Below, piece by piece: positions 1-64,000 of a DNA stretch of 64,000 nt (position 1 is its first letter; every line of letters begins with the position of its first letter). Origin of the DNA: Gammaproteobacteria bacterium (GTDB lineage Bacteria > Pseudomonadota > Gammaproteobacteria > Ga0077536); NCBI GenBank assembly GCA_016209015.1, contig JACQWY010000060.1:62001-126000 (forward strand), in the 5' to 3' direction. The notes under the pieces are model-generated. The model was given only the letters and a program-made list of their open reading frames with translations, did not search any database and was not told the DNA's origin. The position numbers were made by a program, and so were the translations under genes.

Positions 1-2
1 TC

Positions 3-938
3 CTCGCCGCGGGCACGGCCTACGCGATGCATGGCATCCCGACGATCCCTTTCTACATCTTCTATTCGATCTTCGGCTTCCAACGCGTCGGCGACATGAT
101 CTGGGCCTGCGGCGACATGCTCGCCCGCGGCTTCCTGTTGGGCGGAACCGCGGGCCGCACGACGCTCAACGGTGAGGGCCTGCAGCACCAGGACGGCCAT
201 TCGCAGATCGTCGCGAACACCGTGCCGAACCTGAAGAGCTACGACCCCGCCTTCGCCTACGAGCTCGCGATCATCATCCGCGACGGCATCAAGCGCATGT
301 ACGAGGACGGCGAAGCGGTCTTCTACTACCTCACCGTCTACAACGAGAACTACGTCATGCCCGCGATGCCGGACGAGGATCCGACGGACGGCATCCTGCG
401 CGGCATCTATCGTTTCCGGCGCGGTGCGACGAACGCGGGCAGCGCGCGGCGCGTGCACCTCCTTGCGAGCGGCAGTCTCATGCAGCAGGCGCTCGCCGCG
501 GTGCCGCTGCTCGAGGCGCGCGGTTGCGCGGTCGACGTGTGGAGCGTGACGAGCTTCAACGAGCTTCAACGCGACGCGCTCGCCTGCGAGCGCTGGAACC
601 GCCTGCATCCCGAAGCGGCGCCGCGCCGGCCGTATCTGCAACAAGCGCTCGTGGGCGAGGAGGGCGCGTTCGTCGCGGTCACCGATTACATGAAGATCTA
701 CGCCGGCGCGATTGCGCCCTGGGTGCCGGGCGAGTTCGTCGCCCTCGGCACGGACGGCTACGGCGTCAGCGAGACACGTGACGCGCTCAGGCGCTATTAC
801 GAGGTCGATCCTGCGCACATCGTGCTCGCGGCCTTGGACGGTCTCAAACGTCGGGGTGCGGCCACGGGCGCGGAGATGGCGGAAGTCATCCGCGAGTTCG
901 GGATCGATGCGGACGCACCGGCAGCGGTGGAGCGCTGA
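3..938 (+). CDS. aceE: Pyruvate dehydrogenase E1 (homodimeric type), C-terminal part
   Basis: C-terminal part of the thiamine-diphosphate E1 subunit, which decarboxylates pyruvate and acetylates the lipoyl group of E2. The frame is already open at the window edge, so the start lies outside; about 311 residues remain of a protein usually near 890. Recognisable E1 stretches are FYSIFGFQRVGDMIW, LNGEGLQHQDGHS and VYNENYVMPAMP, typical of the single-chain AceE family rather than the alpha2beta2 E1. The stop is separated by one base from the E2 start, so the two genes are almost certainly co-transcribed and translationally coupled. No lpd (E3) follows here. Confidence 0.96.
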   Translation, partial: LAAGTAYAMHGIPTIPFYIFYSIFGFQRVGDMIWACGDMLARGFLLGGTAGRTTLNGEGLQHQDGHSQIVANTVPNLKSYDPAFAYELAIIIRDGIKRMYEDGEAVFYYLTVYNENYVMPAMPDEDPTDGILRGIYRFRRGATNAGSARRVHLLASGSLMQQALAAVPLLEARGCAVDVWSVTSFNELQRDALACERWNRLHPEAAPRRPYLQQALVGEEGAFVAVTDYMKIYAGAIAPWVPGEFVALGTDGYGVSETRDALRRYYEVDPAHIVLAALDGLKRRGAATGAEMAEVIREFGIDADAPAAVER

Positions 939-939
939 G

Positions 940-2223
940 ATGGGCACGCAAGGTCGAGAATTGAGGATCCCCGAGCTCGGCGAAGGCACGGTGGAAGGCA
1001 CGGTCGTCGCGGTGCTCGTCGCGCCCGGTGCGACGGTGGAAGCGGGGCAGAGCCTGATCGAGGTCGAGACCGACAAGGTGACGATGGAAGTGCCGGCGGA
1101 GTGCGCGGGTCGGATCCTGGAGCTCACGATCGAAGTCGGCCAGACCGTCGCGCCCGGGCTGCGCTTCGCGAGCATCGATGCGACGGCCGAGGAGATCGCG
1201 CGCGCCGTGCCCGAGGCGGCCGCGAGCGGCGCCGCGGCGATCCCGGCATCGGTGGCGGAGACTGCGGTCCGCCGTCCGAACGAGCGCCTGGAGGCCGCGA
1301 ATACCGCGGTTTTCGTCCCGGCGGCGGCGCCGCCGCGCATCCTGCCCGCGGGCCCCGCCGCGCGCCGCGAAGCGCGCGAGCTCGGCGTCGATCTCGGATC
1401 CGTGCAGGGCACGGGCCCGCGCCAGCGCATCAGCCGCGAGGACGTACGTCGTCACGTGCGTCGCGCACTCGCAAACGGCCCGGCCGCGCAGCCGGTGGTC
1501 GAGCCCCTGCCCGACCTCGCGGCTTTCGGACCCGTGCACAGCGAGCCGCTCGCGCGCATCGCGCAGACGACGGCGAAGAACATGGTCCGCTCCGCGACGC
1601 TCATCCCGCATGCCTGGGTGCAGGTCACGGCGGACGGGACGGCGCTCGACGCGGCGCGGCGCGATCTGCGTCGGGCGCAGGCCGACGGCGAGGCGCCATT
1701 GACCTTGAGCGTGCTCGTCGTGCGCGCGGTCGCGAAAGTGCTCGCCGCGCATCCGCGTATCAACGCAGCTTACGACGCGCAGAGCCAGTCACTGATCCTG
1801 CGCGACTACGTGAACGTCGGGCTCGCCGTCGCGACGCCGCGCGGCCTCGTCGTCCCGGTCGTGCGCGACCCGCTCGCAAAGGATTTGAAGGCGCTCGCTG
1901 CCGACGTCGACGAGCTCGTGCGCGGCGCGCGCGACCAGAAGCTGCCGCTGCGCGCCTACCAGGGCGCGGGCTTCACGATCTCGAACCTCGGCGGCCACGG
2001 CGTCGACAGTCTGCAGCCGATCGTGAACTGGCCCGAAGTCGCGATTCTCGGTGTCGGCGCGATCGTCGAGATGCCGCGCGTGATCGACGGACAGGTGGCG
2101 ATCCGCCGCTGTCTCTCGCTCACCCTCGGCTTCGATCACCGCGTGATCAACGGCGCGGAGGCGGCGGGCTTCCTGGGTGCAGTGAAGGCGGAACTGGAGA
2201 ATCCGTTGCGGCTCGCGATGTGA
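940..2223 (+). CDS. aceF: Dihydrolipoamide acetyltransferase (pyruvate dehydrogenase E2)
   Basis: Transfers the acetyl group from lipoyl-lysine to CoA and forms the core of the pyruvate dehydrogenase complex. The 427-residue product has one N-terminal lipoyl domain (motif VETDKVTMEVPAE, lipoylated Lys46), an Ala/Pro-rich linker, a peripheral-subunit-binding domain around residues 130-170 (ARELGVDLGSVQGTGPRQRI) and a catalytic domain ending in FDHRVINGA with active-site His400. The Asn at 404 replaces the Asp of most E2s but is also known in other pseudomonad-type E2p. I chose ATG 940, one base after the aceE stop; the frame is open further upstream inside aceE, but that part is out of frame with aceE and not coding. 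A single lipoyl domain is fewer than the three of E. coli. Confidence 0.95.
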   Translation: MGTQGRELRIPELGEGTVEGTVVAVLVAPGATVEAGQSLIEVETDKVTMEVPAECAGRILELTIEVGQTVAPGLRFASIDATAEEIARAVPEAAASGAAAIPASVAETAVRRPNERLEAANTAVFVPAAAPPRILPAGPAARREARELGVDLGSVQGTGPRQRISREDVRRHVRRALANGPAAQPVVEPLPDLAAFGPVHSEPLARIAQTTAKNMVRSATLIPHAWVQVTADGTALDAARRDLRRAQADGEAPLTLSVLVVRAVAKVLAAHPRINAAYDAQSQSLILRDYVNVGLAVATPRGLVVPVVRDPLAKDLKALAADVDELVRGARDQKLPLRAYQGAGFTISNLGGHGVDSLQPIVNWPEVAILGVGAIVEMPRVIDGQVAIRRCLSLTLGFDHRVINGAEAAGFLGAVKAELENPLRLAM

Positions 2224-2280
2224 GCATCCGGATGTCGACGCTCGGGGACGTGCGATTCCCGCGCTGGTGCCGACGGGCAT

Positions 2281-2437
2281 TGGGGTCAGGTTCGATTTCG
2301 CGGCCGACCCGGGCGATCCTGGCCCGGGCGCTTACCCGCGAATTCGGACGGGAAATGGGGTCAGGTTCGAATTCGCGACCGAGGCCGGTGACCCTGGCGC
2401 GGGCGGTCAGCCGCGAAATCGAACCTGACCCCATTTC
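2281..2437. repeat. GGGGTCAGG-type palindromic repeat, copy 1
   Basis: Three arms of one motif: TGGGGTCAGGTTCGATTTCG at 2281, the same motif with AATTCG near 2357, and its inverted complement CGAAATCGAACCTGACCCCA ending near 2434. The arms can pair into long hairpins. The same element recurs at 3211-3294, on the other side of the membrane-protein gene. It fills most of the 294-base gap after aceF and may also act as its terminator. It resembles REP/BIME elements in layout; no transposase lies nearby. Confidence 0.85.
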
Positions 2438-2517
2438 CCTCTGCACGTCCTTCGTGGCGGCGGGGTTGCACGAACTTCAGGCCCGTCGGGCTTCCTTCGT
2501 CAGCACCGACCTACGTG

Positions 2518-3078
2518 CTACCCGCGACGCCGCCATCCCACGATCGCCATCAGCAGCGAATACACCGTGAACGTTCCCGGCGTCAGGCGTTGTTCGAGCG
2601 TCATCGCCGTGCCGCCGAGGAAGGCGAGCGCGTTCGCGGCCGTGTAGCCGAGCCAGATCCTCGCGGTCGGTCGATCGGGCTCGCGGGCGAGCGCGACGAG
2701 TCCGGGCAGACCGGCGATGCAGGCCGCGGCCGTCGCGGCGATGGTCGCAGTGCGCGCGCCGGACGCGTACCAGACCACGAGGCAGAGGCCGACCATCCCG
2801 AGCACCGTGGCCTCGAAGCGGCCCCACTGGAACTGGCGCTGCTTCACGAGCAGCGCGACGAGCGTGAGATCACCGACCATGAAGCCCGCGATCACCCAGT
2901 AGTTGCCGCGCTGCTCGACGAGGCTGCCGATCAGCACGAGATCGAGCGCCGCCCACAGGAGCCAGGTCACGCAGCTCTGCCCGGCGCCGCCTTCGCTGCG
3001 GATGCGGCGGAACATGGGCACGAAGAGCGCGAGCGCGAGGATCGTCGAGGCGGCGTTGAGGAGGGTGTGGTGGTTCAT
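2518..3078 (-). CDS. Hypothetical multi-pass membrane protein
   Basis: 186-residue protein of unknown function with about six hydrophobic segments (for example STILALALFVPMF, WVIAGFMVGDLTLVALL, ATVLGMVGLCLVVWY) and short basic loops, which predicts an inner-membrane protein. I see no catalytic motif. The frame is open further upstream to 3165, but that extension is Arg/Pro-rich and non-hydrophobic, so I place the start at the ATG (MNHHTLLNAAS) directly before the first membrane segment; no strong ribosome binding site decides it. The gene stands alone between two copies of the GGGGTCAGG repeat. Confidence 0.75.
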   Translation of the reverse strand: MNHHTLLNAASTILALALFVPMFRRIRSEGGAGQSCVTWLLWAALDLVLIGSLVEQRGNYWVIAGFMVGDLTLVALLVKQRQFQWGRFEATVLGMVGLCLVVWYASGARTATIAATAAACIAGLPGLVALAREPDRPTARIWLGYTAANALAFLGGTAMTLEQRLTPGTFTVYSLLMAIVGWRRRG

Positions 3079-3210
3079 GGGCTGCGGAGACAGTTTACCC
3101 GGCGGGCCGGGTGAGGAGGCGCGTCGGGGACTATGTCGGGCTTGCCGAGTCAGCCCAACAGTCATGAAGTTTGTGCAGCGCCCGCAATCATGAAAGACGC
3201 GTAGAGGGAA

Positions 3211-3294
3211 TTGGGGTCAGGTTCGATTTCGCGGCGAACGTTATGGTGCGTACCCGGGCGCTCGCCCGCGAATTCGAACCTGACCCCATTTCCC
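3211..3294. repeat. GGGGTCAGG-type palindromic repeat, copy 2
   Basis: Inverted repeat: TTGGGGTCAGGTTCGATTTC at 3211 faces CGAATTCGAACCTGACCCCA ending near 3288, separated by about 40 bases containing CCGGGCGCTCGCCCG. Same family as 2281-2437. It lies in the promoter-side gap of the membrane-protein gene. Confidence 0.85.
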
Positions 3295-3424
3295 GTCGGC
3301 GCCGCCGCTCTTTCACGGCAACGGTCGTGAAGCGTGAGCATCACCCGCCATGCTGAATGATGCTGACGGTTGATTTTTCGGAGCGCGCGCCTCGCGGCAC
3401 CGTCACCGGCTGCTGCTGCCACCA

Positions 3425-3592
3425 CGACCCGCGCACCCGGGAATCCAGTCGGTGACCCACGGGTGAGGCCGTGACCCGCGGCATTCCAGAGAGCCGGGTC
3501 CGGGCCTCGGCGCTGCGATCCGACGCCTGACCCCGGGGCTGATCCGCTGCGCCGGGGCTCGACGAGTGGATGCTGCCTGCGCGGGAATGACG
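3425..3592. repeat. About 170-bp palindromic intergenic repeat, copy 1
   Basis: Element bounded by CCGGGAATCCAGTCGGTGAC on the left and GAGTGGAT...GCGCGGGAATGACG on the right, with an inner GCCGGGGCTCGACGA segment. Two further copies lie at 35944-36115 (opposite orientation) and 40873-41045 (same orientation). Its ends are imperfectly complementary, so the whole unit can fold into one long stem. It occupies most of the 582-base gap between the membrane-protein gene and msrQ; nothing else is visible there beyond the shorter repeat at 3211. Confidence 0.75.
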
Positions 3593-3660
3593 ATGGAGCG
3601 AGGCGGGCGCTGCGTCGATACCGGGCCTCATTCATGGGAACCTGCCGGTCTCCCGCGCCG

Positions 3661-4341
3661 CTAGGGCTCCACCACCCTCCCGCACGCCTGCGGCGCCCCG
3701 CATCCACACCCCGCTGCCATCGCCGGCCGCGCGCGCAACCAGCGTCGCCGCCACTGCACGAGCCGGTAGAGGCCGAGGACGGCGAAGATCGCGGCGTAGA
3801 TCGCAGGCTCCGTGACGTCTTTCTTCACCGACATCCAGAAGTGCATCGTGCCGAGGAAGGCGATGACGTAGACGAGCCGATGCAGCGTCGTCCAGCGGCG
3901 GCCGAGCTTGCGCATCATGTTCTGAGTCGACGTCACGGCGAGCGGGATCATGAGCACGAGGCCCGTCATGCCGATCATGATGTAGGGACGCTTCGCGAGA
4001 TCGCGCAGCAGCTCGCCCCAGTCGAGCTGCACGTCGAGCAGCGCGTAGACGAGCCAGTGCAGCATGAGGTAGGCGAATGCCGCGAGGCCGAGCTTGCGGC
4101 GATGACGGGCGAGCCAGTGCAGCCCGGTGAGCTGACGGAGCGGCGTGACGGCGAGCGTCGCGACGAGGAAGCGCAGCGTCCAGTCGCCGAGGAAGTGCTC
4201 GCCCGCCTTGATCGGGTTCGAGCCGAAGTGGCGCGTGCCGAGCAGGAGATCGGAGCCTACGCCGTAAGCCGCGACGAGGCCCGGTACGCAGCACAGCGCG
4301 AGCAGCGCCCAGCCGAACCAGCGGGGTTCCCGGATGCTCAT
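3661..4341 (-). CDS. msrQ: MsrQ, heme-binding membrane subunit of the MsrPQ methionine sulfoxide reductase
   Basis: Integral membrane b-type cytochrome of the YedZ/MsrQ family that passes electrons from the respiratory chain to periplasmic MsrP. The 226-residue product has about six membrane segments with conserved His in LMLHWLVYALLD, RRWTTLHRLVYVI and GTMHFWMSVKKD, the expected heme-ligand regions. The start ATG at 4341 lies one base after the msrP stop (TGAGATG), which selects MSIREPRW over a longer upstream frame and indicates translational coupling. The C-terminus ends in a short Cys/Gly-rich tail (GCGCGAPQACG) that I do not recognise as part of the family. Confidence 0.93.
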   Translation of the reverse strand: MSIREPRWFGWALLALCCVPGLVAAYGVGSDLLLGTRHFGSNPIKAGEHFLGDWTLRFLVATLAVTPLRQLTGLHWLARHRRKLGLAAFAYLMLHWLVYALLDVQLDWGELLRDLAKRPYIMIGMTGLVLMIPLAVTSTQNMMRKLGRRWTTLHRLVYVIAFLGTMHFWMSVKKDVTEPAIYAAIFAVLGLYRLVQWRRRWLRARPAMAAGCGCGAPQACGRVVEP

Positions 4342-4342
4342 C

Positions 4343-5278
4343 TCAGAAGTTCTTGCGCAGATCCATGCCGGCATAGAGCGAGGCGACGCTCTCCGCATAG
4401 CCGTTGAACGGCAGCGTCGGACGCTTCGCGAATTCGCCGATGCGTCGCTCCTTGTGCTGGCTCCAGCGCGGGTGGTCGACCTCCGGATTCACGTTCGCGT
4501 AGAAGCCGTACTCGTCCGGCGCGGCGAGATTCCAGGCCGTGTCCGGCATCTTGTCGGTGAGCGTGATCCGATTGATCGCCTTGATGCCCTTGAAGCCGTA
4601 CTTCCAGGGCACGACGAGACGGAGCGGCGCGCCGTTCTGGTTCGGCAGATCGCGGCCGTAGACGCCGGTCGCGAGCATGACGAGGGGGTGCATGGCCTCG
4701 TCGAGGCGCAGGCCCTCGGTATACGGCCATGTCAACACCGGCGCGCGCAGGCCGGGCATCGTGTCCGGCGCGAACACCGTCGTGAACATCACGTATTTCG
4801 CCTGGCCGGTCGGTGCCGCGCGCTTCAGCACGTCGGCGAGCGGGATGCCGCGCCACGGCACGACCATGGACCAGGCTTCGACGCAGCGATGGCGGTAGAT
4901 GCGGTCCTCGAGCTTGGAGGGCTTCAGGAAATCCTCGAGCTGGTATCGCGCCGGCTTCTCGACCATCCCGTCGACGGTCACGGCCCAGGGCGTCGGTTTG
5001 TAGGCGCCGGAATTCGCGGCGGGATCGGTCTTCTCGAGTCCGAACTCGTAGAAGTTGTTGTAGTTCGTCACGTCCGCCCAGGGCGTCGGCCTGTCGTCCT
5101 TCTGCAGACCGAACGGCGTGCCCGTTGCCTTGGGATCGTCGTCGGCCGAGGCGCAGCCCGGCAGTGCGGCCGAGATCGCGAGCGCGCCGGCGGCGGCGAG
5201 GAAGCCGCGGCGATCGAAGTACAGCGACTCGGGCGTGATCGCCGAGGACGGCAGGTCGGACGGACGCTTGATCGACAT
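4343..5278 (-). CDS. msrP: MsrP, molybdopterin-dependent protein-methionine-sulfoxide reductase
   Basis: Periplasmic Mo-cofactor enzyme (YedY family) that repairs oxidised methionines in envelope proteins. The 311-residue product begins with a twin-arginine signal ([16 protein letters not shown], Arg23-Arg24) followed by an LPGCAS segment, so it is exported folded through Tat. The Mo-coordinating cysteine is Cys132 in [11 protein letters not shown]. Fold signatures include [13 protein letters not shown] and [17 protein letters not shown]. It is the first gene of the msrPQ operon. A purine-rich GGGAGCAGCC precedes the ATG. Confidence 0.95.
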
Positions 5279-5382
5279 GGGCTGCTCCCGGAGGCTGATA
5301 CAGGATACGTGACTGGGCGCCGCGCGGATCGCTGCGGGCGTCCGGCGTGCTTTCGGTCAGACCGCGCGCCGCACGCCGGGGT

Positions 5383-5694
5383 TCATTTGTCCCACATGAC
5401 GTAGGACTTCTTCCGCACCGCGCGCTTCAGCATGTCGACGAGCGGGAACGCGCGCTGACCGATGCCGACGCGCGGCTGGCCTTCCTCGTCCTCGCCGCCA
5501 GCGGTGTCCGCGGGGTGCGCCTGCGCGTGACGGGCGAGGCCCGCCTCGAGCTTCTCGAGCGCGGCCGGCACGTCCTCGGCGGCAATCGCGCCGGGCACCG
5601 TACCGCCGTGCCCCATGAGGCGGATGAGCTCGAGGGCGATGTCGCCGAACATGACGATCTCGGCGGTGTCTCTACTGCGGAACTTGACGAGCAT
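5383..5694 (-). CDS. DUF1840 family protein
   Basis: 103-residue soluble protein. The opening MLVKFRSRDTAEIVMFGDIA, the segment LIRLMGHGGTVPGAI and the closing FPLVDMLKRAVRKKSYVMWD are the hallmarks of DUF1840, a family found mainly in beta- and gammaproteobacteria and of unknown function. It ends 104 bases before msrP on the same strand and starts 16 bases after the YbaK-type gene, so the three may share a transcript. Confidence 0.9.
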   Translation of the reverse strand: MLVKFRSRDTAEIVMFGDIALELIRLMGHGGTVPGAIAAEDVPAALEKLEAGLARHAQAHPADTAGGEDEEGQPRVGIGQRAFPLVDMLKRAVRKKSYVMWDK

Positions 5695-5710
5695 GGAACC
5701 TCCTCGGCGG

Positions 5711-6190
5711 TCAGGCGATGTCGGCGAGCGTGCCGCCGGTCAGCGCCACGAGCGAGTGCGGGTCGAGTCTGAAAACCGCGTGCGGCGTGCCGGCCGCGGC
5801 CCAGATTTCCGCGTGCGCGAGGAGATCGCGATCGATCAGCGTCGGCAGCGCGACCGCGTGGCCGAGCGGCGGAATGCCGCCGATCGCGAAGCCCGTCCGC
5901 GCCCGCACGTATGCGGCATCGGCCTTCGCGATCGGCCGCGCGATGAGCGATTCGACCCGTCGCTCGTCGATGCGGTTCACGCCGCTCGCGACGACGAGCA
6001 CCGGGCTGTCGTCGTCCGCCGACCGGAACACGATGGACTTCGCAATCTGCGCGATCGTGCAGCCCAGCGCCGCCGCGGCCTCGGCCGCGGTGCGCGCGCT
6101 CGTCGGCAACTCGATCACGGCGAAGGGCGCGCCGCGCGCGGCGAGCGCGGCCTGGATGCGCCGTGCACTGTCGTTCGTGAGTCCACTCAT
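5711..6190 (-). CDS. YbaK/EbsC-family aminoacyl-tRNA deacylase-like protein
   Basis: 159-residue YbaK/ProX-superfamily protein, a fold that hydrolyses mischarged aminoacyl-tRNA in trans. Visible family features are AALGCTIAQIAKSIVFRSAD (with the conserved Lys), VLVVASGVNRIDERRV and FAIGGIPPLGHAVALPTLID, where the GGIPPLGH loop is diagnostic. The start at ATG 6190 (MSGLTNDSARRI) is chosen because the upstream extension is Arg/Gly-rich. It probably heads the short operon with the DUF1840 gene. The preferred tRNA cannot be read from sequence. Confidence 0.9.
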   Translation of the reverse strand: MSGLTNDSARRIQAALAARGAPFAVIELPTSARTAAEAAAALGCTIAQIAKSIVFRSADDDSPVLVVASGVNRIDERRVESLIARPIAKADAAYVRARTGFAIGGIPPLGHAVALPTLIDRDLLAHAEIWAAAGTPHAVFRLDPHSLVALTGGTLADIA

Positions 6191-6443
6191 GCGCCTACTA
6201 TCCGCCGTGCCGCGGCCGCGAAGCAAGCCGTCGCGCACCCGGCCGGGGCGCGGGCCGCGTGCGTCGCTCACCGCGGGGGAAGCGCCTGCATCTTTGCCGG
6301 CGGCGCGCGGTCATACTCTCCAGAAACCCCTCCGACGCACGCTATCGAATCAGCGGGCGCGCGACATCGGCGACCGCGATGCGTGACCGGCTGGCCCCGG
6401 TCCGGAGCGGGCTCCAGCGGCCCATAGCAATGGAGCGAGGACT

Positions 6444-6809
6444 ATGAACGACTTCCCCCGGGTGCGGCTCGCCGAAGCCACGCTCTCGCAGGTGCTCTAC
6501 TGGTACATCTGGCCGTTCTGGATGTTCAAGGACGTCAATCGCGGCTCGACGATGGAACGCATCGCCGCTTATCGCTACAACCGCGATCGCCGCATGTTCC
6601 TGCCACCCTATCTCGTGAAGTGGTGTCTGATCTTCTGCGGCTTCGTCGGCGCGATCGCGCTGTTCGACACGCATGGTCAGCTCTATTCCGCCGGGGTGCT
6701 GCTCGCGAGCGGCGCCGGCCTGCTCGCGGCCTGGTCGCTCGTCGTGATGATGATGATCTCCGTGACCTGGTTGTGTCTCAGTTGCTGGGAGCATCCCGGC
6801 CAGCCGTGA
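6444..6809 (+). CDS. Hypothetical two-helix membrane protein
   Basis: 121-residue protein that I do not recognise. The N-terminal half carries aromatic and charged residues (LYWYIWPFWMFKDVNRG); the second half contains two hydrophobic segments (WCLIFCGFVGAIALF and LLASGAGLLAAWSLVVMMM) followed by a cytosolic or periplasmic tail with two cysteines. The ATG is preceded by GGAGCGAGGACT, a good ribosome binding site. It stands alone between the divergent YbaK operon and the nitroreductase. Confidence 0.75.
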   Translation: MNDFPRVRLAEATLSQVLYWYIWPFWMFKDVNRGSTMERIAAYRYNRDRRMFLPPYLVKWCLIFCGFVGAIALFDTHGQLYSAGVLLASGAGLLAAWSLVVMMMISVTWLCLSCWEHPGQP

Positions 6810-6865
6810 ACCCCGCGGCGGGCGCCCCGCGCCCGGGGACGCCCGCCACCGCTCATCCCGTCTGC

Positions 6866-6871
6866 TAGAAT
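6866..6871 (+). promoter_or_regulatory. Possible -10 hexamer TAGAAT for the nitroreductase
   Basis: TAGAAT lies 57 bases upstream of the nitroreductase ATG in otherwise GC-rich sequence. No convincing -35 is seen. Similar hexamers precede several other genes in the window. Confidence 0.35.
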
Positions 6872-6928
6872 CCGGCCCGATCACCGTCACCACGGACGGC
6901 GCCGCCGTTCCCCAACCCAGGAAGAGTC

Positions 6929-7624
6929 ATGGATCACCTGAGCCAGCAGCAGGCCGTCGACGAGGCCATTCAGTCCCGCCGTTCCGTGCGGGCCTTTCTC
7001 CCGACCGAAATTCCGCGCGCCCAGATCGAGGAGCTCCTCGCGATCGCCTCGCGTTCCGCCTCCGGCACGAACATCCAGCCCTGGCACGTCCACGTGCTGA
7101 CGGGCGAGCGCAAGCGCCGGCTCTCGCAGCGCATCCTCGCCGCGTTCAACGATCCGGTGGAAGCGGAGAAGCACCAGGCCGAGTTTTCGATCTATCCCGA
7201 GACCTGGATTTCGCCCTACATCGATCGCCGCCGCAAAGTCGGCTGGGATCTCTACTCGCTGCTCGGCATCGGCAAGGGCGACCGCGAGCGCACGCATGCG
7301 CAGCACGCGAAGAACTTCGACTTCTTCGGCGCGCCGGTCGGTATGATCTTCACCATCCACCGTGTGCTCGGCTACGCGGCGTGGATCGACTACGGCATGT
7401 TCCTCGGCAATCTCATGACCGCCGCGCGCGGGCACGGTCTGCACACCTGCCCGCAGTTCGCGTTCGCGCAGTTCCACACCATCATCAACGACGAGCTCGC
7501 GCTCGGGCCGGACTTCAAGGTGCTGTGCGGCATGTCGCTCGGCTACGAGGATACGGGCGCGATCGAGAACACGCTGCGTTCCGAGCGCGCGCCGGTCGCG
7601 GAATGGGCGACGTTCCTCGATTGA
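6929..7624 (+). CDS. Nitroreductase-family FMN oxidoreductase
   Basis: 231-residue FMN-dependent NAD(P)H oxidoreductase of the nitroreductase fold. The N-terminus carries the family FMN-binding signature SRRSVRAFLPTEIPRAQIEE followed by ASRSASGTNIQPWHV; the C-terminal part has GMSLGYED, typical of the family end. Such enzymes reduce nitroaromatics, quinones or enones; the real substrate is unknown. GGAAGAGTC before the ATG serves as ribosome binding site. It is followed by acyl-CoA genes, so a role in the same catabolic region is plausible but not shown. Confidence 0.92.
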   Translation: MDHLSQQQAVDEAIQSRRSVRAFLPTEIPRAQIEELLAIASRSASGTNIQPWHVHVLTGERKRRLSQRILAAFNDPVEAEKHQAEFSIYPETWISPYIDRRRKVGWDLYSLLGIGKGDRERTHAQHAKNFDFFGAPVGMIFTIHRVLGYAAWIDYGMFLGNLMTAARGHGLHTCPQFAFAQFHTIINDELALGPDFKVLCGMSLGYEDTGAIENTLRSERAPVAEWATFLD

Positions 7625-7755
7625 ACGGGCATCCGATCTGGGCCCGGACTTGGCATCGATCAAGTTCCGGGTACCAGCGCCCGACTACTCTGCGGCGCGA
7701 CAGCCGGCCGCAACGTACGGCCGGCACTTCCGGATGATGAGGGAGGGGGGACTTC

Positions 7756-9318
7756 ATGAGGGTCATCGATTTCTTCGACAAGGGCTGCGCGCTCGGTGAG
7801 GACGCGCCGCTGTTCGTGACGCTCGACGGCGTCGAGACGAGTTACGGCCGCATGCAGGAATGGTCGCGGCGCATCGCCGCGGCGATGGCCGCGGTCGGCG
7901 CGACCGCGCCGCACGTCGGCATCTGGGCACCGAACGATCCGCTCGCGTTCGCGCCCTGGGTCGGTGCGCTGCGCGCGGGCGGCTGCTGGGTGCCGATCAA
8001 CTCGCGCAACCTGCCCGAGGTCAACATCGAATTCATGAACACGGCGGAGGTCGACTGGCTCTTCTATCACAGCCAGTTCGCCGATGTCGTGCCGCGTGTG
8101 AAGGCCGAAGCGCCGACGGTGAAGCACTTCGTCTGCCTCGATCGCGAGGACGGCGATCACCCCTCGCTCGCGCGCTTCTGCGCCGAGCACGGCACGGGCG
8201 CCGTGCCCGACGTGCCCGAGGATCGCGATCGCATCGTCGGCATCGTCTCGACGGGCGGCACGACCGCGCGCTCGAAAGGCGTCGTGCACACGAATCTGTG
8301 CTGGGAGACGATGATCGCCTCCGGCTGGCACGCGATGCCGGTCGAGGGCCGGCCCGTGCATCTCCTCGCCGCGCCGATGACGCACGCCGCGGGTATCCTC
8401 GCCTTCGTGCTCGCGCCGGGCGGCGCGAAGAACGTCATCCTCGACAAAGTCGATCCGCTGCTCCTCATGCAGGCGATCGACGAGTTTCGCGTCACGCACC
8501 TCTTCCTGCCGCCGACCGCGCTCTATTCCATGCTCGCGCATCCGGAAGTGCGGAACTTCGACTATTCCTCGCTGCGTTACCTGCTCGTCTCCGCCGCGCC
8601 CGTCTCGCCGGAGAAGTTCAAGGAGGCAGTCGAAGTATTCGGGCCGTGCGTCTGCCAGGTCTGGGCGCAGGCCGAGTCGCCGTTCTTCCTGACCTGGCTG
8701 CCGCCGTCTACCGTCGCCCGCGCGGCGCGCGACCCGGCGTACGCGCATCACCTGAAGAGCTGCGGCCGCGAGTTCATGCTCTCGCGCGTCGCGGTGCTCG
8801 ACGACGACAACCGCGAGGTGCCGATCGGCGAGCGCGGCGAGCTGTGCATGCAGGGCAATCTGCGCATGCTCGAGTACTACGAGAATCCGGCAGCGACCGC
8901 GGAAATCCGCGACCCCGCGGGCTGGCAGCACACGGGCGATATCGGTTATCGCGACGCGGACGGCTACTTCTACATCGTCGATCGCAAGAAGGACATGATC
9001 GTCACCGGCGGCTTCAACGTCTTCAGCGCCGAGGTCGAAGCCGCGCTCAACGCCCATCCCGCGGTGCGCGACTGTGCGGTCTACGGCGTGCCGCACGAGA
9101 AGTGGGGCGAGGCCGTGCATGCCAGCGTCGAGTTGAAGGAAGGCGCGAGCGCGACCCTGGAGGAGCTGATGGCGTTCGCGCGCGAGCGGCTCGGCGGCAC
9201 GAAGGCGCCGAAGTCCATCGACCTCATTCCTGCGCTGCCGCGCAGTCCCGTCGGCAAGATCCTGAAGCGCGTGCTGCGCGACAAGCACTGGGCAGGCCGC
9301 GACCGCGCGGTCGGTTGA
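7756..9318 (+). CDS. AMP-dependent acyl-CoA synthetase
   Basis: 520-residue member of the ANL superfamily that activates a carboxylic acid to acyl-AMP and then acyl-CoA. Core motifs are visible: the phosphate-binding loop is the unusual STGGTTARSKG (normally TSGTTGxPKG), then QVWAQAESP, WQHTGDIGYRDADGYFYIVD and the C-terminal PRSPVGKILKR with the catalytic Lys. GAGGGGGGACTTC precedes the ATG. The next gene is an acyl-CoA dehydrogenase 136 bases downstream, which suggests a short activation-oxidation cassette. The acid is not predictable; medium-chain or aromatic acids are possible. Confidence 0.92.
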   Translation: MRVIDFFDKGCALGEDAPLFVTLDGVETSYGRMQEWSRRIAAAMAAVGATAPHVGIWAPNDPLAFAPWVGALRAGGCWVPINSRNLPEVNIEFMNTAEVDWLFYHSQFADVVPRVKAEAPTVKHFVCLDREDGDHPSLARFCAEHGTGAVPDVPEDRDRIVGIVSTGGTTARSKGVVHTNLCWETMIASGWHAMPVEGRPVHLLAAPMTHAAGILAFVLAPGGAKNVILDKVDPLLLMQAIDEFRVTHLFLPPTALYSMLAHPEVRNFDYSSLRYLLVSAAPVSPEKFKEAVEVFGPCVCQVWAQAESPFFLTWLPPSTVARAARDPAYAHHLKSCGREFMLSRVAVLDDDNREVPIGERGELCMQGNLRMLEYYENPAATAEIRDPAGWQHTGDIGYRDADGYFYIVDRKKDMIVTGGFNVFSAEVEAALNAHPAVRDCAVYGVPHEKWGEAVHASVELKEGASATLEELMAFARERLGGTKAPKSIDLIPALPRSPVGKILKRVLRDKHWAGRDRAVG

Positions 9319-9336
9319 ACGGCGCGCCCCCCCGCG

Positions 9337-9350
9337 CTGATCCACGTCAA
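9337..9350 (+). promoter_or_regulatory. Possible FNR/ANR-type site
   Basis: CTGATCCACGTCAA matches the FNR/ANR consensus TTGAT-N4-ATCAA at 8 of 10 informative positions. It lies about 105 bases before the acyl-CoA dehydrogenase start. A perfect 20-base palindrome (9351-9370) follows immediately. Confidence 0.35.
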
Positions 9351-9370
9351 GGCCCGCCGCGCGGCGGGCC
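9351..9370. terminator. Perfect GC palindrome, possible terminator
   Basis: GGCCCGCCGCGCGGCGGGCC is a 20-base perfect palindrome 33 bases after the ligase stop. It could form a stable hairpin and end or attenuate the ligase transcript, but no T-tract follows. Confidence 0.4.
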
Positions 9371-9454
9371 GACATCCTGATCCGTATTTCCTGCATCCCC
9401 GCATCGCGGTCATAGAAGCCGCGGGCACCACCACCGATTTTCGAGGAGAGTCCC

Positions 9455-10732
9455 ATGAGAATCCTGACGAGCTATCAGCCGCCGCACGTCGAGCGTGCGG
9501 GCTTCGATCCCGATCTGAGCGGGGAGGAACGCACGCTCGTCGAGAACTGCCACCGCTTCGCGCGCGACGTGCTCCGTCCGCACGGCAAGGCGCTCGACCG
9601 TCTCGGCGCGGCGGAGGTGATCGCGAAGGACTCGCCGCTGTGGACGGTCTACGCCGAGTACCAGAAGCTCGGTCTCGATTTCGCCTCGCTCGACGAGCTC
9701 GAACCCGCGGTCGCGGCGCGCCTCGAGTCGCTGATCGTCGAGGAGCTCGCCTGGGGCGATGCGGGCCTCACGCTCTCGCTCGGTGTCGCGGGTTTCCCGT
9801 TGCTCGTCGCACAGGCGGCCGGCAACCAGGAGCTCGTCGATCTCGCGAAAGAGCGCATCGGCTGCTGGCCGGTCACCCAGCCGGATCACGGCAGCGACAT
9901 GGTCGATTCCTACGGCGTCGAGCGCCATCCCGGCACGGTGCCCAAGCCCGGCAACGTCGTCGCGCGCTTCAGCGGCGGCGAGATCGTCATCAGGGGCCAG
10001 ACCTCGGCCTGGGTCTCGAACGGCAGCATCGCGCAGATCGCCGTGCTGTGCTGTCCGGCGGATTACGGCCAGGGCGTCGTGCGCCCGGACGGTATCCGCA
10101 ATTACGCCGTCGTGATCGTGCCGCTCGATCTCCAAGGCGTCTCGCGCGGCAAGCCGCTCGAGAAGCTCGGCCAGATCACGCTGCCGCAGGGCGAGATCTT
10201 CTTCGACGACGTGCGCGTGCCCAAGCGCTTCGCAATCTGCGAGGGAGAGAGCGGCGCGCCCGGCTTCCTGTCCGTGCTCTCGGTGGCGGGCGTGTTCATG
10301 TCCCAGACGTTCACGGGCCTCGCGCGCGCCGCGTTCGAGCACGCGCTCGCCTACGCCCACGAGCGCCGGCAGGGCGGGGCACCGCTCATCGAGCATCAGC
10401 TCGTGCGCTGGCGGCTGGGCGAGATGTACAAGCGGATCGAGGCGGCGCGCGCGATGACGCGTCGCGCCGCGCATTACCTGCGCGCCGCACCCGCGCCGCA
10501 TCCGAACGTCTCCTCCATGAGCAAGGCCTTCGTCACCCAGACCGCGTTTGACATCGCGAACGAAGGGCTGCAGATGTTCGCGGGCAACGGGCTCACGAAG
10601 GAGTATCCGCTCGAGAAGCTCGTGCGCGACGCGCGCTCGGCGTTGATCGAGGACGGCGAGAACTATCTGCTGACGCTGCGGCTCGGCAGCGTGTTGTCCG
10701 ACCTCTATAAGAAGGGTTGGGCGAACGACTGA
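9455..10732 (+). CDS. Acyl-CoA dehydrogenase
   Basis: 425-residue flavoprotein of the acyl-CoA dehydrogenase family, which introduces the alpha-beta double bond into an acyl-CoA. Family features include CWPVTQPDHGSDM and RGQTSAWVSNGSIAQ in the middle beta domain, and MFAGNGLTKEYPLEKLVRDA near the C-terminus, the usual segment before the last helix. GAGGAGAGTCCC precedes the ATG. The N-terminal region is longer than that of short-chain enzymes. Position directly after an acyl-CoA ligase implies that it acts on that ligase's product. Confidence 0.92.
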   Translation: MRILTSYQPPHVERAGFDPDLSGEERTLVENCHRFARDVLRPHGKALDRLGAAEVIAKDSPLWTVYAEYQKLGLDFASLDELEPAVAARLESLIVEELAWGDAGLTLSLGVAGFPLLVAQAAGNQELVDLAKERIGCWPVTQPDHGSDMVDSYGVERHPGTVPKPGNVVARFSGGEIVIRGQTSAWVSNGSIAQIAVLCCPADYGQGVVRPDGIRNYAVVIVPLDLQGVSRGKPLEKLGQITLPQGEIFFDDVRVPKRFAICEGESGAPGFLSVLSVAGVFMSQTFTGLARAAFEHALAYAHERRQGGAPLIEHQLVRWRLGEMYKRIEAARAMTRRAAHYLRAAPAPHPNVSSMSKAFVTQTAFDIANEGLQMFAGNGLTKEYPLEKLVRDARSALIEDGENYLLTLRLGSVLSDLYKKGWAND

Positions 10733-10821
10733 GGCGCGTGGGCGGCGGTATCGGTGAAGACGCGATCGATGCGCCTCCTGCGTCGGCGCATCCTATGAAG
10801 CGGCGGCGCGCCGCACGCAGG

Positions 10822-10827
10822 TAGAAT
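10822..10827 (+). promoter_or_regulatory. Possible -10 hexamer TAGAAT for the thioesterase
   Basis: TAGAAT 33 bases before the thioesterase ATG, preceded by GC-rich sequence and no clear -35. Confidence 0.35.
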
Positions 10828-10860
10828 CGGCGCACCGATACACCCGCTTGCGGAGGCGCC

Positions 10861-11361
10861 ATGCCCGGTTTCCAGATGCCGCCCGACGGCCTCGTCGTCA
10901 TCGACACCGAGGTCCGGGAGGAATGGCTCGACTACAACGATCACATGAACGTCGCATACTACGTCGCGGCCTTCGACCTCGGCGTCGAAGCGGTGAAGCA
11001 GTGGTGCGGGATCACGGAAGCCTCGCGTGCCGCCGACGGGCTCTCGACCGTCGCGCTCGAGGCCCACATCACCTACCAGAACGAGGCGGCGCGCGGCGAG
11101 CGTCTGCGCATCGTGACGCGCGTGCTCGACTGCGACGCGAAGCGCCTCCACTGGGGGCAGGAGATGTGGCGGGATACCGTGCTGCTCTCGACGCAGGAGA
11201 CCCTGTCGATCAGCTTCGACCTGAAAGCCCGGCGCAGCGCGCCTTTCGGGCCCGGGGTCGGTGCGCGATTCGCCGCGCTCCGCGATGCCCAGCGCACGCG
11301 GGGCATGCCCGGCTGGGTCGGCCGCAAGGTCGCGCTCGGCCAGGCGAAGCCCGTGACGTGA
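10861..11361 (+). CDS. Hotdog-fold thioesterase (4-hydroxybenzoyl-CoA thioesterase-like)
   Basis: 166-residue hotdog-fold acyl-CoA thioesterase. The signature EEWLDYNDHMNVAYYVAAFD carries the Asp/Asn-x-x-His-Met pattern of the 4HBT and carnitine-linked thioesterases; VALEAHITYQNEAARGERL forms the following strands. It would release free acids from CoA thioesters and recycle CoA. It follows the acyl-CoA dehydrogenase on the same strand with its own possible -10 element. The substrate is unknown. Confidence 0.88.
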   Translation: MPGFQMPPDGLVVIDTEVREEWLDYNDHMNVAYYVAAFDLGVEAVKQWCGITEASRAADGLSTVALEAHITYQNEAARGERLRIVTRVLDCDAKRLHWGQEMWRDTVLLSTQETLSISFDLKARRSAPFGPGVGARFAALRDAQRTRGMPGWVGRKVALGQAKPVT

Positions 11362-11433
11362 CGCGTTGCCCGGCGGGCGCGCGCAGCGCATGATGGCGGC
11401 CTCCCTCGAAGCCCATCTCCTGAGGACCCCGCC

Positions 11434-11733
11434 ATGAGTATCGTCGTGATCTTTCGTGCCCGTGCCGGTGATTTCGATCCCGAATACATGCCGACGGCAC
11501 TGAAACTCCGTGACATCGCGCTCGCCGAGTTCGGCTGCGAGGAATTCGTCCACGCCACCACGCCGGACGGCGAGGAGATCGCGCTCTCGTACTGGCCGGA
11601 CGAGGCGAGCATCAAGCGCTGGAAGGCCCACACCGAGCATCTCGCCGCGCAACGCGAGGGCCGCGCACGCTGGTACTCGAGCTATCGCGTGCAGGTCGCC
11701 GAGATCACGCGCGACTACGGCCACGGGGGGTGA
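11434..11733 (+). CDS. ABM-fold (antibiotic biosynthesis monooxygenase-like) protein
   Basis: 99-residue protein with the ferredoxin-like ABM fold: MSIVVIFRARAG at the N-terminus, a central GCEEFVHATTPDGEEIALS and EASIKRWKAHTEHLAAQREG. Members are small dimeric proteins, some cofactor-free oxygenases or heme-degrading enzymes, many of unknown role. TGAGGACCCCGCC upstream offers a ribosome binding site. It ends 11 bases before a palindromic repeat. Confidence 0.85.
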   Translation: MSIVVIFRARAGDFDPEYMPTALKLRDIALAEFGCEEFVHATTPDGEEIALSYWPDEASIKRWKAHTEHLAAQREGRARWYSSYRVQVAEITRDYGHGG

Positions 11734-11743
11734 CCGCAGCGCC

Positions 11744-11864
11744 GTAGGTCCGTAGCGCCAGCGTAATCGATTGGCGCCAGCGTAATCGGACGTTCGTCGA
11801 ATCGTTCACGCGAGCCGGACGGATCGAGCGTCCGATTACGCCTGCGGCTAATCAATGGACCTAC
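11744..11864. repeat. GTAGGTCCG-type palindromic repeat, copy 1
   Basis: Starts GTAGGTCCGTAGCGCCAGCG, contains CGTAATCGGACGTTCG and its complement CGTCCGATTACG, and ends GGACCTAC, so the unit is an imperfect inverted repeat. Related copies lie at 50336, 51599 and 61298. It occupies the gap between the ABM gene and the GGDEF-EAL gene, and its right end holds the stop codon of the small reverse-strand reading frame at 11861-11986. Confidence 0.85.
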
Positions 11865-11986
11865 GAAGCCTGTTCACGCGAGCGCTGCTCCGCGGCGGCG
11901 CTCGCGGTCCAGGTGTTCATCGCGGTCAAGGCGAAGCGGGCCGCGACGAGGCGGATCTGCTGCTTGACCATGAGCTCGAACGCCAT
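11861..11986 (-). CDS. Possible small protein (41 residues)
   Basis: Short reverse-strand frame MAFELMVKQQIRLVA... ending in EQRSREQAS, with nearly all codons ending in G or C like the real genes here, an AGGTGG sequence just before the ATG, and a TAG stop supplied by the GTAGGTCC end of the adjacent repeat. No known family. It could be a remnant or a chance frame; the gap upstream of the GGDEF-EAL gene (11865-12161) holds nothing else I can support. Confidence 0.35.
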   Translation of the reverse strand: MAFELMVKQQIRLVAARFALTAMNTWTASAAAEQRSREQAS

Positions 11987-12161
11987 GCGCACCACCTGAA
12001 GTCGAACGATCGGGTCGGCAATACAGCGGCGGATACCTTATCATCGCGAACAAACACGACCGGCCCGCGCGATCGCCGCGCCGCCATGCGGTGGACGCGC
12101 AGGTACTCGACGAGATCCCAGCAAGGAGGCGGAAACCGGCCACGAGTCGGACGGACATTGC

Positions 12162-14294
12162 GTGAAGCGAGATGGTGTGAACGACTCATACGATGCCGCC
12201 GGGGGCGGCACGTGGCCGACCCCGGACGCGCTGCATGCCGCCGTGTCTTCGACATTGGACGAAGGCGTGCAGCTCTGGGACATCGGCGGCCGCATGAGCT
12301 ATGCGAACCGCGCGACGTTCCGGCAGCTCGGCGTGAGGCCGCTCGAACCGGCCGCGCTGCACGGCGCCCTGCGCGGTCTGCTGCTGGCCTCCAACGGTCG
12401 CGGCTTCGAGGACGGCCAGTTCCCGGTCCAGCGCGTGCTCGCCACGGGCCGGCCCTGTCCCGAAACGCTCGTGCAGGTCGCGCACGCCGGTGCGATGCGC
12501 TGGCTGCGCATGAACGCCCATCCCTTCGCCGCCGGCGGTTCGCGCGGCGCGGTGCTCACGACGACGGTGGAAGTCACGCGCTTCGTCGACGAGGCGCGCC
12601 GGCTCGAGCTCCAGGCCCATTACGATCCGCTGACCATGCTGCCGAATCGCGCGCTGCTCGGCGATCGCATGTCGCAGGGGCTCGCGCGGGCACGCCGCAA
12701 CAACGAGATGCTCGCCGTGTGCGTCCTCGATCTCGACGGCTTCAAGCCGGTCAACGATACGCTCGGACACGACGCCGGCGATCGCCTGCTGCAGGAAATT
12801 GCACGCCGGCTGCGCGACTGCGTGCGCGGCGAGGACACGGTGTCGCGCCTCGGCGGCGACGAATTCGCGTTGCTCATCGGCGGCATCAAGTCGCTCGCGC
12901 AGGCGCAGCTCGTCTTGAACCGCCTGCTCGCGCTCGTCAGTCTGCCGGTCTCGATCGGCAATCAAATCGCCCAGGTCTCCGGCAGCCTCGGCGCGACGGT
13001 CTTCCCGATGGACGCGAGCGATCCGGATGCACTGCTCGCGCACGCGGACGAGGCCATGTATCGCGCGAAGGAGGGCGGCAAGAACCGCTTCCATTTGTTC
13101 GACATGGCGCTGGAATCGCGGATCGCCGTCAATCAGCGCACCGTGCAGCAGATGGAGACCGCGCTCGCCGCGGGCGAATTCGATCTGTACTACCAGCCGA
13201 TCGTCGATTGCCACCGCGGCGTGGTCGTCGGCATGGAAGCGCTCGCGCGTTGGGAGCATCCGACGCTCGGGACGCGACTGCCGCACGAGTTCCTGCCCGT
13301 CATCGAACACGAGGAGCTCATCATCCGGCTCGGCGAATGGGCGGTCGAGCGCGCGCTCGCGCAGAACCGCCGCTGGCGCGACGCCGGCTTCGGGCTGCAG
13401 CTCGACGTGAACATCTCGCCGCTCCACGTCCTGCGCGGCGATCTCGAGAAGCTGCTCGCGCGTCTCGGCACCGAACATCCGCCGGAGGCGGTGCAGGCGC
13501 TGCGCTTCGAGATCGTCGCCTCGGCAACGGGCCATCAGCACACGCTCGGCCCGGCGATCGAGCGCTGCAGCCAGACGGGTGTGGGCTTCGTGCTCGACGA
13601 GTTCGGCAGCGGGCAGTCCTCGCTGCCGCACCTCATCGCGCTCGGCGCGGGCACGTTGAAGATCGGGCGCCGCTACGTCGGCGAGTTGTCGGGTGATCCG
13701 CGCAATCTCGCGATCGTGCGCGGCATCATCGGGCTCGGCGAGGCATTCCAGCGCCGCGTCGTCGCGGTCGGCGTCGAGTCGACGGAACACGTGATGATGC
13801 TGCTCGAGCTCGGCTGCGACGCGATCCAGGGCCATGCCATCGCGCCGCCGATGCGCGCGGACGACGTGCTGCCCTGGCTGCGCGCGTTCCAGCCGGATCC
13901 GCGCTGGGCGGCCGCGTCGAGCGGTTATCCGACGCGCGCGGATTTCGACCTCCTGGTGCAGCAGGTCACGCATCGCGACTGGTTCGCGCGCCTGCGCCGG
14001 CATCTCCGCGGCGAAGCGGTGACCGGTGAACCGCGGCCGCAGACGCACGGCGATTGTCCGTTCACGCGCTGGTGCGACGAGGCCGGCTGGCGCCGTTATC
14101 GCAACGCCCCCGAGTTCCAGACGTTCCTGACCGTCCATCGCGAGGTGCACGAAGTCGCGGAGCGTCTGCTCGACGCGCCGGGCGACGGCACGGCGCTCGG
14201 TGCGCTGGAGCGCGCGCACGAAGAACTGCTCGGCCGTCTGCACGCTTTCCGCATCTCGCTCGCGCGTCGCGAGCCGCTGCACCCCGCGCCCTGA
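12162..14294 (+). CDS. PAS-GGDEF-EAL-CZB cyclic-di-GMP signalling protein
   Basis: 710-residue cytosolic signalling protein. Domains in order: PAS-like (about 25-140), GGDEF (about 150-315), EAL (about 325-575) and a C-terminal chemoreceptor zinc-binding CZB domain (about 595-670). The GGDEF active site is intact (LGGDEF, 231-235) and has an RxxD inhibitory site five residues upstream (RGED, 222-225), so diguanylate cyclase activity is expected. The EAL domain keeps EAL (359-361), Asn417 and Lys500 but has LDEFGSG for DDFGTG, FEIVAS for LEITES and AVGVES for AEGVET, so phosphodiesterase activity is doubtful. CZB ligand candidates are His604, Cys632, His659 and His663. The start is GTG 12162; no strong ribosome binding site. 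The zinc domain suggests control by zinc, as for E. coli DgcZ. Confidence 0.92.
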   Translation: MKRDGVNDSYDAAGGGTWPTPDALHAAVSSTLDEGVQLWDIGGRMSYANRATFRQLGVRPLEPAALHGALRGLLLASNGRGFEDGQFPVQRVLATGRPCPETLVQVAHAGAMRWLRMNAHPFAAGGSRGAVLTTTVEVTRFVDEARRLELQAHYDPLTMLPNRALLGDRMSQGLARARRNNEMLAVCVLDLDGFKPVNDTLGHDAGDRLLQEIARRLRDCVRGEDTVSRLGGDEFALLIGGIKSLAQAQLVLNRLLALVSLPVSIGNQIAQVSGSLGATVFPMDASDPDALLAHADEAMYRAKEGGKNRFHLFDMALESRIAVNQRTVQQMETALAAGEFDLYYQPIVDCHRGVVVGMEALARWEHPTLGTRLPHEFLPVIEHEELIIRLGEWAVERALAQNRRWRDAGFGLQLDVNISPLHVLRGDLEKLLARLGTEHPPEAVQALRFEIVASATGHQHTLGPAIERCSQTGVGFVLDEFGSGQSSLPHLIALGAGTLKIGRRYVGELSGDPRNLAIVRGIIGLGEAFQRRVVAVGVESTEHVMMLLELGCDAIQGHAIAPPMRADDVLPWLRAFQPDPRWAAASSGYPTRADFDLLVQQVTHRDWFARLRRHLRGEAVTGEPRPQTHGDCPFTRWCDEAGWRRYRNAPEFQTFLTVHREVHEVAERLLDAPGDGTALGALERAHEELLGRLHAFRISLARREPLHPAP

Positions 14295-14336
14295 GCGTCG
14301 CACCGGCGCGTGCTGGGCGCGCCCTGCGCGCGTCGC

Positions 14337-14342
14337 TAGAAT
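14337..14342 (+). promoter_or_regulatory. Possible -10 hexamer TAGAAT for the AhpD-like gene
   Basis: TAGAAT 35 bases before the ATG at 14378, after a GC-rich stretch; no clear -35. Confidence 0.35.
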
Positions 14343-14377
14343 GCCCGCGGTTCCCCCATTGCAAAGGAAGCGCCACG

Positions 14378-14950
14378 ATGTCCCAGCCCGACTACGTCTT
14401 CGCACTCGATCTCGCCGAGGCCGACAACCTCAGCCAGGAGATGGCCGATTATCTCGCGTTCTACCAGGACAAGTTCGGATTCACGCCGAACGTCTTCAAG
14501 GCCTATGCCTGCGACGATCGCAAGATGCGCCCGTTCGTCGACATGTATCACGCCTTCATGCTCGAGGAGTCGAACCTGAGCGAGCTCGAGCGCGAGATGA
14601 TCGCCGTCGCGGTCTCGTCCGTGAACCGCTGCTACTACTGCCTCGTCACGCACGGCGCGCGCGTGCGCGAGCTGTCGGGCGATCCCGTGCTCGGCGAATT
14701 GCTCGTCATCAACTATCGCGTCGCCGAGCTCTCGCCGCGCCACCGCGCGATGCTCGACTTCACGACGAAGGTCACCGAGGCGCCCCACCGCGTCGAGGAG
14801 CCGGACCGCGCCGCCCTGCGTGCCGCGGGCTTCAGCGATCGCGACATCTTCGACATGGCGAACGTGATCGGCTTCTTCAACATGACGAACCGCATCGTCT
14901 CCGCGACGGACATGATTCCGAACCTCGAGTATCACAAGATGGCGCGCTGA
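14378..14950 (+). CDS. Peroxidase-related AhpD-like / carboxymuconolactone decarboxylase-family protein
   Basis: 190-residue all-helical protein of the AhpD-like superfamily. The signature SSVNRCYYCLVTHGARVREL has the CxxC-x3-H catalytic pattern of peroxidase-related members, which reduce peroxides through a dithiol. The C-terminal half (FSDRDIFDMANVIGFFNMTN) is typical of the uncharacterised peroxidase-related subgroup. The ATG at 14378 follows AAAGGAAG. The frame is open far upstream, but inside the GGDEF-EAL gene in another phase. It lies between the signalling gene and an acyl-CoA ligase. Confidence 0.9.
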   Translation: MSQPDYVFALDLAEADNLSQEMADYLAFYQDKFGFTPNVFKAYACDDRKMRPFVDMYHAFMLEESNLSELEREMIAVAVSSVNRCYYCLVTHGARVRELSGDPVLGELLVINYRVAELSPRHRAMLDFTTKVTEAPHRVEEPDRAALRAAGFSDRDIFDMANVIGFFNMTNRIVSATDMIPNLEYHKMAR

Positions 14951-15038
14951 GCGCAGCGCGCCGGGGACATGGCCGCGCGGCCGGCCCTCATTCCGCAGTG
15001 CGGCATGAAAAAGGCGCCCGGCCGCGGCCGCGGGAAGG

Positions 15039-15044
15039 TACAAT
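15039..15044 (+). promoter_or_regulatory. Possible -10 hexamer TACAAT for the second acyl-CoA ligase
   Basis: TACAAT 49 bases before the ligase ATG; no clear -35. Confidence 0.35.
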
Positions 15045-15093
15045 TCTGCCTGATTCAGTACCATCCACTGCGGGGAAGGGAGCGGCACGGCGC

Positions 15094-16659
15094 ATGAACA
15101 TCGCGAATTTTCTCGTCCGGGCCTCGCGCGTCGCGCCGGGGCGTCCTGCCGTCTACTGCGGCACGAGCCCGACCCATACGTTCGCGACGCTGGCGCAATC
15201 CTGCGCCGGGTTCGCCGGCGGCCTGCGCGAGGTCCTGAAGCTCGCGGCGGGCGAGCGTGTCGCACTCGTGATGAAGAACTGCCCGGCCTATGTCGAATGC
15301 ATGTTCGGCTGCTGGCACGCGGGGCTGACCTGCGTGCCGGTGAACGCGAAGCTCCATGCCCGCGAGATCGCCTTCATCCTGCAGAACTCCGGGGCGCGGC
15401 TCGTGCTCGTCACGGCCGACCTCGCAAACACGGTCGGCGAAGCACTCGGCTTCGTCGAAGACCCCGAGCCCGTCGTGATCGAGGTCGGCAGCGCGGACTA
15501 CCGCAAGCTCGCAGGCCATGCGCCCATTCCCATGCGCCATGCCGCCCCCGACGCGGTCGCCTGGCTGTTCTACACGAGCGGCACGACGGGCCGGCCGAAA
15601 GGCGCGAAGCTCACGCACCGCAATCTGACCGCGATGACGCTGAACTACTTCGTCGACGTCGACACCATAGCGCCCGGCGATTGCGCGCTGCATCCGGCGC
15701 CGATGTCGCACGGCTCCGGCATGTATCTCCTGCCGCACGTCCTCGGCTTCGGCGCGCAGGTCGTGCCGGAGAGCGGGCGCTTCGAGCCCGACGAGATCGC
15801 GACGCTGCTCGCCGCGCATCCCGGCGCGAGCTTCTTCGCCGCGCCGACCATGGTGAGCCGCCTCGTGTCTTCGGGCCGGCTCGGTCCCGCCGCGCTCGCG
15901 AACCTGAAATCGATCATCTACGGCGGCGGCCCGATGTACGTCGCGGACTGCAAGGCCGCGCTCGCCGCGTTCGGCCAGCGTCTCGTGCAGATCTACGGCC
16001 AGGGCGAATCGCCGATGACGATCACCGTGTTGCCGAAGCACATGCATCTCGACGACGGCGATCCGCGCTACGAGGCGCGTCTCGCTTCCGTCGGATATGC
16101 GCAGGCGCCGGTCGAAGTGCGGACCGTCAGCCCGACCGGCGAGCCGCTCGCCATCGGCGAGATCGGCGAAATCGTCGTCCGCGGCGATACCGTGATGGCG
16201 GGCTACTGGAACAATCCGCAGGCGACCGCCGACAGCCTGCGCGACGGCTGGCTGTGGACGGGCGACGTCGGCAGCTTCGACGAGGAAGGGCTGCTGACGC
16301 TCCGCGATCGTTCGAAGGACATGATCATCAGCGGCGGCACGAACATCTATCCGCGCGAAGTGGAGGAGGTGCTGCTGCGCCATCCCGCCGTCGCCGAAGT
16401 CGCGATCGTCGGCCGCGTGCATCCGGACTGGGGCGAAGAGCTCGTCGCGTTCGTCGCGACTGCGCCCGGCGCGAGCGTCACCCCCGAAGAGCTCGACGAG
16501 CTCTGCGTCACCTACATCGCGCGCTTCAAGCGCCCGAAGGTCTACCGTTTCATCGACGTCCTGCCGAAGAACCACTACGGCAAGGTGCTGAAGACCGAGC
16601 TCCGGCAGGTCGCGGTGCAGAACCGTGAGGCGGATCGCGTCCTCGCCGGCGGCGACTGA
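15094..16659 (+). CDS. AMP-dependent long-chain-type acyl-CoA synthetase
   Basis: 521-residue ANL-superfamily ligase. The phosphate-binding loop is canonical (WLFYTSGTTGRPKGAK), followed by QIYGQGESPMT, WLWTGDVGSFDEEGLLTLRD and the catalytic C-terminal Lys in NHYGKVLKTEL. The pattern is closest to fatty-acid or cyclohexane-carboxylate-like CoA ligases. The ATG at 15094 follows GGGGAAGGGAGCGG; upstream in-frame sequence overlaps the AhpD-like gene and is not coding. A crotonase follows after a strong hairpin, so the pair may act in one beta-oxidation-like pathway. Confidence 0.93.
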   Translation: MNIANFLVRASRVAPGRPAVYCGTSPTHTFATLAQSCAGFAGGLREVLKLAAGERVALVMKNCPAYVECMFGCWHAGLTCVPVNAKLHAREIAFILQNSGARLVLVTADLANTVGEALGFVEDPEPVVIEVGSADYRKLAGHAPIPMRHAAPDAVAWLFYTSGTTGRPKGAKLTHRNLTAMTLNYFVDVDTIAPGDCALHPAPMSHGSGMYLLPHVLGFGAQVVPESGRFEPDEIATLLAAHPGASFFAAPTMVSRLVSSGRLGPAALANLKSIIYGGGPMYVADCKAALAAFGQRLVQIYGQGESPMTITVLPKHMHLDDGDPRYEARLASVGYAQAPVEVRTVSPTGEPLAIGEIGEIVVRGDTVMAGYWNNPQATADSLRDGWLWTGDVGSFDEEGLLTLRDRSKDMIISGGTNIYPREVEEVLLRHPAVAEVAIVGRVHPDWGEELVAFVATAPGASVTPEELDELCVTYIARFKRPKVYRFIDVLPKNHYGKVLKTELRQVAVQNREADRVLAGGD

Positions 16660-16710
16660 GTCCGCGCGCGGCGCATTGACGCGGCGCGCCGTTCGCCGCA
16701 CCCTCCCCTG

Positions 16711-16737
16711 ACGACCGGCGCGTCGCGCGCCGGTCGT
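16711..16737. terminator. Hairpin between ligase and crotonase
   Basis: ACGACCGGCGCG and CGCGCCGGTCGT form a perfect 12-base stem around a 3-base loop, 51 bases after the ligase stop. A terminator or attenuator is likely from stability; no T-tract follows. Confidence 0.45.
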
Positions 16738-16771
16738 GTCGCCCACGTCACCGCAACCGGAGGGAGTCGTC

Positions 16772-17569
16772 ATGGCCGTAGTCGAATACGAAGTGCGCGG
16801 CAGCATCGCCGTCATCACGCTGAACCGTCCCGAAGCCCGCAACGCGATCAGCCCCGAGGTCGGCGTGCGTCTCGAGGAGGCCTGGCTCGCGGTGCGCGAC
16901 GACCCGCTGGTGCGGGTCGCGATACTCACGGGTACCGGCAGCGCGTTCTGTGCGGGGGCCGATCTCGGTCAGCTCATTCCGCTGTACTCCGGCGCGCGCA
17001 AGCCGGAGAACGAATGGGATCGCCGCGTCGCCGGCGATCGCCATCTCGTGCGCCGCGCGCTGCTGCGCGATTTCGACCCCGAGAAGCCCGTCATCGCCGC
17101 CATCAACGGGCATGCGATCGCGGGCGGCATGGAGCTCGTGCAAGGTACCGATATCCGAGTCTCCGTACCGGGCGCGAAATTCGGCGTGCAGGAAGTGAAA
17201 TGGGCGATCTTTCCCGCCGGCGGCTCGACGGTGCGCCTGCCGACGCAATTGCCGTTCGCCCGCGCGATGGAGCTCCTGCTGACCGGCGATCTGATCACCG
17301 CCGAGCAGGCGCTCGATCTCGGCTTCCTGAACTACGTCACCGGGGACGTGATGGGCAAGGCCATGGAGATTGCGACGAAGATCGCCGCGAACGGACCCAT
17401 CGCCGTCAAGGCGATCCGCCGCTCGGCGCGCGAATGCCTCGGCAAGCCCGAGCGCGAGGCGCTCGCGCTCGAGAACGAGATCTCGACCCCCGTCTTCCAG
17501 ACCGAGGATGCGCGCGAGGGACCGCGCGCGTTCATGGAGAAGCGCGCGCCCGTCTATCACGGGCGTTGA
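16772..17569 (+). CDS. Enoyl-CoA hydratase/isomerase (crotonase) family protein
   Basis: 265-residue crotonase-fold enzyme acting on acyl-CoA. The oxyanion hole segment GSAFCAGADLGQL and the second segment NGHAIAGGMELVQGTDIRVS are present; Glu residues in GGMELVQG and FGVQEVKWAIFPAGG match the two catalytic Glu positions of hydratases. GGAGGGAGTCGTC before ATG 16772 decides the start over an in-frame ATG 36 bases upstream. Its stop TGA abuts the stop of the convergent transporter gene at TGATCA. Confidence 0.92.
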   Translation: MAVVEYEVRGSIAVITLNRPEARNAISPEVGVRLEEAWLAVRDDPLVRVAILTGTGSAFCAGADLGQLIPLYSGARKPENEWDRRVAGDRHLVRRALLRDFDPEKPVIAAINGHAIAGGMELVQGTDIRVSVPGAKFGVQEVKWAIFPAGGSTVRLPTQLPFARAMELLLTGDLITAEQALDLGFLNYVTGDVMGKAMEIATKIAANGPIAVKAIRRSARECLGKPEREALALENEISTPVFQTEDAREGPRAFMEKRAPVYHGR

Positions 17570-18487
17570 TCAGGGCTTCGGACGCTTCTTCAGCACGCCG
17601 CTCACCGCGAGCGTGCCGGCGCAGACGAGCACGGTGCCGAGGATCTGGATCCCGGTTACCGGCTCGTCGAGCAGCAGATGGGCGAAGACGATCGTGCTGA
17701 TGGGGCCTATCGCGCTGATGAGCGAGGCCTGGCTCGCGCCGATGCGGCGGATGCCGGCCGAGAGCATGAACGCGGGCAGGACCGTCGACACGAGCGCCAT
17801 CACGGCCGCGTATTCGTAGACCTGCACCGGCAGGACGAGCGCGGCCAGCGGATGCCCGACGAGGAACTGCGCCATCACGACGACGCAGGACACGGTCATC
17901 GCATAGGCCGTGAACTGCACGACGCCGAGGCGGGTGATCATCTGCCCGCTGCCGATCAGATAGAGCGCATAAGTCAACGCGCTCGCCAGCACCCACAACG
18001 CCCCGGCGACGCCGTCCGGTCCCTTGAACGAGACGTCGTGCGCGCAGGCGAGCCCGATGCCGACGTAGCTCAGGACAAGCGCGCAGACGTCGGCGAGCGT
18101 GATCGGCCGGCGCAGAAAGGCGGCCGAGATCAGCAGCACGATCGTCGGATACGCGAAGAGAATGAGCCGCTCGAGTCCGGCCGAGACGTAGCGCAGGCCG
18201 ATGAAATCGAGGTAGCTCGAGAGGTAGTAGCCGATGAAGCCGAGCACGCAGACCGTGAGGGCGTCGCGCGCGGTGAGCGGCACGCGCGTCTCCTGGCCTT
18301 TGACCCACAGCATCGCGGCGAGGAAGAACGGCAGCGAGAAGCCCATGCGCAACGCGAGCAGCGTGACGGTATCGACGCCGTAGGCATAGGCGAGCTTCAC
18401 GAGCACCGCCTTCAGCGAGAAGCCGACCGCAGCCCAGAAGACGAGCAGCGTGCCGGTGACCGCCTGGGAGCGCAGTGCCGTGCTCAT
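17570..18487 (-). CDS. DMT-superfamily (EamA) transporter
   Basis: 305-residue inner-membrane protein with about ten hydrophobic segments in two EamA repeats. Typical pieces are GTLLVFWAAVGFSLKAVLVK at the N-terminus, YVSAGLERLILFAYPTIVLL at the end of repeat one, and ISAIGPISTIVFAHLLLDEP at the end of repeat two. Such proteins export metabolites or amino acids; the substrate is not visible. It is convergent with the crotonase gene without any gap. Confidence 0.92.
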   Translation of the reverse strand: MSTALRSQAVTGTLLVFWAAVGFSLKAVLVKLAYAYGVDTVTLLALRMGFSLPFFLAAMLWVKGQETRVPLTARDALTVCVLGFIGYYLSSYLDFIGLRYVSAGLERLILFAYPTIVLLISAAFLRRPITLADVCALVLSYVGIGLACAHDVSFKGPDGVAGALWVLASALTYALYLIGSGQMITRLGVVQFTAYAMTVSCVVVMAQFLVGHPLAALVLPVQVYEYAAVMALVSTVLPAFMLSAGIRRIGASQASLISAIGPISTIVFAHLLLDEPVTGIQILGTVLVCAGTLAVSGVLKKRPKP

Positions 18488-18733
18488 GGCGTGCGCCGCG
18501 CGCGCTGCGGGGAGGTTGGACTGAGGGGCACGGTCGGTCTCGTCGGCGGCGGGCGGTGCATCGGGCTCGGGGCCGCCACCTTAGCGGATTTCCGGGGGCC
18601 GTGCCGCCTGCCGCGCGGCGCGGGCGAGTGCGGTCCCGGTCGCAAGTCGGATTCCGGGCGCTCCCACCGCCACCGCCGGGCTGATGGAAAGGGCCGGCCC
18701 TCGACGCTCGGGAATATCCCTCGAGGAGGAATC

Positions 18734-19608
18734 ATGGCCCCGAAGCTCACTCACGCGCTCGCCCTCGCCGCCCTCTGCGCCAGCGGCCCCACCGCCCACG
18801 CCGAATCGTTCTATGTGCTCGACAGCTATGCCGACTCGAACGGCGCCGGTCCGGATCTCGTTCCTGGCGGCGGCACGCTCGGCGGCGGGCTCTATGCGTT
18901 CGGGCAGAACCAGGGCCTGAATCTCGACTGGTCGGGCTTCGACCCGGCGGGATATACGATCGAGCTCGAATTTAGGGAAGCTCTGAATAAGTCCATCCTG
19001 GACTTTTCCGAGCACGGTCGGCAAGAAGCGTGGTTCTAACCGACCTTACGTGAACAATGGCTTACGCCACTGTTCACGGCGGCACGTCCATGTGCCGTAG
19101 AAAGCTCTGAACTTGTTCAGAGCTTCCTTAGTTTCGACGACGCGAACGCGAGCTCCGGCTGGCGGAAGATCATCGACTTCAAACACCAGACCGCCGACAA
19201 AGGTCTGTATGCCTATCAGGGTTCGCTGCAGTTCGTGGAGAACGCGGGCTGGAATTTCATCAACCCGACCATCGTCACCATCCCGGGCCAGCCGCTCACG
19301 TTCGAAGGGGCCCGTGTCGTCGACCTCGTCGTCACGCGCAACGCGGCGACGGATCGATTCACGGCCTGGATCGACGGGTCCTGCAGTTCTCCTTCGTCGA
19401 CTCGGCGCACGAGGGCGTGTTCGATGCCTTTCCGGGCACGGCCTCGCCGAACGCGCGCACCGACTTCTTCATCGACGACTCCGTGACCGGCAAGGGCGAG
19501 GCCTCCGCCGGACGCGCGGACTTCGTGCGCGTCTCCGCCGTGCCGCTGCCGGCCGCCGCGCCGCTCATGCTCGGCGCGCTCGCTGTCCTGCGCCGCCGCG
19601 CCGGCTGA
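18734..19608 (+). pseudogene. PEP-CTERM-type secreted protein gene, broken by a MITE and a frameshift
   Basis: The ATG at 18734 has a strong ribosome binding site (CGAGGAGGAATC) and encodes a signal peptide (LTHALALAALCASGPTAHA). The frame runs to 18975, where a 152-bp MITE (18976-19127) inserts and brings a TAA at 19037. Removing the element and one TTAG copy restores the same frame (LEFSFDDANASSGWRK). A second lesion near 19380 shifts the frame by one base: reading continues as LQFSFVDSAHEGVFDAF to the C-terminal sorting signal VPLPAAAPLM with a hydrophobic stretch and RRRAG end. This is a PEP-CTERM variant for exosortase-processed extracellular proteins. No exosortase is in the window. The last 44 bases overlap the end of the convergent MerR gene. 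Confidence 0.85.
18976..19127. mobile_element. 152-bp MITE with IS5-like ends
   Basis: Left end GGAAGCTCTGAATAAGT and right end AACTTGTTCAGAGCTTCC are inverted repeats with one or two mismatches. The element is flanked by direct TTAG copies at 18972-18975 and 19128-19131, a 4-base YTAR target duplication as produced by IS5-group transposases. It has no coding capacity, so a full-length relative elsewhere in the genome would be needed to move it. No second copy is in this window. Confidence 0.88.
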
Positions 19609-20365
19609 CTGCGGGCACCGTACCGCGCGCCTTCGCCGGGGCGCGCGGGGTCTTCTTCGCGACCGGCCGCCCGGCCGGCGCGACCTGCGTACGCAATTCC
19701 TCCAGCACCGCTTTCATGCGGAGCGCGCCGAACAATTCCAGCATTACCGCCAGCGCATGCTGAACCATGTCGGCGGCCGGCCCCTCCGCGAGCCGGCCGG
19801 AGACGATCGCCAGGAAGTTGTGGATCTCGGAATGCGCGAGGCCGCGGGCGGCCGCGACGTAGATCCCGACGAGCTCCGGCACGAAGCCGAGCGCCTCGGT
19901 GAAGCCGCCGGCGCGCATGTCGCCCCACAGCCCGACGATCTGTGCATCCGCACGGCTCAGCACGCGCTCGCCGCCGCGCCGCCGCAGCGTGATCGCTCCG
20001 GCCCGCTCGAGGGCCCGGGCATCGGCGGCGGCCTGCGGATTGCGCCGGGCGATCGCGGAAAGCGGCACGAGCGCGTCGTCGACGTCGAGCTTCGCCGCGA
20101 CGAGGCGGTCGAGATGGGCGAGCGAGCCCGCGCCCTGCGGCATTGCGGCGGCGTCGCCCTCGAGCACCCGCTTGATCTGCGCGAGCGGCAGCCGGTAATC
20201 GCGCTGCAGGCGCTGGACCGCCTGGATGGCGGCCACATGAGCCTCGCCGTAGTCCGCGACGTTCGGTTTCGGACGCGCCGGCTCCGGCAGCAGGCCCACC
20301 CGCAGGTAGACGCGGATCGTCTCCCGGTTCACACCGGTCCGTGCTTCGAGTTCTCGCATTTTCAT
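19565..20365 (-). CDS. MerR-family transcriptional regulator
   Basis: 266-residue regulator with an N-terminal MerR winged helix: MKMRELEARTGVNRETIRVY gives the helix-turn-helix, YLRVGLLPEPARPKPNVADY the wing, and a coiled-coil region around residues 75-110 follows. The C-terminal 150 residues form no effector domain I recognise and lack the Cys pattern of metal sensors, so an organic ligand is likely. The tail is Lys/Arg/Ala-rich. It is divergent from the P450 gene across a 167-base gap that contains two CGTATA palindromes, so it is the obvious regulator of the P450-rubredoxin operon and of itself. Confidence 0.9.
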   Translation of the reverse strand: MKMRELEARTGVNRETIRVYLRVGLLPEPARPKPNVADYGEAHVAAIQAVQRLQRDYRLPLAQIKRVLEGDAAAMPQGAGSLAHLDRLVAAKLDVDDALVPLSAIARRNPQAAADARALERAGAITLRRRGGERVLSRADAQIVGLWGDMRAGGFTEALGFVPELVGIYVAAARGLAHSEIHNFLAIVSGRLAEGPAADMVQHALAVMLELFGALRMKAVLEELRTQVAPAGRPVAKKTPRAPAKARGTVPAVSRRGGAGQRARRA

Positions 20366-20438
20366 GGGTCGTCAGGGAATCGCTTCCATCCGTCGTCGGA
20401 CACCGATTCCGCGGTGCGGCATGGCATTCGCGAAATCA

Positions 20439-20453
20439 CGTATACCCCATACG
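20439..20453. promoter_or_regulatory. Palindromic operator 1 between merR and P450
   Basis: CGTATACCCCATACG: 5-base inverted arms CGTAT/ATACG around 5 bases. It shares its arms with the palindrome at 20462-20478, 24 bases away centre to centre, which suggests paired sites on one face of the helix. Confidence 0.6.
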
Positions 20454-20461
20454 CGAAAAAT

Positions 20462-20478
20462 GCGTATAAGCTATACGC
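20462..20478. promoter_or_regulatory. Palindromic operator 2 between merR and P450
   Basis: GCGTATAAGCTATACGC: perfect 7-base arms around AGC, 55 bases before the P450 ATG. The dyad and AT-rich content mark it as a likely MerR-type operator overlapping the divergent promoters. Confidence 0.65.
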
Positions 20479-20532
20479 ACTATAACACGGGTCGCCGTGC
20501 TCAGCCGGCGGCTTCAACGAGAGGTGGCAAGG

Positions 20533-21816
20533 ATGAACGTTCCCAGGATTCCGACCGAATTGATCGCGCCGGCATTCAACCCCGCGAGCTTCCGCAACCG
20601 CGACGCGGTACACGATCTCTTCACCCGGCTGCGCCGCGAGTATCCGCTCGGCATCGCCGAGGTGCCGGGCTACGACCCGCACTGGATCGTCTCGAAGTAT
20701 GCGGACCTGCGCGAAATCACCCGTCTCGACGAGCTGTTCCACGGCGGCGACCGCTCGAAGACCCTCATTTCCCAGGCCGGCGAAGCGCTCGTGAAGGAAT
20801 ACACCGGCGGCCAGTCGAACATCTTCCGCTCGCTCGTTCAGCTCGACCCGCCCGAGCACGGCTGGTATCGCGACGTCACGAAGGACGTCTTCATGCCCAA
20901 GTCGATCGAATCGCTCGAGCCGCAGATCCGGGCGACGGCGAAACGCCACGTCGAGCGCTTCCTCGCGCTCGGGCCCGAGGCCGATTTCGCGAAGGACCTC
21001 GCTTTCCTGTATCCGCTGGAAGTCGTGCTCGATCTGATCGGCGTGCCGAAGGAGGATCACGCGAAGATGCTGCGCCTCACGCAGTGGCTCTTCACCTATG
21101 CCGATCCCGATCTCAAGCGCCCGGGCTCGGATCTCGGCGACCCGCAGGAGATCACGCGCACCTGGCGCGAGGTGTTCGAGGAATTCAAGGAATACTACGA
21201 CCCGGTCATCGCGGATCGCCGCAGCTGCCCGCGCGGCGACATCGCCTCGCTCATCGCGAACGGCAAGGTCAACGGCTGCCCGATGGAAGACCGCGCGATG
21301 ATTTCCTACTTCGTCATCGCCTCGACCGCGGGCCACGACACGACCGCGGCGACCACCGGCAGCACCGCGTGGGTCCTCGCCGAGCAGCCCGCGCTCTTGA
21401 AGCGCCTGCAGGACGATCCCGCGCTCATGCCGCGCTTCGTCGAGGAGTCGATCCGCTGGGCTTCGCCGGTGCAGGAGTTCGTGCGCTCGGCGGTCGAGGA
21501 CTACGATCTGCGCGGTCACCGCATCAAGAAGGGCGACCTCATCTATCTCTCCTACATCTCCGCGAACCGCGACGAGGAGGTGTTCGAGGATCCGTTCACG
21601 TTCAAGCCCGATCGCTGGCCGAACCGCCACGTCGGCTTCGGCTACGGCGGCCACATCTGCCTCGGCCAGCACCTCGCGCGCTTCGAGATGCGCCTCCTCT
21701 GGGAGGAGCTCATTCCGCACTTGAAGACCTTCGGGATCGCCGGTCCCGGACGCTGGGCGGAATCGGAGTTCGTCTGCGGTCCGAAGTCCATCCCGGTCCG
21801 TTTCACGGTCAAATGA
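20533..21816 (+). CDS. Cytochrome P450
   Basis: 427-residue soluble bacterial P450 monooxygenase. The I-helix oxygen motif is AGHDTT (266-271), the K-helix ExxR is ESIR (305-308), and the heme loop [17 protein letters not shown] gives the thiolate Cys376. ATG 20533 is preceded by GAGGTGGCAAGG, which favours it over an in-frame upstream ATG at 20497. A rubredoxin gene follows after 28 bases, a likely electron carrier. Full length, with no broken motifs. The overall pattern resembles P450s acting on terpenoids, steroids or fatty acids, but the substrate cannot be named. Confidence 0.95.
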
Positions 21817-21844
21817 GCGAAGGCGCCAACGCAAGGAGCGAACG

Positions 21845-22021
21845 ATGAGCAAACCCGGCTATCGCAAATGGCAGTGCACGACCTGCGCCGAGATCTACGA
21901 CGAAGCGCTCGGCGACGCAGAGGCCGGCATCGCCCCCGGCACGCGTTTCGAGGATCTCCTGGACGACTGGCTCTGCCCGATGTGCGGCGCGACGAAGGAT
22001 GCGTTCGTGTTGTACGTGTAG
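21845..22021 (+). CDS. Rubredoxin
   Basis: 58-residue iron protein: [16 protein letters not shown], then [20 protein letters not shown], giving the two CxxC pairs that bind one Fe. Asp and Glu between the pairs match rubredoxins of alkane hydroxylase and P450 systems. It starts 28 bases after the P450 stop with AAGGAGCGAACG as ribosome binding site. It would pass electrons from a rubredoxin reductase, which is not in the window, to the P450. Confidence 0.93.
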
Positions 22022-22035
22022 GGAAGGAACGGGAA

Positions 22036-22203
22036 AGGGTCCGATGCAGGTGGATGACTCGAAGGGGTCAGATGCGGGTGGATAACTCGAAGGGGTCAGA
22101 TGCGGGTGGATAACTCGAAGGGGTCAGATGCGGGTGGATGACTCGAAGGGGTCAGATGCGGGTGGATGACTCGAAGGGGTCAGATGCGGGTGGGTAACTC
22201 GCG
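22036..22203. repeat. Tandem array of six 28-bp units
   Basis: Exact 28-base periodicity. Each unit begins GGGGTCAGATGCGGG and continues GTGGATAACTCG (some GTGGATGACTCG), followed by AA. Copies start at 22036 (degenerate), 22064, 22092, 22120, 22148 and 22176. Immediately after, GAGTTATCCACG and GGGTCTGACCCC give the inverted form. It follows the rubredoxin gene and contains no gene. Confidence 0.92.
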
Positions 22204-22224
22204 CAGCGAGTTATCCACGCGGGT

Positions 22225-22332
22225 CTGACCCCGGCTTCAAGTCTGACCCCGGCTTCAAGTCTGACCCCGGCTTCAAGTCTGACCCCGGCTTCAGGTCTGA
22301 CCCCGGCTTCAGGTCCGACCCCGGCTTCCGGG
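22225..22332. repeat. Tandem array of six 18-bp units
   Basis: Period 18: CTGACCCCGGCTTCAAGT repeated at 22225, 22243, 22261, 22279, 22297 and, degenerate, 22315. The CTGACCCC part is the complement of the GGGGTCAG core of the preceding 28-base array, so the two arrays face each other around GAGTTATCCACG. The arrays fill the 380-base gap before the ycgB stop. Confidence 0.92.
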
Positions 22333-22401
22333 AGGCCGGAACGAAGGAGCGGGCTTCGTCCGCTTACGCCGGCGGCTGATTCGACCCGCGAGGAAGTCTC
22401 C

Positions 22402-23925
22402 TCACCGCGGAAACCGCCGCCGGTCCACCTTCGCCTCGCCGATCTGCCGGACCTGGCCGCGTTCGTCGATTTCCTCGAGCCGCACCGGAAAGCCCCACAA
22501 GGAAGCGACGTGGCGGAGCATCTCCTCGCGCGTCTCATGGAGCGCGCGGCGGTCGTGCTGGAAGTGCCGGAGGACGAGTGAGCGGTCGCCGCGCTGGTCG
22601 ACGTTCCAGACCTGGAGGTTCGGTTCCATCTTGCTCAGGTTGTAGTGGTCGGAGAGCGTGCTGCGCAGCTCCGCGTAGCCCTGATCGTCGTGGATGGAGC
22701 TTATCTTCAGGCGCTCGCGGTTGTCGTCGTCGACGAGCGCGAAGAGCCGGAAGTCGCGCATGACCTTCGGAGAGAGATACTGCGCGACGAAGCTCTCGTC
22801 CTTGAAGTTGCGCATCGCGAAATCCATCGTCTCGCGCCAGTCGCTGCCCGCGATGTCCGGGAACCAGGCGCGGTCCTCGGCCGTGGGCTGCTCGCAGATG
22901 CGCCGGATGTCCATCCACATCGCGAAGCCCAGCGCATAGGGATTGATCCCGTTGTAATGCGGATGATCGTAGCCCGGCTGCGCGATCACGTTCGTATGCG
23001 ACTGCAGGAACTCGAGCATGAAGCCGTCCGTGAGCAGGCGCTCGTCGTAGAGGTGATTCAGGAGCGTGTAATGCCAGAAGCAGGCCCAGCCCTCGTTCAT
23101 GAGCTGGGTCTGGCGCTGCGGGTAGAAGTACTGCGCGACCTTGCGCACGATGCGCACCACTTCGCGCTGCCAGGGTTCGAGCAGCGGCGCGTTCTTCTCG
23201 ATGAAGTACAGCAGGTTCTCCTGAGGTTCGGCCGGGAAGCGCTTCTCGGCCGGGGCCGCCTCCCGCTGCTGGCGCGGCGGCAGCGTGCGCCACAGCTCGT
23301 TGACCTGCGTCTGCAAGTATTCCTCGCGCTCGCGCTGTCTTTCCTTCTCCTTCAGCAGCGAGAGCTTCGGCGGGCGCTTGTAGCGATCGACGCCGACGCT
23401 CATCAGCGCGTGGCAGGCGTCGAGCAGGCGTTCCACCTCGTGCTCGCCGTGGCGCTCCTCGCACATCGCGATGAAGTCGCGGGCGAAGACGAGGTAATCG
23501 ATGATCGCCTCCGCCGAGGTCCAGGTCCGGAACAGATAATTGCCCTTGAAGAACGAGTTGTGGCCGTAGGCCGCGTGCGCGATGACGAGCGCCTGCATCG
23601 TCGTCGTGTTCTCCTCCATGAGATACGAGATGCAGGGGTTGGAGTTGATCACGATCTCGTAGGCGAGGCCCATCTGCCCGCGCCGATAGCGCCGTTCGTT
23701 GCTCAGGAAGTGCTTGCCGAACGACCAGTGGTGATAGAACACCGGCATGCCGATAGAGGCGTAGGCGTCCATCATCTGCTCGGCGGTGATGATCTCGATC
23801 TGCCGCGGATAGCAGTCGAGCCCATAGTGCGCCGCGACGCGGCCGATCTCGGCGTCGTAGCGCTCGATGAACTCGAACGTCCACTCGGCATCGGCGGGCA
23901 GCGCTTCCGCCGCCCGGCCGTTCAC
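22402..23925 (-). CDS. ycgB: SpoVR/YcgB family protein
   Basis: 507-residue cytosolic protein of the SpoVR family, close in length to E. coli YcgB (510). Family blocks include QIEIITAEQMMDAYASIGMP, FYHHWSFGKHF, YEIVINSNPCISYLMEENT, AHAAYGHNSFFKGNY and MNEGWACFWHYTLLNHLYD. Biochemical function is unknown; in enterics it is linked to stationary-phase and stress physiology together with YeaG and YeaH. The start is a GTG at 23925 that overlaps the yeaH TGA (GTGA), showing translational coupling as the last gene of the yeaG-yeaH-ycgB cluster. Confidence 0.95.
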   Translation of the reverse strand: MNGRAAEALPADAEWTFEFIERYDAEIGRVAAHYGLDCYPRQIEIITAEQMMDAYASIGMPVFYHHWSFGKHFLSNERRYRRGQMGLAYEIVINSNPCISYLMEENTTTMQALVIAHAAYGHNSFFKGNYLFRTWTSAEAIIDYLVFARDFIAMCEERHGEHEVERLLDACHALMSVGVDRYKRPPKLSLLKEKERQREREEYLQTQVNELWRTLPPRQQREAAPAEKRFPAEPQENLLYFIEKNAPLLEPWQREVVRIVRKVAQYFYPQRQTQLMNEGWACFWHYTLLNHLYDERLLTDGFMLEFLQSHTNVIAQPGYDHPHYNGINPYALGFAMWMDIRRICEQPTAEDRAWFPDIAGSDWRETMDFAMRNFKDESFVAQYLSPKVMRDFRLFALVDDDNRERLKISSIHDDQGYAELRSTLSDHYNLSKMEPNLQVWNVDQRGDRSLVLRHFQHDRRALHETREEMLRHVASLWGFPVRLEEIDERGQVRQIGEAKVDRRRFPR

Positions 23926-25190
23926 GCGATCTTCTTGCGGAACAGCTCCCTGAACACCGGATAGATGTCCGGCAGGCTCCTGATCCTCTGCATCGCGAAC
24001 CGATCCGGGTGCTGGTCCTGCACTTTCTGATATTCCCGCCATAGGTTTTGTGGCTCCGCGTTGGCGATTTCGATGTACGCAAAATACTGCACGAGGGGCA
24101 CGATTTTCTCGCCGAGCAGCGCCCGGCAGCCCGGCGAGTCGTTTTCCCAGTTGTCCCCGTCGGAGGCCTGGGCGCCATAGATGTTCCAGACGCTCGTCGC
24201 ATAGCGTTCCCGGATGATCTTGTGCATCAGTTCGAGCGCGCTCGAGACGACGGTGCCGCCGGTCTCGCGGGCGTGGAAGAAATTCTCCTCGTCCACTTCC
24301 ACCGCCTGGGTGTGATGGCGGATGAAGACGATCTCGATGCGCTCGTAGGTGCGGGTGAGGAAGAGATACAGCAGCATGAAGAAGCGCTTCGCGATCTGCT
24401 TCTTCGGCTCGTCCATCGATCCCGAGACGTCCATCAGGCAGAACATCACGGCCTGCGTCGAGGGCACGGGGATCCTGATGCGGTTGTTGTAGCGCAGGTC
24501 GAACGTGTCGATGTACGGCAGCTTGTCGATGCGGGCGAGCAAGGCCTCGATGCGCCGCCGGAGCTCCGCCGCTTCCTCGCTGTCGCCGCGGCCCTCGTCC
24601 TCGATCTGCTCGAGCTCGGTCCGGAGCGCGCGCAGCGCTTTCGAATAGGGCGAGCCGACGGCGATGCGACGGCTGATCGCGCCGCGCAGCGAGCGGATGA
24701 CGTTGATGTTCGTCGGGACGCCGGTCTGGGTATAGCCCGCCCGCACGCGCTTGAATTCATCGACACGCGCGAGCTGGGTCTTCACGAGATTCGGCAGGGC
24801 GAGATCGTCGAAGAAAATGTCGAGGAACTCCTCGCGCGAGAGCGTGAACGCGAAGTCGTCCATGCCTTCGCCCTCGTCGCTCGCCTGGCCCGCACCGCCG
24901 CCGCCACCGCCGCCCTTCGGCCGCTCGATCTCGTCGCCCGAGTGGAAGCGGTCGTTGCCCGGCAGCACCGTCGAGCGGCGCCCGCCGTGGCCGTGTTGGA
25001 AATGCGGCTCGGAGATGTCCTTCGGCGGGATGCCGACCTTCTCGCCGTTGTCGATGTCGGTGATGCCGCGGCGCTGGATCGCCTCACCGACGGCCTTGCG
25101 GATCTGGTTCTTGAACCGCTTGAGGAAGCGGCCGCGGTTCACCGCGCTCTTGTTCTTCGAGTCGTTCCTTCGGTCGATGATACGCAGCAT
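23922..25190 (-). CDS. yeaH: YeaH/YhbH family protein (DUF444)
   Basis: 422-residue DUF444 protein. It opens with IIDRRNDSKNKSAVNRGRFL, typical of the family, has a Gly-rich linker near residues 80-100, and carries a von Willebrand A-like metal site (MFCLMDVSGSMDEPKKQ) in the C-terminal half. Family members work with the YeaG kinase in starvation and stress responses; the molecular role is unknown. It lies 52 bases downstream of yeaG and overlaps ycgB by four bases. Confidence 0.95.
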   Translation of the reverse strand: MLRIIDRRNDSKNKSAVNRGRFLKRFKNQIRKAVGEAIQRRGITDIDNGEKVGIPPKDISEPHFQHGHGGRRSTVLPGNDRFHSGDEIERPKGGGGGGGAGQASDEGEGMDDFAFTLSREEFLDIFFDDLALPNLVKTQLARVDEFKRVRAGYTQTGVPTNINVIRSLRGAISRRIAVGSPYSKALRALRTELEQIEDEGRGDSEEAAELRRRIEALLARIDKLPYIDTFDLRYNNRIRIPVPSTQAVMFCLMDVSGSMDEPKKQIAKRFFMLLYLFLTRTYERIEIVFIRHHTQAVEVDEENFFHARETGGTVVSSALELMHKIIRERYATSVWNIYGAQASDGDNWENDSPGCRALLGEKIVPLVQYFAYIEIANAEPQNLWREYQKVQDQHPDRFAMQRIRSLPDIYPVFRELFRKKIA

Positions 25191-25242
25191 GCTCGGCTCC
25201 GCGGGCCGGCGGCGGCGCGTGCCGCGCGCCGGGCCGCTCTGA

Positions 25243-27165
25243 TCAGGACGACTTGCGCACGCGCAGGTACCACTCGGCGAGCAGGCGCACCTGCTTCTCC
25301 GTATAGCCCTTCGCCGTCATGCGGTTCAGGAAGTCCTCGTGCTTGCGCTGCTCGTCGGCGTTCGACTTCGCGTTGAACGAGATGACGGGCAGGAGCTCCT
25401 CGGTGTTCGAGAACATCTTCTTCTCGATCACCGCGCGCAGCTTTTCGTAGGACGTCCAGGCCGGATTGCGGCCGTCGTTCTTCGCCCGTGCGCGCAGCAC
25501 GAAGTTCACGACCTCGTTGCGGAAGTCCTTCGGATTGCTGATGCCGGCGGGCTTCTCGATCTTCTCGAGCTCGTCGTTCAGCGCACCGCGATCGAGGATC
25601 TCGCCGGTATTCGGATCGCGGAACTCCTGATCCTGAATCCAGAAGTCGGCGTAGGTCACGTAGCGGTCGAAGATGTTCTGACCGTATTCCGAGTACGACT
25701 CGAGATAGGCCGTCTGGATCTCCTTGCCGATGAACTCCGCGTAGCGCGGCGCGAGATACTCCTTGATGTAGCCCATGTAGCGCGCCTCGACCTCGGGCGG
25801 GAACTGCTCCTGCTCGATCTGCTGCTCGAGGACGTACATGAGGTGCACCGGGTTCGCCGCGACCTCGCGGTGATCGAAGTTGAACACGCGCGAGAGGATC
25901 TTGAACGCGAAGCGCGTGGAGAGGCCCGTCATGCCCTCGTCGACGCCGCCGTAGTCGCGGTACTCCTGATAGGACTTCGCCTTCGGATCAGTGTCCTTGA
26001 GATTTTCGCCGTCGTAGACGCGCATCTTGGAATAGATGGACGAGTTCTCCGGCTCCTTCAGGCGCGAGAGGATCGCGAACTGGCCCATCATGCGCAGCGT
26101 GTCCGGCGCGCACGGCGCCTGCGAGAGCGAGGAGTTCGTGAGCAGCTTCTCGTAGATCCGCACTTCGTCGGACACGCGCAGACAATACGGCACCTTCACG
26201 ATGTAGATGCGGTCGATGAACGCCTCGTTGTTGCGGTTGTTGCGGAACGACTGCCACTCGGCCTCGTTCGAGTGCGCGAGGATCATGCCCTCGAAGGGAA
26301 TCGCGCCGAAGCCTTCGGTGCCCTTGTAGTTCGCTTCCTGCGTCGCGGTCAGCAGCGGATGCAGCACCTTGATCGGCGCCTTGAACATCTCGACGAACTC
26401 CAGCAGCCCGCGGTTCGCGAGGCACAGCCCGCCCGTGTAGCTGTAGGCGTCCGGATCGCTCTGCGAATACTCCTCGAGCTTGCGGATGTCGATCTTGCCG
26501 ACGAGGGAGGAGATGTCCTGGTTGTTCTCGTCGCCGGGTTCGGTCTTCGAAACGGCGATCTGGTGGAGCTGGGAGGGGAAGAGCTTGACGACGCGGAACT
26601 TCGTGATGTCGCCGTTGAATTCGTGCAGCCGCTTCACGGCCCAGGGCGACATGATGGTGTTCAGATAACGTCTCGGGATGCCGTAGTCCTCCTCGAGCAG
26701 CGGGCCGTCCTCTTCCGGGTTGAAGAGGCCGAGCGGCGATTCGTGTACCGGCGAGCCCTTGATGGCGTAGAACGGCACTTTCTCGATCAGGGCTTTCAAT
26801 TTCTCCGCGAGCGAGGACTTGCCGCCGCCGACCGGTCCGAGCAGATAGAGGATCTGCTTCTTCTCCTCGAGACCCTGCGCCGCGTGCCGCACGTAGGAGA
26901 CGATGTTCTCGATCACCTCCTCCATGCCGTAGAAGTCGCGGAATGCCGGATAGATCTTGATGATCTTGTTCGCGAAGATGCGCGAGACGCGCGGATCGAG
27001 CCGGGTGTCGAGGAGCTCGGGCTCGCCGATCGCTTTCAACATGCGCTCGGCGACGGTCGCGTACGCGGAAGGATCCTTGCGGCAGAGATCGAGGTACTCC
27101 TGCACGGACATGTCGTCCTGCTGGGTCACCTCGTAACGGGTCTGGTAGCGTGCGAAGATGCTCAT
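25243..27165 (-). CDS. yeaG: PrkA-type serine protein kinase YeaG
   Basis: 640-residue PrkA-family protein, close to E. coli YeaG (644). It has an N-terminal AAA-like domain with Walker A GPVGGGKS (110-117) and a C-terminal PrkA kinase-like domain. Recognisable segments are YAIKGSPVHESPLGLF, YTGGLCLANRGLLEFVEMFK and GMILAHSNEAEWQSF. In E. coli yeaGH belongs to the nitrogen-starvation (NtrC/sigma54) and RpoS programmes. ATG 27165 follows AAGGAGAGATCGACC; the longer upstream frame is not needed. A sigma54-like promoter lies at 27321-27336 on the same strand. Confidence 0.95.
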   Translation of the reverse strand: MSIFARYQTRYEVTQQDDMSVQEYLDLCRKDPSAYATVAERMLKAIGEPELLDTRLDPRVSRIFANKIIKIYPAFRDFYGMEEVIENIVSYVRHAAQGLEEKKQILYLLGPVGGGKSSLAEKLKALIEKVPFYAIKGSPVHESPLGLFNPEEDGPLLEEDYGIPRRYLNTIMSPWAVKRLHEFNGDITKFRVVKLFPSQLHQIAVSKTEPGDENNQDISSLVGKIDIRKLEEYSQSDPDAYSYTGGLCLANRGLLEFVEMFKAPIKVLHPLLTATQEANYKGTEGFGAIPFEGMILAHSNEAEWQSFRNNRNNEAFIDRIYIVKVPYCLRVSDEVRIYEKLLTNSSLSQAPCAPDTLRMMGQFAILSRLKEPENSSIYSKMRVYDGENLKDTDPKAKSYQEYRDYGGVDEGMTGLSTRFAFKILSRVFNFDHREVAANPVHLMYVLEQQIEQEQFPPEVEARYMGYIKEYLAPRYAEFIGKEIQTAYLESYSEYGQNIFDRYVTYADFWIQDQEFRDPNTGEILDRGALNDELEKIEKPAGISNPKDFRNEVVNFVLRARAKNDGRNPAWTSYEKLRAVIEKKMFSNTEELLPVISFNAKSNADEQRKHEDFLNRMTAKGYTEKQVRLLAEWYLRVRKSS

Positions 27166-27320
27166 GGTCGATCTCTCCTTCAAGCGTAGGCGGTCAGGCC
27201 CCGGAAACTCACACCACGTATTGGATTGTCCGCGCGCCATTTAATTCGCAATACTTACACGTTCCTGCGATGCGAACCCGCGACAACGTTCAATTCAATA
27301 GTAGTTGCCTTTGTCGCGGT

Positions 27321-27336
27321 AGCAATTGCCGTGCCC
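27321..27336 (-). promoter_or_regulatory. Sigma54-type promoter of the yeaG cluster
   Basis: On the minus strand GGGCACGGCAATTGCT matches the -24/-12 consensus TGGCACG-N4-TTGCA/T in all but the first base, with the required 10 bases between GG and GC. It lies about 155 bases upstream of the yeaG ATG. The rest of the 532-base gap (27166-27697) shows no gene that I can support and is less GC-rich near 27220-27320. Confidence 0.65.
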
Positions 27337-27697
27337 GAGCAATGGCGCATGGTGCGCTGCATGCTCCGGGGTCACGGGACCTCGGAGAGATCACCCAAAA
27401 ACGACCGGGTTGTTCCGCGTGCGCCCTAAAAGCGCGCGAGATCGAAGCGCTCAGACGAGCGCCGTGTGCGGCACGAGCGACTGCTGTGAAGGATTACCGG
27501 AACTCGCGCGGATGGCGACGCGCGACGTGCACGCGCATCGCGCTGCGTGCACGCGTCACGAACACCGGGAAGAATTACACAGTTGTTTGCGTTCGCAGCC
27601 GCGGGCCGCGAGTGCTGATGGCCTGTTCGCGCTCTGCAGGTCGATGCATGTGCACGTTTTACGGACGTTGCGCGATGCCGGGCGCGCGCAGCGACGC

Positions 27698-29230
27698 TCA
27701 GCGCGCAGCGTGGTCCAGGCGGAGCCTCATCTGGAAGTCGTCCTCCACGTCGCGGATCCTGACTTCGACGAGCCCGTCCGCACCGAGCAGGTAGCACTCC
27801 TCGATTTCCACCGCGCCGCCCGCGCGTGCGACGGGTGTCGTACGCAAGTCGCGTCCGCGCAACGTACGGTCGAACGGGAAGACGAGCTCGCCGAGCGGCT
27901 GCAGGTCACCCCGCGGCTCGCCGAGCGCGGGATCGATGCTGCTGCATTCCGCGAACCGGAAGTGCCCGATGTTGTGGGCGGGCCGGTAGCGGCGCGCGAC
28001 GGTGTGCTGGCCGCTCGCCGGCAGCGGCGTGTCGGGCAGCACGATGGGATCGAAGCTCACGCGGCGGCCGTCGTCGAGCTCGCGGAAGACGCCGAAGCCG
28101 CGACCGTAGCGATCGCTGAGGGTCATGCCGGAATCGGGATCGGCGGCGATCGCGAGCCCGATGGCCGTCGACGCGGCGGGATAGGGCGAGCGGTGCACGC
28201 GCCGGCCGAAGCGCTCGCGCAGGATCCGCGGCACGAGCGGCAGGCCGCTGCCGCCGCCGACGAGGTAGAGGCCCGCGATCTCCGCCAGGCCGTCGGGTGC
28301 TTCCTCCGCGCCGTCGTCGAGTCGTGCGAGCACGGGCGCCATCGCCTCGAGCGTGCGCTCGACGAGCGGTGTCGCCGCCGCATAGAACGCGTCGACCGCG
28401 ACGATCGTCTCGCCGAGCAGCGGCCCGAGATCGAGGCTGATGCGCCGCGACTGCGGGGTGAGCCGTTCCTTCGCGTCGCGGCAGGCGAGCAGCGCCGCGG
28501 CGCGAACCACGCCCGCGACTTCCTCGGCCGGAATCCTGAGCGCGGCGAGACCGAGCTCGAGCAGCAGCGCGTCGAAGTCGTCGCCGCCGAGGCGGTTCAG
28601 CCCCGCCGTCGCGAGCACGTCGTGCCGCCGGTCCGCGACCTCGACGAGCGAAGCGTCGAACGTGCCGCCGCCGAGGTCGTAGACGACGACGCGGCTGCGG
28701 CGCGAGGACAGCGTCGCCGGCTGTCTGTGCGTATATTCGAGGCCCGCGGCGGAGGGCTCGTTCAGGAGCGCGACGACCTCGAAGCCTGCGGCCTTGAACG
28801 CCTCGAGCGTGAGGAAGCGCTGGGCCGCGAACGCATGCGCGGGCACCGCGACCACGGCTTCGAGCTTGCGATCGCCGCGCTTGATCGGCAGGTTCGAATG
28901 CTCGCGCAGCGCCGTGGCGAGCGCGGCGAGGAACCCCGTTACCACGTCGAGCACGGGGTATTCCCGCCCGCCGAGCCCGATCGGGGTGTCGGGCAGCACG
29001 TCCGGACGGCCGAGCAGGCGCTTGAAGGAACGCAGGACGGGCGCACCGTCCGCGGCCGCGGCGAGGGCGTCGAAGCCATAGACGAGCCCGCGCGGACCGA
29101 GCGCGGCGAGCGAGGGGACATGCGCGCAGGCATCGCCCGCGGTGTCGGTGAAACTCACCACCGGATAGTTGCCGCGATCCACCGCGGCGACGAGCGTCCG
29201 GGTGGTGCCGAAATCGATCCCGAGGAGCAT
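27698..29230 (-). CDS. Hsp70-family (DnaK-like) protein
   Basis: 510-residue Hsp70-like ATPase. The actin-fold nucleotide-binding motifs are present: phosphate 1 MLLGIDFGTTRTLVAAVD, NEPSAAGLEY, phosphate 2 VVYDLGGGTFDASLVEV and LYLVGGGSGLPLVPRILRERF (adenosine). The substrate-binding part after residue 400 is short (about 110 residues) and lacks the DnaK helical lid, so this is a divergent Hsp70 of unknown client rather than DnaK. It stands alone; dnaJ and grpE are not adjacent. Confidence 0.92.
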   Translation of the reverse strand: MLLGIDFGTTRTLVAAVDRGNYPVVSFTDTAGDACAHVPSLAALGPRGLVYGFDALAAAADGAPVLRSFKRLLGRPDVLPDTPIGLGGREYPVLDVVTGFLAALATALREHSNLPIKRGDRKLEAVVAVPAHAFAAQRFLTLEAFKAAGFEVVALLNEPSAAGLEYTHRQPATLSSRRSRVVVYDLGGGTFDASLVEVADRRHDVLATAGLNRLGGDDFDALLLELGLAALRIPAEEVAGVVRAAALLACRDAKERLTPQSRRISLDLGPLLGETIVAVDAFYAAATPLVERTLEAMAPVLARLDDGAEEAPDGLAEIAGLYLVGGGSGLPLVPRILRERFGRRVHRSPYPAASTAIGLAIAADPDSGMTLSDRYGRGFGVFRELDDGRRVSFDPIVLPDTPLPASGQHTVARRYRPAHNIGHFRFAECSSIDPALGEPRGDLQPLGELVFPFDRTLRGRDLRTTPVARAGGAVEIEECYLLGADGLVEVRIRDVEDDFQMRLRLDHAAR

Positions 29231-29414
29231 GGCCGGATTCTGGCCGCGGCCGGCGGGCGATTCAAGGCGCGCGTCCCGCGCGCGGAACCCTGCCGCTTTT
29301 TACGTTCCGTAACGGGTCGAAGCACCCGATCCGGGGCAGTCCGCCATCCCTAAGGGGGCGTTTTTGGCTTATATTTGCGCGCTCGCGTAACGTCGTCCTG
29401 TTCAAGGGGTGGAT

Positions 29415-31016
29415 ATGGTCCTGAACAACTTGCCCGGCGGGGTCGCCCTGACCGCGCCTCTGCATCCGCGTTTCGATGAAATCCTGACGGTCGAGGCGCT
29501 CGCCTTCGTCGCGAAACTGCACCGCGAATTCGAACCGCGCCGCCAGGCCCTGCTCGCCGAGCGCGTCGCGCGTCAGGCCCGGATCGACGCCGGCGAGAAG
29601 CTCGATCTACTGCCCCAGACGAAGCACGTCCGCGACGGCGACTGGAAGATCGCGCCGCTGCCGCCGGCGCTGGTGTGCCGCCGCGTCGAAATAACGGGCC
29701 CGGTCGAGCGCAAGATGATCATCAACGCGCTCAACTCCGGCGCGGATTCCTACATGGCCGACTTCGAGGATTCGAACAGCCCGAACTGGTTCAACCAGGT
29801 GCAGGGTCAGCTCAACCTCGGCGATGCCGTGCGCCGCACGATCGGCTACAGGAACGAGGCCGGCAAGGAATACACACTCGGCGGGAAAATCGCGACCCTG
29901 CAGGTCCGCCCGCGCGGCTGGCATCTCGACGAGAAGCACATGCTCGTCGACGGCCGGCGCGTCTCCGGCGGTATCTTCGATCTCGCGCTGTTCTGCTTCC
30001 ACAACGCGAAGGAGCAGGTCGCGCGCGGCTTCGGCCCGTTCTTCTATCTGCCGAAGCTCGAATCGCATCTCGAGGCGCGCCTGTGGAACGACATCTTCTG
30101 CCGCGTGCAGGACGAGCTCGGCATTCCGCGCGGCACGATCAAGGCGACGGTGCTCATCGAGACGATCGTCGCGACGTTCGAGCTCGAGGAAATCCTCTGG
30201 GAGCTGCGCGAACATTCCGCGGGCTTCAACGCCGGTCGCTGGGACTACATGTTCTCGTGCATCAAGAAGTTCAAGCGCAATCGCGAGTTCTGTCTCGCGA
30301 ACCGCAGCGCGCTGACGATGGAAGTGCCGTTCATGCGGTCCTACGCGCTGTCGGTCGTGCAGGCCTGCCACAAACGCGGCGCGCCGGCGATAGGCGGCAT
30401 GAGCGCGCTCATTCCGATCAAGAACGATCCCGAAGGCAATGCGAAGGCGATGGAAGGCGTGCGCCGCGACAAGCGCCGCGACGCCGAGGACGGTTTCGAC
30501 GGCGGCTGGGTCGCGCATCCGGGCCTGGTCTCGATCGCGATGGAGGAATTCGTGCGCGTGCTCGGGGATCGACCGAATCAGTGGGACAAGCAGATCGCGC
30601 AGCGCTTCGGTCCGGCGGACTGGTTGAACTTCCAGCCCGAGGGCCCGATCACCGAAGCGGGTCTGCGCGCGAACATCAACGTCGGCATCCACTATCTCGG
30701 AAGCTGGCTCGCCGGCAACGGCTGCGTGCCGATCCACAATCTCATGGAAGACGCGGCGACGGCCGAGATCAGCCGCTCGCAGGTCTGGCAATGGGTCGTG
30801 AGCCCGAAGGGCCGGCTCGACGACGGTCGCAAGGTCGATCCGGCGCTCGTCCGCAAGCTAATCGTCGAAGAGCTCGAGCTCGTGAAAGCCGAGGTCGCGA
30901 AGCAGGGCGAGGGCACCGAGACCTACGACCGCGCCGCCGTCATCTTCGAACAGATGTCGCTCGCGGAGAATTTCGCGGAGTTCCTGACGCTGCCGCTGTA
31001 CGAAGCGATGGAGTGA
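29415..31016 (+). CDS. aceB: Malate synthase A
   Basis: 533-residue malate synthase, the same length as E. coli AceB, condensing glyoxylate and acetyl-CoA to malate in the glyoxylate shunt. Signatures are SYMADFEDSNSPNWFN, LQVRPRGWHLDEKHM, the core VLIETIVATFELEEILWELR and GRWDYMFSCIKKF. I choose ATG 29415 over GTG 29409, with AAGGGGTGG upstream. No isocitrate lyase is nearby. Its presence indicates growth on C2-yielding substrates, consistent with the acyl-CoA genes around it. Confidence 0.96.
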   Translation: MVLNNLPGGVALTAPLHPRFDEILTVEALAFVAKLHREFEPRRQALLAERVARQARIDAGEKLDLLPQTKHVRDGDWKIAPLPPALVCRRVEITGPVERKMIINALNSGADSYMADFEDSNSPNWFNQVQGQLNLGDAVRRTIGYRNEAGKEYTLGGKIATLQVRPRGWHLDEKHMLVDGRRVSGGIFDLALFCFHNAKEQVARGFGPFFYLPKLESHLEARLWNDIFCRVQDELGIPRGTIKATVLIETIVATFELEEILWELREHSAGFNAGRWDYMFSCIKKFKRNREFCLANRSALTMEVPFMRSYALSVVQACHKRGAPAIGGMSALIPIKNDPEGNAKAMEGVRRDKRRDAEDGFDGGWVAHPGLVSIAMEEFVRVLGDRPNQWDKQIAQRFGPADWLNFQPEGPITEAGLRANINVGIHYLGSWLAGNGCVPIHNLMEDAATAEISRSQVWQWVVSPKGRLDDGRKVDPALVRKLIVEELELVKAEVAKQGEGTETYDRAAVIFEQMSLAENFAEFLTLPLYEAME

Positions 31017-31079
31017 GGCGCGGCGTCACGGCGGTTGCCGTGAAGGAGATGCGGCGAATCGGCGAGGCTGCCCGGGATT

Positions 31080-31232
31080 GTCGTCCCGGCGAAGGCCGGG
31101 ACCCAGTCGGTAACCCCCGGCGATTGAATCGAACCGCGGGGTTTTCGGGGCACTTCGTTTCGTCACGACAATGCGAGGTTCGGCTTTAGCGCCGCGGTGA
31201 AATGACTGGGTCCCGGCCTTCGCCGGGACGAC
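31080..31232. repeat. Inverted repeat with 29-base perfect arms
   Basis: GTCGTCCCGGCGAAGGCCGG at 31080-31099 plus nine more bases (to 31108) is exactly complementary to 31204-31232, around a 95-base centre. The arms themselves contain a smaller palindrome (CCCGGCGAAGGCCGGG). It fills most of the 331-base gap between malate synthase and the CoA transferase; nothing else is visible there. Confidence 0.85.
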
Positions 31233-31347
31233 GGGCTCCCGGGGCCTCAGGTCTTTCACCGATTTCGGCGCCGCGTGGGGCTCGTTGCGTCGGGCTTGCT
31301 TCGCCTTACGGCTCGATTCCATATTCGCGACCAACACGGAGCTTCTC

Positions 31348-32532
31348 ATGACGGCCGTTCTCGAAGGCATCCGCGTGCTCGACTTCGGGCGCTACATCGC
31401 AGGGCCGTTCTGCGCCTGCCTGCTCGGCGACATGGGCGCGGACGTCATCCGCGTCGAGCGCCTCGAAGGCAGTGAGGATCGCTTCATCGCGAGCGTGTGC
31501 GAATCCGGCGAAGGCGGCTCGTTCCTGCAGTTGAACCGCAACAAGCGCGGATTCACGCTCGATCCCATGAAGCCCGCCGGCCGCGAGGTCGTCGCGCGGC
31601 TCGCGGCGACCGCCGACGTCGTCGTCGCGAATCTGCCGGCGGCGACGCTGAAGCAGATGGGCATCGACTACGAGACGCTCTGCCGGAGCCGGCCCGACAT
31701 CATCCTCACGCACTGTTCGGCGTTCGGGAACGACGGGCCGTACGCGGATCGCGTGGGCTTCGATCTCCTGGGGCAGGGCATGTCGGGCGCGAGCTATCTC
31801 GCCGGCGACGAAGACGGCCCGGCGCGCTCCCACATCAATTACGTCGATTTCAGTGCCGCGCTCTTCGCGGCTTACGGCACGCTCGCCGCGCTGATGGCGC
31901 GCGCGAAGACGGGCCGCGGACAGATCGTGGAAGCCTCGCTCTTCACCTCCGCGCTCGCGCTCGCGAACAACTTCCTCGTCGAGCAATCCGTGCTCGAGGT
32001 CAATCGCAAGCCGCACGGCAATCGCGGTCATCACGTCGCGCCGAACGACATCTTCCAGACGAAGGACGGCTGGATCTGCTCGATGGTCGTCGGCAATCCG
32101 CTGTTCGAACGCTGGGCGAAGCTCATGGGCGAGCCGCACTGGATCTCGGATCCGCGCTACGCGACCGATTCCGCGCGCGGCAATCACAGCAAGGACCTCA
32201 GTGATCGCATGGCGCGCTGGTGCGCCGAGCGCACGACGGAACAGGCGATCGCGGAGCTCGATCGCGCGCGCGTGCCGGCCGGTCCCGTCTACTCGCCCGC
32301 CGATGTGCTCGAGGATCCGCACGTGCAGGCGCGCGAGCTCTTCCGCTACGTCGAGTACCCCGGCGTGACGAAACCGGCGCCGATCATCGACACACCTGTC
32401 CGGCTTTCGGACACTCCCGGCTCGATCCGTCATCGCGCGCCGCTGCTCGGCGAACACACCGATGAGATTCTCGCCTCGCTCGGTTATTCTTCGGACGACA
32501 TCGCACGATTGCGCGAACAGCGCGTCGTGTGA
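31348..32532 (+). CDS. CaiB/BaiF-type (family III) CoA transferase
   Basis: 394-residue family III CoA transferase moving CoA between acids. The N-terminus IRVLDFGRYIAGPFCACLLG and GADVIRVERLEG are typical; the catalytic Asp is Asp167 in INYVDFSAALFA; DLLGQGMSGASYLAGD and a C-terminal ADVLEDPHVQARELF complete the pattern. ATG 31348 follows CACGGAGCTTCTC. It is followed by an acyl-CoA synthetase on the same strand, so the two may provide alternative activation of one acid. The substrate cannot be read from the sequence. Confidence 0.93.
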   Translation: MTAVLEGIRVLDFGRYIAGPFCACLLGDMGADVIRVERLEGSEDRFIASVCESGEGGSFLQLNRNKRGFTLDPMKPAGREVVARLAATADVVVANLPAATLKQMGIDYETLCRSRPDIILTHCSAFGNDGPYADRVGFDLLGQGMSGASYLAGDEDGPARSHINYVDFSAALFAAYGTLAALMARAKTGRGQIVEASLFTSALALANNFLVEQSVLEVNRKPHGNRGHHVAPNDIFQTKDGWICSMVVGNPLFERWAKLMGEPHWISDPRYATDSARGNHSKDLSDRMARWCAERTTEQAIAELDRARVPAGPVYSPADVLEDPHVQARELFRYVEYPGVTKPAPIIDTPVRLSDTPGSIRHRAPLLGEHTDEILASLGYSSDDIARLREQRVV

Positions 32533-32656
32533 CGCGACTCCGGATCGCGCGCCGCGTCCCAGCGCGACCGCATCCGGCACGATCCAATAGCGAGTCGTGA
32601 CCGCGCCGCGCCGCCTCGGCCGGTCCCGACGAATCCGATTCGTTCGAGGTTGACCG

Positions 32657-34630
32657 ATGGCATCCAATATCATCGACGGCGAGATCGTCTGGCGTCCGGG
32701 CGAGGAGCTCATCGCGGCGAGCGTCCTCGAGGAGTTTCTCGATCTGCACGGGCTCGCCGATTACGACGCGCTGCTCGCGCGCTCCAACGCCGATCCCGGC
32801 TGGTTCTGGGACGCGCTGATCAAGTTCTCCGATTTCCGCTTCTACACGCCGTACCACACGATACTCGACGCGTCGAAGGGCGCGGCGTTCGCGGACTGGT
32901 GCGTCGGCGGCACGACGAACATCGTGCTCAATTGCCTCGACAAGCGCATCGGCAGCCCGCTCGCCGAGCGCGAGGCGCTGGTCTGGGAATCCGAACAGGG
33001 CGAGATCGTGCGCTGGACGTACGCCGACGTGAACCTCGAGACCTGCAAGCTCGCCGAGGGCCTGCGTTCGCTCGGTCTCGGCCGCGGCGACGTCGTCGGT
33101 CTCTACATGCCGATGATCCCGCAGGCCATGGTCGCACTCCTCGCGGTCGCGAAGATCGGCGGCATCGTGCTGCCGATGTTCTCGGGCTTCGGTGCGCCCG
33201 CCGTCGCGTCGCGTCTCAACGATGCGGGCGCGGTCGCGGTGATCACGACCGACGGCACCTGGCGGCGCGGCAAGAAGGCGATGCTGAAGCCCGTCGTCGA
33301 CGAGGCGGCGGCGCTCGTGCCGACGCTGAAGCACGTCGTCATCCACCCCCATCTCGGCGACGAAGTCGCCTGGGACGACGATCGCGATCACTGGTGGGAC
33401 GTGTTGACGGACGATTACGGCAGCACGGACTCGCGCACCGAGGAAATGGACGCGATGGCGCCGTTCATGATCGTCTACACCTCGGGCACGAGCGGCAAGC
33501 CGAAGGGCACGGTGCACGTGCACGCCGGCTTCCCGGTGAAGAACGGCGCCTGCGATCTCGGGCTCTGCTTCGATCTCCGGCCGCAGGATCGTCTGCTCTT
33601 CTTCAGCGACATGGGCTGGGTCGTCGGGCCGATGCTCGCCTACGGCGCGCTGCTGCAGGGCGCGTGCGCGGTGCTCGCGGAGGGCACGCCGGACTTCCCG
33701 GACGAAGGACGGCTGTGGCGGCTCGTGCAGGATTTGAAGGTCACGCATCTCGGCATCGCGCCGACGATCATCCGCTCCTACATGCGCGTCGGCGGCGCGG
33801 GGGTCGACGATTACGATTTCTCGGCGATGCGCGTGACGATTTCGACGGGCGAGCCGTGGACGCCGGACGCCTGGGCATGGATGTTCGATCACGTGTGTCG
33901 CAAACGCGTGCCGATCCTGAACTACGTCGGCGGCACGGAGATCGGCGGGGGGATACTCTCGGGTACGGTCATGCACGCGCTGAAGCCGTGCTCGTTCGGG
34001 GCCTGCATGCCGGCCATGGGCGCGGACATCGTCGACGACCGCGGCGAGCCGGTCGGCCCGGGACTCGTCGGCGAGCTCGTGCTGCGGGTGCCGTCGATCG
34101 GTCTGACGCGCAGCCTCTGGAAGGACGATGCGCGCTACATCGACGGCTACTGGACGCGCTATCCGGGCCTGTGGCATCACGGCGACTGGGCGGCGATGGA
34201 CCGCGACGGCTTCTGGTACGTGCTCGGGCGCTCCGACGACACGTTGAAGATCGCCGGCAAGCGCACCGGGCCTTCCGAGATCGAGACGCTGCTGATGGCG
34301 ACGGGCAAGGTCGCCGAGACCGCGGTCATCGGCGTGCCGGACGAGGTGAAGGGCCAGGCGATCGTCTGCGTCTGCAGTCTCTTGCCGAACGTCCCCGACA
34401 ATCCTGCCGTGCGCAAGGAGCTCTCGGACGCGCTCGTCGGCGGTCTCGGTCATCCCTTCAAGCCGAAGGCGATTCTGTTCGTGAACGATCTGCCGAAGAC
34501 ACGCAACATGAAAGTCATGCGCCGCGTCGTGAAGGCCGCCTATCTCGGCGAGTCGCCGGGCGACACCTCGTCGCTCGTCAATCCGGAAGCCGTGATCGCC
34601 GTGGCAGAAGCCGCCCGCGACCAGACCTGA
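32657..34630 (+). CDS. Large acetyl/acetoacetyl-CoA synthetase-type acyl-CoA ligase
   Basis: 657-residue AMP-forming ligase of the acetyl-CoA synthetase branch, with the N-terminal ACS-type region (WFWDALIKFSDFRFYTPYH). Motifs: P-loop FMIVYTSGTSGKPKGTVHV, YVGGTEIGGGI, WHHGDWAAMDRDGFWYVLGR and C-terminal LPKTRNMKVMRRVVKAAYLG, where the catalytic Lys sits in KTRNMK instead of the usual KTRSGK. Such enzymes activate acetate, propionate, acetoacetate or larger acids. The preceding gap (32533-32656) contains no gene. It ends just before a palindromic repeat. Confidence 0.92.
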   Translation: MASNIIDGEIVWRPGEELIAASVLEEFLDLHGLADYDALLARSNADPGWFWDALIKFSDFRFYTPYHTILDASKGAAFADWCVGGTTNIVLNCLDKRIGSPLAEREALVWESEQGEIVRWTYADVNLETCKLAEGLRSLGLGRGDVVGLYMPMIPQAMVALLAVAKIGGIVLPMFSGFGAPAVASRLNDAGAVAVITTDGTWRRGKKAMLKPVVDEAAALVPTLKHVVIHPHLGDEVAWDDDRDHWWDVLTDDYGSTDSRTEEMDAMAPFMIVYTSGTSGKPKGTVHVHAGFPVKNGACDLGLCFDLRPQDRLLFFSDMGWVVGPMLAYGALLQGACAVLAEGTPDFPDEGRLWRLVQDLKVTHLGIAPTIIRSYMRVGGAGVDDYDFSAMRVTISTGEPWTPDAWAWMFDHVCRKRVPILNYVGGTEIGGGILSGTVMHALKPCSFGACMPAMGADIVDDRGEPVGPGLVGELVLRVPSIGLTRSLWKDDARYIDGYWTRYPGLWHHGDWAAMDRDGFWYVLGRSDDTLKIAGKRTGPSEIETLLMATGKVAETAVIGVPDEVKGQAIVCVCSLLPNVPDNPAVRKELSDALVGGLGHPFKPKAILFVNDLPKTRNMKVMRRVVKAAYLGESPGDTSSLVNPEAVIAVAEAARDQT

Positions 34631-34812
34631 CTTATCCACCGGGGTCGGAGGGAGTTATTTCGGTGCGCGCGCTTTCGCGTGAAAGTCCCTCCGACCCCGG
34701 TGGATAACTGATGACTTGTCCACAGGGGTCGGAGGGAATTTTGTCGCTATGGGCGTGCCGCGTGAGGTATCCAGGGGGCTCGAAGAAAAGTCCCTCCGAC
34801 CCCGGTGGATAA
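34631..34812. repeat. Double palindrome of the GGGGTCGGAGGG type
   Basis: Two hairpins in a row. The first pairs TTATCCACCGGGGTCGGAGG (34632) with CCTCCGACCCCGGTGGATAA (to 34707). The second pairs TTGTCCACAGGGGTCGGAGG (34716) with CCTCCGACCCCGGTGGATAA (to 34812). Both are the GGGGTC-core family with a GTGGATAA module. The element starts at the ligase stop and reaches the lipase start codon, leaving no ordinary ribosome binding site. Confidence 0.9.
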
Positions 34813-34813
34813 C

Positions 34814-35896
34814 ATGGCCCGCATCTACGCTTACGACGACACCGCCCAGTCGCTCTTCCGCCCTGCTGCCGGCAAGCGCTCCGCTGACTTCTTCGAGGAT
34901 TGGACCCCCGCCGACAGTGCACGCATGCCGCTGCTGGCAGCCGAGCTCGCCCGGCTCGTCTATGCCGCCCCGGAGATCGTGCGCGAGGCGTTGCCGCGGG
35001 CGGGACTCGCGCTGCACACCTGGATCGGCGGCGACGGACTCGTCGCGCGGCTGAAGGCGTCGGGTACCGAGGGCTTCATCGCGACGGACGGCGCGGGTCA
35101 CGCCTGGGTCGTCTTTCGTGGCACGGAGGCTTCGAAGCCCGAGGATCTGCTCGCGGATCTCATGACGGCACAGACGCCCTGGCCCGGCGGCGGCAACGTG
35201 CATCGCGGCTTCGCGACCGCCTACGGCCGCGTACGCGATCGGCTCCTCGCCGCCCTCGCCGCGACGGGTGCGCGCGAGATCTCGTTCACCGGCCACAGCC
35301 TCGGCGCGGCGCTCGCCACGCTCGCCGCTGTCGAGCGGGGCGCGGGCTCACGCCTCGTCACGTTCGGCTCGCCGCGCATCGGCGATACGGCATTCGCGGC
35401 GCACTGCAACGGCGTTTTCCACACGCGCGTCGTCGGCTGTTGCGATCTCGTCACGCGCGTGCCGCCGCCGGATTTCTCGCCGGCCGCGCTCGAGGCGCTG
35501 CTGACGCCGCTCTATCCTGGTGACGGCGCGGCCGTCGCGACGCTCGCGCAGGCTGCCGCGCTCGTCTCGACCACGCTGCTGCGCCCGCTCGCCGATCCGC
35601 GTTTCGTGCACGTCGGAAACCTCGCGTACGTCGATCGCGATGGCAGGACGTGTGATGCGTCCGACGAGGATGCGATACGCAGGGATCAGGAGACGGCACG
35701 CGCGGAGTACGCCGCCCGCCATCGCGCGAGCACGCCGCCGCGTTCGTTCGCGACATGGTTCACGAGCGGCTCGTTCGCGGAGTTCTTCGCGCAGTCCTGC
35801 GCCGTGCTCGCGAACGGCACGGTGCCGCTGCGCGACCTCGCGGATCACGCGCCGATCAATTACGTGGGGGCGATGGCGCGACGATCGGATGGGTAG
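34814..35896 (+). CDS. Class 3 lipase family protein
   Basis: 360-residue alpha/beta hydrolase of lipase class 3. Motifs in order: AWVVFRGTEASKPEDLLADL (oxyanion region), nucleophile elbow FTGHSLGAALATLAA, LVTFGSPRIGDTAFA, Asp in CCDLVTRVPP, and a C-terminal DHAPINYV likely holding the His. No signal peptide is visible, so it may act in the cytosol. The preceding repeat runs right up to ATG 34814 (GTGGATAACATG), so a GTG at 34805 within the repeat is an alternative start. Confidence 0.88.
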   Translation: MARIYAYDDTAQSLFRPAAGKRSADFFEDWTPADSARMPLLAAELARLVYAAPEIVREALPRAGLALHTWIGGDGLVARLKASGTEGFIATDGAGHAWVVFRGTEASKPEDLLADLMTAQTPWPGGGNVHRGFATAYGRVRDRLLAALAATGAREISFTGHSLGAALATLAAVERGAGSRLVTFGSPRIGDTAFAAHCNGVFHTRVVGCCDLVTRVPPPDFSPAALEALLTPLYPGDGAAVATLAQAAALVSTTLLRPLADPRFVHVGNLAYVDRDGRTCDASDEDAIRRDQETARAEYAARHRASTPPRSFATWFTSGSFAEFFAQSCAVLANGTVPLRDLADHAPINYVGAMARRSDG

Positions 35897-35943
35897 GTCG
35901 CCGTGAAAGTGGTCCGGTGTCGACGCAGAGCCCGGCTCTCACC

Positions 35944-36115
35944 CGTCGTTCCCGCGCAGGCGGGAATCCACTCCTCGAGCCCGGCGCAGAGGCTCAGCCC
36001 CGGGGCCGGCTATCGGGCCGCAGCGCCGAGGCCCGGCCTCGGCACTCGGGAATGCCGGTTCACCGCCTCCGCCGTGGGTCACCAACTGGATTCCCGCCGG
36101 CGCGGGAATGACGGC
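35944..36115. repeat. About 170-bp palindromic intergenic repeat, copy 2
   Basis: Reverse orientation of the element at 3425-3592: begins CGTTCCCGCGCAGGCGGGAA, contains CCCGGCGCAGAGGCTCAGCCC and ends with a TGGATTCCCGCC...GCGGGAATGACG arm. It lies in the 434-base gap between convergent lipase and esterase genes; the rest of the gap (36116-36330) holds nothing I recognise. Confidence 0.8.
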
Positions 36116-36330
36116 GTGCGGGGACAGCGCGCGCCGGTGCCGCGACGGCGGGCTCTCCGGGTCCGCGATCGTCAGCATCTTCCATCGTTGCGGGTGACGC
36201 TCACGCTTCATGGCCGTTGGGCTGGCGCAGGAACGACGGCGCTTCGCAGTTCACCGGCTCGCCCGGAAGAGCGGATTCAGCGGCCCGAATGCCATTGTCG
36301 GCTTCCTTCGTCAGCCCGACCGACGAACTT

Positions 36331-37269
36331 TCAGCCCGCGAACGCCTTCCGCAACGCCGCCGCCGCATCGTCCAGCGCATTCAACGCGAGATCGATCCGC
36401 CCGCCCATGCGCGCGAAGCCGTGGAGCATGCCCGGATAGCAGCGGTAGTCCACCGCGACGCCGGCCCGGCGCAGCGTCTCGGCGTAGGCCGCGCCTTCGT
36501 CGCGCAGCGGATCGAATTCCGCGGTGAGGATGAACGCGGCCGGCAGCCCGCGATGATCGGACGCGCACTGCGGCGAGGCGAGCGGCTCGGTACGCGTCGC
36601 GCGATCCGGCAGATACCAATCCGCGAACTTTTCGATCGCCGCACGCGTCAGCAGATAGCCGCTCGCGAATTCCGTGAGCGAGGCGTTGTCGGCCGTCAAG
36701 TCGAGTGCGGGATAGATGAGGAGCTGCAGGCAGATCGCCGGGCCGCCCTCGTCGCGCAGCGCGAGCGCGGCGGCGGCCGCGAGATTGCCGCCCGCGGAAT
36801 CGCCGCCGAGCGCGAGCCGCGTGCCGTCGATGCCGAGCTCGTGGCCCGTGGCGGCCACCCAGCACGCGGCCGCGACGGCATCCTCGAGCGCCGCCGGGTA
36901 TTTGTGCTCGGGCGCGAGCCGGTAATCGACGGCGACGACGCAGGCGCCCGCGGCGTGCGCGAGATGCCGGCACAGATGATCATGCGTGTCGAGATCGCCG
37001 AGCACCCAGCCGCCGCCGTGATAGAAGACGAGCGCGGGCAGCAGGCCCTCGCCGCCGCTGCGCGGGCGATAGAGGCGCACCGGTATTTCGGAGAAGCGTC
37101 CCGGACAGCGGCGGTCCACGACGGCGGCGAGCTCGCCGGTCGGGTGCCAGTAGGAGGCGGTCGTGCCGCGGTAGGCGGCGCGCATCACACAGGGGTCGGT
37201 CTGATCGAGCGGCGAGCCGACCGAGGCGGCTGCGGCGAGGACGACCTCGCATTGCGGATCGAGCGGCAT
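36331..37269 (-). CDS. HSL-type alpha/beta hydrolase (esterase)
   Basis: 312-residue hormone-sensitive-lipase-family esterase. The oxyanion motif is FYHGGGWVLGD, the nucleophile motif ALGGDSAGGNLAAAA, the Asp EFDPLRDEG, and the His MLHGFARM, a complete triad. AVDYRLAPEHKYPAALEDA is diagnostic of the family. The ATG at 37269 (MPLDPQCEV) is chosen because the upstream frame is Arg/Pro-rich. It is divergent from cinA. Such enzymes hydrolyse short-chain or cyclic esters, consistent with the catabolic genes nearby. Confidence 0.93.
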   Translation of the reverse strand: MPLDPQCEVVLAAAASVGSPLDQTDPCVMRAAYRGTTASYWHPTGELAAVVDRRCPGRFSEIPVRLYRPRSGGEGLLPALVFYHGGGWVLGDLDTHDHLCRHLAHAAGACVVAVDYRLAPEHKYPAALEDAVAAACWVAATGHELGIDGTRLALGGDSAGGNLAAAAALALRDEGGPAICLQLLIYPALDLTADNASLTEFASGYLLTRAAIEKFADWYLPDRATRTEPLASPQCASDHRGLPAAFILTAEFDPLRDEGAAYAETLRRAGVAVDYRCYPGMLHGFARMGGRIDLALNALDDAAAALRKAFAG

Positions 37270-37392
37270 GGCGATTTCCCTGGGCTGTTTCGCCGCATTA
37301 TGACCGAGCGGCGTGCGAACTGACACGCCGCGCTGCGGCATCGGGCATGTCGGACGCCGTGCCGCGCGGACCGGCGGCCGCGCGGCACGTGG

Positions 37393-37398
37393 CATAAT
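37393..37398 (+). promoter_or_regulatory. Possible -10 hexamer CATAAT for cinA
   Basis: CATAAT 33 bases before the cinA ATG in a 161-base divergent gap; no clear -35. Confidence 0.3.
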
Positions 37399-37430
37399 GC
37401 GGCTCTAATTCCGGCGACAGAGGGGGCGGC

Positions 37431-38672
37431 ATGCGATGTGAAGTCGTGGCGATTGGCACCGAGCTCCTGCTCGGGCAGATCACGGATACGAACTCGTCGT
37501 GGATCGGCGAGCAACTGGCGCAGGCCGGTATCGACTCGCACTATCAGGTCAAGGTCGGCGACAACCTCGAGCGCATCGTCGAGTGCATCGGGCGCGCGCT
37601 GTCGCGCAACGACGCGGTGATCTGCTGCGGCGGTCTCGGACCGACGCAGGACGACATCACGCGCGAGGCGATCGCAGAGGTCATGGGCGTGAAGCTCGTG
37701 CGCGACGACGAAATCGGGGAACGCATCCGCCGCATGTTCGAATCCCGCGGCCGCACGATGCCCGCGAACAACCTCCGCCAGGCCGAAGTGCCCGCGGGCG
37801 CGAGCCCGATCGCGCAGATGCCCGGCACTGCGCCCGGCCTCGTGTGTCCCGTCGGCGACAAGGTCATCTATGCCGTGCCGGGCGTGCCGAGCGAGATGCG
37901 CGAGATGGTGCTCGGCACGATTCTGCCCGATCTGCAGCGCCGCGCCGGCATGACGGCCGTCATCAAGAGCCGGACGCTGCGCACTTGGGGCCATTCCGAA
38001 TCCGGCCTCGCCGAGATGCTCGCGCCGCGCATGGACGAGCTCGATCAGGGCGGCAAGGCGACACTCGCGTTCCTCGCGAGCGGCATCGAGGGCATCAAGG
38101 TCCGCATCACGGCGAAGGGCGAGAGCGAGGCGGCGACGAACGCGATCATCGCCGAGGAAGAGAAGATCATCCGCAGCATACTCGGCCACTGCGTGTTCGG
38201 CGTCGACGAAGAGACGATGGAGACGGTCGTGCTCGATCGTCTGAAGGAGAACGGCTGGACGCTCGCCGTCGCCGAGACGGATGCGACCGGCGGGCTCATC
38301 AGCATGCGCCTCTGTGCGAAATACCGGCACGCGGCAGGCGTCTTCCTCGGCGGCGTCGTGGTCAACGATCACGAGAGCCAGCAGCGCATCCTCGGCGTGA
38401 AGCCCGCGCCCTTCCCGAATCCGGCGACGACGGCCGAGCTCGCGGAGGCCGTGCGGCGCAAGTTCGGCGCCGAGGTCGGGCTCGCGACGACGGCCGTGGA
38501 CGATTCCGTGCGCGCGCCCGGCATGCGACCCGGCACGGTCTTCATCGGGCTCGCGTTCGCCGACGATGCGCGCGCCGAGCGCATCCAGTTGCCGGGCGAT
38601 CGCGAGCGCATCCGCGAGTTTTCGGTGATCAGCGGGCTGAACGTCCTGCGTCACCGCCTGTCCGGCCGCTGA
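37431..38672 (+). CDS. cinA: CinA-family protein with altered amidase motif
   Basis: 413-residue competence/damage-inducible CinA. The N-terminal MoCF-like domain (MRCEVVAIGTELLLGQITDT, ICCGGLGPTQDDITREAIAE) is typical of the ADP-ribose pyrophosphatase part. The C-terminal NMN-amidase-like domain carries AVAETDATGGLI (residues 279-290) where active enzymes have AESCTGGL: the Ser is replaced by Thr and one residue is inserted, so deamidase activity is questionable. GACAGAGGGGGCGGC precedes the ATG. It is followed by a SnoaL-like gene 23 bases downstream. Confidence 0.92.
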   Translation: MRCEVVAIGTELLLGQITDTNSSWIGEQLAQAGIDSHYQVKVGDNLERIVECIGRALSRNDAVICCGGLGPTQDDITREAIAEVMGVKLVRDDEIGERIRRMFESRGRTMPANNLRQAEVPAGASPIAQMPGTAPGLVCPVGDKVIYAVPGVPSEMREMVLGTILPDLQRRAGMTAVIKSRTLRTWGHSESGLAEMLAPRMDELDQGGKATLAFLASGIEGIKVRITAKGESEAATNAIIAEEEKIIRSILGHCVFGVDEETMETVVLDRLKENGWTLAVAETDATGGLISMRLCAKYRHAAGVFLGGVVVNDHESQQRILGVKPAPFPNPATTAELAEAVRRKFGAEVGLATTAVDDSVRAPGMRPGTVFIGLAFADDARAERIQLPGDRERIREFSVISGLNVLRHRLSGR

Positions 38673-38695
38673 AATCCACGGCGAAGGAGACCGCC

Positions 38696-39163
38696 ATGCC
38701 CCATGCCGACGCCCGCATCCCTCAGCTCCTCGCGCGCTATTGCCATGCCGTCGATCGCGGCACGCCGGAGGACGTCGCCGCGCTGTTCGCCGACACCGCG
38801 GTGCTGCGCCCGCATTTCGACGGCCCTTACGAAGTGCACGGCCGCGAGGCGATCCGCGGCTGGTACGCGCACTACGACGCGCACTTCCGCGACGGCGTGC
38901 GGCATCTCAAGCACATGATCTCCTCCATCGCCTTCGAGGTCTCCGGCGCGCGCGCGGCCGCGCAGTGCTATTTCACGGTGAGCTTCGTGACGAAGGACAA
39001 GAACGAAGGCGCGATCGTCTTCGGTACGTACACGGACGTGCTGGCGTGCGTCGAGGGCCATTGGCTGTTCGCCGATCGCCTGATCGAGACGAGCTTCCTC
39101 GCGCCGGGGCTCACCGCCGTCGAGACGTTTCCGTCGCTCGGTTTTCCGGGCGCCGCGCACTGA
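38696..39163 (+). CDS. SnoaL/NTF2-like protein
   Basis: 155-residue cystatin-like-fold protein of the SnoaL/NTF2 superfamily: RIPQLLARYCHAVDRGTPED and FADTAVLRPHFDGPYEVHGR, then REAIRGWYAHYDAHF and a beta region ending GHWLFADRLIETSFLAPG. The polar His/Asp-rich cavity pattern is that of small isomerase or dehydratase-like proteins. GAAGGAGACCGCC before ATG 38696. It probably shares the cinA transcript. Function is unknown. Confidence 0.85.
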   Translation: MPHADARIPQLLARYCHAVDRGTPEDVAALFADTAVLRPHFDGPYEVHGREAIRGWYAHYDAHFRDGVRHLKHMISSIAFEVSGARAAAQCYFTVSFVTKDKNEGAIVFGTYTDVLACVEGHWLFADRLIETSFLAPGLTAVETFPSLGFPGAAH

Positions 39164-39311
39164 GCTGATCGCGCCGCCATGACGCGCGGCGCGGGCTCGC
39201 GCGGTCTCGCGCGCGATCACCATGCCGCGCTCGGGCTCGCCCGCGACGCGCAGCGGGTCACGGCCGCGGAGTGCGAAGCGCGGTGTTCCGCGCGCAAGCT
39301 GCGAAGGCCAC

Positions 39312-39317
39312 TACAAT
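39312..39317 (+). promoter_or_regulatory. Possible -10 hexamer TACAAT in the gap before the MBL gene
   Basis: TACAAT at 39312 in the 310-base gap (39164-39473), 157 bases before the MBL-fold ATG. I see no gene in this gap; frames there are open but without family similarity. Confidence 0.3.
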
Positions 39318-39473
39318 CGACACCGGAATGCGCAGCGACTCGCGCGAGCTCGCGTGAACGCACCGGCGCGATCGTGCGCGCCCCGCGGGCAGGCGATCGC
39401 GAAGCCTGCCTGCTCGAATTCGCGGGCGCCCGGGCGCCGAACATACGAGAAGCACGACTTGGGAGGTGAAACC

Positions 39474-40355
39474 ATGACTGCGCGCCGCATCGGCAACGTG
39501 AACGTCGACATCGCGATAGAAATGCCCATCGACGACGGCTTTCCGCCGGAGATGCTCGTGCCGGATTTCGATCCGGCGGTCCTCGCCGCGAACCGCGATC
39601 TCCTGATCCCGTTCTGCATCAACGCGAACACGAACGGCTTCAAGCTCAGCATCCACACCTGGATCCTGAAGACGGAGCACCACACGATCCTCATCGATAC
39701 CTGCAACGGCAATCACAAGGATCGTCCCGACTTCCCGCTCTCGCACCAGTTGAATCTGCCGTATCTCGAGAAGCTCGCCGCGGCCGGCGTGCGCCCAGAG
39801 GACGTCGACATGGTGCTCTGCACGCATCTGCACGTCGATCACTGCGGCTGGAATACGCGCCTCGACAACGGGCGCTGGGTGCCGACGTTCCCGAACGCGA
39901 AGTATCTCTTCTCGCGCAAGGAGTACGAGCAGTGGGATCCGAAGAACACCGACTATCCGAAGCAACCGTTCAACACGAACGTGTTCGACGATTCCGTGCT
40001 GCCCGTCGTCGAGGCCGGCCGCGCCGTGCTGCTCGAGGGTGCGCACGCGATCGACGACGAGCTCATGATCGAGCCGGCGCCGGGCCACACTTACGGTCAG
40101 GTCGTCCTGAAGGTGGATTCGCGCGGCGAGCGCGCGCTGTTCAGCGGCGACATGATGCATCACGCCGTGCAGATCCTCCGGCCGGAATGGAACAGCGGGT
40201 TCTGCGATCTCCCCGAGCTCGCGCGCGAGACGCGGCGCAAACTGCTCGAGCACTGCGTGGAGAAGAACGCGCTCCTGCTGCCGGCGCACTTCCCGCCGCC
40301 GCATGCGGTGCGCGTGAAGGCCGCGGGTGGGAATTTCACGTTCACGCCGGAATAG
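39474..40355 (+). CDS. MBL-fold metallo-hydrolase
   Basis: 293-residue metallo-beta-lactamase-fold hydrolase. The metal motif THLHVDHCGWNTRL gives HxHxDH; further ligand regions are IEPAPGHTYGQVVL and ALFSGDMMHHAVQI. The long loop RWVPTFPNAKYLFSRKEYEQ is typical of the lactonase-like/N-acyl-homoserine-lactonase-related group, so a lactone or ester substrate is plausible. GGGAGGTGAAACC before ATG 39474 decides the start. It is the last gene before a gene-poor stretch. Confidence 0.92.
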   Translation: MTARRIGNVNVDIAIEMPIDDGFPPEMLVPDFDPAVLAANRDLLIPFCINANTNGFKLSIHTWILKTEHHTILIDTCNGNHKDRPDFPLSHQLNLPYLEKLAAAGVRPEDVDMVLCTHLHVDHCGWNTRLDNGRWVPTFPNAKYLFSRKEYEQWDPKNTDYPKQPFNTNVFDDSVLPVVEAGRAVLLEGAHAIDDELMIEPAPGHTYGQVVLKVDSRGERALFSGDMMHHAVQILRPEWNSGFCDLPELARETRRKLLEHCVEKNALLLPAHFPPPHAVRVKAAGGNFTFTPE

Positions 40356-41179
40356 GACAGCCGGCCTCGGGATCCCCGCCGGGCCGGCGGGGGATGTCAC
40401 AAAGTAGCCGCAGCTCATGCTCGCGCATGAGCTGCAACTACCGGCGTAGCGAGTGATCGTCACGCCTGGGGTGACGACGTATCGAACCTGGAGCGGGGTC
40501 CGTGGTCGGCTCGGGCTGACCGATGGTTAACGACTGCTTTACGCTTTCGTCGTCCAGGGTCGATTGGAGCCAGACAACTCGGATTCACGCCAGGTCGGTG
40601 GTTCGTCGACCTTGGCGAGCATTCTCCGCACCGTGCCGGCGGCGATATGTCGGCCCGTCGCGGCGCTTCCTATCGGCGGCGTCTGACGGGGGATACGCGC
40701 CTCGCGGTGGCGTGCCGCGACAGCAGCTTCGTATCGGCCCGGCGGCTGGCTCATGCCCGAAGCGCATTGCCGGGCAAGTAGCTCCGTGTAGCCAGCGGCG
40801 GACGCCTGACCCCCCACGAACACCGCCATGAACGAACGCTCGCGTCGACCTCGGCGATCGCCTCACCTTCCCCGTCCTCCCCGCGCAGCAGGCTGGGGAT
40901 CCAGTCGATGACCCGCGGCGGAGGCAGCGAACCCCGGTGTCGCAGATCCGGGCAACGACAGCGTATCCCGGCGTACGACCCGGGGTTTGATCCTTCGCGC
41001 CGGGGCTCGACGACTGGATCCCCGCCTGCTGCGCGGGAATGACGGGGTGCGGGGGCTCTGAGGATCGTGCCGCGCTGCCTGGCGGCGACTGCAGCCTTCA
41101 GAAGTGGCAGCACCTCCCCGCCCTCGTCGGCCGACGAAGAAGGCCCCGCCCCCATGAACGTCCCGACACGCATCTCATC
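40356..41179. other. Gene-poor stretch with a hairpin and a long repeat
   Basis: 824 bases without a supported gene. It holds a strong hairpin at 40410-40435 (GCAGCTCATGC, loop TCGC, GCATGAGCTGC), useful as a terminator for the MBL gene, and the third copy of the 170-bp repeat at 40873-41045. Overlapping frames at 40523-40866 on both strands show no recognisable family, and I cannot support them as genes. Confidence 0.7.
40873..41045. repeat. About 170-bp palindromic intergenic repeat, copy 3
   Basis: Same orientation as 3425-3592: GGGGATCCAGTCGATGACCC near the left end, CGCCGGGGCTCGACGACTGG in the right half, ending GCGCGGGAATGACGG. Divergent from copy 1 by scattered substitutions but with the same order of blocks. 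Confidence 0.8.
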
Positions 41180-41674
41180 TCACCGATACCGCGCCTCCAC
41201 CTCCCGATCCCGCGCGATCTGCGTCTCGAGCCGGTCGCCGTTCCCGAGCAGTTGATCCTTGTGGATGATCTCCTCGCCGTTGCCGCGCTTCAGGTAGCAC
41301 CATTCGTAGGTGCGCGTGAGCACGATCGCGTCCGTCGGGCAGGCCTCTTCGCAGAAGCCGCAGTACACGCACTTGAAGAGATCGATGTCGTAGCGCGTCG
41401 TGCGCCGCGTGTCGTCGGCGCGGGGCGCCGTCTCGATCGTGATGCAGGCCGCCGGACAGGCGGCCTCGCAGAGCTGGCAGCCGATGCAGCGCTCTTCGCC
41501 GTTCGCGTAGCGGCGGAGCGCGTGCAGCCCGCGGAAACGCGGCGACTGCGGAATGCGCTCCTCCGGATATTGCACCGTCACCTTCGGGCCGAAGAAATGC
41601 AGCCCGGTGACGCGCATGGCCGCGAAGAATTCCGCGAGCGTGAGTCCCTTCAGGAAATTCGCGAGCGCGCCCAC
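41180..41674 (-). CDS. nuoI: NuoI-type 2x[4Fe-4S] ferredoxin subunit, orphan
   Basis: 164-residue complex I subunit I homologue. It carries two classical 4Fe-4S motifs, CIGCQLCEAACP and CVYCGFCEEACP, with YPEERIPQSPRFRGLHALRR before them and KDQLLGNGDRLE near the C-terminus, all characteristic of NuoI rather than of a generic ferredoxin. N-terminus LKGLTLAEFFAAMRVTG lacks the full membrane anchor but fits NuoI. No other nuo gene is in the window, so it is an orphan or duplicate copy. It ends inside a gene-poor region and is preceded by a DUF3309 gene 7 bases upstream. Confidence 0.9.
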   Translation of the reverse strand: MGALANFLKGLTLAEFFAAMRVTGLHFFGPKVTVQYPEERIPQSPRFRGLHALRRYANGEERCIGCQLCEAACPAACITIETAPRADDTRRTTRYDIDLFKCVYCGFCEEACPTDAIVLTRTYEWCYLKRGNGEEIIHKDQLLGNGDRLETQIARDREVEARYR

Positions 41675-41681
41675 GGCGCGC

Positions 41682-41840
41682 TCACACTCTTCCCATGAGG
41701 ATCAACACGAGCAGCACGACGACGACGAGGCCGAGGCCGCCGCTCGGGTAATAGCCCCAGCCGCTGCTGTAGGGCCAGACCGGGAAGGCGCCGACGAGTG
41801 CGATGACGAGAAGGATGAGCAGAATGGTCCCGAGGTTCAT
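41682..41840 (-). CDS. DUF3309 small membrane protein
   Basis: 52-residue peptide: MNLGTILLILLVIALVGAFP, then WPYSSGWGYYPSGGLG and a second hydrophobic helix ending LMGRV. The GWGYxPSGGLG turn between two helices is the DUF3309 hallmark. Many such peptides are stress- or envelope-linked but uncharacterised. It lies 7 bases upstream of the orphan nuoI on the same strand; this spacing suggests co-transcription. Confidence 0.88.
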   Translation of the reverse strand: MNLGTILLILLVIALVGAFPVWPYSSGWGYYPSGGLGLVVVVLLVLILMGRV

Positions 41841-41982
41841 GGGCGATTCCTCGCGAGTGGGTGACGGGACACTTCAATTTGCATGCCAGCGCCGGACACC
41901 GGCGCATGCGGCCCCGCGCCTGCGCCGGCGGCCCGCACGGGAGGGAAACGTTACACCGCGTGTGTAATGCTTGCGCCGACGT

Positions 41983-44475
41983 TCACCCGCCGAGCCGCGC
42001 GATCGCGCGATCGAGCCGCCGTCCGGACTCTGCGTAATCGCGCCAGGCGCTGGAGCGCTTCAGCAGCGCCGGCACGCTCGCGATCGTGAACGCATGCGGA
42101 TCGAGGCCGGGCTTCACCTGCCGCCAGGTGAGCGGCATCGACACCGTCGCGCCGGGCCGCGCGCGCGGCGACCAGGGCGCGACCGCCGTCGCCGTGCGAT
42201 CGTTGCGCAGGTAATCGAGGAAGATGCGGCCCGCGCGCTTGCTCTTGGCCATGCTCACGACATAGCGCTCCGGCTCGTCCGCGGCGAGCGCGAGGCAGAC
42301 CGCGCGCGCGAACGCCTTCGCCGTCGCCCAGTCGAGCGTGCGATCGGGTGCCGGCGCGAGCGGCGTGACGACGTGCAGCCCCTTGCCGCCCGTCGTCTTG
42401 CAGAACGGGACGAGGCCGAGCGCCGCGAGCCGCTCGCGCAGCGCGAGCGCGCCCTCGATCACGGCGTCGAACGGCACGTCCGGTCCCGGATCGAGATCGA
42501 AGACGAGCCGGCCCGGCACTTCGGGGGCACGCGGCTCGCAATTCCAGGGATGGAGCTCGACGGCGGCGATCTGGGCGAGCGCGACGAGCCCTTCCGGCCG
42601 ATCGATCTGCAGATACGGTTTGCGATCGCCGCGCACGGTGACGAGCTCGATCAGGCTCGACGTCCCGCGCATCGCATGGCGCTGGAAGAACTGCTCGCCG
42701 TCGATGCCGTCCGGTGCGCGAACGAGCGAGCAGGGACGGCCCGCGACGTGCGCGAGGAGCTGCGGCGCGACCGCGGCGTAATAGTCGGCGAGCGCGCGCT
42801 TCGTGAACGCCGGTGTCGCGTCCGTCGCCGGCCACAGCACCTTCTCGCCGTGGGACAGCGGTACGGCGTCGCCCACCGGCCGCTTCAGGGGCGTGCGCGC
42901 CGGCGGCGCGGGACGCTCCGCCGTCACCTCGCGCGCGGGCTTGTCCTCGCGCAGTCCCTTGAATGCCGCCTGCCGCACCATGCCGTCGCCCGTCCAGCCG
43001 GCGAACTCGATCTCGGCGACGAGCACGGGCCGCGTCCAGTGCACGTTCGAATTCGCGCGCGGCGCGTTCGCGCCGGTGAACGGCGAGGATTTCGCGGCGG
43101 CTTTCGCGAGCCGCGGCAGCAGGCGTTCGAGCTTCGCGCCGGAGTAGCCCGTGCCCACGCGTCCGACGTACACGAACTGCGCGCCGCGATGCACGCCGAC
43201 GAGCAGCGAGCGGAACGCGCCGCCCGTCGTCGCCCAGCCGCCGATCACGACTTCGTGGCCGGCGCGGCACTTCGCCTTCGTCCAGCTCGCCCCGCGCCCC
43301 GAGACGTAGGGCGCATCGCGACGCTTCGAGACGATGCCCTCGAGCGCGAGACGGCAGGCGGAGGCGAGCACGGCCTCACCGCCGCTCGCGAAATGCTCGA
43401 CGTAACGCAGCACGTCGCCCCGGCCGCCTCCCGGCAGCAGCGCGGCGAGCCGCGCCTTGCGCGCTTCGAGGGCTTCGGCCCGCAGATCCGCGCCGCGTTC
43501 GTAGAGCAGATCGAAGGCGAAGAACACGAGCGCGTCCGTTCGCTCCTCGGACAACGCGGCCTGCAGCGCGGCGAAGTCCGGCGCGCCTTCCGCATCGAGC
43601 GCGACGATCTCGCCGTCGACGATCGCGTCCGGCAGCCGCGCGGCGCGGCGTGCGATCGCGGGGAAGCGCGCCGTCCAGTCGAGACCCTTGCGCGTGGACA
43701 GTCGGACCTCGCCATCGGCGACGCGCAACTGCATGCGGTAGCCGTCGAACTTGATCTCGTGCAGCCACCCGGCGCCCGCCGGCGGTCGATCGACGAGCTT
43801 GCAGAGTTGCGGGGGGACGAAATCGGGAAGCGGGGCGGCGCGTCGGCGCGGGCGCGCGTGCTGCGTCATGAACGGCGTCGGCGCGCGGCCGCGCCCGGCG
43901 GCGATCGCGGCCAGGGTGCGGCCCGAGGCGATCGAGGTGGCGGCGTCCGCGGCGGCGCCATCGCGCCGCGCGTACGCGTCATCGCGCTTGATGAGCAGCC
44001 AGTTCGTGCGCTTCGAGCGCGTCCGATCGTGTTTCAGCCGCACGAGCGTCCACGCCCCGGACAGGCGCTCGCCGGCGAGCACGAAATCGAGATGGCCCGC
44101 CGCGAGCGCCCGCGCCGGCGTGCGCCGACCAGTGCTCTCCCAGTAGCCGCGATCCCAGATCTGCACGGTGCCGCCGCCGTATTCGCCGGCCGGGATCGTG
44201 CCCTCGAAGTCGCCGTACTCGAGCGGATGATCCTCGACTTCGACCGCGAGCCGCTTGTCCGCGGGATCGAGCGAGGGCCCCTTCGTCACGGCCCAGGATT
44301 TGAAGACACCGTCGATCTCGAGCCGGAGATCGAAGTGCAGCCGGCGCGCCGCGTGCTTCTGCACGACGTAGCGCTTGCGCGCGGCGGCGCCGATCCGGCG
44401 CGTGCCGCCCGGCTCGCGCGTCTTCGCGAAGTCGCGCTTCTCACGGTATTCGCCGAGTTTCTTCTTCGCCGCCAT
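41983..44475 (-). CDS. ligD: Multidomain DNA ligase D (LigD)
   Basis: 830-residue non-homologous end-joining ligase with the order phosphoesterase (about 35-150; [20 protein letters not shown]), ATP-dependent ligase (about 215-510; catalytic Lys242 in [11 protein letters not shown]) and polymerase/primase (about 540-830; [51 protein letters not shown]). This is the Pseudomonas-type domain order. It starts at ATG 44475; the frame is open further upstream but that part is Arg-rich. No ku gene is adjacent, which is unusual since ligD and ku are often linked. Confidence 0.95.
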
Positions 44476-44960
44476 GCCCGCCCCGTTGCGCTCGCGATTC
44501 ACTGTGCTGGCGGCGCGTGCCGCGCGGATGCCGGTGCGCAGATCGCTCGGCCGTCGGAGGCGTCCTACACGGTGCGTGTGCACTGCGCATATGTGCCAGC
44601 GCCTTTGTAATTCGTGCGTAATTCGTGCGGCGCCCGGCGTGTCGCGCTGTTGCGGATTAGCGCCGCGCTGCGCGCCACACGGTGGCACGCGCCTTGCTCC
44701 CCCGTCCACGACGTTCAAGTTCGTGACCCGACGGTGATCGCATGAAGAGGGATCCGCTCGCGACCGTGATGATCGCGCTCGCACTGTGCCTCGCGGCCCT
44801 CGCGCTCGGCGGTGCGTTGAAACAGCGTGCGGCACTGCGCGTCGTGCCGGGTGCGCGCGATTCCGCGATCCCGGCGGGGCCGATGCGCACGCTGCACGCG
44901 GTGCCGCGTCTGCGCAGTGCGGCACGCGGCGCAACCATGCGCCCGGAGGAGGAGAGAGCC

Positions 44961-45383
44961 ATGAATGCAGTGTTCGGTCTCGTCCCCGATGCGCGCGCCG
45001 CGGCGCGCACGGTCGTCGAGTTGAAATCCGCGGGCTTCGGCGCGGACGACGTGTGCGTGGTGTTCCCCGAAACCGCGGACGTCGCGGCACAGCCCACGCC
45101 GTCGCAGCCGGCGGCGCCCGCGCCGCTGCTCGTCGGCGCGACGCTCGCGGGGCCGCCACCCGCCGCCGGCCTCGCGGCCTTTGCGGCGCGCGGTCTCGCC
45201 GACGTGCTGGCGCACCTCGGCGTCGCGATCGACGCGGCGGCGCGGCTGCAGCAGCGCGTCGAGGACGGCGGGATTCTGATTTCGGTGCACGCGGAATCCG
45301 GGCGCGGCCTGGCGAGCGCGCGCGCCGTGCTCGCGGCTGCCGGGGCGCTCGACATCGGCGTCGCCGGCGCGCTCGCGGACTGA
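44961..45383 (+). CDS. Hypothetical small Ala-rich protein (possible longer form from 44742)
   Basis: 140-residue protein from ATG 44961, which has an excellent ribosome binding site (GGAGGAGGAGAGAGCC). The start [32 protein letters not shown] and [20 protein letters not shown] recall small stress-type alpha/beta domains of the YflT kind, but I cannot assign a family with certainty. In the same frame, an ATG at 44742 would add 73 residues with a hydrophobic N-terminus ([18 protein letters not shown]), giving a 213-residue membrane-anchored form. The gap 44476-44741 before it holds no gene. Confidence 0.65.
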
Positions 45384-45483
45384 TCACGCATCACATTGCG
45401 GCGCGAGCCGCGCGTGCGAGCTTCCAGCGTCCATGCCCCGGCGCTGGCGCATGTCGAGGACCATCCGGGGTGGAGATCCGCTC

Positions 45484-46023
45484 ATGAAGCCATTGCGTTT
45501 GCTGCTGCCGATGCTCGTGCTCAGTGCCGGTGCGTTCGCCGCGCCACCGACCGGTCCCGACGTCGGCGCCCCCTATACCCCCGATCCCGGGCCGCACGCC
45601 GGCAACTGGGAAGGCGCGCTCACCGGCAGCGGGCTGTCGACGCACGAGTTCGACAACAACGGCTTCGGCATGACGGGCTCGCTCGGTTACTACTACACGA
45701 AGAACATCCTGTTCACGATGAAGCAGGGTCTGCAGCTCTCGGACACGCAGAACTCGAACACGCGCCTCGGCGGACGTACCGTCGTGCAGGGTGCATATCA
45801 ATGGGATCTCGCGCGCTTCCAGCCGTACCTCGGGCTGAACGTGGGCGGCGTCTACGGCGCGGACATCGACGACGACGCGGTCGTGGGGCCCGAGGTCGGG
45901 CTCAAGTACTTCGTCAACGAGAGCACGTTCCTGTTCGGCAACGTCGGCTACGAAATGCGCGTCGGTCACTGCTGCACGGACGGCGTCGTGCCGTACTCGG
46001 TCGGCGTCGGCTTCGATTTCTGA
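45484..46023 (+). CDS. Outer-membrane beta-barrel-like protein
   Basis: 179-residue protein with a signal peptide (LLLPMLVLSAGAFAAPPTG) and alternating-residue strands ending in a terminal Phe (YSVGVGFDF), as in small outer-membrane barrels. GSLGYYYTKNILFTMKQGLQ and RFQPYLGLNVGGVYGADID are typical strand-turn-strand pieces. ATG 45484 follows GGGTGGAGATCCGCTC. It is followed ten bases later by an OmpA-type gene, an envelope pair. Function unknown. Confidence 0.82.
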   Translation: MKPLRLLLPMLVLSAGAFAAPPTGPDVGAPYTPDPGPHAGNWEGALTGSGLSTHEFDNNGFGMTGSLGYYYTKNILFTMKQGLQLSDTQNSNTRLGGRTVVQGAYQWDLARFQPYLGLNVGGVYGADIDDDAVVGPEVGLKYFVNESTFLFGNVGYEMRVGHCCTDGVVPYSVGVGFDF

Positions 46024-46033
46024 GGAGCTCCCC

Positions 46034-46900
46034 ATGACGACGAGAACCCGCATCGCACTCACGGCCGCCGCGCTCCTCGGCCTCGCCGGCGCCGCGGCCG
46101 CGCAGATGGCGCCCGAGAGCGGCGGCGCCGATCGCTACACGCAGGCGCTGTCGCGCGATTACGAGCAGCTCGCCGGAGTCGAGAAGGCCGAAGGCGATCA
46201 CCGTGACGCGCTGACTTACGCCATGCGCGCGCGCGCCGCGGCGTCCGGTCATCCCTCGGCCCCGGACGAGGTGGCGCTGCGTCAGCCGTTCCTGAAGGAC
46301 AAATACGTGCCTGAGCTCGGCCAGGCGCGCGACCGCCTCGTGCGTGGGCTCTCGGCGACGGCGCGCGAGCAGGTGCCGGACGCCGCGGCACGCGCACAGA
46401 CCTCGTTCGACTGCTGGATCGAGCAGGCGGCCGAGGACATCCAGCCGGACGACATCGCCGCCTGCCGGGCCGCGTACCTGCACGCGATCACGGAAGTCGA
46501 GCGCGCGGGCTCGCAGGTCGCCGCGACGCCGGCCGCAGCGCCGCCTGCTGCCGCGCCGGCACCGGAGCAGCCGACGAACTATCTCGTCTTCTTCGACTGG
46601 GACAAGGCCGACATCACCCCCGCCGCGCGTGAAGTGCTGCAGACCTTCCGGACGGATCGCGGGCAGAGCGGCAAGCACAACGTGCTCGCGATCGGCCACA
46701 CCGATACCTCGGGCAGCGCCCAGTACAACCTGGGACTCTCGCAGCGGCGCGCGAAAGCGGTCGAGCGCGCGCTCCAGAACATGGACGTGCCGGCGGCGGA
46801 CATCACGACCGAGGCCCGCGGCGAGACCGAGCCCCTGGTGCCGACCGGTGACGGCGTGCGTGAGCCGCAGAACCGCCGCGTCGAGCTCATTCCGCGCTAG
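46034..46900 (+). CDS. OmpA-family peptidoglycan-binding protein
   Basis: 288-residue exported protein: signal peptide (TAAALLGLAGAAAAQ), an alpha-helical middle region with a Cys pair (FDCWIEQAAED, DIAACRAAY), an Ala/Pro linker around residue 165-180, and an OmpA-like C-terminal domain (YLVFFDWDKADITP, GHTDTSGSAQYNLGLSQRRA, REPQNRRVEL) that binds peptidoglycan. It would tether the outer membrane to the wall. It lies directly after the small barrel gene and overlaps the 3' end of the convergent secreted-protein gene by 14 bases. Confidence 0.92.
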   Translation: MTTRTRIALTAAALLGLAGAAAAQMAPESGGADRYTQALSRDYEQLAGVEKAEGDHRDALTYAMRARAAASGHPSAPDEVALRQPFLKDKYVPELGQARDRLVRGLSATAREQVPDAAARAQTSFDCWIEQAAEDIQPDDIAACRAAYLHAITEVERAGSQVAATPAAAPPAAAPAPEQPTNYLVFFDWDKADITPAAREVLQTFRTDRGQSGKHNVLAIGHTDTSGSAQYNLGLSQRRAKAVERALQNMDVPAADITTEARGETEPLVPTGDGVREPQNRRVELIPR

Positions 46901-47441
46901 GCCGCGGCGTGCCCTTCGCGCCGGCGAAAGGCACGGCGGTGACCGCGCCGCCGCCGGCATGACGTTGGATCGCGCGGGCAGCGACGGGTGGCGGACACGC
47001 CGCGATGCGATGCGCGGCGGCGAGGCTGCTGTCGTCGAGCCGGCGTTCGAGCTCCGCGGCGTGTGCCGCTTCCAGGGCCGTGAACGCGGCCGCGCCCGCC
47101 GCGCAATACGCGGCGCGGTTCGCGCTGCTCGCGAGCGACTGTTCGTTCGCGAGCCGCGTGACGAAGCCGTCGAGCCGCGCCTCCGCGCCCTGCCCGTAGG
47201 CGCGCCGGAAGTACGCGCGCAGCGCAGCGCCCTGCCGGCGGAGCGCCGGGCGCAGCGCCGTGACGACGGCGTTGTAGCGCGGCTGTGCGCCGCAGGCGAG
47301 CGCGGTGACCACGAGCCGGGTCTGGAGCACGCGGGCGTTGAGCGCGCGGAGCTCGTCGGGACGGGCGCAGCGCTCGACCGCAGCGGCCATGGGCAGCGCA
47401 GCGCACAGCAGTGCCGTGAGCGCGTATCGGGCGAGTCTCAT
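46887..47441 (-). CDS. Secreted hypothetical protein, Ala/Arg-rich
   Basis: 184-residue protein with a signal peptide (LARYALTALLCAALPMAAA). The mature part is helical, rich in Ala and Arg, with four Cys (VERCARPDELRALN, VVTALACGAQP, AAYCAAGAAAF, RIAACPPPVAA) that could pair in the periplasm. I recognise no family. Start chosen at ATG 47441, directly before the signal peptide. It is convergent with the OmpA gene and shares 14 bases with it. Confidence 0.7.
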   Translation of the reverse strand: MRLARYALTALLCAALPMAAAVERCARPDELRALNARVLQTRLVVTALACGAQPRYNAVVTALRPALRRQGAALRAYFRRAYGQGAEARLDGFVTRLANEQSLASSANRAAYCAAGAAAFTALEAAHAAELERRLDDSSLAAAHRIAACPPPVAARAIQRHAGGGAVTAVPFAGAKGTPRPSAE

Positions 47442-47536
47442 GGGCTGCGATCCGGAGAGGGAGACCGCGGCGATGATACGCGAGCCGGGCGCGCCGTGAA
47501 GCCCCGTGGCGATGCCCGACGGCGGGGCCGCGGCGC

Positions 47537-49591
47537 ATGAACCGCACCGCACGTCGCGTGCTGCGCGCGCTGGGCATCGCGGTCTCGGCGCTGCTGCTGC
47601 TGCTCGTCGTCGGCGTCGTCTACGTCGTCTACGTCTTCGACTGGAACTCGGCGCGCACGCCGCTCGGGAATGCGGCTTCGCGCAGTGCAAACCGCAAGAT
47701 CGCGATCAACGGCGACGTGCACGTCCAGCTCGGCTGGCCGCTCAGCCGGCTCGAGCTCGCGGGCGTCACCGTCGGCAACGTGCCCGGCGGCCGCGAGCCC
47801 GCGATGCTCGCGCTCGAGGACATCGACGCGACGATCCGCGTGCCGGCGCTGTTCCACGGCGCGCTCGAATTCGAGAAGCTCGTGCTCGCGCAGCCGCGGC
47901 TCGCGCTCGAGAAGCTCGCGAACGGCAAGTCGAACTGGGACTTCTCCGAGAACCCGGCGGGCGGGATCGCGAAATCCCCGCTCCCGGACACGCGCGACGA
48001 GTTCCCGGCGATCGACGAGCTCGTCATCCGCGACGGCCGCGTCACGTTCCACAACCACGGGACCGGCACGGAAATCTCGGTGCAGGCGGCGACCGGCGCC
48101 GGCGCCGCGGCCCGCACCGCCACGCCGATCCATTTCGAGGGCTCGGGCGTAGTGCAGGGTCGGAAGTTCACCTTCAAGATCGCCGGCGGCAGCGTCCGCG
48201 AGCTGCGCAGCACGAGGCAGCCGTATCCGCTGAACGCGAGCGTCGTCGCGGGCCCGACGCGGGCCGCGATCGACGGCACGATCGACGATCCCATCGCCAT
48301 GAAAGGTTTCAAGCTCGGCCTCGAGCTCTCCGGGAACAACGCCGCGGATCTCTTCCCGCTGACCGGCATCGCGCTGCTTCCGACGCCGCCCTATGCGGTG
48401 AAGGGACGGCTCGGCTACGCGGACGAGGTATGGCGCTTCGAGCAGTTCAGCGGCCGGATGGGCGGCAGCGATCTCGCCGGGGATCTGAACTGGGACACAC
48501 GCCCGAAGCGGCCGAAACTGACGGCGAAGTTCACGAGCAACACGCTCGATCTCGCGGATCTGCGCGGCTTCGTCGGCGGGCGTCCCGGCGCGCACGGTCT
48601 GCCGCAGCCGGAACCGGCGGAGGGCGGGGGACCGGACCGCGTCATTCCCGACGTGCCGCTCGACATCTCGCGCCTGCAGGCGATGGACGCGGACGTCGAT
48701 CTGCGCGGCGTGCACGTGCAGGCGAACGCGCTCGCGATCGAGGATTTCCACGCGCATTTCACGCTCGTCGATCGCGCGCTCACCGTCGAGCCGCTGCGCT
48801 TCGGCAGTGGCAGCGGCAACGTCGCGATGCGTCTCGACGTCGACGCGCGCCGCGAGCCCGTGCGCATCGCGGCGGACGTGCACGTGAGCCGCGTGCCGCT
48901 GGCGAAGCTCACCGCGAAGGCCTCGGCGAAGATCGGCGAGAAGGATCTGACCCGCGGTCATCTCGGCGGCACCGCGGTGCTCTCCGGCACGGGCCGGAGC
49001 CTGCGCGAGATGCTCGCCAGCGCGAACGGCGACATCGGTCTCGGCATGGAGGGCGGGCGCGTGAGCGAGCTGATCGTGGAAATCATCGGGCTCGACGTCG
49101 CGGAGTCCGCCGGTTTCCTGATGACGGGCGACGAGCCGGTCGCCGTGCGCTGCCTCATCGCCGACTTCGGCGTCGAGAACGGCCGGATGGCGCCGCACGC
49201 GCTAGTCTTCGACACCACGGACACGATCGTGCACGGCGAAGGCGCGGTGGATCTCCGCGACGAGAAGATCGCGCTCGAGCTGAAGCCGAAGCCGAAGGAC
49301 TTCAGCCCGTTCGTGCTGCGCGCGCCGCTGACGATCGGCGGCACGCTCGCGCATCCGAAATTCGGCGTCGCGAAGCGCGGCCTCGCGGCGCGCGGTGCGG
49401 CGGCCGCGGTGCTCGCGCTGATCGCCCCGCCTGCGGCGCTCGCCGCGTTCATCGAACCCGGGCTCGGCAAGGACAGCCAGTGCGGCGCGCTGCTCGACGA
49501 GATGGCGGCGCACGCAGCGGCGGCGGAGCAGAAGCGCCCGCCCGTGTCGAGACCGAGAGCGGCGACCCCGGTCCGGCCGCGTGGCGACTGA
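47537..49591 (+). CDS. AsmA-family protein
   Basis: 684-residue inner-membrane anchored periplasmic protein of the AsmA/TamB-like group: one N-terminal helix (LGIAVSALLLLLVVGVVYVV) then a long beta-rich periplasmic part. Repeats of the type DLAGDLNWDTRPKRPKLTAK and VSELIVEIIGLDVAESAGF near the C-terminus are AsmA hallmarks. Family members form bridges for phospholipid transport to the outer membrane and influence envelope assembly. It stands alone before sodB. Confidence 0.9.
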   Translation: MNRTARRVLRALGIAVSALLLLLVVGVVYVVYVFDWNSARTPLGNAASRSANRKIAINGDVHVQLGWPLSRLELAGVTVGNVPGGREPAMLALEDIDATIRVPALFHGALEFEKLVLAQPRLALEKLANGKSNWDFSENPAGGIAKSPLPDTRDEFPAIDELVIRDGRVTFHNHGTGTEISVQAATGAGAAARTATPIHFEGSGVVQGRKFTFKIAGGSVRELRSTRQPYPLNASVVAGPTRAAIDGTIDDPIAMKGFKLGLELSGNNAADLFPLTGIALLPTPPYAVKGRLGYADEVWRFEQFSGRMGGSDLAGDLNWDTRPKRPKLTAKFTSNTLDLADLRGFVGGRPGAHGLPQPEPAEGGGPDRVIPDVPLDISRLQAMDADVDLRGVHVQANALAIEDFHAHFTLVDRALTVEPLRFGSGSGNVAMRLDVDARREPVRIAADVHVSRVPLAKLTAKASAKIGEKDLTRGHLGGTAVLSGTGRSLREMLASANGDIGLGMEGGRVSELIVEIIGLDVAESAGFLMTGDEPVAVRCLIADFGVENGRMAPHALVFDTTDTIVHGEGAVDLRDEKIALELKPKPKDFSPFVLRAPLTIGGTLAHPKFGVAKRGLAARGAAAAVLALIAPPAALAAFIEPGLGKDSQCGALLDEMAAHAAAAEQKRPPVSRPRAATPVRPRGD

Positions 49592-49702
49592 ACGAGCGCG
49601 CCGATCGGGCACGCGTGTCGCGCCCACTGCCGCTGCGCTGCGCAGAGCCCCGACCGGGCTCCGGCGCAGCATCCCCACTACTTTGACGAAGAGGCTATTC
49701 CG

Positions 49703-50293
49703 ATGTTCACACTGTCCCCGCTGCCCTATGCCCACGACGCGCTCGAACCCGTCCTGTCGCGCGAGACGCTCGAATACCACTACGACAAGCACCACAAGGG
49801 CTATGTCACGAAATTGAACGAGCTCGCCGCCGGGAAAGGCGTGACGGCCACGACGCTGGAAGAGCTCGTGATGAACGCGAGCGGCGCGATCTACGACAAC
49901 GCCGCGCAGATCTGGAACCACGATTTCTACTGGGCGGGGCTGTGCGCGCCCGCCGACAAGCAGCCGACGGGCGCGCTCGCCGCGGCGCTGAGCGCGAAGT
50001 ATGGTTCGTTCGAAGGCTTCAAGGACACCTTCGAAGCCGCGTCGATGGCGCTGTTCGGCTCGGGCTGGTCCTGGCTCGTCGTCGACGCCGGGGGTCGCCT
50101 CGAGATGTTCTGCGGCAGCAACGCCGACAACCCGCTGAAGCACGGCTCGACGCCGCTCCTCGGCTGCGACGTGTGGGAGCACGCGTACTACATCGACTAC
50201 CGCAATCTCCGCACGGATTACCTGAAGGCGTTCTGGACGATCGTCGACTGGGATCGCGTCGCGGAGCGTTACGGGAAGGTCGTGAAGAAGTAG
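49703..50293 (+). CDS. sodB: Superoxide dismutase, iron type
   Basis: 196-residue Fe/Mn superoxide dismutase converting superoxide to oxygen and peroxide. Metal ligands are His26 (LEYHYDKHHKGYV), His73 (AAQIWNHDFYW), Asp156 and His160 (CDVWEHAYY). Gln69 in AAQIWNH and SNADNPL mark the iron-type subgroup. CGAAGAGGCTATTCCG precedes the ATG. No signal peptide; cytosolic. It is separated from the metallopeptidase gene by repeats. Confidence 0.96.
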   Translation: MFTLSPLPYAHDALEPVLSRETLEYHYDKHHKGYVTKLNELAAGKGVTATTLEELVMNASGAIYDNAAQIWNHDFYWAGLCAPADKQPTGALAAALSAKYGSFEGFKDTFEAASMALFGSGWSWLVVDAGGRLEMFCGSNADNPLKHGSTPLLGCDVWEHAYYIDYRNLRTDYLKAFWTIVDWDRVAERYGKVVKK

Positions 50294-50335
50294 GCGGGGC
50301 GGGTCGGATGCGCGTGGGCGACGCGCGCGCCGCGC

Positions 50336-50392
50336 GAACGTCGGATTGCGCCTGCGGAACGTCCGATTACGCCTGCGGCTAATCGGACCTGC
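50336..50392. repeat. GTAGGTCCG-type repeat, partial copy 2
   Basis: Half element: AACGTCCGATTACGCCTGCG and CTAATCGGACCT, the right half of the family seen at 11744, 51599 and 61298. Its left half is degenerate (GAACGTCGGATTGCGCCTGC). Confidence 0.7.
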
Positions 50393-50439
50393 GCGTGGGT
50401 TGGTATTGGAGAGACCCCTCCGCTCCGGCGCTCCGGAAG

Positions 50440-50557
50440 CCGGGGTATGACGCGCATGGATAATTCGCGCGGCGAGACTCTACTGAAATGAATCGCGGCA
50501 TGGCGCGAGTTACCCACACGCGTCAGACCCCGGCACCACACGCCTCAGACCCCGGCC
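50440..50557. repeat. GGGGTC-core palindromic repeat after sodB
   Basis: CCGGGGTATGACGCGCATGG (50440) with ATAATTCGCGC faces GCGCGAGTTACCCACACGCG (50503) and CAGACCCCGG. A further CTCAGACCCCGG follows. The inner TTACCCACA is a DnaA-box-like nonamer. The right end reaches into the metallopeptidase gene and supplies its TGA stop. Confidence 0.75.
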
Positions 50558-51567
50558 CGCACCACTTCGTGGACGAACTGCAACTTCGCGATCGCCGGGG
50601 CGGGCAGGACGAAGGGATACATGTCCGGCTGGCCCATCGAGCGGTTCAAGGCGTTGACCGCGACCGTGACCGGCATCCACGCGGCGACGATGCGCGCGAA
50701 ATCGCGGTCGCGGGTTTCCGGCAATTCGTCCGCATCCGCGACGCTGAGGCCGTAGGCCCGCGCCGTCTCGAGCGTGTCGCGAATGTGGAGATAATGCGCC
50801 CACGTCTCGGCCCAGTCCTCGTGCGGATGGGCGCTCGCGTAGGCCGAGACGTGGTGCGCGGTCCACTCCGCGGGCGCGCCTGCGGCGTAATGGCGCGCGA
50901 GCGCCGCGGCGTAGTCCGCGCTCTCGTCGCCGAAGTGCGCGCGGAACGGCGCGTGCCAGCGCGTGCCGTCGACGAGCGTCGCGAAATAGTAGTGGCCGGC
51001 TTCGTGGCGCAGGTGGCCGAGCAGGGTGCGATACGTCTCGCCGAACTGCTCGCGTATCCGGTTGCGCGCGGCCTCGTCCGCCTCGGCGAGCGCGAGCGTG
51101 ATGAGCCCCTCGTCGTGACCCGTCCTCACGTGACTGCCGGGCGTCTCGGCGAGAATGTCGAACGCGAGCGGCGGATCGGCGCGGGGATCGTCCTGTGCGA
51201 AGGGCAGACCGAGCGCGAGCAGCGTGTAGATCAGGCGGCGCTTCGCGGCCTCCGTGCGTGCCCACAGCGCGATGTTCCCGGGCACGCCGAGATCGGGGAT
51301 CGTGCGATCGAGCCGGCAGCTCGCGCAGTAGCGCGCCTCCTCGTCCGCCGGCACGAGCCAGTTGCACACGCCGCGCGCATCGTAGTTCGCGCACAGTCGC
51401 CAGGCGCCGGCCTCCGGCGCGCGGGCGAGCGTGTACGTCGTGCCGTCGCCGTCGAGCGCTTCCATCGCGAGGCGCGCCGGCGCGAAACCGACCGTGCGCT
51501 CGCATTGCACGCACTGCACGTTCTCGAAGAAGAGCTCCTGGCCGCAGTGGCAGTGGAAGCGTTGCAT
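50545..51567 (-). CDS. Putative zinc-binding metallopeptidase (peptidase Mx-like)
   Basis: 340-residue protein with an N-terminal treble-clef-like Cys part (FHCHCGQELFFENVQCVQCE and CASCRL near residue 80) and a C-terminal metalloprotease-type core: HExxH in LRHEAGHYYF and a third region HPHEDWAETWAHYLHI. This is the family of putative zinc-binding metallopeptidases with an N-terminal zinc ribbon. It is cytosolic by prediction and of unknown substrate. Its last codons (AGV-stop) and its TGA come from the adjacent GGGGTCTGA repeat. Confidence 0.88.
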   Translation of the reverse strand: MQRFHCHCGQELFFENVQCVQCERTVGFAPARLAMEALDGDGTTYTLARAPEAGAWRLCANYDARGVCNWLVPADEEARYCASCRLDRTIPDLGVPGNIALWARTEAAKRRLIYTLLALGLPFAQDDPRADPPLAFDILAETPGSHVRTGHDEGLITLALAEADEAARNRIREQFGETYRTLLGHLRHEAGHYYFATLVDGTRWHAPFRAHFGDESADYAAALARHYAAGAPAEWTAHHVSAYASAHPHEDWAETWAHYLHIRDTLETARAYGLSVADADELPETRDRDFARIVAAWMPVTVAVNALNRSMGQPDMYPFVLPAPAIAKLQFVHEVVRAGV

Positions 51568-51598
51568 GGTTCGTTGTCTCGCGTTCGCTTCAGTTTTC

Positions 51599-51726
51599 GT
51601 AGGTCCGTATTAGCCGCAGGCGTAATCGGACGTTCGTCGGCCCGTGTTGTCCATGCGCCGTCGGTCGCGGACGCGGTGTCGCGACGGGATGGAACGTCCG
51701 ATTACGCTGGCGCTGATCGGACCTAC
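51599..51726. repeat. GTAGGTCCG-type palindromic repeat, copy 3
   Basis: Complete copy: GTAGGTCCGTATTAGCCGCA at 51599, CGTAATCGGACGTTCG, then AACGTCCGATTACGCTGGCG and GATCGGACCTAC at the right end. It lies upstream of the metallopeptidase. Confidence 0.88.
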
Positions 51727-51816
51727 GGGATTTATGCGGTGTATAGGATGTGCCGACGAAGGAGGCGCAGCGGTCGCGGGATGGTTCGTACTTTGAAGAT
51801 CCCTTCGATAGGGGTT

Positions 51817-51909
51817 GGGGTCACACCCGCGCGGATAACTCGCGGGCGGGTGCGTTGCAGACTCGATGCTTCGGCGCGGGCGCGAGTTGTCCACACGGGT
51901 GCGACCCCT
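51817..51909. repeat. GGGGTC-core palindromic repeat with TTGTCCACA
   Basis: GGGGTCACACCCGCGCGGAT with AACTCGCG (51817) is matched by CGCGAGTTGTCCACACGGGT and GCGACCCC (to 51909). Same module order as the repeats at 22036 and 34631. Confidence 0.85.
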
Positions 51910-51918
51910 CTGGAAAAC

Positions 51919-52010
51919 GCGGTCTGATGCGCAGAGATGCCGCGCGCCCATGCCGAGGTCGCAAATCTGCACGGCGTACGCGCGCGCGGCGTCTCTGCGC
52001 ATCAGACCGC
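51919..52010. terminator. Long hairpin at the 3' end of the PLD gene
   Basis: GCGGTCTGATGCGCAGAGAT (51919) and ATCTCTGCGCATCAGACCGC (near-complement, 51990-52009; one mismatch region) form a stem of about 28 pairs around a centre. It starts one base after the PLD-gene stop on the minus strand, so it is well placed as a terminator or mRNA stabiliser. It may also be a distinct repeat family. Confidence 0.55.
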
Positions 52011-53399
52011 TCACAGCCACCTCCAAAACAACGTCGCCGCGCCTTCCTGCATGCGCTGCGGCAGCGAGCGGTTCGTCCAGCGTTCGAGCGTGATCTCGGT
52101 CGCCGCGTCGATATCGCGCAAAAAGGTCTCGGCGAGATCCGCGGTGAAATCGCTGTCGACGATGACCGCGGTCACCTCGTTGTTGTCGAGGAGGCTGCGG
52201 AAATCCATGTTCGCCGAGCCGACGAGCGCGACGCTGCCGTCGAGGACCGCGGTCTTGGCGTGGACGAAGGCGGCGTCGAATTCGTAGATGCGCACGCCCG
52301 CGCGCAGGAGCTCGCCGTACATCGAGCGCGAAGCGCTCAGCACGGCGCGCGAGTCGCTGAAGCCCGGCAGCAGGATGCGCACGTCCACGCCGCGCCGCGC
52401 GGCCGCGACGAGCGCTTCGCGCAGCGAGCTGTCGGGCGCGAAATAGGCCTGCGTGATCCACAAGCGCCGGCGCACGCCGTTCACCGCGGCGAGCAAGGCG
52501 CTCTGGATCGCCGCTTCCGTCGGGCCGCCCGGCTCGCTCGCGATCGCGCCGACGAGTGCGGCGCCCTGCGGCTTCGGCGGCACGAAGCCGGCGCCCGCAC
52601 CCGGCGTGGCGCTGCCGCCCGTGCGCGCCCAACTGTGGAAGAAGAGCGCCTGGAACTCCGTGACCGCCGGGCCCGTGATCCGCACCTGGGTATCGCGCCA
52701 GCCGTCCTCGAGGCTCTTCTGCCGTTCGTCGTCGGCGTGCATGCCCGAGCCCATGTTGTACGTGCCGCTGATGTTGATGCCGCCGACGAACGCGATGCGG
52801 CCGTCGACGACGAGCAGCTTGCGGTGATCGCGATGATTGATGCTGCCGTCGAGCACCTTGTCGAGCGAGTCGAGCGGCTGGAACACGCGCACCTCGACGC
52901 CCGCCGCGCGCAGCTCGTCGAACAGCGCGTCCTTCGCCGCCCACGAGCCGATGCCGTCGTAGAGCACGCGCACGGAGACCCCTTCGCGCGCTTTCTCGGC
53001 GAGCAGCGCGGCGAAGGAGCGGCCGAGCTTGTCGTCCGAGAAGATGAACGTCTCGACGTGGATGCTGCTGCGCGCGTCCGCGATCGCGTGGGCGAACTCG
53101 CCGAACGTCGTCGGCCCGTCGGTGAGGAGCTTCACGGTATTGCCCGCGACGAGCGCCGCGTGCGTCATGGTCTGGCGCAGGCTCGTGACGAGCGCGATGT
53201 CGGATTGCGCCGATGCCGTGCCGCGCAGGGCACGCGCCAGCAGCCGCCGTTCCTCCGTGCGATTCGCCGGGCCGTGCGCGCCGACGACGGGCAGCGCGGT
53301 TGCGGCACGCGGCGGGCCCTGGATGCGCGTGTCGGGTCCCGCGCAGGCCGTGAGCAATACCGCCAGTGCGAGCCCCGCCCACGCGGTGAATTTGCTCAT
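52011..53399 (-). CDS. Phospholipase D/cardiolipin synthase-like lipoprotein
   Basis: 462-residue PLD-superfamily phosphatidyltransferase or phospholipase. N-terminus: lipoprotein signal (LALAVLLTACAGPDTR, lipobox LTAC). Two HKD motifs: HRDHRKLLVVDGRIAFVGG and FVHAKTAVLDGSVALVGSAN, followed by NxD-type residues; both active-site halves are intact. This predicts cardiolipin synthase-like or phospholipase activity anchored to the envelope. It is divergent from the BON gene. The hairpin at 51919 ends it. Confidence 0.92.
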   Translation of the reverse strand: MSKFTAWAGLALAVLLTACAGPDTRIQGPPRAATALPVVGAHGPANRTEERRLLARALRGTASAQSDIALVTSLRQTMTHAALVAGNTVKLLTDGPTTFGEFAHAIADARSSIHVETFIFSDDKLGRSFAALLAEKAREGVSVRVLYDGIGSWAAKDALFDELRAAGVEVRVFQPLDSLDKVLDGSINHRDHRKLLVVDGRIAFVGGINISGTYNMGSGMHADDERQKSLEDGWRDTQVRITGPAVTEFQALFFHSWARTGGSATPGAGAGFVPPKPQGAALVGAIASEPGGPTEAAIQSALLAAVNGVRRRLWITQAYFAPDSSLREALVAAARRGVDVRILLPGFSDSRAVLSASRSMYGELLRAGVRIYEFDAAFVHAKTAVLDGSVALVGSANMDFRSLLDNNEVTAVIVDSDFTADLAETFLRDIDAATEITLERWTNRSLPQRMQEGAATLFWRWL

Positions 53400-53547
53400 G
53401 GGCTTTGTATCCCTTACCACGGGTCCGCCGCTGCAGGCCCGCCGTGCGGCGCGGCAGCGGCGCATCCCGTTGATTACTGCGGGAGGAGCATCAAATGGCA
53501 TGCCATCTGCAGCGTTGACTGCACGTTGATCAAGACAGGACATTGCC

Positions 53548-53874
53548 ATGAACCATTCATTGCTCAAGTCACTCGCAATCGCCGGCGCGCTCGCGTTCGG
53601 CAGTGTGCCGCTGCACGTGTTCGCCGTGGACGATTCCGACACGCACAGTGCGGGCGAGGTGCTCGACGACACGCTCATCACCACGAAAGTGAAGGCGGGC
53701 CTCGTCGGCGATCCGATCACGAAGGCTCATCAGATCTCGGTGGATACCTACAAGGGCACCGTGAAGCTCTCGGGCTACGTCGATACCGCGGAAGCGAAGC
53801 ATCGCGCCGTGCAGATCGCGCGCGCCACGAAGGGCGCGCTCGTCGTGGAGGACGATCTCACCGTCCGTCCGTAA
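53548..53874 (+). CDS. BON-domain periplasmic protein
   Basis: 108-residue exported protein with signal peptide (LKSLAIAGALAFGSVPLHVFA) and one BON domain (VLDDTLITTKVKAGLVGD, HQISVDTYKGTVKLSGYVDT). BON domains bind phospholipids or peptidoglycan, as in OsmY, and are often osmotic-stress induced. It is divergent from the PLD gene; the 148-base gap between them contains both promoters. Its end overlaps the end of the convergent PDE-EEP gene by 17 bases. Confidence 0.92.
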   Translation: MNHSLLKSLAIAGALAFGSVPLHVFAVDDSDTHSAGEVLDDTLITTKVKAGLVGDPITKAHQISVDTYKGTVKLSGYVDTAEAKHRAVQIARATKGALVVEDDLTVRP

Positions 53875-56293
53875 GCGCTGCGAGGCGCCCGTCGTGCGCG
53901 GCTTCGCCCGCCGCGGCGGGCGCGACCGGCAGCGCGAGCTCGACGACGAGCGGCAGGTGATCCGAGGCCCGCCGGCAGAGCTGCGTGCGCGGCACGTCTA
54001 CGCCAAGCACGTCGAGCTCATGCGAGGCGAAGACGTGATCGATCCGGCGCGTCGGCTGGCCCGCGAACCAGGTGCTGCGCGGCGTCCAGTCCGCGCGGGC
54101 GCGCTGCACGTCGCGGAGCAGCATGCTGAGCCGCCGCCACACGTAGGAACGTTCCCCCGCATTGAAATCACCGCACACGATCGCCGGGCCGAGCGCGAGC
54201 GCCGTGAGCAGCCATTCCGCGCCCGCGAGCACCTCGATCTGCGCTCGCCGCTCGGCGGCGGAGAGGCCGAGATGCGTGTTGACGACCTGCAGCTCGCGGC
54301 CGCCGCCCGCATCGATCGCCACCCACAGCGCACCGCGCGGCTCGCGCCCCGGCAGGCCCGGCAGGCGCTCCGCCTTCACGAGACGGATCGGCAGCGTGGA
54401 CAGCACGGCATTGCCGTACTGCTCCTCACGGAGCTCGTAGGCCGGATGGAAGACGTGCGACATCGCGAGCTGGGCCGCGATCTCGTGCGCCTGATCGACG
54501 CCCTGCGAGCGTGCACGTCCGACGTCGAGCTCCTGCAGCGCGACCACGTCCGGCCGGCATTGCGCGAGCACGCGCGCAATGCGATGCGGCAGCGTGCGCC
54601 CGTCGAGACCGCGGCAGCCGTGGACGTTGTAGGTCACGGCGCGCAGCGTGCGCCGGGCGCGGGCTTCCGCCGGGAGCGCGGGCGAGGTGTCGTCGCGACC
54701 GAGCTGGGCGAGCGCGGCGCGCCTGAGATCGCGGGCCCGCACGTAGGCCGCGGGGCGCGGCGGCAGCTTCGCGTCCGCGTCGAGGAGCGCGATGCCGTGC
54801 GTCTCGTGCGGCCCGTAGCCGCCGTGCGCGCCGTTCTCCATCGCGAACGTGTGCGGCGCGTCGCCCGCGCACCAGCCCGACAGCACGAGATCGCCGGCGC
54901 AGGGATGACGCACGAGGCTCATCACGTCCTCGATCGCCTCGATCAGGAACGGATGCGACTCGCCGAGCAGCTTCGCGCCGTCCTCGGGCAGCACGAGCAC
55001 GCCGGCGCGCGTCCAGGCGTGGATGCGATCGTGGTCGAGCGTGCAGAGCACCGCGGGCACGCCGGCTTCGGCGACGAGCTTCGCGGCGAGCGCGGCCTTG
55101 CCGTCGGGCGTCGGCGCTTCCGGGAGGTAGACGAAGCCCATCGGCCCCAACGCGGCGACGCGCACGCGCTCCGGACGCGCCGCGGCGCAGTCCGCGGGAT
55201 CGCGCGTGTCGTAGGGCAGGCGGCGGCGCAGCGTCCGCGCGCGATAGCTCGGCGCGGCCTCGGCCGGCGCGTGGCGCGGCAGCGTCTCGAGCGTGCCCGC
55301 GACGAGCGCCGCGACGACTTCCTCGATGTCGCGGCCATGGCGGAGCGCATACGGGGTCGCGCGCTCCTGGCCGTGATCGGAATAGATCCACACGCGATAG
55401 TCGCGATGCTCGGACGCCATCGCCTGGCGCCACAGCCGCGCGATCGTCCGATCGATGCCCTTCAGCGCCCAGTGCGCGAAGCGGGCGCGCGGCCCGCGCC
55501 GATGCGCCTGCTCGTCGTAGCCGACGAGGTTGAGATGGATGATCGGCAGCCCGCGGGCGATGTCGATGGCGGCACCGATGGCGATCAGCTCGCGCAGGCC
55601 GATCGACACCGCGACGCGCGTCGGCACGAATTTCAGCTCGTGCAGGAGATGGAAGCGCGGCCCGAGGCCGCGCACGAAGTCGCTGATCGCGATCGCGAAT
55701 TCGAGCGCGACGAGGCCGGCGACGCGGAGCACGCTGCCGAGGTTCGTGAGCACGAGCATCGCGAGCGCGAGCGGCTTCGCGCTCCTGAGCACCGGCCCCC
55801 AGCCGAGCGCGGCGACGCAGAAGTGGGCTTCGTCCTCCGTCGCGCCGCCCGTGAAGATGTTGCCGTAGGACGCGCCGCCCGCGAGCAGCGGCACGTGCGT
55901 CGTCCCGAGCCGCTCTTCGAGCTCGCGCACGGGCCCCGGATCGAGCATGCGCACGATTTCGCCGCTGTCGGGATGACGGAAGCTGAAGGCGGGCACGGTC
56001 GCCTTCTGGCCGTAGAAGAGCTCGGTCTGCACCGCGGGCGTCGTGCAGGGCACGCCGGCGTAGAGATCGTGCAGCACGTAGTGCTCGCGTCGCAGCAGAC
56101 GGCGCAGGAACGGCAGGCGGCCGGCGGCGAGCGCGGCGTCGAACTGATCCCGGCCGAGGCCGTCGATCTGGACGATGACGAGGCCCGGTGCGGCCGGGGC
56201 CGTCGCGCCCGGCGCGAGCTTCAGCAGGCGCCGCGCGACATCGCCGCGGCCGAGCTTCCGCCGCCAGCGCCGGAGCGTGCCGAGGAGGCTCAT
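53858..56293 (-). CDS. Fusion of a type I phosphodiesterase-like domain and an EEP-domain protein
   Basis: 811-residue fusion. Residues about 30-540: alkaline-phosphatase-superfamily/type I phosphodiesterase, with metal Asp in VIVQIDGLGRDQFDAAL, a candidate nucleophile Thr in VPCTTPAVQTELFYG, and IHLNLVGYDEQAHRRG plus IYSDHGQER for further ligands. Residues about 560-810: endonuclease/exonuclease/phosphatase domain, with AVTYNVHGCRG, VVALQELDVGRA, VVNTHLGLS, IVCGDFNAGERS and ASDHLPLVVEL. ATG 56293 overlaps the upstream glycosyltransferase stop (ATGA). It is the last gene of a four-gene operon. Probable role: hydrolysis of phosphodiester bonds in lipid or glycan head groups; unproven. Confidence 0.88.
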   Translation of the reverse strand: MSLLGTLRRWRRKLGRGDVARRLLKLAPGATAPAAPGLVIVQIDGLGRDQFDAALAAGRLPFLRRLLRREHYVLHDLYAGVPCTTPAVQTELFYGQKATVPAFSFRHPDSGEIVRMLDPGPVRELEERLGTTHVPLLAGGASYGNIFTGGATEDEAHFCVAALGWGPVLRSAKPLALAMLVLTNLGSVLRVAGLVALEFAIAISDFVRGLGPRFHLLHELKFVPTRVAVSIGLRELIAIGAAIDIARGLPIIHLNLVGYDEQAHRRGPRARFAHWALKGIDRTIARLWRQAMASEHRDYRVWIYSDHGQERATPYALRHGRDIEEVVAALVAGTLETLPRHAPAEAAPSYRARTLRRRLPYDTRDPADCAAARPERVRVAALGPMGFVYLPEAPTPDGKAALAAKLVAEAGVPAVLCTLDHDRIHAWTRAGVLVLPEDGAKLLGESHPFLIEAIEDVMSLVRHPCAGDLVLSGWCAGDAPHTFAMENGAHGGYGPHETHGIALLDADAKLPPRPAAYVRARDLRRAALAQLGRDDTSPALPAEARARRTLRAVTYNVHGCRGLDGRTLPHRIARVLAQCRPDVVALQELDVGRARSQGVDQAHEIAAQLAMSHVFHPAYELREEQYGNAVLSTLPIRLVKAERLPGLPGREPRGALWVAIDAGGGRELQVVNTHLGLSAAERRAQIEVLAGAEWLLTALALGPAIVCGDFNAGERSYVWRRLSMLLRDVQRARADWTPRSTWFAGQPTRRIDHVFASHELDVLGVDVPRTQLCRRASDHLPLVVELALPVAPAAAGEAAHDGRLAALTDGR

Positions 56294-57591
56294 CCGCCCG
56301 CGCCGGCCGCCGGCACCGGCGGCAGCTCGTCGCTCGCCAGCGCCTGGCCCGCCGCGCCCGCGATGCCCTTCAGCACTGTCCACTCCGCGCTGATGCGGTT
56401 GATCGCATCGTCCCACAGCGCATAGGCGGACTTCTCCGGCGCTTCGAACTCGCGCGTCACCGCCGCGTAGATCCCGAGCGCGCGCGCCGCGCAGCGCGGC
56501 AGGGCGTAACGCACGGCCGTCGCGCGGGCCTGGCGCCGCAGCTTCAGCCGATCCGGGGGATCGAGCTTTGCGCACCAGGCGAGCGCCTGCACGAAGGCCT
56601 CCTCGTTCTCGTGCGCGAGGAGGCGTCCGTTGCGGCGATCCGCGACCACTTCGCGTGCGCCCGGCGCGTCGAGCGCGACGACCGGCACGGAGGCGGCCAT
56701 GGCCTCGGTCAGCACCATGCCCTGGGTCTCGGTCTTCGAGGCGAACGCGAAGACGTCCATCGCGCGATACGCGCTCACGAGCAGCGGATGATCGAAGCTG
56801 CCGAGGAGGTGCGCGCGGCCGGCGACGCGGTGCGCCTGGAAGCGCTTGCGCATGTCGGCGACACAAGGCCCGCTGCCGACGACGAGCGCGACGGCGCGCG
56901 GCTCGCGGGCGAGGAAGCCGGCGATGCAGCGCGTGAGGAACCCGAGGTTCTTCTCCGGCGCGAGGCGGCCGACGTGGCCGACGACGAACGCCTCGCGCGG
57001 GATGCCGAGCGCGGCGCGGAAGCCGCGGCCGTGGCCCTGCGTGAAGTGCTCCGTGCGCACGCCCGTCGGCAGGATTTCGATCGGCACCGTCACGCCGCGC
57101 GCGACGAGCGTCGCCGCGACGCTCTCGCTCGGCGCGAACACGCGATGGCAGTTGTTCGCGTAGTGCGTCGAGAGCGTCGCGACGAAGCGCTTCAGGAGCG
57201 GCGAATCGACCGGCACGTAATGCGTGTACTCCTCGTACATCGTGTGATGCGTGAACACGAGCGGGATCGCGTACTGCCGGGCGAGCCTGAGCGCTGCCGA
57301 GCCGACGAGGAAGGGATGGTGGGAATGGAGGATTTCGGGCTGGAACCGCTCGACGGCCTCGGTGAGCCGGCCGCTGTCCGGCAGCATCATCGAGAAATCG
57401 CTGCCGTTGAAGTTCTGCACGGCCGAGACGCGCACGACGCCCTGCTCGTCGGGATCGACGCCCGCGAACTCGGGCGCGACGACGAGCACGTCGTGACCCT
57501 GCGCGCGATACGCGTCCGTGAACGCCGCGACCGAGCGCGCGACGCCGCCGACGTGCGGCAGGTAGGTGTTCGTCATCATCATGATGCGCAT
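56290..57591 (-). CDS. GT4-type glycosyltransferase
   Basis: 433-residue GT-B retaining glycosyltransferase. N-terminal part: MMMTNTYLPHVGGVARSVAA and FTHHTMYEEYTHYVP; C-terminal nucleotide-sugar domain: VGHVGRLAPEKNLGFLTRCI and the E-x7-E motif ETQGMVLTE. The pattern is that of the mannosyl- or diacylglycerol glucosyltransferases of the GT4 family. Its ATG 57591 overlaps the preceding glycosidase end by 13 bases and its stop overlaps the next start, so translation is coupled. Confidence 0.92.
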   Translation of the reverse strand: MRIMMMTNTYLPHVGGVARSVAAFTDAYRAQGHDVLVVAPEFAGVDPDEQGVVRVSAVQNFNGSDFSMMLPDSGRLTEAVERFQPEILHSHHPFLVGSAALRLARQYAIPLVFTHHTMYEEYTHYVPVDSPLLKRFVATLSTHYANNCHRVFAPSESVAATLVARGVTVPIEILPTGVRTEHFTQGHGRGFRAALGIPREAFVVGHVGRLAPEKNLGFLTRCIAGFLAREPRAVALVVGSGPCVADMRKRFQAHRVAGRAHLLGSFDHPLLVSAYRAMDVFAFASKTETQGMVLTEAMAASVPVVALDAPGAREVVADRRNGRLLAHENEEAFVQALAWCAKLDPPDRLKLRRQARATAVRYALPRCAARALGIYAAVTREFEAPEKSAYALWDDAINRISAEWTVLKGIAGAAGQALASDELPPVPAAGAGG

Positions 57592-59816
57592 GCGGCGCGC
57601 CTCCGGAGCGTGATGCCCGCGCAGTCCGCGGCGGCGACGACCTGCTCGCAGCCGGGCAGCGCGCAGTGGATCGCGGGCGGCGTGCCGCGCCAGTCCGCTT
57701 CCCAGGTGACGTGCGGCGCGTCCGCGGGGCCGCTGATCCCGACCGTGATCGCGCCGAAGCGCGTGAGCGTCGGACCGAAGCCGAGCGGCCGTCCGCCGAG
57801 CCAGACCGCGGGCAGGCCCGAGCCCAGCACGAGCCGGTCGTCCTCCTCGCGCACGAAGCAGTTGCGCACGTACAGCACCCATTCCGCCGCGGCCCAGCCG
57901 TGCTGGCCGTCGCCCATGCAGCCGCCGCCGTTGCGCGGGTGCACGGCCTCGGGCCACTGGCCCGTCGGCGAGGCGAGGTTCATGACCGTGGCCGCGAGCT
58001 CGGCGTGGCGCGCATCGCCGGCGCGCAGCCACACCTGCGCGAGGTGCAGGGTGAGATAGGGATTGATGCCGGAGTGGATGATGTCCTGGAAGAACCCGCC
58101 GCCGACGAGACAGTGCTGATGCAGGAACTCCGCGGTGTCGAGCAGCCGCGGATCGCGCGGGCCGAACGAGGCGAGCGGATAGCCCGCGGCGAGCGAGCCG
58201 ACGGCGCCGCCGTCGAGCCGGCGATAGGGCGAGGCCGGCATCGCGGGCCGGCCGAGACGCGCGGCCGACGTCGCGAGGCTGCGATCGAGCGCGGCGGCGA
58301 ACGCGTTCGCGTCGCGCGTGCAGCGTGCCGCGCCCGCCGGGTCGCCGGTCTCGAGCAGCGTCGCGGCTGCGCGCAGGCCCGCGACGCCCCAGAAATCGTC
58401 CCAGTAGTAATAGTCGTTCGGGCCGAGATGCTCGGCACTGAAACCCGCGGGCAACAGGCCCGCATGCGGCGCATCGCCGTCCGGCGCACGCTTGCGCGCG
58501 ATCCACTGCGCGCCGCGACGCACGGCGCCGAGCGTGTCGCGATCCGGCGTGCGCCCCGTGAGCGCCGCGTAGCGCGCGAGGATCCAGATCGCCTCGCCGT
58601 TCGAATCCCACTCGCCGTCCTGCGAGCAGAAATAGCCCTGCAGCGTCTGGCGCGCGGGAAAGCGGGCGAGGGCGCGCGCGGCGCGCGCAGTCAGACCGAG
58701 CGCGAGCAGTGCATCGATGAGGAACGCCGCGTCGCGATACCAGAACCGGCGATACGTGTACGGCCCCGGATAGACCTCCTCCGGCGAGAGCAGGACGAGC
58801 GTGCGTTGCGCCGCCTCGAACAGGAACGCGAAGCGCGGATCCGGCACGTCGAGCGCGCACGCGCCCTCGAGTGCGCGCGGCCAGTCGAGCGGCGGCGCCG
58901 CCGGGGTGCCGACCGGCGTGCGCAGCGGGCCCTCGACGCGGATGCTGCGGGCATGCGCGCCGTCGAGGCGGAAGCCCGCGGCGGCCGTCGCCATGCCCTG
59001 CGCGCAGCTCACCGCGGCGTGCTCGCCGCGGCGTTCGTCCCAGGTCGTGTAGATGTCGCCCTCGGCATAACGCGAGACGAGATGCAGATCCGGCCGCACG
59101 TTGAGCTCGAGCCCGTCCTGACCGTTCACGATCCAGCGCCGGCCCTCGAGTCGCACGTCCGTGATGAACGAGACGCCCTCGGGATTGAACGGCCGGAGCG
59201 CGACGACGAGCCAGGCCGCGGCCGGGCCCTCGGCTTCGCAGCTCACGCGAAAGCGCGGCGCGCCGTCGACGACGATGCCTTCCGCGCGGACTTCGAGCGC
59301 GAGCTCGCGGCCCAGGCGCGTACGCGTGACGACGGCGGGAGCGGGCGCGAGCTCGAGCGTCTGCACGACGTCGTCGGCGTAGGCGGGAATGAGCCATTGA
59401 CCGTGCGCGTCGCGCAGCCACACGTCGATCGACCAGCCGTCCCAGTAGGGCGTGACGAGGCCGGCCGGGTCGACGATCGCGAAGGCGTCGACGTCCGGCA
59501 CGCCGCAGGCCGTCCAGTTGCGATGCGTGAGGTTGATGTGGGTGAGCGCGAAGGCGCGCGGCACGAACGAGACGTCGTGGGGGTCGTATTGCCGGCGCAC
59601 CCAGTACGGCCAGCGCCAGTCGAGATTGTGCTGGATGACGCGGGCGTTGATGAGGCCGCGGGCGTGCATCATCACGCCCGCGCGCAAGAGCTCGATCGGA
59701 TACTCGACCTCGGAGGGCTGGCCGAACTGGCGGAGCTTCTTCAGCAGCCCCGTCGGATCCATGAAGCCCTGCGCGATCGCGGCGCGGCGCAGCAGCGATT
59801 GCCACGGCCATCTCAC
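57579..59816 (-). CDS. Six-hairpin glycosidase-like protein (glycogen-debranching/glucoamylase-like)
   Basis: 745-residue putative glycosidase with an N-terminal beta region (about 1-300) and a C-terminal (alpha/alpha)6-type part (about 320-680): YTYRRFWYRDAAFLIDALLA, DGEWDSNGEAIWILARYAAL and PNDYYYWDDFWGVAGLRAAA are barrel motifs like those of GH15/GH63 and amylo-glucosidases. No signal peptide. GTG start 59816 overlaps the VTT stop (GTGA). The substrate is unknown; context suggests trimming of a lipid- or nucleotide-linked glycan. Confidence 0.82.
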   Translation of the reverse strand: MRWPWQSLLRRAAIAQGFMDPTGLLKKLRQFGQPSEVEYPIELLRAGVMMHARGLINARVIQHNLDWRWPYWVRRQYDPHDVSFVPRAFALTHINLTHRNWTACGVPDVDAFAIVDPAGLVTPYWDGWSIDVWLRDAHGQWLIPAYADDVVQTLELAPAPAVVTRTRLGRELALEVRAEGIVVDGAPRFRVSCEAEGPAAAWLVVALRPFNPEGVSFITDVRLEGRRWIVNGQDGLELNVRPDLHLVSRYAEGDIYTTWDERRGEHAAVSCAQGMATAAAGFRLDGAHARSIRVEGPLRTPVGTPAAPPLDWPRALEGACALDVPDPRFAFLFEAAQRTLVLLSPEEVYPGPYTYRRFWYRDAAFLIDALLALGLTARAARALARFPARQTLQGYFCSQDGEWDSNGEAIWILARYAALTGRTPDRDTLGAVRRGAQWIARKRAPDGDAPHAGLLPAGFSAEHLGPNDYYYWDDFWGVAGLRAAATLLETGDPAGAARCTRDANAFAAALDRSLATSAARLGRPAMPASPYRRLDGGAVGSLAAGYPLASFGPRDPRLLDTAEFLHQHCLVGGGFFQDIIHSGINPYLTLHLAQVWLRAGDARHAELAATVMNLASPTGQWPEAVHPRNGGGCMGDGQHGWAAAEWVLYVRNCFVREEDDRLVLGSGLPAVWLGGRPLGFGPTLTRFGAITVGISGPADAPHVTWEADWRGTPPAIHCALPGCEQVVAAADCAGITLRRRAACAS

Positions 59817-60523
59817 GGCGGCGGCTCCGCGGTCTCGAGCAGCACGCGCCGCGCGCGCCGCGCGACGAGCAGCGCCGCGCCGAACGCGAGCAGCAGCAGC
59901 GCGCCGTCGAGCGCCCAGGCGAGCGGCGGGCGATGCTGATGGCCGAGGCGCAGCGCGTCCGCGAGATCCTGCGCCATGGCGCCGATCGCGACGTTCACGA
60001 CCGTCAGCGGTACGACCCCGAGCACCGTCCCGATGACGTAATCGCGGAGCGGCACGCCGAGCGCCCCGAGCGCATAGTTCGAGGTCTTGAACGGAAAGAG
60101 CGGAATCATCCGCAGCAGCGCGATGGCACGCCAGCCGCCCGCTGCGACGCTCCGCGCGAGCGCCTGCGGCGCGCGCGTCGCGGCGAGCCAGCGTTCGACG
60201 CGCCCGCGCAGCGCGTGCCGGCCGATGAGATAGGCCGCGGTCGCACCGAGCGCCGTGGAAGCCGTGATGATCGCCGTGCCCTTCACGACGCCGAACAGAA
60301 AGCCCGCGCCGATGGTGATGAGAAAGGCCGGCAGCAGCAGCACGACGGCGAGCGCGTCGATCGCGCCGAGCAGCACGATGCCGAGATCGCCGTGCGCATC
60401 CACCCAGTCGAGGAACACCGCGATGGCGTCGCGCAGCGCGGGCGAACGGGCGAGCGCGGCGAGCAGCGCCGCGAGCAGCGCGGCGCCGAGCGCCGCGAAC
60501 AGCAGACCGGTGCGTCGTGTCAT
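59813..60523 (-). CDS. TVP38/TMEM64 (VTT-domain) membrane protein
   Basis: 236-residue DedA-superfamily inner-membrane protein with about six hydrophobic segments. The diagnostic VTT features are FLITIGAGFLFGVVKGTAII, TAAYLIGRHALRGRVERWL and RMIPLFPFKTSNYALGALGV, a re-entrant helix motif with F/P. Family members act as lipid scramblases or undecaprenyl-phosphate carriers. It is the first gene of the operon, overlaps the glycosidase start by GTGA, and lies 56 bases downstream of a 43-residue peptide gene. Confidence 0.92.
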   Translation of the reverse strand: MTRRTGLLFAALGAALLAALLAALARSPALRDAIAVFLDWVDAHGDLGIVLLGAIDALAVVLLLPAFLITIGAGFLFGVVKGTAIITASTALGATAAYLIGRHALRGRVERWLAATRAPQALARSVAAGGWRAIALLRMIPLFPFKTSNYALGALGVPLRDYVIGTVLGVVPLTVVNVAIGAMAQDLADALRLGHQHRPPLAWALDGALLLLAFGAALLVARRARRVLLETAEPPP

Positions 60524-60579
60524 GGGAGCTCACGGCCGCGACGCGCGGCCGGGCGCGATCGGACAGTGGCGCGCGACGC

Positions 60580-60711
60580 TCAGGTGCAGCCGCGCAGCAT
60601 GAACAGCAGGACGAGTACGGGGACCGGCACGCCCAGCAGCCACAGCAACACCCAGCCCATGCGGCCGGATTGCGAACTCGGGAGCGTCGGAAAGCGGCGG
60701 GGTGTGTTCAT
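60580..60711 (-). CDS. Small single-helix membrane protein (43 residues)
   Basis: MNTPRRFPTLPSSQSGRMGW starts the protein, followed by a single hydrophobic helix (VLLWLLGVPVPVLVLLFML) and RGCT end. The layout (Arg/Pro-rich head, PxP in the helix, C-terminal Cys) is that of a conserved family of tiny membrane proteins. CCAGGACCG precedes the ATG. It lies 148 bases after the metallothionein gene and just before the VTT gene. Confidence 0.75.
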   Translation of the reverse strand: MNTPRRFPTLPSSQSGRMGWVLLWLLGVPVPVLVLLFMLRGCT

Positions 60712-60859
60712 GGCGTCGGTCCTGGAGAGTGTCTGCGAGAGGCCGAATCAAGATCCACGCCAAACCATGCGATCGCCTGCGGGCGCCGCGCGGCCCGCCG
60801 CGCGACGCCCGGGATGCGAACCGCTTGCACGGCCGCGTGCAGGATTTGCAACGCGACAC

Positions 60860-61051
60860 TCATGCGTCCGCGCCCGCGATCGCCGTGCTCCTGCCGCATT
60901 CGCAGCCGGCATGCGCACAGCCCTTGCCCTGCACGCACGCCTCGCTGCAGTAGTAGTCCTCGCCGACGCGGATCGCCCGCGCGAGATTGACCACACAGCG
61001 ACACTCCACGTGCGCACAACGCGCCGCGGTGATCTCCGCGTCCGGGTTCAC
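60860..61051 (-). CDS. Bacterial metallothionein
   Basis: 63-residue Cys-rich protein: CAHVECRCVVNLARAI, DYYCSEACVQGKGCAHAGCE and CG give nine Cys plus His, the pattern of the SmtA/PsMT metallothioneins that bind zinc or cadmium. GTG start; it begins ten bases after the DUF1328 stop. The metal-binding role fits the neighbouring Dps and FeSOD genes in this stress region. Confidence 0.93.
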   Translation of the reverse strand: MNPDAEITAARCAHVECRCVVNLARAIRVGEDYYCSEACVQGKGCAHAGCECGRSTAIAGADA

Positions 61052-61060
61052 CCGCGCCGC

Positions 61061-61228
61061 TCAGAGTGGAGGTCTGCGCCGCGCGAGCACGAAGAACACG
61101 AGCGCGAGCACGAGCCCGACGACGAACAGGACCCACGCGATTTGCATGGACATGCCCGCGACGCCGTTCAGCCCGAGGACCGCGGCGACGATGGCGATGA
61201 TGAGGAAAGTTGCAGCCCAACCGAACAT
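61061..61228 (-). CDS. DUF1328 small membrane protein
   Basis: 55-residue protein: [40 protein letters not shown] and a second helix ending ARRRPPL. The GLNGVAG turn is diagnostic of the DUF1328 (YtjA-like) family, small stress-inducible membrane proteins. It is the first gene of a run DUF1328-metallothionein-43 aa peptide, all minus strand. AACGAGGTGCCAC precedes the ATG. Confidence 0.88.
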
Positions 61229-61297
61229 GTGGCACCTCGTTTGTCGAGTGACGACGAAGCGGGCGTTGCATGCGATGTGCCAGACGCCGGAGGCCTC

Positions 61298-61415
61298 GTA
61301 GGTCCGTTGATTAGCCGCAGGCGTAATCGGACGTTCGCAGGCGTAATCGGACGCTCGGCCGCCGCGGACGTCCGCGATGAACGTCCGATTACGCTGCGCT
61401 AAGCAACGGACCTAC
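61298..61415. repeat. GTAGGTCCG-type palindromic repeat, copy 4
   Basis: GTAGGTCCGTTGATTAGCCG at 61298, two CGTAATCGGACG boxes, then AACGTCCGATTACGCTGCGC and AACGGACCTAC at 61415. The right end holds the stop codon of the Dps gene. It fills most of the gap between DUF1328 and Dps. Confidence 0.9.
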
Positions 61416-61948
61416 CGCGCCAGCATCGCGCGCAGCATCCACACGTTCTGTTCGTGCTGGCCGATGCGATCGGTGAGGAGATCGGCGGTCTTCACGTCGT
61501 CGGCCTCGGCGGCGGCGCGCACGGCGGCACGCAGGCTGCGGCAGCATATCTCGTTGCCGTCCGCGAGCTGCTCGACCATCGCCTCCGCGGTCGGCACGCC
61601 GGATTCGCTGCGGATTTCGGACAGACGCGTGAACTGTTCGAAGCTCGCGGGCGCGGGATGGCCGATCGCGCGAATGCGTTCGGCGATTTCGTCGACGGCT
61701 TCGGCGAGCTCTTCGTACTGCGCCTCGGTGAGCTTGTGCAACGAATAGAACAGCGGGCCCGCGACGTTCCAGTGGAAGCCCTGGGTCTTGAGGTACAGCA
61801 CGTAGGTGTCGGCGAGCGCGACGCCGAGGCGCTGCGCGAGCTCGCGCAGATCCTGGCCGCGCAAACCGAGGTTCGGCGAGAGCTCGGCGGCTTTGACGTC
61901 GAGCACGGTCTGGGCTTCGCTGCCGGCTGCGGATGGTTGATTCGCCAT
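61412..61948 (-). CDS. dps: Dps-family ferritin-like DNA-protection protein
   Basis: 178-residue Dps. Ferroxidase ligands follow the Dps pattern: His59 (KTQGFHWNVAGP), His71 (SLHKLTEAQ), Glu75 in place of the usual Asp, Asp86 and Glu90 (VDEIAERI). This oxidises Fe(II) with peroxide, stores iron and protects DNA. ATG 61948 follows GGAGGACCATCGC. Its TAG stop comes from the GTAGGTCC repeat. It is upstream of the metallothionein/DUF1328 group on the same strand. Confidence 0.93.
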   Translation of the reverse strand: MANQPSAAGSEAQTVLDVKAAELSPNLGLRGQDLRELAQRLGVALADTYVLYLKTQGFHWNVAGPLFYSLHKLTEAQYEELAEAVDEIAERIRAIGHPAPASFEQFTRLSEIRSESGVPTAEAMVEQLADGNEICCRSLRAAVRAAAEADDVKTADLLTDRIGQHEQNVWMLRAMLAR

Positions 61949-62090
61949 GCGATGGTCCTCCTGGCTGCGGGCCGGATTGCCCGTGGAGCCGAGGTCGGTG
62001 CAAGGCCCGTGCCGCGCCTGCGGCGTCGCGGCACGTCGCGGGCGGACGGGATCAGGGCAGAATTTGCAATGCGGAGCGTGTAGAAGCTGC

Positions 62091-63461
62091 TCAGTTCGTG
62101 CCGGGCGGGAAGGGCACGTAGGCGTCGACGACCGTGCCGCGGCCGCTCTCGCCCGGCGTTACGGACAGGCGTCCGCCGAGTTGCGCCATGCGCTCGCGCA
62201 TGCCGAGCAGGCCGTGCGACATCGGCTTGTCGGCGGCGTCTGCCGGGATGCCGATGCCGTCGTCCGTCACGCGGAGCACCGCACCGCCGTTCTCGGCGCG
62301 GAGCTCGAGCTGCACGCGCTTCGCGTCTGCATATTTCGCGATGTTGTTCAGGGCCTCCTGGGCGACGCGGAACAGCGCGATCGACCACGCCGGATCGACC
62401 GCCGGAAATTTATCGGGGCAGTCCACGTCGCACGGCAGGTTCGTGCGCCGCGTGAAGTCCTCGCAGTGCATGCGGATCGCCGGGCAGAGACCGAGACTGT
62501 CCAGCATGCTCGGCCGGAGGCCCTGGATCAGCCGCCGCTTGATGTCGAGCGTCTCGTGCAGCAGTTCGAGGCTCCGGCGCAGCCGCTCGGCGAGCGCGGG
62601 CTCGCTCGTCTTCAGGCGCTGCATCACCGTCGTCACGTCGAGGTTGATCGCGGTGAGGTTAGAGCCCAGCTCGTCGTGCAGCTCGTTCGCGAGCGCGGCC
62701 TTCTCCGTCTCGGCGACCTGCAGCAGATGCCGCGAGAGCTGCGAGAGTTGCTGGGTGCGCGTCGCGACTTTCGCCTCGAGCGTGTCGTTCGCCGCGCGCA
62801 GCCCCGCTTCGGCGTCATGCCGGCGCTGCACGTTGCGCAGGATGTAGAGACCGAGCAGCAGGATCGCCGCGACGGCGAGCAGGTCGATCGCGATCGCGAC
62901 GCGGGCCGCGGCGACCGCGGCGGCGGAGCTCAGATCGGCGCGCGCAAGCAGCCGATCGTGATGGAAGCGCGCGAGCGCGGCGACCTCCTGCTCCGCGCCT
63001 TCGAGGACGCGCCGGCCGTCGGCGGCCTGCACGAGCTTCAGACCCTGCTCGGGGCGCCCGCCCGCGGCGAGCGTCACCGCCTCGGACAGCGCGTTCATGC
63101 CGGCCTCGACGCTCGTGCGCACGCGCGCGAGCGGTTCCGCGCCGCCGCCGGCCGCGAGACGGCCGAGCCGCGACGCGACGTCGCGGCGCGTGCGTTCGAA
63201 GGCGTCGAGCTGCGTGGCTTCACCCGTCAACAGATAGCCGCGCTGCGTGCTCTCGGCCGCGAGCAGCTCGATCTGCAGCGCGCGCAGATCGTCGAGCGTG
63301 CTGGAAGCCTGCTGCGATTCGAGCTTCGCGGCCGCGATGTCCCGGACGTTCCAGACCAGACTCGCGCCGCTGCCGAGGATCAACACGAGGCAGGCGACGA
63401 GTATGGCGGTGATGTGCGGCGGCATGAGCCGGACGGCCCGTAGCCCTGCGGCATTGTTCAT
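62091..63461 (-). CDS. CHASE3-containing histidine kinase of the NarX/DegS type
   Basis: 456-residue membrane histidine kinase. Two membrane helices (about 17-38 and 187-208) flank a periplasmic CHASE3-like domain (LLAAESTQRGYLLTGEATQL). The cytosolic part has a coiled coil (about 215-250), a HisKA_3 box with His262 in ANELHDELGSNLTAIN (the HDELG type of the NarX/DegS kinases) and a short HATPase domain (RVAQEALNNIAKYADAKRVQ, DDGIGIPADAADK). ATG 63461. No response regulator is adjacent within the window, so its partner lies elsewhere. Confidence 0.93.
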   Translation of the reverse strand: MNNAAGLRAVRLMPPHITAILVACLVLILGSGASLVWNVRDIAAAKLESQQASSTLDDLRALQIELLAAESTQRGYLLTGEATQLDAFERTRRDVASRLGRLAAGGGAEPLARVRTSVEAGMNALSEAVTLAAGGRPEQGLKLVQAADGRRVLEGAEQEVAALARFHHDRLLARADLSSAAAVAAARVAIAIDLLAVAAILLLGLYILRNVQRRHDAEAGLRAANDTLEAKVATRTQQLSQLSRHLLQVAETEKAALANELHDELGSNLTAINLDVTTVMQRLKTSEPALAERLRRSLELLHETLDIKRRLIQGLRPSMLDSLGLCPAIRMHCEDFTRRTNLPCDVDCPDKFPAVDPAWSIALFRVAQEALNNIAKYADAKRVQLELRAENGGAVLRVTDDGIGIPADAADKPMSHGLLGMRERMAQLGGRLSVTPGESGRGTVVDAYVPFPPGTN

Positions 63462-63533
63462 CGTGATCCCCGGCTGACCGGAACGAGGGGTGGCGAGTCT
63501 AGCATGTCCGGCCGCCACGGCGGCCCGCGCGTT

Positions 63534-63872
63534 TCAGGGTGCTCGCGGGACGCGTGCCCTGCGTCCGTCGTCGCTGCCGCGTCGGCGGCGCGCGAGCGCG
63601 ACCAGCGAGAGCACGGGCCCGCTGAGCTCGGCCGCGATCACGAGCCAGCGCGCGTAGGACGGCATCGCGCGTTCCATCTCGCGCTCCCGTCGCGAGCCCG
63701 GGCGCAGCAGCCCGAGCGCCGCGCCCACGAGCGCCGCACCGGCGAACGCCGCGGGTCTGCGCACGGAGCGCTTGAGGCGCAGGCGGATCCCCGCGCGGAG
63801 CGACGCGTCGCGACGCTTCAGGCGCGCGCGGTAACGGCGCAGGGCCTCGAGCTCGTCGGCGGCGAAGCTCAC
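63534..63872 (-). CDS. Hypothetical protein, basic N-terminus and membrane helix
   Basis: 112-residue protein starting at GTG 63872: Arg-rich helical head (RRYRARLKRRDASLRAGIRL), a hydrophobic stretch (AAFAGAALVGAALGLL), another (WLVIAAELSGPVLSLVAL) and an Arg-rich end. Such genes often sit next to phage-holin-like and ElaB-like stress genes. It overlaps no other gene and starts one base from the stop of the next gene upstream. Confidence 0.65.
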   Translation of the reverse strand: MSFAADELEALRRYRARLKRRDASLRAGIRLRLKRSVRRPAAFAGAALVGAALGLLRPGSRREREMERAMPSYARWLVIAAELSGPVLSLVALARRRRGSDDGRRARVPRAP

Positions 63873-63873
63873 C

Positions 63874-64000
63874 TCACGACTCCCGCGTCGCCTTGAAGAG
63901 GAGTTGCGTGCTCGTGCGCCGCACGAGGAACGCGAGCCCGACCGCCGCAGCGAGATTCACGGCGAACATGATGAGCGCCGCGCCCTCCCAGCTCAGGCCG
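63874..64000 (-). CDS. Membrane protein, C-terminal end (partial, possible holin-like)
   Basis: About 42 residues to a TGA at 63874-63876, cut by the window edge: WEGAALIMFAVNLAAAVGLA followed by FLVRRTSTQLLFKATRES. One membrane segment is visible. The neighbouring small basic protein suggests the phage-holin-family/YqjK-like membrane operon of stress genes, but the fragment is too short to name. Confidence 0.5.
   Translation of the reverse strand, partial: GLSWEGAALIMFAVNLAAAVGLAFLVRRTSTQLLFKATRES

Follow-up and report, generated by a model that had tools for sequence, protein, structure and literature searches.

Organization of the locus

Four genes overlap end to start on the minus strand of a 64,000-nucleotide stretch of gammaproteobacterial DNA (hereafter the window), encoding a VTT membrane protein, a glycosidase (GH), a GT4 glycosyltransferase and a fusion of two phosphodiester-hydrolase domains (PDE-EEP). 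Do these genes form one system, and if so, what does it do? Because the four are found together across distant phyla, they probably constitute a hitherto undescribed system for synthesizing and moving a membrane lipid that carries sugar.

When checked in the window, all four reading frames and their three overlaps were found where the preliminary description had placed them (Table 1). On the minus strand, VTT and GH share a GTGA at 59816-59813, and GT4 and PDE-EEP share an ATGA at 56293-56290. Between them, the GT4 ATG at 57591 and the GH stop at 57579 define a 13-base overlap. The overlaps had been taken as a sign of products made in a fixed ratio, which overstates what such evidence can carry; translational coupling is a fair reading. 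No sigma-70 promoter or terminator was found in 60400-61500, and inspection of the GH, GT4 and PDE-EEP sequences revealed no evident signal peptide.

Table 1. Features of the locus, with positions in the window
Feature	Position	Strand	Evidence or remark
VTT/DedA-superfamily membrane protein, 236 aa	59813..60523	-	PF09335; COG0398/TVP38-like motifs
GH, six-hairpin-type glycosidase, 745 aa, GTG start	57579..59816	-	predicted fold
GT4 glycosyltransferase, 433 aa	56290..57591	-	PF13439/PF00534; EX7E intact
PDE-EEP fusion, 811 aa	53858..56293	-	PF01663 + PF03372
PDE domain of fusion, ~residues 35-530	54700..56191	-	alkaline-phosphatase-superfamily phosphodiesterase
EEP domain of fusion, ~residues 548-790, YbhP-like	53924..54652	-	PF03372 at 553-779
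PLD-type cardiolipin synthase homolog, neighbour, outside core	52011..53399	-	TIGR04265; start inferred at MSKFTAWAG

The gene cluster is conserved across distant bacteria

A scan of a genome collection returned at least 535 relatives of the GH, and we analysed 91 loci, consisting of the best 80 of these and 11 further ones. The sample is one of closest relatives and is taxonomically uneven, spanning Pseudomonadota (gamma, beta and alpha), Thermodesulfobacteriota, Myxococcota-labelled MAGs, Nitrospinota, Nitrospirota and Omnitrophota; Rheinheimera, Microbulbifer and Marinobacter are among the hosts that can be cultured. By gene calling, GH was present in 90 loci, GT4 in 73, VTT in 60 and PDE/EEP in 48, with some contigs stopping inside the cluster; the next family occurred in 12. 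VTT lies directly upstream of GH in 60/91 loci, and the adjacent order VTT-GH-GT4-PDE/EEP was called in 36. The co-directional arrangement VTT-GH-GT4-(PDE-EEP) recurs in Gamma-, Beta- and Alphaproteobacteria, Desulfobacterota and Nitrospinota, and partly in Omnitrophota, so that the neighbourhood search proposed in the preliminary description came out positive for distant genera. In the other loci, 48 of the 60 called VTT-GH pairs overlap by 4, 1 or 13 bases, and 54 of the 70 GH-GT4 pairs by exactly 4. Since these overlaps recur, they are not chance. The four genes are a real, deeply conserved unit, with GH and GT4 as its tightest pair. The preliminary description knew of no system with this exact set, and our literature search, which covered open-licence texts only, likewise found no description of it.

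Strong matches to the full-length GH were found in 11 of 274 genomes of the class, covering nine families besides the window's own. In the ten other GH genomes GT4 always follows GH directly, and VTT precedes GH in six. The same survey, with an ortholog threshold for GT4 of E<=1e-100, found GT4 in 16 genomes and the PDE-EEP fusion in 7. The GH genomes (11/11) and the PDE-EEP genomes (7/7) are both nested within the GT4 set, with hypergeometric probabilities, calculated with relatedness ignored, of 3e-16 and 5e-10, respectively. By co-occurrence, GT4 is the hub gene. Two genomes (G157 and G268) carry GT4 and PDE-EEP without GH, and three (G028, G174 and G272) carry GT4 without either; in G272 a VTT gene adjoins it. 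Among 36 sampled genomes of the window's family, the full-length GH and the full fusion are each confined to the same two; a complete cluster in this family lies at locus L181. Since some loci lack PDE-EEP or VTT, and since three genomes have GT4 alone of GH, GT4 and PDE-EEP, the full set is not obligatory. Across the 35 full loci, the four proteins co-vary in their pairwise distances (Mantel r 0.86-0.93). The GH tree interleaves Thermodesulfobacteriota and Pseudomonadota, a pattern that suggests horizontal transfer. A search for the GH in viral contigs gave zero matches.

The VTT protein resembles proposed phospholipid scramblers

Pfam matches support the identities proposed earlier for VTT, GT4 and the two-domain hydrolase. 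VTT matches PF09335 with E=1.4e-22 and 80.9 bits against a gathering cut-off of 33.9. In UndP flippases (DedA, COG0586), acidic residues are conserved in the first re-entrant helix, and the COG0398 VTT group has been proposed to scramble phospholipids (PMC10127716). Across 60 VTT homologs, the consensus of the first re-entrant motif, LPGvlfTtGAGFvFG, contains no acidic residue, and the second retains P-FP-K-SNY-G. Judged by its motifs and the acidic-residue criterion of PMC10127716, the protein fits the COG0398 group (TVP38, YdjZ) and not the UndP flippases, and an assignment to COG0586 was rejected. Unlike those COG0398 proteins, it is bound in an operon with glycan enzymes; we found no experimentally tested COG0398 member in such an operon in the literature searched.

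The glycosidase belongs to a distinct family with a predicted six-hairpin fold

Profile searches with the GH gave no Pfam or NCBIfam family match; the GH15 model PF00723 reached 10.4 bits, under its 22-bit cut-off. An AlphaFold2 model (pTM 0.82) predicts a beta-sandwich together with a six-hairpin (alpha/alpha)6 barrel, as in GH15, GH65 and GH94 enzymes. In the PDB, Foldseek matched the model to these and related six-hairpin enzymes (E down to 1e-12), and VIA-align gave Z scores of about 20-24, tied among several GH families including GH65 and GH94. The predicted fold and both structural comparisons agree with the earlier label of six-hairpin glycosidase, and the tie favours no single GH family. 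Identity to solved six-hairpin structures is only ~10-18%, and the protein represents a distinct family of at least 535 loci.

The acidic residues E402, D404, E462 and E623 are among those invariant in 90/90 homologs. Profile alignment of the segment around E623 to the GH15 base region is weak (P 0.007, low probability), and the E462 loop is of low confidence in the model. E623 is thus a candidate catalytic base, and the acid/base assignment is tentative because of the weakness of this alignment.

GT4 and PDE-EEP retain their catalytic residues

GT4 contains both GT-B domains, and its EX7E motif (E288 and E296) is kept in 73 of 75 homologs, the other two having gaps. It scores far under the cut-off of every named NCBIfam family, the best model being alpha-monoglucosyldiacylglycerol synthase (138 bits vs a cut-off of 400). 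A diacylglycerol glucosyltransferase model is the best match for all 11 members examined.

In the fusion, PF01663 (E=3.7e-8) and PF03372 (E=3.3e-25) were found. The PDE metal ligands D260, H264, D306, H307 and H490 are kept in 41/41 homologs, and D44 and the Thr nucleophile T85 in 40/41, with one gap; with these ligands and nucleophile, the domain qualifies for the NPP/alkaline phosphatase superfamily. The EEP catalytic set (N556, E588, H674, D709, N711, D778 and H779) is likewise complete in 41/41. A hydrophobic segment lies within the PDE domain at ~171-210. The structure prediction for the fusion was poor (pTM 0.38), not good enough for a structure search. Substrates of the EEP and PDE families also include nucleotides, nucleic acids and sugar phosphates.

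Free-standing relatives of the EEP domain, mostly from another class, adjoin PLD, LPG_synthase_TM or VTT genes in 15/15 loci, the neighbours being Pfam-confirmed for some of these loci. Such neighbourhoods recall the enterobacterial ybhP-clsB-ybhN operon, which links an EEP protein to a PLD cardiolipin synthase and an LPG_synthase_TM protein (PMC9241728) and differs from the present cluster in having neither GT4 nor GH. In the window, too, the EEP domain is followed by a cardiolipin synthase homolog (TIGR04265, 305.9 bits, above the cut-off of 290), and a second EEP-CLS pair occurs elsewhere. As a fifth member of the operon this gene was rejected, its position next to the cluster not being conserved in relatives.

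Genes for SOD, BON, Dps-like and CHASE3-kinase proteins also lie near the operon in the window. A stress-island hypothesis was rejected: stress genes are not significantly enriched around 63 loci compared with 32 random windows, even with query families picked after seeing some loci, a bias toward enrichment. The stress neighbours are therefore specific to the window or its family.

Cluster variants

Several lineages carry altered versions of the cluster. In Omnitrophota loci VTT is absent; in several of them the N-terminus of GH bears a fused GtrA_DPMS_TM domain, a separate GtrA gene is present in one, and in another a VTT-superfamily protein, Sm_multidrug_ex, occupies the VTT position. In the same phylum GH and GT4 are separated by an ACP and acyltransferase gene, and at least one locus has GT4 fused to an alpha/beta hydrolase. 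Marinobacter and Marinimicrobium retain only VTT-GH. Their best GT4 lies elsewhere, as a metallophosphoesterase-TM-GT4 fusion (PF00149 at 20.6 bits, just below the 21.5 cut-off) that overlaps an LPG_synthase_TM (MprF-type) gene. Thiohalobacter has two separate loci, GH-GT4 and VTT-PDE-EEP, with a broken fusion frame. In Sedimenticola and a Desulfuromonadales MAG, separate PDE and EEP genes flank VTT-GH-GT4.

Proposed function and alternatives

Involvement of the system with lipids is likely from comparative sequence evidence: the VTT subfamily, the GtrA swap and fusion, the acyltransferase insertion, the linkage of EEP to phospholipid genes, and lipid glycosyltransferase models as the nearest to GT4. 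Of the product proposed in the preliminary description, a glycolipid or lipid-linked glycan, the lipid setting thus gains indirect support, and the undecaprenyl-phosphate version becomes less likely, given a VTT without the acidic residues.

Our preferred reading, which we hold at about even probability, is that this conserved operon serves glycolipid metabolism of the inner membrane at its cytoplasmic face, combining lipid phosphodiester cleavage, glycosylation, trimming and transbilayer equilibration; no simpler scheme gives every part a role. PDE-EEP would cleave a lipid phosphodiester, in the simplest case taking the head group off a phospholipid and leaving diacylglycerol. GT4 would then glycosylate the freed lipid with at least one sugar. 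GH, as a cytosolic six-hairpin enzyme, may trim or remove sugars, setting head-group length or permitting reversal, and VTT (GtrA or Sm_multidrug_ex in some lineages) would equilibrate the lipid across the bilayer. The analysis itself shows linkage, co-occurrence and co-variation of the genes, conservation of catalytic residues, and the swaps and fusions; from these we infer the substrates, the product, the order of reactions and the flipping. A bolder form, which we advance tentatively and think somewhat less probable than not, is an undescribed, horizontally mobile glycolipid cycle acting as a reversible head-group switch, in which one operon dephosphorylates, glycosylates, scrambles and re-trims a membrane lipid from Gammaproteobacteria to Desulfobacterota, with a GtrA/acyltransferase version in Omnitrophota.

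GtrA proteins are known bactoprenol-sugar flippases, and lipid-linked glycans are often built by GT4 enzymes. Both facts suit a polyprenyl-phosphate sugar pathway in which GT4 would build a glycan or sugar on the carrier, VTT or GtrA would move or recycle that carrier, the PDEs would cleave the phosphodiester and GH would trim. We keep this unlikely alternative in view chiefly on account of Omnitrophota, where GtrA takes the place of VTT and is fused to GH. VTT, however, is missing the acidic residues associated with UndP flipping (PMC10127716), no conserved polymerase, ligase or nucleotide-sugar genes lie beside the module in the 91 loci, and the acyltransferase inserted in Omnitrophota clusters also speaks against it.

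The tightness of the GH-GT4 pair, the lack of a visible signal peptide in GH and its predicted resemblance to GH15, GH65 and GH94 enzymes acting on glucans or disaccharides could instead point to a soluble glycoside or glucan. GT4 and a cytosolic GH would then make and degrade a compatible solute or short glucan, with VTT and PDE-EEP as loosely coupled envelope genes. We consider this quite unlikely, as a VTT, GtrA or VTT-superfamily protein lies upstream of GH in most loci, GtrA is fused to GH, the nearest models to GT4 are lipid glycosyltransferases, and GT4-PDE-EEP pairs occur without GH in some genomes.

Remodelling of phospholipids to glycolipids by PlcP-Agt is known from Pseudomonas, Phaeobacter and SAR11 (PMC8528852, PMC4796936), and the present operon likewise joins a phosphodiesterase gene to one for a glycosyltransferase that may be of the diacylglycerol type. 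In PlcP-Agt, the glycosyltransferase makes MGDG or GADG from diacylglycerol; for GT4, the diacylglycerol link is one of similarity to its best model. PlcP, however, is a phospholipase C of the calcineurin-like metallophosphoesterase type under PhoB control, and here an NPP-type and EEP fusion stands in its place, with GH and VTT in addition. The fusion was rejected as a PlcP-type phosphodiesterase, PF01663 and PF03372 being present and PF00149 absent. Upstream of 86 loci no Pho box stood out above shuffles or control genes (mean 9.05 vs 8.89 matches of 14), so control by phosphate starvation is unsupported. An analogue of PlcP-Agt that spares phosphate and is switched on when phosphate is limiting is therefore highly improbable, despite the shared phosphodiesterase and GT4 logic and the metallophosphoesterase-GT4 fusion in Marinobacter, given the unenriched Pho box, phosphodiesterases of other superfamilies, and the extra GH and VTT. 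The remodelling analogy also leaves the role of GH unexplained, which we counted against our preferred reading.

Significance

The four genes make up a genuine system of broad conservation, for which we propose a product and an order of reactions. If the preferred reading is true, it would give a lipid context both to a bacterial COG0398-type VTT protein, hitherto functionally blank, and to an equally blank glycosidase family that has no Pfam model. It would also constitute a second bacterial route to membrane glycolipids, one using phosphodiesterases unrelated to those of the first.

Genes around the operon

On either side of the VTT-GH-GT4-PDE-EEP operon lie superoxide dismutase-type, Zn-ribbon Peptidase_Mx, BON domain, Ferritin/Dps-like and CHASE3 histidine kinase genes. 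One BON-like gene and one histidine-kinase-like gene are also found close to the complete cluster (L181) of G313, a genome of the window's family. The neighbouring cardiolipin synthase homolog carries a lipobox-like LLTACAGP at its start, and this motif suggests that the protein is a lipoprotein, whereas such proteins are usually anchored in the membrane. In the same genome, a second EEP gene and a PLD cardiolipin synthase gene overlap by 4 bases (L182).

Variant and related loci

In Thiohalobacter, the reading frame of the PDE-EEP gene is broken; the VTT gene adjoins it, and GH-GT4 lies at another genome site. The GT4 open frame extends to ~690-720 aa at the Omnitrophota loci L088, L092 and L095, and the single gene checked among these, L088_11, encodes a fusion of GT4 with an alpha/beta hydrolase.

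A distant GH paralog, with an apparently discoidin-like N-terminal part, is present at L019 and L015. The gene downstream of it at L019 resembles a GH94-type phosphorylase, which may point to a separate glycan system. In Marinobacter, a metallophosphoesterase-TM-GT4 fusion overlaps an LPG_synthase_TM gene; together, they may constitute a glycolipid system of their own.

Positions of the features described
Feature	Locus	Position
Operon-flanking genes	window	49703-53874, 61412-63518
Cardiolipin synthase homolog	window	52011-53399 (-)
EEP and PLD genes	L182 (G000:C26)	13055-15264
Broken PDE-EEP gene	L124	5293-7656
Fusion and LPG_synthase_TM	L120	5704-8945
GH paralog	L019 (G000:C9)	1-4929
GH paralog	L015
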